From positions 1 through 40,096 of the forward strand of contig DSAS01000099.1 of NCBI GenBank assembly GCA_011046365.1: a stretch of DNA of 40,096 nt. Direction: 5' to 3'. Both the position numbers and the translations under genes were made by a program. The notes under the pieces are model-generated. The model made no database searches, was not told the origin of the DNA, and saw only the letters and a list, made by a program, of their open reading frames with translations. This document shows positions 1 through 40,096 of the stretch, in pieces (position 1 is the stretch's first letter; each line of letters opens with the position of its first letter). This DNA is from Fidelibacterota bacterium. GTDB taxonomy: Bacteria > Fidelibacterota > UBA2242.

Positions 1-684
1 GACCTTATTGACAATAATCTTTACACCAGTGATCCCCAGCAGCCGGTCAACTGGAACGTCGTGAATATGCTCAACGGAAAATATATCCTTTCCCCGGCGC
101 AGTTGCAGTATGAGGGTCTCACTATTCTCGACATTGACCAGAATAAACGCACGATTCTCTATCGCAATGACCACAGCCTGCCGCGCGCCCGGTTTGTCCC
201 GACTGTCAATGTTCTCCCCGATGAAAAAGCCGTAGTGGCATATCTCAATCACCCGGATTTTGATCCCTCACAAATGGCGCTGACCTCGGAAAAACCGGAG
301 CGGTTGTATTTTAGCACTGACGCCATTGTGTCCATTACCAATTACACGCCGAATCAAATTGATCTGACCGCCGTCTGTCAGGACTCCGCCTTTATGGTTC
401 TTTCGGAAGCCTATTATCCCGTCGGCTGGCAGGCGACAATCGCCGGAGAACCGACCCATATCTATCAGGTCAACCATGTCCTCAGAGGAATTGTTATCCC
501 CCCCGGGGAGCACGAAATTTGCTTCCAATTTGCTCCGAAAAGTTACTACCGCAGTAAATGGCTGTCGTCAATTTTCGTGTACCTGACCTGGTTGACACTT
601 CTGGGCACCATGCTTTACCGGAATCGTGAAAAACTACGCCGGCAACTCGCAAAAAGCGGCATCAAATCCGGGAAATCCCAATGA
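1..684 (+). CDS. YfhO-like multi-spanning membrane protein, C-terminal part (5' end outside window)
   Basis: The reading frame is open from base 1, so only the last 227 or so residues are present. The segment around LNGKYILSP and the later LPRARFV resemble the C-terminal region of YfhO-family membrane proteins (the Bacillus YfhO group, linked to glycosylation of lipoteichoic acid), where a 'lNvkY' strand precedes a beta-rich extracytoplasmic domain. One hydrophobic helix lies near the C-terminus (about WLSSIFVYLTWLTLLGTML), followed by a basic cytoplasmic tail. Its stop overlaps the start of the histidine kinase by four bases (ATGA), which suggests one operon and coupled translation. The family call rests on these motifs only; the glycosyltransferase-like N-terminal membrane domain cannot be seen. 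The substrate is unknown. Confidence 0.6.
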   Translation, partial: DLIDNNLYTSDPQQPVNWNVVNMLNGKYILSPAQLQYEGLTILDIDQNKRTILYRNDHSLPRARFVPTVNVLPDEKAVVAYLNHPDFDPSQMALTSEKPERLYFSTDAIVSITNYTPNQIDLTAVCQDSAFMVLSEAYYPVGWQATIAGEPTHIYQVNHVLRGIVIPPGEHEICFQFAPKSYYRSKWLSSIFVYLTWLTLLGTMLYRNREKLRRQLAKSGIKSGKSQ

Positions 685-1859
685 ACATCTACCGTCAAAC
701 CAGTACTATCAAACGCATCCTGCTCCTGCTGGCAATTATCCTGATCATCGCACTGCTCTGGTATTCTCAGCAGATTGTTGACAAACTGCGCGAAGATCTG
801 AACAATCAGATCAGTTTTTACGCCGGTGTTTACGCCCGGGCGGCAGTGGAGGAGAGCGAGCAGGATTTCAGCTTTATCTTTGATGAAATTATCCGCAAAT
901 CCACAATCCCCATGATCATTTCCGCCGAGCTTGATAAACATCCCACCGCCTGGCGTAACGTGGGGATTGAGGATCTGGACCTCAATCCGGAAACCGTCAA
1001 AAAACTGGAGCAGATCATGGCTGAAATGGACAGCGCCAACGATCCGATTCCATTGACCTACAAAAATTACGATCTGGGATATATCCATTACGGTGACACA
1101 AAATTGATTCGTCAGCTGGTAATGCTGCCCTATATCGAAATCACCGTCGTGGCGCTCTTTATTTTTCTGGGCTACATGGGCTTTCAGGTCATCCGCAGCA
1201 GTGAAAAACGCTCCATCTGGGTCGGCATGGCGAAGGAAACCGCCCACCAGCTGGGGACCCCCCTAACGTCGCTGATGGGCTGGGTCGAACTCCTGCAGAG
1301 TGATTACCCGGAAAATGAAAATATCGCCGAGATGGCGCGTGACATCCGGCGCCTGGAAAAAATCACCAATCGCTTCTCCCGGATTGGCTCCACTCCGGCA
1401 GCGGAAAAGGTCTCGATCAATGCCACAATCCAGGAAGCCGTTGATTATTACCTCCGCCGGTTGCCGCAACTCGGTCCCGGTATCCAGGTCAAATTTGAAC
1501 CCAGCACCGATTATCAGGTCACCATTATCCGGGACCTCTTCGCCTGGGCAATCGAAAACCTGATTAAAAATGCCATTGACGCTGTACCCCAGAAAAACGG
1601 TAAAATCCGGATTCAAACCGGATTGACCAAAAACGGCAAGTGGCTCGCCATTGACTTCATTGACAACGGCAAAGGGATTTTATCCAAAGACCGGAAAAAT
1701 ATTTTCCGACCGGGCTACAGCACTAAGAAACGGGGCTGGGGACTGGGTCTGTCATTAACAAAACGAATTATCACCGATTACCACCGGGGCAAAATCAGCG
1801 TGGTGGAAAGCCGCCCCAAAGAAAAAACAACCCTGCGTATTTTAATCAAAACCGGCTGA
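681..1859 (+). CDS. Membrane-bound sensor histidine kinase
   Basis: This 392-residue protein senses a signal through an extracytoplasmic loop and autophosphorylates a histidine. TM1 is at about 11-27 and TM2 at about 151-170, with some 120 residues between them. The H-box ETAHQLGTPL puts the phospho-acceptor at His189. The HATPase_c domain has an N-box (ENLIKNAIDA, 292-301), a G1 box (DNGKG, 328-332), an F-box-like IFRPGYS and a G2 box (GWGLGLSL, 352-359), so it looks catalytically intact. There is no PAS or HAMP domain that I can recognise. Having HQLGTP instead of HELRTP is common in FCB-group kinases. No response regulator is adjacent; the two receiver genes about 19 kb downstream are possible but unproven partners. 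It starts inside the stop codon of the YfhO-like gene. Confidence 0.9.
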   Translation: MNIYRQTSTIKRILLLLAIILIIALLWYSQQIVDKLREDLNNQISFYAGVYARAAVEESEQDFSFIFDEIIRKSTIPMIISAELDKHPTAWRNVGIEDLDLNPETVKKLEQIMAEMDSANDPIPLTYKNYDLGYIHYGDTKLIRQLVMLPYIEITVVALFIFLGYMGFQVIRSSEKRSIWVGMAKETAHQLGTPLTSLMGWVELLQSDYPENENIAEMARDIRRLEKITNRFSRIGSTPAAEKVSINATIQEAVDYYLRRLPQLGPGIQVKFEPSTDYQVTIIRDLFAWAIENLIKNAIDAVPQKNGKIRIQTGLTKNGKWLAIDFIDNGKGILSKDRKNIFRPGYSTKKRGWGLGLSLTKRIITDYHRGKISVVESRPKEKTTLRILIKTG

Positions 1860-1915
1860 AACAAAATCGGTAAAGCGCTTTTTTTTAAACTAAATCCCGG
1901 TAAGTTGATTAATAA

Positions 1916-1944
1916 TTGGCATAAAGTTTGGATTCATGTAAATT
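1916..1944 (+). promoter_or_regulatory. Candidate sigma-70-like promoter for the PtsN-like gene
   Basis: TTGGCA (1916-1921) and TAAATT (1939-1944) are separated by 17 bases, 35 bases ahead of the ATG at 1980. The position in a 120-base gap after the kinase fits a new transcription unit. FCB bacteria often use divergent promoter sequences, so this remains a weak call. Confidence 0.3.
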
Positions 1945-1979
1945 CTCTCCGTTTAATGAAAATTAATTGAAAAACAAGT

Positions 1980-2441
1980 ATGGAATTAAGTGAAATATTA
2001 ACACCCGACCTGGTTCAAATTCCGCTGGAAGCCGAAAATAAGTCCGAAGTCATTTCACGACTGATTGAGATTCTGGTCCGCAACGGCAAATTGAAAGCAC
2101 CCGCCCTGGCTCAGGAAGCCGTCATCCGGCGGGAAGAGTTGATGACCACCGGGGTCGGCAAAGGCGTTGCGCTGCCCCACGGCAAGTATGCCGACACCGA
2201 AGATGTCCTGATCGCTTGCGGCATCTCCAAAAAGGGCGTTGATTTCGATGCTATTGACGGTCAGCCGGTCCACATTTTTGTGTTGTTGCTGACGCCGGAA
2301 AAGTATCCCAACAAACATCTCAAACTGCTCAGTAAATTCTCCCGGATATTGGATATCGCCGCCTGCCGGGCAAAACTTCTGGCTGCCAACAGCGCGGCGG
2401 AGATCGTCACCATTTTGGATGAGTTTGATAAGACCTATTAA
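1980..2441 (+). CDS. ptsN: PTS EIIA component, fructose/nitrogen (PtsN) type
   Basis: A 153-residue single-domain EIIA of the fructose/nitrogen class. The conserved block TGVGKGVALPHG carries the expected phosphorylated histidine at His67. Length matches stand-alone PtsN (about 150-160 residues). No EIIB, EIIC or HPr gene lies nearby, so a regulatory role such as in the nitrogen PTS is more likely than sugar uptake; that is inference from context. The ATG at 1980 has no convincing Shine-Dalgarno. The gene stands alone between the sensor kinase and hisS. It could instead be an EIIA for a transporter encoded elsewhere. Confidence 0.85.
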   Translation: MELSEILTPDLVQIPLEAENKSEVISRLIEILVRNGKLKAPALAQEAVIRREELMTTGVGKGVALPHGKYADTEDVLIACGISKKGVDFDAIDGQPVHIFVLLLTPEKYPNKHLKLLSKFSRILDIAACRAKLLAANSAAEIVTILDEFDKTY

Positions 2442-2511
2442 CATTTCCGCTCTCTTTTGACCCGATGAGCAACCCTTTTTTAAAACAACCCATAAACGCT
2501 AAGGATTGACT

Positions 2512-3771
2512 GTGTATCACCGCATTAAAGGAACCAGAGACATTTTACCCGATGAAATCTATCAATGGCACTATGTTGAAGATAAAATCCGCAACTATCT
2601 CGAACGTTGCAATTATCAGGAAATCCGGACTCCGCTCTTCGAGGTTACGGAGCTCTTTGCCCGGGGTATCGGTACTGACACCGATGTCGTCTCCAAAGAG
2701 ATGTATACCTTTCAGGATAAAGGTCACACCAGCCTGACACTGCGCCCGGAATTGACTGCCCCGGTCCTGCGCGCCTATCTGCAAAATAATCTCAACCAGC
2801 TGAGTCCCATCACGAAACTCTACTATCTGGGACCACTGTTCCGGCAGGAGCGCCCCCAAAAAGGGCGCCTGCGCCAGTTCAATCAGTTCGGCTTCGAAAT
2901 CATCGGTTCCGAACATCCCGAGGCAGACGCAGAGGTCATTCAGGCGGTTTTCGCAATTTATCAGGAGCTGGGGATCAATGATCTCAAAGTGCGGATCAAC
3001 AGCATCGGCAGCCGGGACAGCCGCCGCTATTACCTCGATCTGCTGCACAAGACTCTGGCGCCCCATGCCGGCGAATTTTGTGCAACCTGTCAGCAGCGGC
3101 TGGAAAGAAACATTCTGCGCCTTTTCGATTGCAAACTCGAAAGCTGTCAGGCGTTGCTGGACCAGTATGCACCCTTAATTCTGGATCATCTGAGCAATGC
3201 CGATATCCTGCACTTTGAAGAAGTACAAGCGCTCCTCACCGCCGCCTTCGTGCCTTTTGAAATTGACCAGAAACTGGTGCGTGGGCTGGACTATTATACC
3301 CGAACCACTTTCGAAATTACCAGTTCACTGCTGGGCTCGCAGGATGCCATCTGCGGCGGTGGACGTTACGATCATCTGGCGGAAGACCTGGACGGTCCCC
3401 CGACTCCGGCAGTGGGCGTGGCGTCCGGCATGGAACGGCTGCTGATGATTCTCAACGAAATCCAGGCGATTCCCCAACCGACTGTTGACCTGATTTATAT
3501 CGCAATTCTGGGTGACAATGCCCGTCAGGCAGCCTTTCAGCTGGTTTCCCGGCTGCGGGCTCAGGGATACGCCGTTGAGATGGATTTCATGCGGCGATCG
3601 CTGAAAGCCCAGATGCGGGAGGCTGGTAAAAAGGGCGCCGATTGGGTGATCATTATCGGTGAGGATGAAATTCAGAAAGACCAATTAATTGTTAAAAACA
3701 TGACTTCCGGCGAACAAAAAAATCTGCAGCTGTCCCGGGCAACCGAGCAGCTCGAAACCATTCTCCGTTAA
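2512..3771 (+). CDS. hisS: Histidyl-tRNA synthetase
   Basis: Class II aminoacyl-tRNA synthetase that charges tRNA-His in the cytoplasm. Seen in order: the N-terminal RIKGTRDILPDE block, motif 2 (GPLFRQERPQKGRLRQF), the histidine-specific LVRGLDYYTRTTFE block, a GGGRYDHL segment, motif 3 (AVGVASGMERLL), and a C-terminal anticodon-binding domain. From GTG 2512 it is 419 residues, close to the E. coli enzyme (424). I chose GTG at 2512 because AAGGA (2501-2505) lies six bases upstream; the TTG at 2506 two codons earlier is in frame but sits directly against that site. No catalytic motif is missing. Confidence 0.96.
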   Translation: MYHRIKGTRDILPDEIYQWHYVEDKIRNYLERCNYQEIRTPLFEVTELFARGIGTDTDVVSKEMYTFQDKGHTSLTLRPELTAPVLRAYLQNNLNQLSPITKLYYLGPLFRQERPQKGRLRQFNQFGFEIIGSEHPEADAEVIQAVFAIYQELGINDLKVRINSIGSRDSRRYYLDLLHKTLAPHAGEFCATCQQRLERNILRLFDCKLESCQALLDQYAPLILDHLSNADILHFEEVQALLTAAFVPFEIDQKLVRGLDYYTRTTFEITSSLLGSQDAICGGGRYDHLAEDLDGPPTPAVGVASGMERLLMILNEIQAIPQPTVDLIYIAILGDNARQAAFQLVSRLRAQGYAVEMDFMRRSLKAQMREAGKKGADWVIIIGEDEIQKDQLIVKNMTSGEQKNLQLSRATEQLETILR

Positions 3772-3795
3772 AACCTTTTCTGACTTTGATTCACC

Positions 3796-4737
3796 ATGTC
3801 CAATCTTCCCTTTCCACTGAATGAACGATATTATCATTACAGTCGCTACCTCCGACGGCATTTTGGAGAAAAGGTCTATCGAATTTCCCTGGATGCCGGC
3901 TGCAGCTGCCCTACACGCGATGGGAAACTGGGTACCGGTGGCTGTCTCTACTGCAACAACAGCAGTTTCGTACCGCAGCGCGCAGCCAATCTGCCGCCGG
4001 TCAGAACCCAGCTGCTGGAAGGTATCGCAAAAGCCCGCAAGCCTCTAAAAGCAAAAAATTTTTTCGCCTATTTTCAGGCATACACCAATACCTATAAACC
4101 GATCACGGAATTGGAGCAGCTGTACCGCTCAGTGCTCGATATCCCCGGCGTCGTCGGGATCATCATCGCCACCCGACCGGACTGCGTGGACGCCGACATT
4201 CTGAATCTGCTCGCAGATATCGGTCAAAACACTTACGTGTCCATTGAATACGGAATCGAGTCGGTTTACGATAAAACTCTTGAATGGGTGCGGCGCGGTA
4301 ATACTTTTACTGTCACCCGCCGTGCCTTTGAACAAACAAAAAAAGCGGGGATTCATACCGGCGGACATATTATTTTCGGTTTTCCCACCGAGTCGCGGCA
4401 GGAAATCCTCGATTCGGCGGCGGTTCTGAATGCTCTGCAACCGGATGCGCTGAAAATCCACCATCTGCACGTCGTCAAAAACAGCGGTCTTGCTGAATTG
4501 TATCGCCAAAAACCCTTTGCGCTCTTCACGGAATCGGAGTGGATTATACTGATCAGTGATTTTTTAGAGCGCCTGGCGCCCGAAATAGTGATTCAACGCC
4601 TGGTAAGTGATGCTCAACCCGGAACTTTGATTGCGCCGCAGTGGCAGATGCCGAAAATCCGGATTTTACAGGAAATTCAGGCAGAATTGGCGCGGCGCGG
4701 AACTTATCAGGGTGCGCGGGTCATTGCCCGTCATTAA
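3796..4737 (+). CDS. YhcC-type radical SAM protein (TIGR01212 family)
   Basis: A 313-residue radical SAM enzyme of the YhcC/TIGR01212 family, whose reaction is not established. The family hallmark is a spread-out iron-sulfur site, C-x11-C-x2-C, seen here as SCPTRDGKLGTGGCLYC with Cys38, Cys50 and Cys53; one extra Cys (Cys36) precedes it. Further support is the segment YFQAYTNTYKP, the ATRPDC block, the IEYGIES block, and GGHIIFGFPTES. Full length for the family. It starts 25 bases after hisS, with no recognisable terminator between them, so co-transcription is likely. Confidence 0.9.
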   Translation: MSNLPFPLNERYYHYSRYLRRHFGEKVYRISLDAGCSCPTRDGKLGTGGCLYCNNSSFVPQRAANLPPVRTQLLEGIAKARKPLKAKNFFAYFQAYTNTYKPITELEQLYRSVLDIPGVVGIIIATRPDCVDADILNLLADIGQNTYVSIEYGIESVYDKTLEWVRRGNTFTVTRRAFEQTKKAGIHTGGHIIFGFPTESRQEILDSAAVLNALQPDALKIHHLHVVKNSGLAELYRQKPFALFTESEWIILISDFLERLAPEIVIQRLVSDAQPGTLIAPQWQMPKIRILQEIQAELARRGTYQGARVIARH

Positions 4738-4786
4738 TTCCGCACTTTCGCATGGATTTTCAAATAATATCCCTTATCTTATTGTC

Positions 4787-5434
4787 GTGAATAAACCGTC
4801 TGTCACACATACCGCACAAATATTTCAGCGTTTACATGAACACTATCCCAACGCCCAATGTTCGCTCACATTTCAAAGACCACACGAACTTCTGATATCT
4901 ACGATTCTTTCGGCGCAATGTACCGATAAACGGGTAAATCAGGTGACAGCGGTCTTATTTAAGAAGTATCCCACCCCGGCGGCATTTGCCAATGCGGACA
5001 TTGAAGAACTAAAAGCCGACATCCGCTCCACCGGTTTTTTTAACCACAAAGCCCGGGCAATTCAGGCGGCAATGCAGGATATTATCACAAAGTACAATGG
5101 CAGGGTACCGGACAGTATGGATGAACTGCTCGCGTTAAAAGGGGTCGGACGGAAAACCGCCAATGTAGTTCTGGGTGATGCTTTCGGCATTCCGGGTATT
5201 GTCGTTGATACGCATGTTAAACGAATCTCCCGCCGGCTGGGTTGGACAGACCATAGCGATCCGGAAAAAATCGAGCAGGATTTGATGCGCCTGTTTCCGT
5301 CAGAACAGTGGACCCTGTTGGGACACTTGTTGATTGATCACGGGCGTACGGTTTGCATTGCCCGGCGACCGAGGTGCCCGGACTGTTTTTTAAATGACCT
5401 CTGCCCTTCGGCAGATGGAACCGAAAGGCATTGA
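4787..5434 (+). CDS. nth: Endonuclease III (DNA glycosylase/AP lyase)
   Basis: Removes oxidised pyrimidines and nicks abasic sites in base excision repair. The helix-hairpin-helix block [14 protein letters not shown] contains the catalytic Lys (Lys123), followed by the catalytic Asp in [13 protein letters not shown] (Asp141). A C-x6-C-x2-C-x5-C iron-sulfur site closes the protein (Cys190, 197, 200, 206). The GTG at 4787 gives 215 residues, close to E. coli Nth (211), and begins where family homology begins; the frame is open further upstream to 4631 but that stretch overlaps the radical SAM gene and has no Nth-like sequence. It ends four bases before folE begins. Confidence 0.95.
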
Positions 5435-5438
5435 TAAT

Positions 5439-5996
5439 ATGAATATGGAAGAATTGATCCGGCAACTACTGTCCAATATAGGTGAAGACCCTGACCGGGA
5501 CGCCTTACAAAAGACGCCGCAGCGGGTGGCAAAATATTGGGAATACGTTACCCGCGGATACCAGGTTGACATCGAAGCCCTGTTACAGGAATCCGTATGC
5601 GACGAAGACTACAGCCAGATGATTCTGGTAAAGGATATTGATTACTATAGCCTTTGCGAACACCATCTGGTGCCCTTTTTCGGGAAAGCGCACGTAGCCT
5701 ATATTCCCGATGGAAAAATGATCGGGCTGAGTAAAATACCCCGCATTGTGGATGCCTTTGCCTGTCGGTTGCAGATTCAGGAGCGTCTGACCAATCAGAT
5801 CGCCGATACCATTCAAAATGTGCTGAAGCCTAAAGGCGTAGCGGTGGTGGTGGAAGCCCGGCATCTCTGCATGCAGATGCGCGGCATCGAAAAGGCAAAT
5901 TCCATGGTTACCACCAGCGCTATGGTTGGCATTTTCCGGGAGCAGGAACGCACCCGCAAGGAGTTTCTGGATTTAATTAATATTACGCGGATTTGA
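5439..5996 (+). CDS. folE: GTP cyclohydrolase I
   Basis: Converts GTP to 7,8-dihydroneopterin triphosphate, the first step of tetrahydrofolate (and pterin/queuosine-type) biosynthesis. The zinc ligands are all present: Cys73 and His76 in [10 protein letters not shown] and Cys144 in [10 protein letters not shown]. Other family blocks are [23 protein letters not shown] and TTSAMVGIF. From ATG 5439 it is 185 residues, near the Bacillus enzyme (190). The frame is open back to 5394, but that would overlap nth; ATG 5439 has AAAGG about ten bases upstream. It lies four bases after the nth stop, so the two are probably co-transcribed. Confidence 0.95.
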
Positions 5997-6069
5997 ACAG
6001 TCGAAGAATTTTAAAAAAACATCGGTGCAATATTTTAATAACATAAAAAAATAACAGTGAGATGAGAAG

Positions 6070-8511
6070 ATGAGGAAACAAAATTATTTATTTTTAGTCA
6101 TATTTCTATTTACAACTACTTTTCTAAACGGTAATCACAGACTCTATGTCCAGTCTACTACACAGGTAGGGCCTGGGATCGTGCATAAATATATTCATGC
6201 CCCCACTGCTCCCTGGATCATTAACGTTCTGGAAATCGATTTGAAAAATCCCTATGTCTATCTAGAATCGGTCAAAGCAAAAAACCTGTTGTATGGCATG
6301 GAGCGAACTAGCAGTATGGCACAGCGGAGTGACGCACCGAATCATCGCGTAATTGGTGCTGTGAATGCCGATTTTTACGACATGAGTACGGGAATACCCG
6401 TTGGAACTCAGATGGTAAAAGGCGAGATTTTAAAAACCTCAGCCGGCTGGCAGGCGATTGGATTTAATGCCGATCATCTTCCCTTTATCAATAATGTCCT
6501 CTTCTCCGGTTCACTGATCACGGCAACGGATAACTACAGCATTCATGGAATTAATAAAAGCCGGGAGGAGAATCAATTAATACTCTATAATCAATATCTT
6601 GGCAGTACAACCAATACGAATATATGGGGGTCTGAAATCGTCGTCCGCCCCATTACCCCCTGGTACGCCAATGATACTATCGTCTGCGTTATTGATACCC
6701 TATATATAAACCAGGGAAATAGCACCATTCCGAAAGGACAGGCGGTGCTTTCGGGACATGGCAATTCCGCAACGTTTTTAAACACGTTATCTGTGAAGGA
6801 TACGGTAAAACTCTATCTTGGACTAACCACTCCTTTACAAAATATCACTGATGTGGTAGGAGGAAATTTGAAGATTCTTTCCAACGGTGTCTATACCGGT
6901 AGTACCAATACCGATCTGCACCCCCGTACTATCGCCGGATTTTCTGCCGACAGCTGTATCTTATATTTAGCCACCGTCGACGGACGACAATCCGGCAGCA
7001 TCGGTATGAACTATCGTCAACTCTCTGATCTCATGCTCTTTCTGGGGGCTCATCATGCAATCAACCTCGATGGCGGCGGTTCTACCACCATGGTCATTCG
7101 CAATCAGATTGTCAACTCACTATTCGCTGATGAGCGCAGTGTTGCCAACGCATTAATGGTTATTTCCGAAGCGCCGGACACTGGTACCCTTTCATCAATC
7201 CAAATTTCTCCCGACAATTATCGGATTTTTTGGGGCGGTAGTTTAAAATTTAACGTCAGCGGCTGGGATGAGTATTTTAATCCCGTCAGTATTAATCCCG
7301 AAAATTTGGTGTTTAACTGTGATGAAAATATCGGCAGTATCAATCATGAAGGAAATTTCCTGGCAGCGGATGAGGTAGATAGCGGATATGTCTATGTATA
7401 TTACGGGGAGATGGCGGATTCTGCTTATATCTATATCAAATCGGCACAACGCATCGAAATCAATCCTAAAAAAGTCGTTACCGACAGCATTAAAAAAATT
7501 CAATTTACACCCACTGTTTACGATATCGATAATTTAACAGCTGGTATCTCCCGATCGGCGGTTACATGGATTCTATTAAACCCGGAGATCGGTCAGCTAG
7601 ATTCTCTGGGAAAGTTCTCCGGTTCGAGTAATGGCAATTCAAAAATAGTAGCCGAGTATTGTGGTTTAACGGATACGGCTGAGGTCATCGTAGAAATAGG
7701 TACCGGCAGTACTATTATTGACTCGCTGAATTCTCCCACCGGCTGGGTATTGACGGGAGAAAATTTTAATCCATCAAATACATCCATTAGTAGCGTAGTG
7801 ATGGCTGGCGAAACCCTTCGGGCGCTCTGCTTATCCTACGAATTCATTCGGCGTAGTGATGCCAGAGCCTGGATCTACTTAAATTCCAATATTCCAATTT
7901 ATGGTCTGCCCGACAGCATTTTTCTGGATATTAAATCAAATCCCGGAGATCATAAACCCCATATGGTCAATTTGGTGATCGCAGATGATGATAACGAATT
8001 ATATCAAAAATCATCTATCTTCAACGATACAACTTTCACAAGCTATGGATTTGCACTTTCGGACTTTGCACAAATCGAACCAGCCTCAAATTTCTATTTT
8101 CCCATCAGTTTAAAACGCATTGAGATTCGTCTCGGTTACGAAGGGGGTGTTGGCGATACAAATCACGGTGTGATTTATCTCGACAATTTGAAAGCCACAT
8201 ATCCGGTTTCCACGAATATCGAAAGAGAGGATAGGATTACTCTACCCGGTTCATTTTATCTGTTTCAGAACTACCCGAATCCATTTAATGCGACAACGAC
8301 ACTGCGATTTCGTCTACCGCAAAAAGAGCATACTACATTATCTCTCTACAATCTAAGAGGTGAAAAAGTAAAAACAATCGTTTCAAAAAACCTCACAGCC
8401 GGATTTTACGAATTTGGAGTAGACGGATCCGATCTGGCTTCAGGTATTTATCTGTATCGGCTTGAATCCGGGAGCAACTGTCAAACCCGAAAATTGATTC
8501 TGCTAAAATAA
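6070..8511 (+). CDS. Secreted phosphodiester glycosidase (NAGPA-like) with T9SS type A-like tail
   Basis: An 813-residue exported protein. A signal peptide covers about 1-25. Residues ~45-365 resemble the phosphodiester glycosidase domain (family of the mammalian lysosomal 'uncovering enzyme' and bacterial DUF2233 proteins), with NADFYDM, HPRTIAGFS and the signature INLDGGGSTTMVI. An Ig-like region follows (~380-545), then a probable beta-sandwich (~560-720), and a T9SS-like sorting domain starting LFQNYPNPFNATTTLRF and ending RKLILLK. The family cleaves sugar phosphodiesters; the substrate here is unknown. Its codons are visibly more AT-rich (TTA, ATA, AAT) than in folE and nfo on either side, which may reflect later acquisition. 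It ends three bases before the nfo start. Confidence 0.85.
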   Translation: MRKQNYLFLVIFLFTTTFLNGNHRLYVQSTTQVGPGIVHKYIHAPTAPWIINVLEIDLKNPYVYLESVKAKNLLYGMERTSSMAQRSDAPNHRVIGAVNADFYDMSTGIPVGTQMVKGEILKTSAGWQAIGFNADHLPFINNVLFSGSLITATDNYSIHGINKSREENQLILYNQYLGSTTNTNIWGSEIVVRPITPWYANDTIVCVIDTLYINQGNSTIPKGQAVLSGHGNSATFLNTLSVKDTVKLYLGLTTPLQNITDVVGGNLKILSNGVYTGSTNTDLHPRTIAGFSADSCILYLATVDGRQSGSIGMNYRQLSDLMLFLGAHHAINLDGGGSTTMVIRNQIVNSLFADERSVANALMVISEAPDTGTLSSIQISPDNYRIFWGGSLKFNVSGWDEYFNPVSINPENLVFNCDENIGSINHEGNFLAADEVDSGYVYVYYGEMADSAYIYIKSAQRIEINPKKVVTDSIKKIQFTPTVYDIDNLTAGISRSAVTWILLNPEIGQLDSLGKFSGSSNGNSKIVAEYCGLTDTAEVIVEIGTGSTIIDSLNSPTGWVLTGENFNPSNTSISSVVMAGETLRALCLSYEFIRRSDARAWIYLNSNIPIYGLPDSIFLDIKSNPGDHKPHMVNLVIADDDNELYQKSSIFNDTTFTSYGFALSDFAQIEPASNFYFPISLKRIEIRLGYEGGVGDTNHGVIYLDNLKATYPVSTNIEREDRITLPGSFYLFQNYPNPFNATTTLRFRLPQKEHTTLSLYNLRGEKVKTIVSKNLTAGFYEFGVDGSDLASGIYLYRLESGSNCQTRKLILLK

Positions 8512-8514
8512 CAA

Positions 8515-9360
8515 ATGCCCTATATCGGTTGTCATATTTCCATCAGTGGCGGGGTAGATAATGCTCCGGAGCGCGCTGCTGAAATCGGCTGTGACGCTTT
8601 CCAGATTTTTACCGCCAACCAGATGCAGTGGAAGGCTAGCCCAATCTCCGAAGAATCCCGCAAGCGCTACCTGCTTGAAATTGAAAAACATCATTTTCAA
8701 AAGGTAATTGCCCACGATTCCTACCTGATCAATCTGAGCAACCCTGAACCCAAAAAACAGGCAATGTCCCGAAAAGCCTTTATTGAAGAAATCCAGCGCA
8801 CCACTTTTTTGAGCATTCCCTACATTGTTTTTCACCCGGGATCACACTTGGGCAAGGGTGTGGATTACGCACTGAAAACCATTGCCGAAAGCCTCGATTA
8901 TTGCATCGAAAATGTGCCGGACTCACCGGTCACGCTGCTCCTGGAAAATACAGCCGGGCAGGGTACCAACGTCGGATACCATTTTGACCATTTGGATACG
9001 ATCATCCGGCAATCCGCTCATCCCGACCGGTTGGGTGTCTGCTTCGATACCTGTCACGCCTTTGCTGCCGGGTACAACCTCGCCGATGAATCCGGTTACC
9101 AAGATACCTTCAAGCAGTTCGATGATATCATCGGCTTACAGCGCCTTAAGGTCTTTCATCTCAACGATTCCAAAAAACCGCTCGGCTCGCACATTGACCG
9201 GCACCATCAACTGGGAGAGGGATTGATTGGATTTGAAGCCTTTTACCGAATGATTAATGATGAACGATTTTCCGAAATGGCAATGATTCTGGAAACGCCG
9301 GGTAATGTAAAGCATTATGCCCGGGAGATTAAATTACTGAAAGACAATCTGAATTTATGA
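8515..9360 (+). CDS. nfo: Endonuclease IV (AP endonuclease)
   Basis: A 281-residue class II AP endonuclease that cuts 5' to abasic sites. All nine metal ligands known from E. coli Nfo have counterparts: His67, His107, Glu144, Asp178, His181, His215, Asp228, His230 and Glu261. Typical blocks include FHPGSHLG, LLENTAGQG, CFDTCHAFAAGYN and FHLNDSKKPLGSHIDRH. It starts at the ATG three bases after the preceding stop and has no clear Shine-Dalgarno of its own. Its stop overlaps lipB by four bases (ATGA), so this repair gene is coupled to lipoate genes. Length equals that of the E. coli enzyme within a few residues. Confidence 0.97.
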   Translation: MPYIGCHISISGGVDNAPERAAEIGCDAFQIFTANQMQWKASPISEESRKRYLLEIEKHHFQKVIAHDSYLINLSNPEPKKQAMSRKAFIEEIQRTTFLSIPYIVFHPGSHLGKGVDYALKTIAESLDYCIENVPDSPVTLLLENTAGQGTNVGYHFDHLDTIIRQSAHPDRLGVCFDTCHAFAAGYNLADESGYQDTFKQFDDIIGLQRLKVFHLNDSKKPLGSHIDRHHQLGEGLIGFEAFYRMINDERFSEMAMILETPGNVKHYAREIKLLKDNLNL

Positions 9361-10037
9361 AAATTCTGAATATTCTTGACCTGGGACTCTGCCCGTACGG
9401 AAAAGCCTGGGACATCCAGAAGAAGCATCACGCCAAACGAATAGCCGGCGAAATTCACGACACCCTCATCCTGGTCGAACATCCCCATGTTTATACACTG
9501 GGCAAAAATGCCAACGCAGGACATCTGATCGCCGGTCAGGATTATCTGAAGCGCCGCGGTATTGAAATATATAATGTTGACCGCGGCGGTGATATTACCT
9601 ACCACGGTCCCGGACAGCTGGTGGGCTATCCCATATTTAACCTGAAAAACCATAAGGAAAGCATCGGATGGTATGTGCATACCGTCGAACAGGTATTAAT
9701 CGAACTATTGGCAATGTATCAAATTACCGCTCAAAGAGTGAATAAGCTGACCGGCGTCTGGGTGGGTAACCGAAAAATCGCCGCCCTCGGCATGCGGGTC
9801 TCACGCTGGGTCACCATGCACGGATTTGCCCTGAATGTCAGCACCGATCTGTCCCTGTATGACGGCATCATCCCCTGCGGAATCACCAGCAAAGGAGTCA
9901 CCCGAATTCTTGATCTGAATCCCGGAATCACCATGGACCAGGTAAAACGCGACGTAGCGGGCAAATTCACCGAATTGTTCGGCTTCGATGTACCGCAAAT
10001 AAAAAACGATTGGCACTATTATGTTAAATCCCGATAA
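9357..10037 (+). CDS. lipB: Octanoyltransferase (lipoyl synthesis)
   Basis: Moves the octanoyl group from acyl carrier protein to lipoyl domains of dehydrogenase complexes. The family motif RGGDITYHGPGQL is at 76-88. The catalytic Lys is Lys140 (NRKIAALG) and the thioester-forming Cys is Cys174 (IIPCGITSKG). The 226-residue length is normal. It overlaps nfo by four bases at its start and lipA by 17 bases at its end. LipB hands its product to LipA, so this adjacency is functionally expected. Confidence 0.96.
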   Translation: MKILNILDLGLCPYGKAWDIQKKHHAKRIAGEIHDTLILVEHPHVYTLGKNANAGHLIAGQDYLKRRGIEIYNVDRGGDITYHGPGQLVGYPIFNLKNHKESIGWYVHTVEQVLIELLAMYQITAQRVNKLTGVWVGNRKIAALGMRVSRWVTMHGFALNVSTDLSLYDGIIPCGITSKGVTRILDLNPGITMDQVKRDVAGKFTELFGFDVPQIKNDWHYYVKSR

Positions 10038-10920
10038 ATCCGATCAGTCCACGCAAAAAAAACGCTCTGATTCGCGTCCATCCGCGTTCCGGAAACCCGC
10101 CTGGCTCAAGGTTCGCTACACCATCAACGACGATTTTCGGGAAATGCGGGATATTGTCCGCCAAAATCACCTGCATACCGTTTGTGAGGAAGCCCACTGC
10201 CCAAATCAGGGCGAGTGCTGGCGCCACAGAACCGCTACCATTATGATCCTCGGTCAGGTCTGTACCCGAAACTGCCGCTTTTGTGCTGTCCAGTCAGAAA
10301 AACCGCAACCACCCGACACCGCGGAACCAGAAAGAGTCGCGCGGGCTGTCTCACTCATAGGCTTGAAATATGCCGTCATTACCTCCGTAACCCGCGACGA
10401 CCTGCCGGATTACGGGGCGGAGCAGTGGGCAATGACAATCCGCGCCATCCGCCGCCGGAATCCCCATTGTAAAATTGAAATTTTAATCCCCGACTTTAAA
10501 GGTGATCAGACAGCCCTGAAAACTGTTCTGGCTGAAAAACCCGACGTTCTCGGGCACAATCTGGAGACCGTGCGCCGGCTGTATCCGCTTGCCCGTCCCC
10601 AGGCTGACTACTCCCAATCTCTGGCGGTCCTTGAACATGCCAAAGCCCTGGGCGCCGTCACTAAAACCGGTATCATGGTCGGGCTGGGCGAAACCGACTC
10701 GGAAATTTATGACTTAATGAAAGACGCCCGGCGGGTGCAATGTGATACCTTCACCGCCGGTCAATATCTGCAACCCACCAAAGATTATCTGCCGGTTAAA
10801 CGCTTTGTTACCCCCGATGAATTTCAGGCAATCGAAAACACCGGTCGTCATCTCGGCTACCGGGCGGTGTTAGCCGGTCCGCTGGTACGCAGCTCCTACC
10901 ACGCAGAACAGTTGCTCTGA
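10021..10920 (+). CDS. lipA: Lipoyl synthase
   Basis: Radical SAM enzyme that inserts two sulfurs into the octanoyl chain. Both iron-sulfur sites are visible: the auxiliary cluster C-x4-C-x5-C (Cys55, 60, 66 in VCEEAHCPNQGECW) and the radical SAM C-x3-C-x2-C (Cys81, 85, 88 in CTRNCRFC). The C-terminal RSSYHAE block supplies the conserved Ser of the auxiliary cluster. The 299-residue length is typical. The ATG at 10021 lies within the end of lipB, a 17-base overlap, so translation is likely coupled. Confidence 0.97.
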   Translation: MLNPDKSDQSTQKKRSDSRPSAFRKPAWLKVRYTINDDFREMRDIVRQNHLHTVCEEAHCPNQGECWRHRTATIMILGQVCTRNCRFCAVQSEKPQPPDTAEPERVARAVSLIGLKYAVITSVTRDDLPDYGAEQWAMTIRAIRRRNPHCKIEILIPDFKGDQTALKTVLAEKPDVLGHNLETVRRLYPLARPQADYSQSLAVLEHAKALGAVTKTGIMVGLGETDSEIYDLMKDARRVQCDTFTAGQYLQPTKDYLPVKRFVTPDEFQAIENTGRHLGYRAVLAGPLVRSSYHAEQLL

Positions 10921-10952
10921 ACAGAGTAAAATTTATATAAAGTATATTATTC

Positions 10953-10981
10953 TTGACATTGTGTATACAATAGTGTACATT
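10953..10981 (+). promoter_or_regulatory. Probable sigma-70-type promoter ahead of the CCA-adding-enzyme gene
   Basis: A consensus -35 box TTGACA (10953-10958) and a -10-like TACATT (10976-10981) are separated by 17 bases. They sit in the 142-base gap after lipA, 82 bases before the ATG at 11063, in an AT-rich stretch. This is the clearest promoter I could find in the window. Confidence 0.55.
10962..10979. promoter_or_regulatory. Interrupted palindrome inside the promoter spacer (candidate operator)
   Basis: TGTATACAATAGTGTACA is an 18-base inverted repeat with seven of nine base pairs matching across its centre. It contains the perfect palindrome TGTATACA (10962-10969). It fills most of the -35/-10 spacer, where a bound repressor would block polymerase. 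No regulator gene is adjacent, so the binding protein is unknown. Confidence 0.4.
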
Positions 10982-11062
10982 TTTATCGTAAATAAACCGG
11001 TATTGATTTTTGCATTAATGTTTACCCGTACCTAAATTTGTCTGATAAAAACGAGTTGACCA

Positions 11063-12493
11063 ATGGCTTTTCTCGAGCTCCTGTTTCCGGATGACGATCC
11101 GATCACCAAAATCCTGTTGCGAATCGGAAAAATCGCCGACCGTAATAAGGTTCCCGTTTACCTGGTTGGCGGCGTCATTCGCGACCGCATTCTCGGGCAT
11201 ACCACCAAAGATATTGATATTACCGTCGTGGGCAACGGAATTGAATTTGCCCGCGCCATTGCGCACTCCTTGCGCCTCAAAAAGGTGCTGGAATATCCCC
11301 GCTTTGGAACGGCGATGATTCACTACCGTGACATTGTCATCGAAGTCGCCACCGCCCGATCTGAGCAGTATACAGACAATTCCCGTAAACCCAATGTCAG
11401 CCAGGGATCCCTCTACGAAGACCTCGCCCGGCGCGATTTCACAATTAATGCTTTGGCAATGTCCCTGAATACCGAAAATTTTTACGAATTATTCGACTAT
11501 TTTCAGGGGCTCCATGATCTGAATACCGCTATTATTCGCACACCCCTGGACCCGTTGATCACCTTTTCCGAAGACCCTCTGCGGATGCTGCGGGCGGTTC
11601 GTTTTGCCACCCGGTTGGGCTTCACTATCGAGGATGAAACGTTCCGGGCAATTGCCAAAGTCAAAGAGCGCATCGCTATCGTCTCGCAGGAGCGGATTAC
11701 TGAGGAGTTCACCAAAATTCTCAAAATCTCCCCTAAACCTTCCCGGGCTTTTCAGTTAATGAAATCCTGTAGTCTGTTGGATATCATTCTTCCGGAAATC
11801 GCCGATCTCGATGGTGTTGACCAGAAAAACGGTCATCATCATAAGGATGTATTTCTGCACTCGCTGCAGGTGCTGGACAATATTGCCGAGGTGACGGAAA
11901 AATTTGAGCTGCGGTTTACGGCGCTGATTCATGACATCGCCAAACCCCAGACTAAACGGTACGTCAAAGGCAAGGGCTGGACCTTTTACAGTCATGAGGA
12001 ACTGGGTGCCCGGATGGTAAAACCACTTTGCCGCCGGCTAAAACTGCCCAATAAAGTGGCTGGATATGCGGAAAAGTTGGTTCGGCTCCACCTGCGCCCG
12101 ATCGCTATTGCCGACGAAGGCGTGACCGATAGCGCCGTGCGCCGACTCTGTGTGGAAACCGGTGCAGAGCTCGAGGACCTGATGACCCTCTGCCGGGCGG
12201 ACATTACTTCTAAAAATCCCCGTAAAGTTCAGGAATACATGGCTAATTTCGACCGGGTTGTCGAAAAGATTGCCGAGGTGGAGGAAAAAGACCGGCTGCG
12301 GGCATTTCAATCGCCGGTGCGCGGCGACGAAATCATGCAAATCTGCAATCTGGAACCGGGACCAGCCGTCGGGTATATCAAATCCAACATTGAAGAAGCC
12401 ATTCTGGCTGGGGAAATCGAAAACAGCTACGAAGCCGCTAAAATGTATCTTATATCACACAAAGACCGCTGGCTGACAGAATTTTTGAAATAA
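11063..12493 (+). CDS. cca: CCA-adding-type tRNA nucleotidyltransferase / poly(A) polymerase family with HD domain
   Basis: A 476-residue class II nucleotidyltransferase. The polymerase head shows GGVIRD (36-41), the metal-binding DID (Asp50 and Asp52), and RRDFTINALAM, with an EDPLRMLRAVRF block following. An HD phosphohydrolase-like domain with LIHDIAKP, then a YSHEELGA segment, lies in the C-terminal half, as in many bacterial CCA enzymes. The most likely role is adding or repairing the 3' CCA of tRNA. The family cannot be split with certainty into CCA-adding, A-adding or poly(A) polymerase by eye. It starts a new transcription unit behind the promoter at 10953. Confidence 0.88.
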   Translation: MAFLELLFPDDDPITKILLRIGKIADRNKVPVYLVGGVIRDRILGHTTKDIDITVVGNGIEFARAIAHSLRLKKVLEYPRFGTAMIHYRDIVIEVATARSEQYTDNSRKPNVSQGSLYEDLARRDFTINALAMSLNTENFYELFDYFQGLHDLNTAIIRTPLDPLITFSEDPLRMLRAVRFATRLGFTIEDETFRAIAKVKERIAIVSQERITEEFTKILKISPKPSRAFQLMKSCSLLDIILPEIADLDGVDQKNGHHHKDVFLHSLQVLDNIAEVTEKFELRFTALIHDIAKPQTKRYVKGKGWTFYSHEELGARMVKPLCRRLKLPNKVAGYAEKLVRLHLRPIAIADEGVTDSAVRRLCVETGAELEDLMTLCRADITSKNPRKVQEYMANFDRVVEKIAEVEEKDRLRAFQSPVRGDEIMQICNLEPGPAVGYIKSNIEEAILAGEIENSYEAAKMYLISHKDRWLTEFLK

Positions 12494-12553
12494 GCCGTTC
12501 TCTTTGACAACCTAATCTGACATCAAAACTCTAAGAGCAAGTACTAAAAAACA

Positions 12554-13261
12554 ATGGACATTACGATGAACGACTCTGCGAAAAAATCAATCATTTCAAA
12601 AATCGTTGCAATATTCTGGGAACCATCGGCAACATTTCAGGTGCTGAAAATGCGAATCCACTGGACCGATTTGGTCATTCCGATGCTGATTGTGGTCTGT
12701 GTCAGTCTGGTTTCTTCTATCCATATCATCCCTATCGCTCTGGATGAAACCAAAGCCCGGATTGAAAACAGCGATGCCCTTTCCGACACCCAGAAAGAAG
12801 CCGCCCTGGAGCAGATTGAAAAGCGCGCCAATTCACCATTTCAATACGTATCCACCGTCGTTGCCATCGGCGTCAAGTGGCTCGTGCTGGCTGCTGTAAT
12901 GCTCATGATCGGTAATTTTTTTCTCGGTGGAGAATTGAAATACAAAACGCTCCTCGGAGTTACCGCCTATATCAGTCTGATTGATGCCGTCAACACCGGA
13001 ATTAAAACCCCCTTAATTGTATCCCAGAACACCACCAAAATCTATTCCAGTCTGGCTCTTTTCATGGAGGAGAGCCGCAGTTTTTTTTATCGCTTTGCAA
13101 GCAATATTGATCTCTTTGCAATCTGGAAAATCATTCTGTTCAGCATCGCCCTCGGCACGTTACTGAATAAAAAAGCTAACAAACCGTTTTACCCGATTAT
13201 GATTATCTGGTTGCTGTATGCCGTGGCAGCCGCACTGTTAGCCGGACTCGCTAAATTTTAA
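12554..13261 (+). CDS. Yip1-family integral membrane protein
   Basis: A 235-residue protein with about five hydrophobic segments: near 41-60, 98-122, 133-150, 185-205 and 212-232. The opening 'IVAIFWEPSATFQVLK' matches the start of bacterial Yip1-domain proteins, in which a short amphipathic helix precedes the membrane bundle. Function in bacteria is unknown. It sits 13 bases ahead of the TolC-like gene and is likely the first gene of the exporter operon, so it may assist assembly; that is inference. A second ATG at 12566 (MNDSAKK) is an alternative start. Confidence 0.75.
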   Translation: MDITMNDSAKKSIISKIVAIFWEPSATFQVLKMRIHWTDLVIPMLIVVCVSLVSSIHIIPIALDETKARIENSDALSDTQKEAALEQIEKRANSPFQYVSTVVAIGVKWLVLAAVMLMIGNFFLGGELKYKTLLGVTAYISLIDAVNTGIKTPLIVSQNTTKIYSSLALFMEESRSFFYRFASNIDLFAIWKIILFSIALGTLLNKKANKPFYPIMIIWLLYAVAAALLAGLAKF

Positions 13262-13274
13262 AAGGGAAATTGTT

Positions 13275-14573
13275 ATGCGTAAATTGATGTTATTGATCTT
13301 ACCATTATTTTTTACAATTCAACTTCCGGCTGAAGCACTATCGCTGGAGGAGTGCATTCAGTTGGCGCTAAAAAATAATCCGGATATCCGGATTTCGGAA
13401 AAGAGGACCCAAATCGCCGAAGAGGATGTTCTGCAATCCTATAATAATATCCTTCCAAACGTTGGCATCGGCTATTCCGGATCTTCCACTTCACAGGGAC
13501 CGCGCACTCGCTATTTTGAGGGTATTCCTTTTGATACCACCGGCAAGTCCTCCAGTCTTCAACACGGTATCGGAGTCAGTGTCAAACAAAATATTTATGA
13601 CGGGGGACAGTGGTGGAACAGTATCAAACTGGCTAAAAATGATTTGTACGGTTCCAGGATTGAGCGGGAGCGCATGCGCCAATACGTCATTAAGGATGTA
13701 ACCGCCAAATTTTATACCGTTTTAAAAGCCCAGGAGCTGCTCAAAGTCTATGAAAAATCCCTGGAAAACAGCCGGGAACAATTAAAGAAATCCGCGGAGA
13801 TGTATAAAATCGGTCAGGTTGCCAAGAAGGACCTATTCAAAGCCCAGGTCAATGAAGGTAATGACCGGCTCAACATTATCGCCCAAAAAGCTGTTTATAA
13901 AAATGCTCTCGCCGATTTGAATCAGGCGATGGGTCGCAATCCCGATGAACAAATTGAAGTTATGGAAAAGGAATATATAAAACCCGAGCCGACAGCACTG
14001 GATTTTGCTATCGAAAAAGCATTTGCTAATAATCACGAACTCCTGGTTATGCAAACCGCGCAGACCGGCTCCGAGATGCAATATAAAATCGCCAAAGGCT
14101 CCTGGTTTCCGTCAGTAAGCACGTCACTAAATTACAGCCGCGGTGGCGAAGATTTTGATCTCGTTTATTCAAAATTTGATGAAGCCTGGAACACCTCATT
14201 AAATCTGAACCTGAGCTGGTCCATATTTAACGGCTTTCAACGCAAAACCGCCATTCAGAAAAATCTGCTGAATTACAAGATATATGATGACCACATTGCC
14301 AAGAAAAAGATTGAAATTCGCAACCAGATTCAATCCCTGATCGAAAAACTGAATACCTATATGGAAATGATTGACATCCAGGAGCTGAATATTGTCTCGG
14401 CTCAGGAGGACCTCCGCCTCGCTCAGGAGATGTATCGGCTGAACTCCGCCACTCTTCTGGAAGTGCTGGACGCCCAGATGGCACTGACCCGAGCCAGACA
14501 GCAGCTGATCAGTACGAAATATGACGCCAAAATAGCCGAAGCAGAACTGGCTTTTCTGATGGGCACATTATAA
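13275..14573 (+). CDS. TolC-family outer-membrane efflux protein
   Basis: A 432-residue outer-membrane factor that forms the exit duct of a tripartite pump. It has a signal peptide (about 1-20, ending LPAEA), the opening 'LSLEECIQLALKNNPDI' typical of the family, and two long heptad-rich helical halves, the internal duplication expected of TolC (each with the 'A...LNQAMG' / 'ALTRARQQL' turn pattern). GGGA-type ribosome site AAAGGGA lies eight bases before the ATG. The adaptor gene follows after 18 bases. The partner pump proteins are encoded in the same operon, so this TolC is probably dedicated to it. Confidence 0.93.
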   Translation: MRKLMLLILPLFFTIQLPAEALSLEECIQLALKNNPDIRISEKRTQIAEEDVLQSYNNILPNVGIGYSGSSTSQGPRTRYFEGIPFDTTGKSSSLQHGIGVSVKQNIYDGGQWWNSIKLAKNDLYGSRIERERMRQYVIKDVTAKFYTVLKAQELLKVYEKSLENSREQLKKSAEMYKIGQVAKKDLFKAQVNEGNDRLNIIAQKAVYKNALADLNQAMGRNPDEQIEVMEKEYIKPEPTALDFAIEKAFANNHELLVMQTAQTGSEMQYKIAKGSWFPSVSTSLNYSRGGEDFDLVYSKFDEAWNTSLNLNLSWSIFNGFQRKTAIQKNLLNYKIYDDHIAKKKIEIRNQIQSLIEKLNTYMEMIDIQELNIVSAQEDLRLAQEMYRLNSATLLEVLDAQMALTRARQQLISTKYDAKIAEAELAFLMGTL

Positions 14574-14591
14574 TTATCACCGGATGAACTC

Positions 14592-15872
14592 ATGAAAAAG
14601 AAAAACACCCGAAAAATTATTATTCTGGCACTGGTAGTTGTAATCATTGCAGTTGTGATTATTGCCAATCAGTCCCGAAGCAACGAGAAACCGATCGAAG
14701 TTCAGACTGATACCGTTAAAAAGGAACGTATCATTCAAACGGTTAATGCCTCCGGTTCTCTGATTCCCAAGACGCAGGTAAAAATCAGTGCCAACGTCGC
14801 TGCCCGGATCATGAAGATTACCGTAAAATTGGGCGATCAGGTAAAAACCGGCGATCTTTTGGTCGAGCTGGACAAAGCCCAGTACGAAGCCGCTTACGAA
14901 AGAGCCCTGTCGGTCGTTCAATCTAACAAAGCCAATCTGCGTAAAGTCGCCAGTGAATTAAAACGTATCCGGCAACTGCATCGGTCCAATCTTGCCTCGG
15001 AAGCCGAACTGGAAGCCTCAATTGCCCAAAAGGAAATTGCCGAGAGTCAGGTGGTACAGGCTGAAGCGGCGCTCAAGCAGGCAAAAGACGACCTCGACAA
15101 GACCCGGATTCTGGCGCCGATGGACGGCATTGTTACGAGTATCAAGAAGGAGGTAGGTGAAATCGCCCTGGGCTCGGTCTTTCAGGAAGATGTCATTCTG
15201 GTTATTTCCGATATGTCGAAAATGGAGGTGAAAGCCGAGGTTGATGAAACCGATGTGGTGTCCGTCTCTGTTGGCGACACTGCGCTTATCGAGATTGATG
15301 CGCTGTCCAATACCCCTTTCAAAGGTATTGTTGCGGAAATTGCCCACAGTGCCACTACCAAGGGTCAGGGAACCCAGGAGCAGGTTACCAATTTCGAAAT
15401 TGATATTTCCGTTCTGGGTCAGGACCCCCGCTTTCGACCGGGTATGTCAGCGACGGTGGATATTATCACCGACGTCCGTGACAGCGCCCTGGTGATCCCG
15501 ATCCAGTCACTGACTATCCGGGCACCGTTACCGGCAGATACGACAGAAAACCAAAATAATGACCATGAGGATCAATCCATTCCCACGACTATTTCCAACA
15601 GAAACTCCGCGGTTGATGTGGTTTTTGTTGTATCGCCAATACTGGAAGAGACTAAGGTAAAGAGCGGATTCCTGGCACCGAAACAGTATCCCAAAGCCCG
15701 CCAGCGCGAGGTCAACGTCGGTATCAGCAGTGACACAAAATTTGAAATCATCAACGGTCTCAAACCGGGCGAAGAGATAATTGTTGGTCCCTATAAAGCC
15801 ATTAGTAAAGAGCTTAAACATGGCAGTGCCGTAAAGCTGTCGAATATTGAAAATGAAAGGAAACAGCCATGA
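14592..15872 (+). CDS. Periplasmic adaptor subunit (MacA/HlyD family)
   Basis: A 426-residue membrane-fusion protein linking an inner-membrane ABC transporter to TolC. A single N-terminal membrane anchor is at about 8-25. Barrel-sandwich halves are seen in 'VNASGSLIPKTQVKISANVAARI' (only partly quoted) and 'TRILAPMDGIVTSI', with a coiled-coil hairpin between (about 95-165, rich in A, E, K and Q). The beta-barrel region follows (VDETDVVSVSVGD), and a membrane-proximal domain closes it. An unusual stretch near 310-340 (acidic, N-rich: TENQNNDHEDQ) interrupts the final domain. The stop overlaps the next gene by four bases. Confidence 0.92.
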   Translation: MKKKNTRKIIILALVVVIIAVVIIANQSRSNEKPIEVQTDTVKKERIIQTVNASGSLIPKTQVKISANVAARIMKITVKLGDQVKTGDLLVELDKAQYEAAYERALSVVQSNKANLRKVASELKRIRQLHRSNLASEAELEASIAQKEIAESQVVQAEAALKQAKDDLDKTRILAPMDGIVTSIKKEVGEIALGSVFQEDVILVISDMSKMEVKAEVDETDVVSVSVGDTALIEIDALSNTPFKGIVAEIAHSATTKGQGTQEQVTNFEIDISVLGQDPRFRPGMSATVDIITDVRDSALVIPIQSLTIRAPLPADTTENQNNDHEDQSIPTTISNRNSAVDVVFVVSPILEETKVKSGFLAPKQYPKARQREVNVGISSDTKFEIINGLKPGEEIIVGPYKAISKELKHGSAVKLSNIENERKQP

Positions 15873-16798
15873 AACATCTATTGCAGATCCTTTTAACAAT
15901 TTCTTTCGCAATGACGTTTGCTGTCGCTCAGGAAAAATATAACAGCACTGAACAGGAGCTGGAAAGCGCAGCCGATTCGGTTTTGGGTATTAAAAAATCC
16001 GCAGACATTCTTAATAATCAAGATTACAAAAGCACCAAAATCGAAAACAAAGAAGAAAAAGAGGATTGGGAAGACTGGGATAATTGGGAAGATTGGAAAG
16101 AGAGCCGGAAAAAAGAGTGGCGTAGTACAGGTAAGCGGGGCTATTTCTGCGGCGGCGCCGGCGGCTGGGACTATTACATGATGGACCTGAATGTCTCCGC
16201 CATCAACTCGGAGCTGGTCAATATCGGCTTGCAACCACTAGGCAAACAGATTTACATGACCGGTGGCGGTGGCTGGGGCTTTATCGGACACGGAATCCGG
16301 ATTGGCGGAATGGGCGCCCATGGACAGGCAAAATCCAAAGGCAATCCCGGAAATATTGACCTCGCCACCGAAGTCACTCTTGCGATCAATTTCGGTGGCT
16401 TTCTCATCGAAAAGGTCTATCACCCCTTCAATAAAACTGAACTGTACTGGGGTACTATGATCGGCGGCGGTAATGCCCAATTGAAATTCGAGCAGTGGGG
16501 CGGACCTGTTGATTGGGACGAATTGTGGGGTGGCTACAACAATGCCGTCATTGATTCCAGTACAACGAAATATACAGATTATCAAAACGAAATCTCCTGC
16601 GGCTATTTTACGGTGTTACCCTCTATCGGTTTTCGGTATAATTTCTTCCGCTGGGCGGCGATCGGTATCAATGTTGGTTACCTCTATAGTCGTATGAACC
16701 AGGACGGGTGGGAAATGAATGGAAAAACCGTTACCAACGTTCCTGAAATTGATTTTTCCAACGTGATTTATCGCCTGAATCTATATTTCGGTGGTTGA
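15869..16798 (+). CDS. Unrecognised exported protein with Trp/Asp-rich segment and glycine-rich beta region
   Basis: I do not recognise a family. The 309 residues begin with a signal peptide (cleavage near AVAQ, residue 21). A hydrophilic region follows and ends in a charged patch with Trp at 67, 70, 73, 76 and 84 ([13 protein letters not shown]). The rest is glycine- and aromatic-rich with alternating hydrophobic residues, ending YRLNLYFGG, which suggests a beta-rich, possibly outer-membrane-associated domain. It overlaps the adaptor gene by four bases (ATGA) and the ATPase start by one (TGATG), so it is embedded in the exporter operon and should be made in step with it. A role as an accessory or cargo-recognition part of the pump is inference only. 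Confidence 0.7.
16065..16100 (+). repeat. Two-copy 18-base tandem repeat encoding the Trp/Asp motif
   Basis: ATTGGGAAGACTGGGATA (16065-16082) is followed directly by ATTGGGAAGATTGGAAAG (16083-16100), 14 of 18 bases identical. The unit is a multiple of three, so copy changes would keep the frame and add or remove six residues with two Trp each. Confidence 0.75.
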
Positions 16799-17490
16799 TG
16801 CAGCAGCTAATTCATCTGAGTAACATAACCAAAATATACCGAATCGGTGCCGTTGAGGTTGCCGCCCTGCGCGGAGTTGACCTTTCGATCAGGGCTAACG
16901 AATATATCTCCATCATGGGACCTTCAGGCTCCGGCAAATCAACGCTGATGAACATCATCGGTTGTCTGGATACGCCCACCGGCGGGGTCTATGAACTGGA
17001 AAACGAGCGGGTGTCGGAGATGGATGACAACCGCCTGGCGGAAATCCGCAACCGGAAAATCGGTTTTGTTTTTCAGACTTTCAATCTGCTGCCCCGTGCC
17101 AGCGCTCTTCACAACGTCGAGTTGCCGCTGATCTACAGCGGGATTCATGCCGCCAGGCGGAAAACTATCGCCGAAGAGGTGCTCGGACAGGTTGGTCTGT
17201 CCGACCGTAAGCATCACCGCCCAAATGAGCTCTCCGGCGGACAGCGTCAGCGGGTCGCCATTGCCCGGGCGCTGGTCAATAATCCGTCCCTGATTCTGGC
17301 TGACGAGCCGACCGGCAATCTGGATTCCAGTACGGGCAAAGAGATTATGGCAGTCTTCGATGAGCTGCACCGAGCCGGCAATACTATCATTCTCGTAACT
17401 CATGAGAAAGAGATTGCTCAGCATGCCGAGCGGATTGTCCACATCCTTGATGGCGTCATTGCCGACGATATTCAGGTGAATAATTCATGA
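16798..17490 (+). CDS. ABC transporter ATPase (MacB/LolD type)
   Basis: A 230-residue ATP-binding subunit. It shows Walker [10 protein letters not shown], a Q-loop within [13 protein letters not shown], the signature [15 protein letters not shown], Walker B with catalytic Glu ([16 protein letters not shown]), and the switch His in LVTHE. The '[16 protein letters not shown]' segment is typical of the LolD/MacB subfamily, which drives mechanotransmission by FtsX-type permeases and not classical uptake. ATG 16798 overlaps the previous stop by one base (TGATG); a TTG one codon earlier is less likely. The stop overlaps the first permease by four bases. Confidence 0.95.
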
Positions 17491-18716
17491 TTGCCTCACT
17501 GATCAGTTTTTGGGAAAATATTCTGGTGGCGGTGCGGGCACTGGCTCAGAATAAAATGCGCGCCATACTGACGACTCTGGGAATTATCATCGGCGTTTTA
17601 ACCGTTGTGTCGGTGGCTGCGATTATTTCGGGTTTGAATAAGGGGTTTGCCAGTCAAATTGCGGCGCTGGGCAGCAACACTCTCTTTGTGCATAAATATC
17701 CCTGGATTATTCAGGATGATTTTTATAAATATCGCAATCGCCCGGATATCACCATGGACGATGCCCGTTATCTGATCAAACATTCAAAACTGGCGGAGCT
17801 GATAGCACCGGCAGCCGGAACGTCCCGAACGATCAAACAGGGCAACAATTCTCTGACCGATATCGGCATCGCCGGGGTAACCATGGAACATGAAATCATC
17901 GAAGGCTATACCATTGCCGAAGGGCGATATTTCACTCAGACCGAAATAGACCGTGACAAGCCCAGTTGTGTCATCGGCTGGGAGATACGGGAGAAGCTCT
18001 TTAAAAACCTGGATCCCATCGGGGAACGCATTAAAATCGGAGACGTCTCCTACCGGGTCATCGGGGTTATGGAAAAAAGGGGCAGTCTGCTCGGCAGCAA
18101 TCTGGACTCGGAAGTCTATGTTCCCCTCGGTACAATTTTTAAAAATTTTGGAATGCACCGCAGTATCCGCATTCTGGTCAAGGTGGCTGATCCCGAACTA
18201 ATTGATGAGACCAAAGATGAAATCCGCTTCCTGATGCGGGTTGCTCATAAATTGAGACCTCACGAAGAGGATAATTTCTCCATCAACCAGCAGGAAATGC
18301 TGACCAATATGTACAAACAGCTCACCGGCGGACTCTATACCGCCGCTTTCGGCATCGGCACATTATCTCTGGTGGTCGGTGGGATCGGGATCATGAACAT
18401 AATGCTGGTGTCTGTCGCCGAAAGGCGCAAGGAGATCGGCATCCGCAAAGCCCTGGGCGCCAAACGCAGTGTGATTACATTTCAGTTCATTATTGAGGCG
18501 GTCATCATCTGTTCAATCGGCGGGATCATCGCCATTTTCTGCAGCTATCTCATCTCTTTGGTGATAGATAAAGTTACTCCTTTCCCGTCGAATGTCCCGG
18601 TCTGGTCGGTGTTTATGGGACTGGGATTTTCGACCTTTGTGGGGCTGTTTTTTGGGATTTATCCCGCCCGCCGCGCCGCCAAACTCGATCCCATTGAATG
18701 TCTGAGGTACGAGTAA
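17487..18716 (+). CDS. FtsX/MacB-type ABC permease, first copy
   Basis: A 409-residue permease with the MacB layout: one N-terminal membrane helix (about 20-45, '[23 protein letters not shown]' in part), a large periplasmic domain (about 50-275), and three C-terminal helices. The coupling segment [24 protein letters not shown] is characteristic of FtsX-like permeases. Unlike E. coli MacB there is no fused ATPase; the ATPase is the gene just upstream. It overlaps both neighbours (ATGA upstream, TAATG downstream). It probably pairs with the second permease as a heterodimer, by analogy with LolC/LolE. Confidence 0.93.
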
Positions 18717-19936
18717 TGAATTTCGATGAGGGCTTCAAACTCGCCTGGCAGACGGTTAAAGCCAATAAAATGCGGACTTTTCTGACCACGCTGGGTATTG
18801 TCATCGGAGTGATGTCCGTTATTGGAATGATGTCAATCATCAACGCCCTGGAACAGCATATGACCAATGCTTTTTCCAGTATCGGCGGTGATATTTTCTG
18901 GATTCAAAAATACCCGGCTGTCCAGATGGGACGTCTGCCCAAGGAAATCCGGATGCGCAAGGACCTGAAGTTCAAAGATGTCGAAGCCATCCGTAAGCGG
19001 GCGACATATGTCCAGGCGGTATCAGCGGAGATCATGGTCTGGGGCAAACAGATCAAATACCGGGACAATGTTACCAATCCAAATATTCTGGTTTACGGCG
19101 GTGATGAATACTGGGCGGAGGTCAACGGACGCTTTATTTCGGAAGGGCGTTTTTTCACCCGCGATGAAATCCACCGGAAAGAACAGGTGATTTTGCTTGG
19201 CAGCGATGTCACTGAAAAATTGTTCCCCTTCACTTATCCCGTCGGTGAATATGTCAAAATCGAAGGGACCCGCTTTAAGGTTATCGGTTTGATCGAACCC
19301 CGGGGAGCACTGCTAGGCAGCAGCCAGGATAATCTGGTGGTAATCCCGTTTGATACCTTTACCAAATTGTACGGCGAACAACGCTCTATCGGTATCGGTG
19401 TCAAGGTGCTGCCCAAACAGCTGGTTCGGGGCATGGATGAGGTAACCGGGATTCTGCGAATTTCCCGTAAAGTACCACCCGGCGCGCCCAACGATTTCGA
19501 AATCGTCACCCAGGACTCGATTATGAGCACGCTGAAAAACCTGACCGGCTTCGTCTTTATTGCCGCAGTGGTAATCTGCGGTATTGCCCTTTTGGTCGGC
19601 GGGATCGGCATCATGAACATCATGCTCGTCGCGGTAACTGAGCGAACCCGGGAAATCGGAATCCGCAAGGCGATCGGCGCTAAAAAACGGCATATCCTGA
19701 ATCAGTTTCTCACTGAATCGGTGGGCATCTGCCTGTTCGGCGGATTGATCGGGGTTATCCTGGGTGTTCTAATCGGCATTATCATTGCCGCCGCCCTGAA
19801 GCTGCCGCCCGTCATTCCGTTATGGTCGGTTATTCTGGGAGTCTGCTTTTCGATGATGATCGGACTGCTGTTCGGCGTCTATCCCGCCATGAAAGCTGCC
19901 CGGCTAAATCCCATCGAAGCCTTACGCTGGGAGTAA
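18716..19936 (+). CDS. FtsX/MacB-type ABC permease, second copy
   Basis: A 406-residue paralogue of the preceding permease with the same layout: an N-terminal helix with MRTFLTTLGIVIGVMSVIGM, a periplasmic domain, and three C-terminal helices containing IMNIMLVAVTERTREIGIRKAIGA. Shared periplasmic blocks (EGRFFTRDEI here, [10 protein letters not shown] in the first copy; RGALLGSSQD and [10 protein letters not shown]) show they arose by duplication. I place the start at ATG 18716, overlapping the previous TAA by one base; the in-frame TTG/GTG-like upstream positions lie inside the previous gene. This is the last gene of the exporter operon. Confidence 0.93.
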   Translation: MNFDEGFKLAWQTVKANKMRTFLTTLGIVIGVMSVIGMMSIINALEQHMTNAFSSIGGDIFWIQKYPAVQMGRLPKEIRMRKDLKFKDVEAIRKRATYVQAVSAEIMVWGKQIKYRDNVTNPNILVYGGDEYWAEVNGRFISEGRFFTRDEIHRKEQVILLGSDVTEKLFPFTYPVGEYVKIEGTRFKVIGLIEPRGALLGSSQDNLVVIPFDTFTKLYGEQRSIGIGVKVLPKQLVRGMDEVTGILRISRKVPPGAPNDFEIVTQDSIMSTLKNLTGFVFIAAVVICGIALLVGGIGIMNIMLVAVTERTREIGIRKAIGAKKRHILNQFLTESVGICLFGGLIGVILGVLIGIIIAAALKLPPVIPLWSVILGVCFSMMIGLLFGVYPAMKAARLNPIEALRWE

Positions 19937-19994
19937 AACCTTCCGGTTCAGCTGGCAACATTACACACAATCAAAACCGATTTGTGGCGATTCA

Positions 19995-20021
19995 GCTACA
20001 TAAACATAGCCCAAAAGCGAC
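19995..20021 (+). repeat. Upstream element, copy 1 (before the intact receiver gene)
   Basis: The 16 bases GCTACATAAACATAGC match GCTACATAAAAATCGC at 20518-20533 in 14 positions. Six bases further on, both copies carry GCGAC at the same offset (20017-20021 here). This copy lies 77 bases ahead of the receiver ATG. It may be a regulator site or the remnant of a duplication that included the upstream region. Confidence 0.45.
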
Positions 20022-20059
20022 GCTATTTTTATAAACCGTCTTACAAGTACTTATAAATT

Positions 20060-20086
20060 TTGACCTTAAAATTTTTTACATAAAAT
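20060..20086 (+). promoter_or_regulatory. Weak promoter candidate for the first receiver gene
   Basis: TTGACC (20060-20065) and TAAAAT (20081-20086) are separated by 15 bases, shorter than the usual 17, and end only 12 bases before the ATG at 20099. The 162-base AT-rich gap after the exporter operon would suit a separate promoter, but this pair is marginal. Confidence 0.25.
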
Positions 20087-20098
20087 CAATCGGCTAGA

Positions 20099-20482
20099 AT
20101 GAAAATATTTATCGCAGACGATTCCGGGTTATTAAGGCAACGAATCAAACGGTTCATCTCCCGGTTGCCGGATGTCCGGGTCTGCGGTGAAGCCGGTCGG
20201 ATCAGTGAAGCTGTCAATCTTATTCGGCAACTTGCCCCCGAGGTCATTATCCTGGATATTCAGTTTCCCGATGGACTGGGCTTTGAGATATACGACCGGG
20301 TCATTTCGGAATGCTATCAACCGGTCACCATTATTCTGACGAATTACCCAACCAAACAATATCAGCGGATGTGCCGGGACCGCAACATTCCCTACTTTTT
20401 TGACAAAACCACTGATTTTGAGAAGATTAACCAAGTCATATTGACCCTGGCGGCGAAAGATCAACAGGCTCAAGAAATTTAA
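20099..20482 (+). CDS. Single-domain response regulator (receiver only), intact
   Basis: A 127-residue receiver domain with no output domain. The phosphorylation site is complete: acidic pair Asp7/Asp8 (IADDS), phospho-acceptor Asp53 (ILDIQFPDG), the conserved hydroxyl residue Thr81 (ILTNY), and Lys103 (FFDKTTDF). Such proteins act through protein contacts or in phosphorelays. The partner kinase is not adjacent. The stand-alone receiver is followed 208 bases later by a related but degenerate receiver. 'FDKTTDFEKI' in place of the usual 'KP' pair after the Lys marks a distinct subgroup. Confidence 0.9.
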   Translation: MKIFIADDSGLLRQRIKRFISRLPDVRVCGEAGRISEAVNLIRQLAPEVIILDIQFPDGLGFEIYDRVISECYQPVTIILTNYPTKQYQRMCRDRNIPYFFDKTTDFEKINQVILTLAAKDQQAQEI

Positions 20483-20517
20483 TCCAGAGCACCATTTTAC
20501 ATCGGAATAGAGCAATC

Positions 20518-20544
20518 GCTACATAAAAATCGCTGGTTTGCGAC
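20518..20544 (+). repeat. Upstream element, copy 2 (before the degenerate receiver gene)
   Basis: GCTACATAAAAATCGC (20518-20533) with GCGAC at 20540-20544, the same spacing as copy 1 at 19995-20021. This copy ends 146 bases ahead of the second receiver's ATG. The sequence between the two conserved parts differs, so the spacing is better conserved than the filler. Confidence 0.45.
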
Positions 20545-20690
20545 AGAAATTTCCTACTCATAGGGATACAGACAGACGAAGGGTTCCCATTACCTTTTGG
20601 TGTATCAACAGTGAGACCCGCACGATGTATGTTATGCAGAAGGAAACCGAAATTAAGACCCGAAATGCTCTTTCAAACAAGGAAAAATCC

Positions 20691-21065
20691 ATGAAAATCC
20701 TCATCATTGACGACTCGGAAATCATTTACAACCGGTTGTATAAACTGACTGATCGAATTAATGATAAGCAACGTGACAAAATCTCCGTCATCACCAATTT
20801 CGAAAATCTGCTGATGGACATCTATCAGACGACTCCTGATGTAATCATTATCAACACCTATTCATTGCGCGGGACTTTATTCGAAACAATTCGGGCGATC
20901 AAGACCATCCGCCCGCAGATAAAAATTATTTCACTGACCGAATTCAGTGATAAAACCTTTGAAAACCTTTTAAAGGATGCCGGTTCAGACTATTTCATTG
21001 ATATTGCATCGGGAATAGACCGGGTTTCGGAACTGATCGGCAGCTTTAAGAGCCAGTCAGACTAA
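20691..21065 (+). CDS. Degenerate (pseudo-) receiver protein
   Basis: A 124-residue receiver-fold protein related to the preceding one. It keeps the acidic pair Asp7/Asp8 (IIDDS) and Thr83, but the phospho-acceptor position is Asn55 (VIIINTYSLRG) and the conserved Lys is replaced by Ile105 (YFIDIASG). It therefore should not be phosphorylated in the usual way and may bind partners constitutively. ATG 20691 is chosen because AAGGA lies seven bases upstream and the protein begins where receivers begin (MKILIIDDSE); the frame is open to 20538 but that extension has no homology I can see. It ends three bases from the stop of the convergent CotH gene. Confidence 0.85.
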   Translation: MKILIIDDSEIIYNRLYKLTDRINDKQRDKISVITNFENLLMDIYQTTPDVIIINTYSLRGTLFETIRAIKTIRPQIKIISLTEFSDKTFENLLKDAGSDYFIDIASGIDRVSELIGSFKSQSD

Positions 21066-21068
21066 AGC

Positions 21069-23447
21069 CTACTTCAATAACATCATTTTTAAAATATCTC
21101 TGGATTGCTCCGTCCGCAGTTCGCAAAAATAAATTCCGGAAGCCAATGTCTGGACATCCCAGTTAATCTTGTGCTCACCCGGAGATTGAATCCCGTTATA
21201 GAGGATTTGAACCAGCTGACCATTGATGTTCCGAATGCTGATCCGGACGGCTGTCTTTTGCGAAAGCACATATTGAATGGCGGTGACCGCATTAAAGGGG
21301 TTGGGAAAATTGTGGAGCAATCGAAATTCCGCCACCAGCCGGTCTGCGGCGATTTCAGTTCCGGACTGATTGGAAAGACCGGGCGTCGGCGTGTTGAAAA
21401 ATTGCCAGTTGTCGGCACCGTCGGGTAATCTGCCGAAGGAGATATCCGTTTCCTGTTCGCCAAAGCTCAACGAATCAATTACCGACACACCATCATCCGC
21501 CACAATCGCGAGAAACTCGCCGCCAGCACTGAGTTTGAAATTGGTATGATAGCCGGTTTGCTCTTCATCCTCGTCGCACCAGACCAGTAAAAACTCACCC
21601 GGCTCCAGTACAGTGCTGCCGGATGGAAACTGCCACTTGGTCAGATTGTCCGGTTTATCCGTGAGGTACAGACCGCTCAGCGCCACCGCCTGTTCGCCCA
21701 GATTTACCAACTCCACCCAGTCGTCATATTCGCCCTCCTGATCGGGATTTGTATGACTGTTGCTGGCTAAAAATTCATTGATTTTAAGGGAAATATTCTG
21801 AGGTTCAGTTACCCGGATTTCGATCAAACCGGTGCGCGGAAATCTAGACAAATCCGTATCAATTCCTGCTACCCTAACCATAAAGCGACCGGAGCCACCT
21901 GTTCCCAATGGCGGAATGACACCGCTCCAGCGGTCAGCCGCCTCTAGAATTTTTGTATCAGAAACCGGCGCGGGAACCATGGGGTAACTTTCGATGACTG
22001 TCAGATGTGCCGGATGATACTGAATTTCGATTGCCGGAATGGGGGTTGGGCTGAAGGCAGCCACCGAGACATATATTGAGTCATCCGGACCTGGCTGCCG
22101 AGGTTGATATTCCAGGTCATAAATAATCGGGAATGTATTGAGATATTCCAACTGAGCCGGCAGTGATGTATTGCGGACGGAGATAAACTCCTTTAAACCG
22201 GATTTGACGTGGTCTCCGTTTGCAGGTCTTGAGGAATATGACTGATGAAAATCGGCAATCGAGAAACCGTAATCGTAGGTACGGTATAGATCGGCTTCCG
22301 CCCAGGGTATGATCATTGCTTTGAGGCTGTCAATCCGGGCTTCGTTCAGCGCCAAATCTGTCACCTGAGCGGAATAAAATTCCAGCATATGCGTGTACAG
22401 ATTGCGGTATTCCGGTATTTCCAGAATCCGCATCAATGGTCGTCCATCATCGTCATTAACCGGATAATTATAGGGATCAACGGTTGACCAATCGGTATTG
22501 AACCAATCAATTCCGAAGGTATTGTCATAATCATAGGGAATCAGATGAAATTTATCCACCGCCGGTTCGTGATACAGATAGTAATTATTTTGCAGAAAGC
22601 GGTAATCGTCCCAGCTGCCGGTCAGGATATTCATGGCGAAATATTTCAGCACCCCGGGAACTGACAAAATTTGCTCAATGGAATCCACAAAGTCAGCCTC
22701 CGGTGTGTTGTTCAGAATGTCAATCAGGCGTGCCAGCTGACTGTAATCATACTCTTCTTCGTTGGTTTTCAATTCGTAGGGGCGCTCAGCATCTTGGTAG
22801 GGGTAATAATTTTCGGGGTTTGGACCGCGGTAATTTAAACTCGCCGGATAGAGGCACTTCCAGAGATTGCCCGATGGATCGGCAAAGCGTTTATCCACAA
22901 ACTCATCATCAATATGCTCGACAGATATATACAGTCCGTAATATTCATCGTTGATATAGACCGCCGCATGTGCCGCCCGGCTGGCGATTAGACCGATATC
23001 ATTGAACCAGTCCCAGCAGATTTTGCTGCGGATAATGGACGGATCGTTATGTTCGCCATTCAGGTTCATCTTATCCAATCCGTAAAATTCCCGACCCGGT
23101 ACGAAGGTATTGAAGGAAATCTTGAACGACTTCTTCCGTGAATCCCGGGAAGTGTTGCCACGCAGACGGAAGCCGATATTTTCAACCGTTTCATCAATGT
23201 ATTTATTCTTAAAATGAAACTGCGCCAAATGCAGCGAATCGCTCTGGCGATTTTCCCAGGTGTAGATCCATTCCAGGACTGCGGGTGCGATGGTGATCCG
23301 GATTTCCGTAACTGCGGTGTCGTCGAAGACCATCCAGGAATTTTCGTCAGCGAATAACATGCTTCCTTCGATAAAAAACAGCCCCACAACCGCCAGCACG
23401 GCAACTATTTTACGCTTCGATTTCCTGAATTTTTTTCCGCTTCTCAT
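21069..23447 (-). CDS. Secreted CotH-kinase-like protein with lamin-tail domain and T9SS tail
   Basis: About 792 residues. After the signal peptide (KRKIVAVLAVVGLFFIEG, then a cut near LFA) comes a CotH-like region: RLRGNTSRDSRKKSFKISF, LNGEHNDPSIIRSK, YYGLYISVEHIDDEFV and IPYDYDNTFG, the last a likely metal-binding DxD. CotH proteins are atypical secreted protein kinases. A lamin-tail domain follows (KINEFLASNS ... DDWVELVNLG), then a sorting domain with LLHNFPNPFNAVTAIQY ending LKMMLLK. I start at ATG 23447, which gives one normal signal peptide; the in-frame ATG at 23504 would add a second hydrophobic stretch. Neither has a clear ribosome site. The nearest minus-strand gene upstream is the head-GIN pseudogene. 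Confidence 0.88.
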   Translation of the reverse strand: MRSGKKFRKSKRKIVAVLAVVGLFFIEGSMLFADENSWMVFDDTAVTEIRITIAPAVLEWIYTWENRQSDSLHLAQFHFKNKYIDETVENIGFRLRGNTSRDSRKKSFKISFNTFVPGREFYGLDKMNLNGEHNDPSIIRSKICWDWFNDIGLIASRAAHAAVYINDEYYGLYISVEHIDDEFVDKRFADPSGNLWKCLYPASLNYRGPNPENYYPYQDAERPYELKTNEEEYDYSQLARLIDILNNTPEADFVDSIEQILSVPGVLKYFAMNILTGSWDDYRFLQNNYYLYHEPAVDKFHLIPYDYDNTFGIDWFNTDWSTVDPYNYPVNDDDGRPLMRILEIPEYRNLYTHMLEFYSAQVTDLALNEARIDSLKAMIIPWAEADLYRTYDYGFSIADFHQSYSSRPANGDHVKSGLKEFISVRNTSLPAQLEYLNTFPIIYDLEYQPRQPGPDDSIYVSVAAFSPTPIPAIEIQYHPAHLTVIESYPMVPAPVSDTKILEAADRWSGVIPPLGTGGSGRFMVRVAGIDTDLSRFPRTGLIEIRVTEPQNISLKINEFLASNSHTNPDQEGEYDDWVELVNLGEQAVALSGLYLTDKPDNLTKWQFPSGSTVLEPGEFLLVWCDEDEEQTGYHTNFKLSAGGEFLAIVADDGVSVIDSLSFGEQETDISFGRLPDGADNWQFFNTPTPGLSNQSGTEIAADRLVAEFRLLHNFPNPFNAVTAIQYVLSQKTAVRISIRNINGQLVQILYNGIQSPGEHKINWDVQTLASGIYFCELRTEQSRDILKMMLLK

Positions 23448-23619
23448 TAATAATAAGATAAGCAAATTGTGCGTCAGATACATGATAAAACGGATACGCA
23501 TCATTGAATCTGAAAAACCTTAATTTAAAACTGAGTGTAGGGAATGTAAGGTGGATTTAAAATTGACCTTTGTCCGCTGCGATCGGCTTGAATGCCGCAT
23601 AGATCCCGGACAATAACAA

Positions 23620-23645
23620 AAAAGCCCCGACGAATCGGGGCTTTT
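23620..23645 (-). terminator. Intrinsic terminator after the head-GIN pseudogene
   Basis: AAAAGCCCCGA (23620-23630) pairs perfectly with TCGGGGCTTTT (23635-23645) around a four-base loop. Read on the minus strand the stem is followed by a run of T (23618-23623) and TTATTG. It lies 18 bases past the pseudogene's stop, which is where its transcript should end. Confidence 0.85.
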
Positions 23646-23662
23646 CCAGCAGGAATGTCAAG

Positions 23663-24393
23663 TTATAACCGGCTGACTCTCGAGAATCCGCTGGATTCAA
23701 CCGTGCTGATCTCACCCTCTCCGCAATACTTAACCTTGGAAGAACCGCTGGCGCGGACATCCATTTCACCGTCAATATTGATCACACAATTACTGGCGCC
23801 GCTCAGATACAGATTGGCATAATTGCTACAGAAATCACCCATCCTGACGTTGCTGGCACCGCTGGCATGAATAAGCAGGTTTTCACCCCGTCCTTTCAAG
23901 GTGACATTGCTGGCGCCCGACAGATTCAAATCGAGATTACCGGTCTCAATCAGACCTTTCACCCGACTGGCACCCGATAGGTTGAGTACCAAGTCGTGTT
24001 TGAAACTAAATCCCTCTAATACCGCCGATGATGCACCACTCAAGCTAAGCTCCCCAATGTCCGGCATGGTGATCTCCGCTTCCAGTGGACCATTTCAGCA
24101 GGAGCGGTGGTTTTTCAAACCGATATGCAGGGTGCGCCCACGTTTTTCAACGACGATATAATCCCGGAGGTCCTCATCCACCTGCAGGGTCACATTGTAC
24201 ACTTACCCTGAAGAATGCGGGCTTTGAAGGCACTTGAAATTTCGACCTTGTCAAAATCCTGAAAATCTTTCTGAATCGTCACCGTTTTACCGGCTCCCCA
24301 GATGGATTTTGCCGATAATATCACCGGGCTGATAATGAGCAGAAGCAGTATGATCCAGCCGGTCAATTGAATTAAAAAATCTTTGTGTTTCAT
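23663..24393 (-). pseudogene. Broken head-GIN (DUF2807) exported protein gene
   Basis: The gene starts well: ATG 24393 with AAGGAG eight bases upstream, a signal peptide (about 1-28), and DFDKVEISSAFKARILQG, the usual head-GIN opening. The frame then hits TGA right after the codons for KCTM. Shifting frame near 24198-24206 restores YNVTLQVDEDLRDYIVVEKR and GRTLHIGLKNH, but a second stop, TGA at 24095-24097, follows HRSC. The same frame then continues into the LSGAS-rich beta-helix (at least four LSGASxx or ASGASN turns) down to 23663. So one frameshift (probably one base lost) and one nonsense change (perhaps TGG to TGA) disable it. Two sequencing errors are possible but less likely. Head-GIN proteins are putative periplasmic adhesins. 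Confidence 0.85.
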
Positions 24394-24523
24394 GGCTATG
24401 TCTCCTTCTTCCCAATTTTTTAAAGCAGTTAGCCGTAAGACATATCCAACCATTAAAAAGTTGTCTGGAAATAATGAAAATATGTTTTTGGGAGTTGAAA
24501 TTACAGGAGGTAGAGATAATGGC

Positions 24524-26032
24524 TTACAAACGATCCGCGGCGGAGAGGTACTGAGTTTTGGAATTCAACCGGTTGAAGTCATGAATCAGCCGGTATACTG
24601 CCGGAATCTCCTGTTGCAAACGCTGGACGGTTTGCCCGCCAATACTCGCCCGCGAGAAAGGAACCCGCCGGACATACTCCTGAATCTCGCCGGCGCGGCG
24701 GTGGTATTTATATTCATAGGTGAAATTGCCCGCCGCATCCAGCCGAACCGCCGGATTGGCTCGGTTCGGAATACTGATATAAAACTCACTACGGGTAAGA
24801 TCGGCATTATTTGTCAACCGCCGGTAAAGCAAAAATTCATACAGTTCTCGGGCAGTATTTTCAGCCGGGTCCACCAGGACAATTGTATCTGCCAGACAGG
24901 CTTGATAAACCGGCTGCCCGTTTTCCTGATAATGATACAGCCGCTGCAGTTGCTCCCGGAGCTGTGCGCTGTAGAAGGGGTAATGTGTACACCCCAGAAT
25001 AATGACCTTGAGGGGTGCTGGCTGCGAAGCGTCCCGGACCTGTTCCAGCAAAGATACAATATGATATCTAATGTAGTTCTCCACAGAATTCAGCTGAATC
25101 GTGTCCGGATTTTCCCGGCTGCCTGAGTACAATATCCGGTTTTCAGTCCAATCGAAATCATAGCGGGGTAATTTGGTACTCTCGATCACCGCTGCAGAAT
25201 GCTGAAGCGCCGGACCACGGTATTGTCCATACGGATCTGTCGCATCGGGGCGTATGTATTCGGTTGATCCGTCAATTGCCCCTGCGAGTCCGATGCCGGC
25301 TTGCTGAAACACCGCAACACTTCCGCTGAATTTATGTTTCTTAATATAGCGTTCGATTGCCTGTTTATATCCTCCCGATGCAACGGTCTCGGCGGTCGCC
25401 ATGACACCGATGCTGCAATTTTCACTCTTTTGAATATGCTGGAATGCGCCCCGCACCCCGGCACCGATGACACCGATAACATGGATATCCAATCCGGCTT
25501 TTTCCAGAAAAGACTCAATCGCGTCCTTTCCCACCGCGGTGGCTGTATTACAGGCGATCACGATCGATTTTACCGGCATTTTATCCGTCTCGAAGGTCAC
25601 CGCTTCCGCCGAGCGGTAATATTTACCCCCCAGTAAAAACTGAACATCCTTGATGATGTGTTCCTGCAGCAATTCCGGATTGTTTTCCGCGGCGTAATTC
25701 CCATAAGGCATATTCGCCTGATCACCCAGATAGATAAACCATTCTTTCTGAAAATCGGGAACGCCGTCTCCGCCGGAAATCACCTCCCCGGTCCGGTTGT
25801 CAAACCCATCAAACCGGATAATTGCATCCAATACGGTCAATCCGCCCGTTCCGGAATCAAATATGCCCACTGGCAGCGCCGGATCAGATTGCGGGTATTG
25901 ACGAACATCCAGATAGAAAAAACTGGTCTCATCGTTTAAAATCGAATCAACGATAACGTAATTATCCGAAGAGCCACAAGATTGAAAGACGCTTAAGCCA
26001 GCTAGCCAGATGATAATCTTCCACCTAAACAT
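24524..26032 (-). CDS. Exported lipoprotein related to glutamate racemase
   Basis: The 502-residue protein carries the full glutamate racemase (MurI) signature: PVGIFDSGTGGLTVL with the conserved Asp59, FIYLGDQANMPYGNY, the first catalytic Cys in IVIACNTATA (Cys161), GVIGAGVRGA, and the second catalytic Cys in IILGCTHYPF (Cys348). MurI is normally a cytoplasmic protein of about 265 residues that makes D-glutamate for the cell wall. Here a lipoprotein-type signal (hydrophobic core, then VFQSC, Cys19) precedes it, with insertions after the first motif and before the second Cys, and about 80 extra C-terminal residues. ATG 26032 gives the best signal; ATG 26062 adds ten residues. The lipobox has Phe at -3, which is unusual. 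Substrate and product outside the cytoplasm are unknown. Confidence 0.85.
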   Translation of the reverse strand: MFRWKIIIWLAGLSVFQSCGSSDNYVIVDSILNDETSFFYLDVRQYPQSDPALPVGIFDSGTGGLTVLDAIIRFDGFDNRTGEVISGGDGVPDFQKEWFIYLGDQANMPYGNYAAENNPELLQEHIIKDVQFLLGGKYYRSAEAVTFETDKMPVKSIVIACNTATAVGKDAIESFLEKAGLDIHVIGVIGAGVRGAFQHIQKSENCSIGVMATAETVASGGYKQAIERYIKKHKFSGSVAVFQQAGIGLAGAIDGSTEYIRPDATDPYGQYRGPALQHSAAVIESTKLPRYDFDWTENRILYSGSRENPDTIQLNSVENYIRYHIVSLLEQVRDASQPAPLKVIILGCTHYPFYSAQLREQLQRLYHYQENGQPVYQACLADTIVLVDPAENTARELYEFLLYRRLTNNADLTRSEFYISIPNRANPAVRLDAAGNFTYEYKYHRRAGEIQEYVRRVPFSRASIGGQTVQRLQQEIPAVYRLIHDFNRLNSKTQYLSAADRL

Positions 26033-26097
26033 AATCTTTCTGTGAGTAAAAAACCGATACATAGTGAAAAAATACAGTAAAAGAGAGAAATTTGAAA

Positions 26098-26113
26098 GGC
26101 TTTATAAAAAGCC
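26098..26113 (-). terminator. Weak intrinsic terminator after the metallophosphoesterase-propeller gene
   Basis: GGCTTT (26098-26103) pairs with AAAGCC (26108-26113) around ATAA. On the minus strand the hairpin is followed by TTTCAAATTTCTCTC. It lies 48 bases past the stop at 26162. The stem is only six pairs, so termination may be partial. Confidence 0.4.
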
Positions 26114-26161
26114 AATTGAGGATTGTTTAGAATAGATAATCTGTGAAAATATTTGACTTAC

Positions 26162-28627
26162 CTACTTCACCAGCATCATCTTCCGTGTAAGCTGCTCACT
26201 GCCAATCCGCAACTCATATAAGTAGATACCTGAAGCAAGTCTCCCGGGATTCCAGGCGGTCGTATACGTGCCCGGCGCTAGTCGCCGATTCACCAAAAAA
26301 GCAACTTCCTCTCCAATATAATTATAGACCCGTAACTGAGCCGTTCCTGCCTTGCAAAGGGAGAAACCGATTTTCGTAAATCCGTTAAAAGGATTCGGAT
26401 AATTCTGATGTAGTGTAAAATTTTCTGGTAGCGTAAATGTATCCTGAGATATCCGGGTAATGTAGGACTCGCTATAGTCATACCCTTTGACAAGCAATTC
26501 GAAAATTCCATTATTATTCATGTCATCCTCCCAAAGAATGACATAATTCTCCGGATCATGCAAAGCGACCACCGGCTCAAACTGCTGTCCGCCGGCATTT
26601 TCATTCACCGTGAAAACACCCCGCTCTCCGCGGCTTCCGTCAGCATTGAACTCCGCAGCATAAATCTGATAGTAGCCGTTCCCGTCATTATCATCCTGAA
26701 ATGCAACTACGAAATCGCCCGTTTCAGCCAGGGCAACCGACGGTCGGAGTTGCTGCCCGGCGGTAACAATGTTAATCGTTACATCACCGAACAACTTTTC
26801 ACCCTGATCATTGAAGCCGGCGGCATGAATCTCATAATTCCCGTTACCATCACTGTCATCTTCCCAGGCAATGATAAAATCACCGGCGGAATTGACATCA
26901 ATTGATGGATTCTGATGTTGTCCGCCGCTGTTGGCGTTGACCGTCATTTCCGGTAATATTTCAGCGCCGGCATCGTCCAATACCACAGCCCTAATCTGGG
27001 ATAAACCGTCATTATCATCGTCACTTTCCCACGTGACTATAACTGAATTACCCGAAGAGACAACAATGTCGGGATTCCGCTGCGGACCGCCGGATAGCAC
27101 ATTTACCCGAACATCATCAAAACGTCTGTTGCCGTTCAGATCGAATTCTGTCATCATAATATCCGGCTTACCGTTTGTATCCCGGTCGTCTTCCCAAACA
27201 ACGATAAAGGTGCTGTCGGACGTCATCGTTACAGATGGGGAAATCTGGTTGCCGGCGGTCGTCGAATTAATTGTAATCACAGAAAAACACTCCTGCCCGG
27301 TTTCGTTAAAACCACTTGCCCGGATATCGTAATTGCCATTTTCATTATCTTCCCAGACAACCACATACTGCCCCTCCGATCCAACGGCGACATCCGGGTT
27401 GTGGCAGATTCCATCGGTCATTGAGGACATACTGATTGCCGGAAATTTCGGTTTTCCGGACAGCCTGAAACCGCGGGCTTTAATAGTAGTACCGTTGCCG
27501 CTGCTATCCTGCCAGGTGGTGATAAAATCCCCATTGGGCGCCATTGAAATAGCCGGTTCAGACTGGTTGATTTCATCGGAAGCCTGGACAGTCATATCGT
27601 TGAAGGTATTATCGAAACGGAGATATTTTCCCTCTACCGGACCACTCATATCATAATCAAGTGAATAATTATGGGCAGGATCGTTAGGATTCGACGGATA
27701 ATCACTCCGGTTAAATTCATACACATCGTCCAGTACCGAAAGGACCCGGACATCAATCCGGTTCTCATCGGGAAAAAACTCCAAGGTGCGTAGCCAGCCG
27801 TTACCGTGGTTCACATCATTCCGCTGTTCAAACTGATAATCGGTCAAAACCTCATAGACCGTATTGCCGAGATTTCCGGTCCGAATCATCAGCTCTGAAT
27901 CACCCACATGCCCGGAGACTACCATAAAGATATTACTGTGGCGCCGAACGAACTCGTTCCAGGTGGTATTGCCACCACTGCCGGCAATATCATACGCAGT
28001 GCCGCAATTGCACTGATGAACTGCGTCATGCCCCTGGTAGCAGTGCGTTGCCACGATCACCCGCCGATCCGGATATTGTAATAATAGCGAGTCTGCCCAG
28101 CAGAGCGCCTCTTTACTGGGTGCAAATTCCAGATTCACGATCATGAATTTCAGATCGTGAACTTCGAAAAAACAGTAGTTATTGTCGTTGGTATTGCGAA
28201 AATGCCCACCGTACCAGGCGCGTTCATCAAATCTTTGCGGACCAAAATATTGATTGTATCGCTTAGTGTCGCGCTTCCGACCACCATCTGGATTATCGTG
28301 ATTCCCGGGGATCACACTGTAGGGCACATTGGCATTATCCAGAATGTCGTGAGCCGCACTGGCAGCTTGCCATTCTGTAAGAGTATTAGTGTGCGTAATA
28401 TCACCAAGATGAATGACAAACCTGATATTGCGGAAATTTTTATAATATGCGATCCATTCAGTCTGGGCGTTATAGGTCGCCGGGTCCCGCAGGGAGTAAT
28501 ACTGAGTATCCGGCATTAATACTACTACAAAGGGTGATCGTGCAGCGGTTGCCGCTCGGGTGGCAATGTGTATAAACATGCCCAGAAATACAAGGGTGCC
28601 TGCTAAAAACAGATTTCTGACTTTCAC
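26162..28627 (-). CDS. Secreted metallophosphoesterase with seven Asp-rich repeats and T9SS tail
   Basis: About 821 residues. A signal peptide (KVRNLFLAGTLVFLGMFIHI) precedes a calcineurin-like phosphoesterase: PDTQYY, HLGDITH, IPGNHDNPDG, VIVATHCYQGH and VVSGHVGDSE give the five metal-binding blocks, with Gln in place of the usual His in the first (DxQ). Residues ~358-722 hold seven repeats of 52-56 residues with a VVxWEDDxxxNG core, probably a beta-propeller. The sorting domain begins LHQNYPNPFNGFTKIGF and ends RKMMLVK. I take GTG 28627 as the start because AAGGA precedes it at good spacing and it leaves a normal signal; in-frame ATGs exist at 28642 and 28726, the latter inside the upstream gene. 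Substrate unknown. Confidence 0.87.
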   Translation of the reverse strand: MKVRNLFLAGTLVFLGMFIHIATRAATAARSPFVVVLMPDTQYYSLRDPATYNAQTEWIAYYKNFRNIRFVIHLGDITHTNTLTEWQAASAAHDILDNANVPYSVIPGNHDNPDGGRKRDTKRYNQYFGPQRFDERAWYGGHFRNTNDNNYCFFEVHDLKFMIVNLEFAPSKEALCWADSLLLQYPDRRVIVATHCYQGHDAVHQCNCGTAYDIAGSGGNTTWNEFVRRHSNIFMVVSGHVGDSELMIRTGNLGNTVYEVLTDYQFEQRNDVNHGNGWLRTLEFFPDENRIDVRVLSVLDDVYEFNRSDYPSNPNDPAHNYSLDYDMSGPVEGKYLRFDNTFNDMTVQASDEINQSEPAISMAPNGDFITTWQDSSGNGTTIKARGFRLSGKPKFPAISMSSMTDGICHNPDVAVGSEGQYVVVWEDNENGNYDIRASGFNETGQECFSVITINSTTAGNQISPSVTMTSDSTFIVVWEDDRDTNGKPDIMMTEFDLNGNRRFDDVRVNVLSGGPQRNPDIVVSSGNSVIVTWESDDDNDGLSQIRAVVLDDAGAEILPEMTVNANSGGQHQNPSIDVNSAGDFIIAWEDDSDGNGNYEIHAAGFNDQGEKLFGDVTINIVTAGQQLRPSVALAETGDFVVAFQDDNDGNGYYQIYAAEFNADGSRGERGVFTVNENAGGQQFEPVVALHDPENYVILWEDDMNNNGIFELLVKGYDYSESYITRISQDTFTLPENFTLHQNYPNPFNGFTKIGFSLCKAGTAQLRVYNYIGEEVAFLVNRRLAPGTYTTAWNPGRLASGIYLYELRIGSEQLTRKMMLVK
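26462..27556 (-). repeat. Seven tandem protein-level repeats (probable seven-bladed propeller)
   Basis: Each unit begins P[SDA][IV] and has a strand such as FIVVWEDD, an Asp/Asn/Gly-rich turn (DSDGNGNYEI in unit 5), a strand like IHAAGFND, and a spacer ending in GGQ or AGNQ. Seven copies run without a break. DNA-level identity is low, so the duplications are old. Confidence 0.8.
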
Positions 28628-28661
28628 TGATTTTCCTTCCATTACAATGTTAAAATTCCAG

Positions 28662-29741
28662 TTAATCGAACTCTTTCCGACCGAGGATTTTATCTGACTC
28701 TGTATAAAATTCCAGGACAGCAGCATCGTTCGCCGGACTGCGCTCCTTGTATCGCGCTGCGCGCCACCATTTCGCCGCCAACAAATTCTCCCGCGCCTCC
28801 AAATGGACGGTTTCTGGTAGAGCCACCATCGGGGTTTTCCAGGAAATTGCGAACCGGCTCAGCGTGAAAACCGAATAGCGCAGGGGGTAGGAATTAATGG
28901 ACGGCGTTACAAAATAGTTGACTCCGTTTTCTTCCTTAAACCGCAGCCCGATATGACGGTGACCGGAAATCACCACCGGCGCCGACTGAGAATTTCGGGA
29001 GAGAATTTGACGCGCTTCGCTGTCATTATCAATGCAAAACCAGGCTTTCGATTTTCCCGGTTGTTCATCCTCTGACCAGCGGATGAAATTGTGATGCATA
29101 AACACTATATTAATCTCATCGTCATTTCTGCTTAATTGGCGATCCAGCCAGTCCAGCTGTTCCTGCGGCAAAATCCCGCCCCAACAAACCGGATTATCGG
29201 GCAAGCAGGCATCGAGACCGATCAGGTGCAAGCCCGGCACGATCTGTTTTGCATAGTACCGTTTCCCGGCTCTTCCGTAACCGTAATCTCTGAAAAACTC
29301 AATGAATTCATCAATTTTTAAATAGGTAAATCCTGTCCGGCACTTTTTCGGATCAGGCGGCATAAAGTCATGATTGCCGCAAATGACATACGCCGGCATC
29401 TTCAACTGCTGCAGGGAGCTGCGGACCACCCGAGCGTTTTCCAATTCACCATCCAGCAATAAATCTCCCAGAACGATCACAAATCTCAGATTTTCTTCGG
29501 CATTCAGAGCCGCTACCGTCTGACGCAGACAAGCGACACTTGCAGCACTCATCTTCATCTCATTTTGACTTTGGGTATCAAGATGAATATCGGCAATTAC
29601 CGCGAAGCGCACCGGTTCAAACGCGATTCGTCCCGGACGAGCAAATAGTTTTATAATAACGTTACCGGATAATGCTGCACCAATCACAGAGGTACCGGTT
29701 AATTTTAGAAAATCCCGTCTGGAAAATTGGTTACTTTTCAT
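28662..29741 (-). CDS. Tat-exported metallophosphoesterase
   Basis: The 359-residue protein begins with a twin-arginine signal (SRRDFLKLTGTSVIG, Arg8-Arg9), so it is probably exported folded, with its metals bound. The calcineurin-like blocks are FAVIADIHLD (DxH), IVLGDLLLDGE, YVICGNHDF, FMHHNF and VISGHRHIG, a complete set. This is a different subfamily from the phosphoesterase gene that follows it at 28627. The gap between them is 34 bases, so co-transcription is likely. AAGAG lies six bases ahead of the ATG. The substrate cannot be read from sequence; phosphodiesters, nucleotides and sugar phosphates are all possible. Confidence 0.88.
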   Translation of the reverse strand: MKSNQFSRRDFLKLTGTSVIGAALSGNVIIKLFARPGRIAFEPVRFAVIADIHLDTQSQNEMKMSAASVACLRQTVAALNAEENLRFVIVLGDLLLDGELENARVVRSSLQQLKMPAYVICGNHDFMPPDPKKCRTGFTYLKIDEFIEFFRDYGYGRAGKRYYAKQIVPGLHLIGLDACLPDNPVCWGGILPQEQLDWLDRQLSRNDDEINIVFMHHNFIRWSEDEQPGKSKAWFCIDNDSEARQILSRNSQSAPVVISGHRHIGLRFKEENGVNYFVTPSINSYPLRYSVFTLSRFAISWKTPMVALPETVHLEARENLLAAKWWRAARYKERSPANDAAVLEFYTESDKILGRKEFD

Positions 29742-29829
29742 GATACTCTTACCACTTCAAAAACATACGCTGCTTTAAAAAGGATTTCTCAAATCTATGT
29801 TCATCATCCAATATCACTGGGTAATTCGA

Positions 29830-30624
29830 TCAGCGCCCTTCCTCTGTCAGAGTACAAACAGTGTGGAGAATATCGGCAAAAAGCCGGGCTGCCGGCTCCG
29901 CTGCCACAGCGCCATATTTCGTAACTCCCGCTTCATCCTTTGTAAACATGGACTGAACCAGCGGTACTATCTGCGCCCGGGCGTTGATGCGATTGTCCTT
30001 AAATCGAAAAAAGATCGCTTCGGAGGTTTCCACCAAATTTTTTCCCAGTAACTGGGGTTCATAACCGGAAATGTTGACGGTAAACACAGCTCTATCCACA
30101 GCGCGATGAATATCCATCGGCTGTGGATAGTCGGGCGAAATGAGTAGCTGAGCAATCGTCTTATCCGGCAGTACATGAACCGGACAGGCATTATCTTCAA
30201 TAAAATGAGCCAATGAACCCAGATACTTTGCGGCTTCGAGGGGCTCACCTTTCTGGAGATTCAATACAGCGTGGTGCATTAGCTTCGTCGTGATATAAAA
30301 ACACACCTCACTGTTGTCATCATCATTTTTATGCCACTGTTTGATGTTCTGCAACAGCGGTAAAGCAACATAGGGTTCGTAAAAATCAATCCGCGCCTGA
30401 TTCTTCTGCCGGACGGCGGCGCGGTGGTAATCCGGATTCAGCGAGTAGTGCTCGATCATCGAATCCGCCGCACTACCAAACATCCGCTGCTCTTTTCTCG
30501 TCAATTGCTCAAAGGCAGCCCGGGTAATATTGGCATGATTGACCTTATCCCAGGCAAAAACGGTGGACTGCAGTATAACCGCTGCCGCAATCCAGAAGAT
30601 TAATTTCCCTTTTTTAATATTCAT
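29830..30624 (-). CDS. Zinc-dependent phospholipase C / S1-P1 nuclease-like exported protein
   Basis: A 264-residue protein of the phospholipase C/P1 nuclease fold. The signal peptide ends TVFA, so the mature protein would start with Trp25 (AWDKVNHANI). In this superfamily the mature N-terminal Trp binds zinc directly. His30, the KLMHHAVLNL helix, and the LGSLAHFIEDNACPVHV block (an HxxxD-type motif and a second His) supply the other likely ligands. Known members cleave phospholipids or single-stranded nucleic acids; this one cannot be assigned. AAGGA lies seven bases before the ATG. It follows the parvulin-like gene by 34 bases and precedes the Tat phosphoesterase by 88, all on the minus strand. 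Confidence 0.75.
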   Translation of the reverse strand: MNIKKGKLIFWIAAAVILQSTVFAWDKVNHANITRAAFEQLTRKEQRMFGSAADSMIEHYSLNPDYHRAAVRQKNQARIDFYEPYVALPLLQNIKQWHKNDDDNSEVCFYITTKLMHHAVLNLQKGEPLEAAKYLGSLAHFIEDNACPVHVLPDKTIAQLLISPDYPQPMDIHRAVDRAVFTVNISGYEPQLLGKNLVETSEAIFFRFKDNRINARAQIVPLVQSMFTKDEAGVTKYGAVAAEPAARLFADILHTVCTLTEEGR

Positions 30625-30658
30625 TGCTTTGTCCTTATGATTTTTTACTGGCTTATTC

Positions 30659-32224
30659 TTAATTGGACGAGCCGAGCAACCGATTCAGAACCTCTTCTGC
30701 ACCCCACAATACGTCCGGTATCGGAAACGCCTCCCGCAGATAGGGCAATCCCAGTTTATATACTTTTACATCCGGCAACCGACCTGCCCGGGGTTCATCC
30801 ACCTGGACATTTTTCAGATTTTCCGGATAGAGGATTACCTCAATTCCGCTGTTTTTTGCCAGTTCCATCAATCTGTCCTGAGCCTTTTTCATCGTCAGCA
30901 GACCGCTTAAATAAGATTCTACCTGTTCAAATTCGACATTCTGCGCATACGCCGTTTTTCCATACAATGATTCAACTTCCGACTGCTCCGGTTGACAGAT
31001 GTTTTTGACCGAATCTATGAGAACCTGGGTCGTATATTTTCTTTCCCAGCGATCCAGCTGATACCGAATCTCCGAGTCGCGGTCATAGTTGCGCTTTAAT
31101 GCCTCTTCCTCCAGGCAAACATCCCGGATGGTACGACCGATGATGGTTCGCAATTTCCCCGCCAGCTCGGAAAAATCGGCTGCCCGTAAATCCAGGGGGC
31201 GATAGGAGAGATGGTACAGCAACTCGCGAACCGTCCAATGCCCGTCCTTAAAGCGTACCGCCGGTTCGTCGTAATAATCCACCAACTGTTCGGAAACCTG
31301 ACGAAAGGAGAGAGGTTCGGGAGAAGCGGGCGTCTGTTGCAAACCGGAGTCCTGAACAGCTGCTTTGATGAGCGAATGAAAGGTGCGAGCCAGGACGTTA
31401 AAAATCTTGCCATCAACGACCACTTCCTTTGGGTCCATAAAATCCTTCAGAAATCTGCCGGTCTGCAGGCGGTCTTTCTTATAGCGGATAACCTGTTCAT
31501 AGCGGTGCCGGTATTTGGTAAAATCCGATTCCGCCAGGATTCTGCGTCGCGAACCGACCTTTTTAATGATAAAGTAGCCTTTTCCATGGGAGATAATCGG
31601 TGATATTTCAGAGGGTTTAAGATTAAAAATTGTTTCATTAAATGGTTCCTGCAGCTCGCCGTAACCGATAAAGTCGGTTTCACCATTCTCGACGGCGATG
31701 CCCAGGCGTCCCAGTTTGTTCTCAAGCAGGCTGTCAAAGTCAGCGCCGCAGTCCAGTTCCGCTTTTAAACGCTGGGCCTCATCAAAATCGGCGGTATACA
31801 GGTATTTTACTTTATTTTCGATGGCGGATTTGGCAATCGCCTCCCGAATTTCCTCTTCGCTGACACTGATCTTTTCGCCGACCTCGACATTAAACATCTT
31901 TTCCACCAGCAGCTCCTGCTTCAGCAGACGCATGGACTTCTGAACATACTCGCCGGATTTTTTCTCCTGTACCTGAGGCAGCTGCGCCAAAATCGCTTCG
32001 TTTACCATTGCCTGCAAATAGCTCTCTTTGGCACCATCAACACTTTTTAAAAAAGAGGGACCAAAACTATAGCTTTCAATAAAACTTTTCTCTGTAATAA
32101 TTACATCGCCCACCTTCGCTAGGACGGGTGTGTTATCATGATACTGCCGCCGGCTGCAGGAGACCGCAACCAGCAGGATAAAAATCGTTATGGCAGAATA
32201 AAAAGACTTTAGACGTTTTCTCAT
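30659..32224 (-). CDS. Parvulin/SurA-like lipoprotein (probable periplasmic chaperone/PPIase)
   Basis: A 521-residue lipoprotein: the signal ends ILLVAVSCS, with Cys23 as the lipid site. The SurA/PrsA-like N-terminal chaperone region has 'ESYLQAMVNEAILAQL'. A single, rather divergent rotamase domain lies at about 135-225 (FIGYGELQEPFNETIFNLKPSEISPIIS, then GKGYFIIKKVG). The C-terminal half (about 290-521) is helical and has no relative I recognise; a 'DGHWTVRELLYHLSY' segment repeats the style of the N-terminal part. It overlaps the preceding T9SS cargo gene by four bases (ATGA), so it may fold that protein or the exported enzymes downstream. Weak rotamase motifs leave enzymatic activity open. 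Confidence 0.82.
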   Translation of the reverse strand: MRKRLKSFYSAITIFILLVAVSCSRRQYHDNTPVLAKVGDVIITEKSFIESYSFGPSFLKSVDGAKESYLQAMVNEAILAQLPQVQEKKSGEYVQKSMRLLKQELLVEKMFNVEVGEKISVSEEEIREAIAKSAIENKVKYLYTADFDEAQRLKAELDCGADFDSLLENKLGRLGIAVENGETDFIGYGELQEPFNETIFNLKPSEISPIISHGKGYFIIKKVGSRRRILAESDFTKYRHRYEQVIRYKKDRLQTGRFLKDFMDPKEVVVDGKIFNVLARTFHSLIKAAVQDSGLQQTPASPEPLSFRQVSEQLVDYYDEPAVRFKDGHWTVRELLYHLSYRPLDLRAADFSELAGKLRTIIGRTIRDVCLEEEALKRNYDRDSEIRYQLDRWERKYTTQVLIDSVKNICQPEQSEVESLYGKTAYAQNVEFEQVESYLSGLLTMKKAQDRLMELAKNSGIEVILYPENLKNVQVDEPRAGRLPDVKVYKLGLPYLREAFPIPDVLWGAEEVLNRLLGSSN

Positions 32225-34191
32225 TTCAACAATACCACCTTCTGTGAACAGGTTGGGCTATCATCAAGCAACAATTGAATAATATAGACACCGGATGCAA
32301 ATTTATCGGCATTCCAGGTATAATATAAAGTCGTTCCGGAGCCGCTATTCTTATGGGAAACAGAATCAATGATCCGTCCGTGCAGATCGTAAATATTGAG
32401 CAGACTGGTAACAGCATTTCCAACCTTGTAGTGAATACTCAGTCGGTTATTAAACGGATTGGGATAAGCCACCAACTTATACTCTCCCGGCAGTATACTG
32501 TGCCCCTGCGATTGGATTCTCGTACCCCCATTGATCCGATCGGCAAAGAGCACCTCTCTGGAAATTTCGAACAGGAAAGGAAAAAATTGGGACCAGGGAT
32601 TGGACTCCCGGCTGGAATAATAGAGCGCCGATGACTCGGAAGATATCAATAAATTGCCTGCTCTATTAAAGGTTACATCTTCAGTTCCCGCCGGAAGGTA
32701 AAAAATCGTATCCGGCTCCGCCAGCTCCCAGCGGGACAGTTTACTTCTGGAATACCGGTATAACTTGGAGTCCCTGTCACCGGAGCTGCAAGAGGCGAAG
32801 AGGTAATCCTGCCCCTGAAACTTTGTCCAGGCGGCACCCTGGACATACATCGGCAACATATAGAATGTCGGTTTCGCCGCCAAATCAACAACCCCGGATT
32901 GGTTCATCGGGTAACCCGCCAGATAGGCTGTTTCCCCGGTCTCATCGGCATATTTCGTACAGCACCAGAGAGTATCGGAAAAATAGGTGGCGGACGCGGA
33001 ATACATACTCTCCGACCATACATAACCAAGAGTCTGATATTTCTCTCTGCCGGCGCCGCTGTATTCCGGAATTTCGAGCCGGTAACCCTTTCCGCCACAG
33101 GTCAGCAGGATATTTCCGCCCCGGTAAGCCATGGCGGTCATGTGCGCCGTCGCCAGATTACCATTCATTCGAAAACAGCGCCGAACCTGATAATCATTAT
33201 CTGGATCGAGTTCGACAATAATCGAACGTTTATTCCCCGTTGTACCGTCAATTTCACGGTGATAGAGGGAGATATATACCATGTCGCTGTCACCGGTGAA
33301 TTGATCATCCTCATAAGTATTTGTCAATCCCTGCGGAATATAGCCATCGTTCGAGTAAGGCACGAAAACAGCCGCCGCAATCGGCACCTTACTTGTCCGA
33401 ATCCGCTTTTGATAAATGTCGGAACCGGAGTGATAATAGCGGTAATAGGGCAGACCGAAATAGCCACTGCCATCCAGCGGGTAGTAGGCGTTATTATATA
33501 CTGCCCCGAACTCTTCGGTTTTCAGCTCCAGAGCGTAAATTTCACCGATATAGGTGCTGTTTTCCAGTGCGGTATTGAAACCGATTATCAGATGTCCCTC
33601 CAGAGATTCGAAACCGATGGGGTAGTGCACAATCGCTGCCTTCTGTTCGGCAACCAGCTGACGATTCAGATAGAGTCGCTGCCGAATCGTATCAGCGACG
33701 GTACCACTAATCCACTGTACGTAATTCCATTCGTTCTGCTTACAGCTGTCGGTTGATTGAATCTCGAACAGCATATACTGCAGATTGCGTTTAAAGTGTA
33801 ACCTGCCATCTTCAAGTATCAGAGCAAAGATCACGTCACCGTAACTATCCAGCAATGTCAGCAGGTTTCCATTCCGGCAGTCCGGCTTGAACCAGATTTC
33901 CCCTGAATAATCGTGATCGTTGTAGAAAGATGAGCGCAGGGTATCGGGACACCGGACAAAGGCGGAATCCTGAGTAAACAGAGTCGTGTAGACCGTCCGG
34001 AAATCCCAGCCTCCCGGACCCCGGGCGGTTGTTTCTTCAGCCGGCAGATATTCCTGAACTGTAATATGGCTGCTCACAATCGGCGACTGAAGAGGAGAAC
34101 CAGGGGCAAGATCGGAATTATAGCGAAACAGCACCTTGGCGTTCACGCCGGTGAGAAATATGAACAGGACTGGTAAAATCATTTTTTTCAT
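32221..34191 (-). CDS. Secreted T9SS cargo with LamG-like domain
   Basis: A 656-residue exported protein. After the signal peptide (MKKMILPVLFIFLTGVNA) a concanavalin/LamG-like region runs from about 75 to 225 (GEIWFKPDCRNGNLLTLLDS, then GHLIIGFNTALENSTYIGEI). The middle (about 260-560) has repeated beta-strand pairs such as GNILLTCGGKGYRL and DYLFASCSSGDRDSKLYRY, suggesting a propeller; I cannot name its family. The sorting domain is VAYPNPFNNRLSIHYKV ending QKVVLLK. No catalytic motif is seen, so it is more likely a binding or structural protein. It is the first gene of the minus-strand operon that includes the parvulin-like lipoprotein and the phosphoesterases. Confidence 0.75.
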   Translation of the reverse strand: MKKMILPVLFIFLTGVNAKVLFRYNSDLAPGSPLQSPIVSSHITVQEYLPAEETTARGPGGWDFRTVYTTLFTQDSAFVRCPDTLRSSFYNDHDYSGEIWFKPDCRNGNLLTLLDSYGDVIFALILEDGRLHFKRNLQYMLFEIQSTDSCKQNEWNYVQWISGTVADTIRQRLYLNRQLVAEQKAAIVHYPIGFESLEGHLIIGFNTALENSTYIGEIYALELKTEEFGAVYNNAYYPLDGSGYFGLPYYRYYHSGSDIYQKRIRTSKVPIAAAVFVPYSNDGYIPQGLTNTYEDDQFTGDSDMVYISLYHREIDGTTGNKRSIIVELDPDNDYQVRRCFRMNGNLATAHMTAMAYRGGNILLTCGGKGYRLEIPEYSGAGREKYQTLGYVWSESMYSASATYFSDTLWCCTKYADETGETAYLAGYPMNQSGVVDLAAKPTFYMLPMYVQGAAWTKFQGQDYLFASCSSGDRDSKLYRYSRSKLSRWELAEPDTIFYLPAGTEDVTFNRAGNLLISSESSALYYSSRESNPWSQFFPFLFEISREVLFADRINGGTRIQSQGHSILPGEYKLVAYPNPFNNRLSIHYKVGNAVTSLLNIYDLHGRIIDSVSHKNSGSGTTLYYTWNADKFASGVYIIQLLLDDSPTCSQKVVLLK

Positions 34192-34254
34192 AACGTGGTA
34201 AAATACCCTTTTTTCACGGCAGATTCTATAAATAATGTCGTTACTATTACATCA

Positions 34255-34284
34255 GGATGGGCGGCTTTTGATTGCCGCCCATCC
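34255..34284 (-). terminator. Perfect 11-bp hairpin after the LamG/lamin-tail cargo gene
   Basis: GGATGGGCGGC (34255-34265) pairs with GCCGCCCATCC (34274-34284) over an eight-base loop. It starts 30 bases past the stop at 34314. On the minus strand it is followed by TGATGTAATAG and no T-run, so it may end or stabilise the transcript in a way other than classic intrinsic termination. It separates the surface-protein operon from the next one. Confidence 0.6.
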
Positions 34285-34313
34285 ATCGGGGATCGATATT
34301 TAAAAGATCCAAT

Positions 34314-36893
34314 CTACTTCAGCAGAATCATCTTATTAGTCTGCGTGAAGTTTTCCGCCTGTAGACGATAGAAATAGACTCCGGCGGAAACCGCCTGACC
34401 GTTCCGGTTCCGTCCGTCCCAGCGAATCTGATAGTAGCCGGCATCATATTCTTTGTCCGCCAGCACGGCGATCTTTTTACCCAATATATCGTAAACCGTC
34501 AATGACACTTGCGAACGACTCGGTACGTCAAACTGCAGCGTAGTTACCGGATTAAACGGATTGGGATAATTTGAATGCAAAGCAAAGGATTTCGGTAAAC
34601 CGGATTCTCCTTCGCCTACATTACTGACAACAATCGAGTTTTCAAAATTAACCGTTTGACCAGGAGAAAAACAGGAATCGTTCAGAGCCACCGTTTTATG
34701 CTGCACATAGGGATCGTCTTCGCTCAGGTCTCCATCCGGAAACAGCGTAATCGAGTTGTTGTTCCAGGTGGAATCCCGGACGTCAAACCGAATCTCGAAA
34801 TCGATTCCTTCAGCCGATTTAATGTGGGGATCCCCCTTGTACAGGCGACCCCGGTTCTGGATGTACATATCCTCCGTCCCGTCGGCAGAAACTAACAATA
34901 TGGCTTCATCGGTATTATTCAAACCATTTCCAAGACGATCAATAACATCAGACACAAATACTCGAGATTTAAGTGGGTTGACATTAAAACCGGGCACACC
35001 GGTGATATTGCCACCGGAAAAAATGACCACAATCTGACCCGGAGCCATGATATAGCCATCAGGGAAGGTAAAGGTTAATTCTTCGTCATCACCAACCCGC
35101 CACCCGGTCATATCCACATGATCGTTGGATATGTTAATAAGCTCAATAAATTCGTCCTGGTTGGAATCAATTATCCCATCACCATTGGCATCTTTATAGA
35201 CATCAAAATTGACCTCATTGATGACAATTCGGGGGGTGATCTGGACTCGCGGTACAAAGTGAGCCACCACATGCTGCGGCTTATTGATAGACATTGTAAG
35301 AGGATTCAATTTGCTTTTAAATCCTTCATCACTGTTGGTCCAATAGCCGAACGCGTGACCTTCACCGTAAATCGGCAGGGCGTTAAAGGTGACAACCTGG
35401 TTGTATTCGTACCGCGCCATGACTGTATCAATCTCCAGCGTCCCAACGCCTTCGGGGTCCATGCTCATCGTTACAACATAGGATAGATAGTCGGCACCGT
35501 CAATCGTCGTGCCCGCCGAAAAATTCACGGCGGCAACCTCGCTATGCACAACAAACGGGTCTTCCACTTCGGTATTGGCATCCTGGTTGCGGGTTATCGA
35601 GGCTCCCTGATCAGCCGCGGCAGCCGTTGTAATGGCAAATTCCCAGTCCATCCCTTCAACCACCGCAGAATTCGGCGCTCCTGCCGAGGCGGCACTGCCC
35701 ACCGCCAGATAGACATCCGAATAGCCGAGCCGCGATTTAAGGATAATATATTCTCCCGCCGCATCCAAGCCATCACCGATCGTACCATTGGCGGCAAAGA
35801 CCGCCGTTTTCAGCGGATCGGCGTCATAGCCCGGCAGACTGCTGACATCACCACCACCGACCACCGTCACAAATTTGTGTGGCGGAAGAAAGTATCCATC
35901 CGGGAAGGTGAAATTCAACGCCTCGTCATCACCCAGCTGCCAGCCGGAAAGATCAACCGCCTTATCGGCGATGTTGGCCAGCTCGACAAATTCATCCTTC
36001 AGATCGCTGACACCGTCACCGTTGACGTCATTACCAGTCTCATCCAGCAGAACCTCATTAATGATAATTTTTTCCGAATATACAATATCCACCCATTGCG
36101 GGGCGTCCACATAATCGTTAAAGTCGTTCCCCAATTTTCCGTCGAACAGACCAAAGGCGGCATCGTAGGCAACATAGCCTTCACCCTCGTCAAAATGCCA
36201 GAGCGCCATGGTATTGGCATCCGCTATAAAGGGCTCGGTGGGAACTTCAAAATCCTCAGTGTAGCGAACGACATTGGAAATCCGGAATTCGTCAATTGTA
36301 CCCCGAAAGCCGTCCCAGGTGGTAGACATCTGCTCCGTCGTCTGATTGCCGATCACAATCGGCATGTTGCCGCTCTCCACATCCAGCGGGGGATAGGTGT
36401 CATTAATCAGCCCTGACGGTGTTCGATCCGCCATCTGGACGCCGTCCACCCAGATGCGCATCGAATCGTTGACATCCCAGGTGACCGCTACATGATACCA
36501 GCGGGGTTGCCAGACCTGAATTTCGTATGTGTGCACTGAGGCGGTTTTACTCACGTCCTGAATCCAGGAGTGTAAATCGCCGGCTCCGGTCTGCCAGGCA
36601 ATCCCGAAATCGCCCTTGGCGGCGCCGCCCTGATTTTTTGAAATGATGTAGGTATAGGTATTGCCATGATTGTCCGAACGCAATGTCGAATCCAGTTTAA
36701 AGAAACACTCCACTGTTCCCTGATACACATGCTCCGGCCAATAGTCCACCGACTGGAGAACCAGCAGCCGGTCGTGCTCCCACCATTTATAGTGAAGCGC
36801 TTTGCCCCATTGTGCCGAGACTGTTCCGGAAAATAAAGCCATCACCAGAAACGTCACACAGAAATTTACGACTGTAGCATTTCTTTTTTTCAT
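34314..36893 (-). CDS. Secreted LamG plus two lamin-tail domains with T9SS tail
   Basis: An 859-residue surface protein. The signal peptide ends VSAQ (about residue 27). A LamG-type domain covers about 30-240 (GTVECFFKLDS, WYHVAVTWDVNDSMRIWVDG, GTIDEFRIS, ALWHFDEGEG). Two lamin-tail domains, each with a calcium-type D-x-N-G-D-G loop, lie at about 276-385 and 555-665; they share IINEV, DEFxEL, GWxxGDDE and FTFPDGY. Between them is a strand pair like InlB-type repeats (NKPQHVVAHFVPR). The sorting domain starts LHSNYPNPFNPVTTLQF and ends KMILLK. ATG 36893 is chosen because GGAGG lies five bases upstream. The PorV-like gene precedes it by 30 bases. Confidence 0.88.
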   Translation of the reverse strand: MKKRNATVVNFCVTFLVMALFSGTVSAQWGKALHYKWWEHDRLLVLQSVDYWPEHVYQGTVECFFKLDSTLRSDNHGNTYTYIISKNQGGAAKGDFGIAWQTGAGDLHSWIQDVSKTASVHTYEIQVWQPRWYHVAVTWDVNDSMRIWVDGVQMADRTPSGLINDTYPPLDVESGNMPIVIGNQTTEQMSTTWDGFRGTIDEFRISNVVRYTEDFEVPTEPFIADANTMALWHFDEGEGYVAYDAAFGLFDGKLGNDFNDYVDAPQWVDIVYSEKIIINEVLLDETGNDVNGDGVSDLKDEFVELANIADKAVDLSGWQLGDDEALNFTFPDGYFLPPHKFVTVVGGGDVSSLPGYDADPLKTAVFAANGTIGDGLDAAGEYIILKSRLGYSDVYLAVGSAASAGAPNSAVVEGMDWEFAITTAAAADQGASITRNQDANTEVEDPFVVHSEVAAVNFSAGTTIDGADYLSYVVTMSMDPEGVGTLEIDTVMARYEYNQVVTFNALPIYGEGHAFGYWTNSDEGFKSKLNPLTMSINKPQHVVAHFVPRVQITPRIVINEVNFDVYKDANGDGIIDSNQDEFIELINISNDHVDMTGWRVGDDEELTFTFPDGYIMAPGQIVVIFSGGNITGVPGFNVNPLKSRVFVSDVIDRLGNGLNNTDEAILLVSADGTEDMYIQNRGRLYKGDPHIKSAEGIDFEIRFDVRDSTWNNNSITLFPDGDLSEDDPYVQHKTVALNDSCFSPGQTVNFENSIVVSNVGEGESGLPKSFALHSNYPNPFNPVTTLQFDVPSRSQVSLTVYDILGKKIAVLADKEYDAGYYQIRWDGRNRNGQAVSAGVYFYRLQAENFTQTNKMILLK

Positions 36894-36923
36894 AAACACC
36901 TCCAAGTTTTTTTTAATAATTGG

Positions 36924-37997
36924 TCAAAATGATAATCCCACTGTAAAATGCTGGACATACGCCAGACGTCCCCAGTCAACAATCGCATAATCAAATCGCA
37001 ATGCTGTTTGCTGAAACAGCTTATAGTTGATGCCGGCTCCAAAGCTCAAACCGCTTTCCGCCTCTTGGTCAAACAGCGCCTCATATCCAATGCGCAGGAA
37101 AAACAGTTTTGCCAGAGCATACTCGCAGCCCACATTCAGGTATTCAACATTATTGCTGGGGTGTAACAGATCTACCGCCAGCGTCAAATCATTGTATTTA
37201 AAAGGTGAAAAAGAGTACGCCAGCCCGAACCGAAACAGCAGCGGCATCGGGAATGCATCGGTTTCCAGCATGGCATTAATTTTATCGTTGGAATAGTGAA
37301 TCGGGTCCTCGTCATGAGCCCGCCGAACATCACGACCAGCCAGGCGCATATCGGTCCCGAAATTGGAAATACTGGCGCCCAGATTCAGACCTTTTAATTG
37401 TGTTTTATAGAGCAAACCGATATCCACGGCATACCCCGCTGACGACATATGCCAGATCTGCTGACGCACATATTTCCCCGTTAGTCCGCATGCGAACCGG
37501 TCGGTGATCTTCAGACCGTAGGTCATAGCCAGCGCCAAATCCGAGGCGCTATAATACTCACCAGTCCCTTCAGGATACGTCACAGTGCGGACCGTCTGCT
37601 TATCGATGGCATTGAAAACCGACAGGCTAAATCCCACAATCTGACCATTACCCATCGGCACGATCCCGGCGGCATGGTCCAGTGACATGTCGGCGAACCA
37701 CTCGGTATGAGTGCCGGTCACGCTGATAGCGTCAATCTGGGTAATCCCCGCCGGATTCCAGTATAGCGCGGTCACGTCATTGGCTACCGCCGTAAAAGCA
37801 CTACCCATGGATAGCGCCCTGGCGCCGATTCCAATCTCCAGAAACTGGGCGGAGGACGATCCTTTCTTGTTGACCTCGCCCGTATAAATGAGTTCGGTGT
37901 ATTCCTCTTCCAGCTGTGCCCATAGATTTGAAATACTCACGCAAAACAGAGCGATCAATATTAATCTCAGTGGTAATTTTTGTTGCTTTCTATTCAT
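36924..37997 (-). CDS. PorV/PorQ-family outer-membrane protein
   Basis: A 357-residue beta-barrel protein. The signal peptide ends LWAQ. The opening block FLEIGIGARALSMGSAFTAVANDVTALYWNPAGI is the family hallmark (quoted in part, about 51-83). The remaining strands end in LAYVQHFTVGLSF, a C-terminal Phe typical of outer-membrane barrels. PorV is a T9SS outer-membrane component that receives cargo with type A C-terminal domains. It lies directly between two cargo-type genes (38024 and 34314), which fits a role in their surface delivery, though the family also has relatives of other function. AGAGGA lies five bases before the ATG. Confidence 0.85.
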   Translation of the reverse strand: MNRKQQKLPLRLILIALFCVSISNLWAQLEEEYTELIYTGEVNKKGSSSAQFLEIGIGARALSMGSAFTAVANDVTALYWNPAGITQIDAISVTGTHTEWFADMSLDHAAGIVPMGNGQIVGFSLSVFNAIDKQTVRTVTYPEGTGEYYSASDLALAMTYGLKITDRFACGLTGKYVRQQIWHMSSAGYAVDIGLLYKTQLKGLNLGASISNFGTDMRLAGRDVRRAHDEDPIHYSNDKINAMLETDAFPMPLLFRFGLAYSFSPFKYNDLTLAVDLLHPSNNVEYLNVGCEYALAKLFFLRIGYEALFDQEAESGLSFGAGINYKLFQQTALRFDYAIVDWGRLAYVQHFTVGLSF

Positions 37998-38023
37998 AAA
38001 ATCCTCTATTCAATCACGCCCTT

Positions 38024-40096
38024 TTACTTTATCAAAGCAAATTTGCCCACCTTCGAGCCTATGCCGGGAGCCTCTACATGATAGACATATATACCGTACG
38101 CCACAGTCAGCCCATCTTCCGAAACCAAATCCCAGGACTCAGCTCCTATTGACATCGGTGCCGAATGTCGGAGGGTTTTGACCAATTTCCCCGACACCGT
38201 GTAAATACGAATCGTACATTCTTGGGGTAAATTGACAAAATCAATCCGCCGTTCTCCCCTGCCACTGGCGAAAAACAGCGGCTTTTCCCAGGGAGCGCTG
38301 ACCACATAAGGATCGGGAACCACATAAATATCATTCAGATCCGCTTTCGCCTGCTTTTTGTCTATTGTTGATCCGCGCGTCGTAAAACGGATAGTGTCAT
38401 CGGCATTAAAAGGCTTGGTCACTTTAAAGTAAAATATATCGCCGTATTCCGGGTCAATCGCATTTTCAATCGTGTCCAGTTTGAAAATCCAGGCTACTTT
38501 CGATGCTGTGCCAAAATTATGAATTTCATGACAGATACTGATCTGATCGCCGCCATTGAGGCGGTTGTCTTTATGTACATATTCATAAAAGGCGAAATCC
38601 AGTTTGCGGTTGTAGGTCGTACTCCAGACCTGGAAATTTGCCGGGCGATTGGATTCGGTGTCCAGCGGATTGTAGAACGAGGTATCGGCATTATCTTCTA
38701 GAATCCGAATCTCAATGTCCTCCGGCAGGGTCCTACGTTTGGCATTGTCACTACTGGGACCGACGCGATAGGGCAGATTACAATCACCCACCTGCCAGCC
38801 ATGCTCAGTCACGTAGGAAGAATCATTGTAAAAATCAAAGCGCATACCCTCTCTGATATCCGTACTGATATCAAATTCATCATAGCGGTTACTCGCGTAT
38901 AGAATCTCGTTATCCGTTAAGTCCCGGATACAGATACCATTGGTAAAGCGACCGCCGGTTGTGTCGGAAAAGGTTACCTCATAACGATGTCCATCCTGAA
39001 CATCATCCGGTATGGCAAACACCACATCCAAATAGCCGGTTGCCAGACCAACATGTTCGTAGTCAGCCACCATATTTCCTTCAATATAACCGGCACTGCC
39101 TGCATTGGGCGTCACCACGGCACAATTGATATCCACAAATTCCACTTCGCCCAGAGCATCAATCTGAATTATTTTACTGCATTCGGTCGGATAGACCGGT
39201 GCGAGGGATGCCACTGTTGATAAGCCCCGCTCGTAAAAATCTTCATCATATCCCTTATCATAGGAACAGACAGCGTAAAAATAGCGCCGTCCGTTTTCCA
39301 CCGTGCTGTCAATAAAATGATACTGTAATCCACTGTCATCTCCCATATGAAAATGAACCCCTGTGCCCTCAATAGTAATCGGATGTAAACCGCTCAAACC
39401 GTCGGCTCTGTCAAACTGGGCAATCGGTTTCCAAAAGAGCTCGTTCCCGTAGGCATCGGTGATTGTTTTTACGTCATTAAAAGAGGGATCAGTGGAGCGG
39501 TAAACCAGATAGCCTTCAAAATCAGAACCGTAAATCGGATCAATGGAAAGTTCAGCCATCTTATCCCAGGTCAGAATGACTTTCTTATCTCGTGCTACGG
39601 CGCGCACATTGGGTTTCAGCGGCGGCTTTGTAAAATTATAATCTGCGTCATAAATTTTCTGCATCGTGCGTTTATTCTTTAAAATATCCTCAAAGTCGTT
39701 CCCAAACAGATTGGCAATGGCGAATTTCCTGGTTTGGGTTTTCGGCAATTTAAAATACCCTGAGCCGTAAAAGAATGCCAGATTCGTCACCGGAGGCGTC
39801 GAAAATAGTCCCGGCTGGAAAAAACGCCAGGCTCTCAGGTCATCCTTCATGTTGGTGGCATTGTTTAGTACAAAACTGGTCAAGCCAATCTGATCGGATT
39901 CATCATTATCGGTTTTCCCGAAATTCGGTTCTCCCTGGTCCGGCATTCCATTTGCTTCGGTGCCATCGGTATCCGGTCCTGGATAATCGTAGTCGTAGGG
40001 ACCAATGCCATCCGAACCGACATCGTCACCGATGAATTCCCCATAATCCCATTGTCCGTTGCCGTTTTCATCTACATAGCTGCGCCAATCACCATC
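38024..40096 (-). CDS. Large secreted FN3-containing T9SS-type protein (5' end outside window)
   Basis: The frame stays open to the window edge, so only the last 690 residues are present. The visible N-terminal part is an Asp/Gly/Asn-rich region with a calcium-type motif (VDENGNGQWDYGE, then further DG turns). An FN3-like unit follows (NVRAVARDKKVILTWDKMAE). The end has the segment IYVVPDPYVVSAPWE in place of YPNPFN, then TIRIYTVSGKLVKTLRHS, GIYVYHVEAPG and a final KFALIK, a variant sorting domain. No enzyme motif is visible. It is separated from the PorV-like gene by 26 bases and is probably co-transcribed with it. Confidence 0.8.
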   Translation of the reverse strand, partial: DGDWRSYVDENGNGQWDYGEFIGDDVGSDGIGPYDYDYPGPDTDGTEANGMPDQGEPNFGKTDNDESDQIGLTSFVLNNATNMKDDLRAWRFFQPGLFSTPPVTNLAFFYGSGYFKLPKTQTRKFAIANLFGNDFEDILKNKRTMQKIYDADYNFTKPPLKPNVRAVARDKKVILTWDKMAELSIDPIYGSDFEGYLVYRSTDPSFNDVKTITDAYGNELFWKPIAQFDRADGLSGLHPITIEGTGVHFHMGDDSGLQYHFIDSTVENGRRYFYAVCSYDKGYDEDFYERGLSTVASLAPVYPTECSKIIQIDALGEVEFVDINCAVVTPNAGSAGYIEGNMVADYEHVGLATGYLDVVFAIPDDVQDGHRYEVTFSDTTGGRFTNGICIRDLTDNEILYASNRYDEFDISTDIREGMRFDFYNDSSYVTEHGWQVGDCNLPYRVGPSSDNAKRRTLPEDIEIRILEDNADTSFYNPLDTESNRPANFQVWSTTYNRKLDFAFYEYVHKDNRLNGGDQISICHEIHNFGTASKVAWIFKLDTIENAIDPEYGDIFYFKVTKPFNADDTIRFTTRGSTIDKKQAKADLNDIYVVPDPYVVSAPWEKPLFFASGRGERRIDFVNLPQECTIRIYTVSGKLVKTLRHSAPMSIGAESWDLVSEDGLTVAYGIYVYHVEAPGIGSKVGKFALIK

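Follow-up and report, generated by a model that had tools for sequence, protein, structure and literature searches.

The window (the whole stretch of 40,096 nucleotides that was analysed) carries on its minus strand, at positions 24524..26032, a gene for a long protein of the glutamate racemase type that begins like a lipoprotein. We consider it moderately probable that the product is a membrane-anchored racemase working outside the cytoplasm, where it would convert to L-Glu the D-Glu that is released from muropeptides or from other D-Glu compounds. The superfamily is already known; the exported lipoprotein-type family is so far uncharacterised. Export is well supported by the sequence comparisons described below; activity, substrate and direction are inferred. 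The initial annotation had proposed an exported MurI-type enzyme serving D-amino acid chemistry or the use of peptidoglycan fragments, and this proposal is supported by the conservation of the signal, an invariant catalytic set, a separate clade and the gene neighbours of some relatives.

The open reading frame (ORF) is intact and has HMM matches. From the ATG at 26032, which has an AGAAAG motif ahead of it, it encodes 502 aa, and an in-frame ATG upstream at 26062 would lengthen the product to 512 aa. The plus strand in the same frame is interrupted by stops. The coordinates had been given correctly before, and the strand, which was left out, is the minus. Relatives align over their full length with invariant catalytic residues, four pairs gave dN/dS values of 0.07–0.30, and 20 of 21 long forms retain the lipobox Cys although the N-terminus around it varies; on these grounds we judge the ORF to be a real gene and not a chance one. 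The host genome is a metagenome-assembled genome (MAG), 89% complete, in 187 contigs.

The N-terminus reads MFRWKIIIWLAGLSVFQS followed by Cys at residue 19 (residues 1–19, 25976..26032), with K/R in the n-region and an h-region of KD10 2.5. The lipoprotein-type start noticed earlier is a family-wide trait: all 21 aligned long forms have an n-region with K/R and then a hydrophobic stretch, and 20 of them have a Cys in the same column, 19–45 residues from the start used and 39–48 residues before FDSG, so that n-region charge, a hydrophobic h-region and a Cys at +1 occur together in the window protein and in 20/21 in all. The one relative without this Cys (L020) has a signal that ends in a signal-peptidase-I-like ARA. 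The residues preceding the Cys vary (LSA, LLG, SFG, FQS, FPS, FTS and others). Compared with the classical lipobox L-[ASTVI]-[GAS]-C, FQS-C of the window protein is a loose fit, and relatives include LSA-C and LLG-C. The Phe at −3 had been seen as the weak point of the lipobox, a concern that does not hold up, as Phe stands there in 10 of the 20 Cys-bearing members. Other ORFs in the loci, used as a reference, gave no more than 14 clear cases, of which one has Phe at −3; this is too few for statistics. A chance lipobox was ruled out by the conservation across relatives. In the mature part of the 21 sequences, conservation of Cys is confined to the two catalytic residues and a half-conserved one at 206. 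The host genome encodes signal peptidase II (LspA; PF01252, 48.5 bits, over cut-off). Because the +2 rule for lipoprotein sorting fails in Bacteroidetes (PMC5837995), inner versus outer membrane is not predictable for the long racemase.

The motifs reported previously are all in place: FDSGTGGLTVL at residues 58–68, IACNTATA at 159–166 and LGCTHYPF at 346–353. FDSGTGG (residues 58–64, 25841..25861), with the active-site Asp59 and Ser60, is invariant in 21/21 and aligned to D20/S21 of the host's own MurI (L002). PYG (residues 109–111, 25700..25708), the substrate side-chain loop of MurI, is invariant in long forms and canonical MurI. IACNTATA (25535..25558) contains the first catalytic Cys, Cys161, and LGCTHYPF (24974..24997) the second, Cys348, together with His350. 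Asp59, Ser60, Asp104, Pro109-Tyr110-Gly111, Cys161-Asn162-Thr163, Thr213, Thr216 and Cys348-Thr349-His350 are invariant in all 21 long forms, and no relative lacks the two catalytic Cys. The MurI active site, which we take to be D10, S11, PYG, C74-N-T, E153 and C185-T-H in B. subtilis numbering, is composed of residues whose roles in MurI are established. The only change at the mapped active-site positions is Asp254 (25271..25273), which replaces the invariant Glu162 of canonical MurI (PLVEEG): it is Asp in 21/21 long forms and Glu in 16 canonical rows.

A profile-profile alignment (hhalign) of the long forms to 16 canonical MurI gave an unambiguous match (100%, E 7e-48). The AlphaFold2 model (pLDDT 90.8, pTM 0.88), a check that had been suggested at the outset, has the MurI fold with inserts. 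In the fold search against the PDB, ranks down to 45 were all glutamate racemases (target TM 0.61–0.76), and the matches at E ≤ 0.001 were of the Asp/Glu/hydantoin type only, glutamate racemases first and then aspartate and allantoin racemases. Members of the superfamily have a pair of catalytic Cys and two alpha/beta domains that resemble each other, and Cys161, Cys348 and the fold match correspond to this. The score on PF01177 (Asp/Glu racemase superfamily) was 32.8–32.9 bits with a gathering score of 31, and all 21 relatives matched at E ≤ 0.001. On the MurI equivalog TIGR00067 the long racemase reached 86 bits, below the cut-off of 146.65, and no NCBIfam model claims it (best 86–88 bits against cut-offs of 146.65 and 328).

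The surplus over MurI, about 220 residues, consists of inserts at residues 75–93 (25754..25810; an hhalign gap of 19 columns), 136–151 (25580..25627; from the profile alignment), about 255–339 (25016..25270) and near 363–381, and of a C-terminal part (residues 421–502, 24527..24772) past the hhalign match to MurI. The main insert, at about 255–339, has invariant Y271, G273, P274, Y291, Q313, N315, N319, Y320 and Y323 and is mostly modelled with pLDDT above 90; in the C-terminal part F437, K442, Y443 and R445 are invariant.

A scan of 84,980 species genomes with a few short peptide patterns, which finds close relatives only, returned 16 loci, mostly full-length relatives 43–66% identical to the window protein; the 21 aligned long forms are 42–64% identical to it. 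Genome searches found the long form in 6 of 100 genomes of relatives, and in the phylum of G109 it is present in 8 out of 396. Although patchy, the distribution is wide. A look for the same long form in other FCB genomes had been suggested; it does recur, with carriers in Ignavibacteria, KSB1, Neomarinimicrobiota, Bacteroidota (including two isolates, Belliella filtrata DSM 111904 and B. kenyensis DSM 46651) and one Phycisphaerae MAG. In a 69-sequence tree the 21 long forms make one clade (SH-aLRT 100), apart from canonical MurI (the host's own included), from a further MurI-like group (about 302–322 aa) and from aspartate racemases. The outcomes named beforehand as refuting an exported racemase, namely no signal together with a placement within ordinary cytoplasmic MurI, or relatives lacking both catalytic Cys, were not seen. 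The nearest short sequences are the Cyclobacteriaceae-type MurI (SH-aLRT 95); the tree was built quickly and has long branches, and its deep order is unsure.

The host has a canonical MurI of 280 aa at another locus (252 bits on TIGR00067, over cut-off). The window protein had been described as about twice the length of MurI; it is indeed a long form, but at 502 versus 280 aa the factor is 1.8. A MurI over the cut-off was found in 10 of the 14 carrier genomes tested, the host's included. The four carriers without a canonical MurI are the MAGs G101 and G104, the latter with a 93-aa fragment, and both Belliella. In the Belliella family, 12 of 41 genomes are without a full canonical MurI by TIGR00067, and most of these are also without a long-form match, which raises the question of their D-Glu source. 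The long form as a general replacement of MurI was rejected, given the 10/14 carriers that have both and a loss of MurI in the Belliella family that is largely independent. Two further loci of the host genome were seen in passing. On C21 (L003:1351-2259) a second short MurI-like protein (302 aa, ACNTLSV) is flanked by an M20-type amidohydrolase (by eye) on one side and by an exported class-A-beta-lactamase-like protein on the other, and four relatives from other carrier genomes fall in one clade with it. On C23 (L001:1462-2154 and 2220-3350) an aspartate/cysteate-racemase-like gene adjoins a look-alike of DmpA-type aminopeptidase (by eye), possibly another D-amino acid pair.

Around the racemase, at 21069-39946 of the window, lies a minus-strand gene run with several T9SS sorting domains, a CotH kinase, lamin-tail domains and two calcineurin-like phosphoesterases. 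The flanks, with genes for T9SS cargo, phosphoesterase and DUF2807, hold no pointer to peptidoglycan. Near the racemase in the window and its closest relatives no peptidoglycan genes were found, and the shared neighbours are CotH/T9SS, DUF2807 and ABC-type genes; the context in the own lineage therefore gives no functional help. At L098:7723-9198 a Tat-signal calcineurin-like phosphoesterase (MetallophosN/C) is directly upstream of the racemase, as phosphoesterase genes are in the window. In Ignavibacteria the neighbours are a beta-CASP hydrolase and a sigma factor.

Elsewhere there are two settings in which the long racemase is recurrently linked to genes for D-amino acids or wall fragments. 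In the first, three members (L097, L099 and L014), whose identity to the window protein is only about 50% each, are found within or close to a same-strand cluster of the peptidoglycan-recycling type, made up of a BadF-type (sugar) kinase, an AmpG-like MFS protein and a GH3/beta-lactamase protein. L097 has the kinase (3368-4282), the AmpG-like gene (4305-6155), GH3+beta-lactamase (6159-9035) and the racemase (9139-10656); L099 has kinase, AmpG-like gene and racemase in a row without GH3; and L014 has a partial kinase at the contig end, the AmpG-like gene, GH3+beta-lactamase, four genes and then the racemase. A gene cluster that includes AmpG and the kinase MurK functions in peptidoglycan recycling in Tannerella forsythia (PMC7670621). 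Within the sampled phylum, 5 of 8 racemase carriers versus 1 of 388 non-carriers have an AmpG with at least 70% identity, over its full length, to the one of L097, and 6/8 versus 96/388 have any AmpG at E ≤ 1e-60 (Fisher p 0.005), leaving two carriers without one; shared ancestry inflates both comparisons. A kinase, AmpG-like and beta-lactamase cluster was also seen away from the racemase gene in carriers (L138, L139, L140); GH3 is part of a fusion in L140, a separate gene in L139 and absent from L138.

In the second setting, both Belliella and G385 (L016, L017, L094) have the order anti-sigma, SusC, SusD, small lipoprotein, beta-lactamase-fold hydrolase, racemase, D-aminoacylase. The gene of the exported D-aminoacylase overlaps that of the racemase by 4 bp, and among proteins of solved structure this enzyme comes closest to D-aminoacylase (E 1e-59) and N-acyl-D-glutamate deacylase (E 7e-49). 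A gamma-glutamyltransferase gene comes next in the two Belliella (in L017 by clustering).

We propose that Sec exports the racemase, that signal peptidase II cuts the signal and that Cys19 is lipidated. Judging from the invariant residues, Cys161 and Cys348 would form the two-base pair for MurI-type proton transfer at the alpha carbon, in a site probably made up of Asp59, Ser60, Tyr110, Asn162, Thr163, Asp254, Thr349 and His350. The job would be catabolic: extracytoplasmic D-Glu from muropeptides, or from other D-Glu or gamma-glutamyl compounds, would become L-Glu for uptake. The gene neighbourhoods of relatives and the separate cytoplasmic MurI point to this role rather than to a supply of D-Glu for the own wall. 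Several observations speak against this reading: the neighbourhood differs between lineages, catalytic thiols outside the cytoplasm are exposed to oxidation, shared ancestry confounds the association with AmpG, and both Belliella, being without canonical MurI, leave room for a biosynthetic link, although most other MurI-less relatives are also without the long form.

The same export could serve a different substrate. An epimerase acting on Glu in bound form (within a muropeptide stem, gamma-glutamyl peptide or N-acyl-Glu), with a pocket that the inserts widen or provide with a different lid, would be consistent with the additional residues, many of which are invariant in the main insert, and with the overlap in the operon with a D-aminoacylase, an enzyme of N-acylated substrates. 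We regard this as unlikely though credible, since the substrate loops of free-Glu MurI, PYG among them, are invariant. Its boldest form is a new class of cofactor-independent extracytoplasmic epimerase that inverts Glu still within the muropeptide, gamma-glutamyl or N-acyl compound by means of family-specific inserts, so that D-Glu stereochemistry would be removed at the cell surface before uptake, and this we think doubtful.

A role in wall editing or signalling through extracytoplasmic production of D-amino acids, like the one proposed for the broad-spectrum PLP-dependent racemases of the periplasm, is improbable for the exported racemase. Periplasmic racemases do exist, for example Alr of Pseudomonas putida, which is tied to amino acid catabolism (PMC6034422). 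However, the fold and chemistry of the long form are unrelated to those of PLP racemases, and those of its neighbours that are informative belong to uptake and breakdown (SusCD, AmpG-like, D-aminoacylase, GH3/beta-lactamase) rather than to wall editing by transpeptidases.

The two Belliella genomes without a TIGR00067 MurI could be explained by a MurI variant that stays in the cytoplasm or at the inner face of the membrane, held by an N-terminal hydrophobic anchor, and makes D-Glu for wall synthesis. This appears quite improbable: the Cys comes just after the hydrophobic stretch in 20/21, one relative has the cleavable signal-peptidase-I-like end, the charges around the signal favour N-in/C-out, most carriers have their separate MurI, and the MurI-less genomes of the Belliella family mostly do without the long form. 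Very improbable is a lipoprotein of racemase fold that has lost catalysis or been repurposed, for instance to bind glutamate or muropeptide. The score below the MurI equivalog cut-offs and the Asp in place of the invariant Glu might speak for it, but both Cys, His350 and all mapped pocket residues, needless for a binding protein, are invariant over several phyla.

MurI is usually regarded as a cytoplasmic enzyme of wall synthesis and a drug target. If the membrane-anchored catabolic racemase is real, it would shift the interconversion of D-Glu and L-Glu outside the cytoplasm and would be a candidate step in the use of D-Glu, a major D-amino acid of peptidoglycan, by marine and sediment bacteria. 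It would also pose the question of how a two-thiol racemase functions in an oxidising compartment. As two carriers are named Belliella isolates, the idea is testable in culture. In searches of an open-access collection of papers we found no report of an exported, periplasmic or secreted MurI-type glutamate racemase.

Among known systems, the long form shares with MurI (TIGR00067; B. anthracis RacE1, 2dwu; B. subtilis RacE, 1zuw) the fold, the two catalytic Cys and the D-S, PYG, CNT and CTH motifs, and differs from it in the signal peptide and lipobox, the additional length, the Glu-to-Asp change, the score below cut-off and the separate clade. Its motif spellings are nearly identical (ACNTATA and GC[TS]HYPF) to those of Cyclobacteriaceae-type short MurI (L102 and L107; L103 with variants), but these have 264–290 aa and neither signal nor inserts, and L102 and L107 keep Glu at the position of Asp254. 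The L003-type MurI-like proteins, found in the host genome and in several carriers, belong to the same Asp/Glu racemase superfamily; unlike the long form they are short, with the ACNTLSV motif and a clade of their own, and L003 has no lipoprotein signal. The broad-spectrum racemases Bsr and Alr are PLP-dependent enzymes of the alanine-racemase fold, a fold absent from the fold-search matches of the long form at E ≤ 0.001. What the long form is predicted to share with these periplasmic enzymes is the racemisation of amino acids outside the cytoplasm (PMC6034422).
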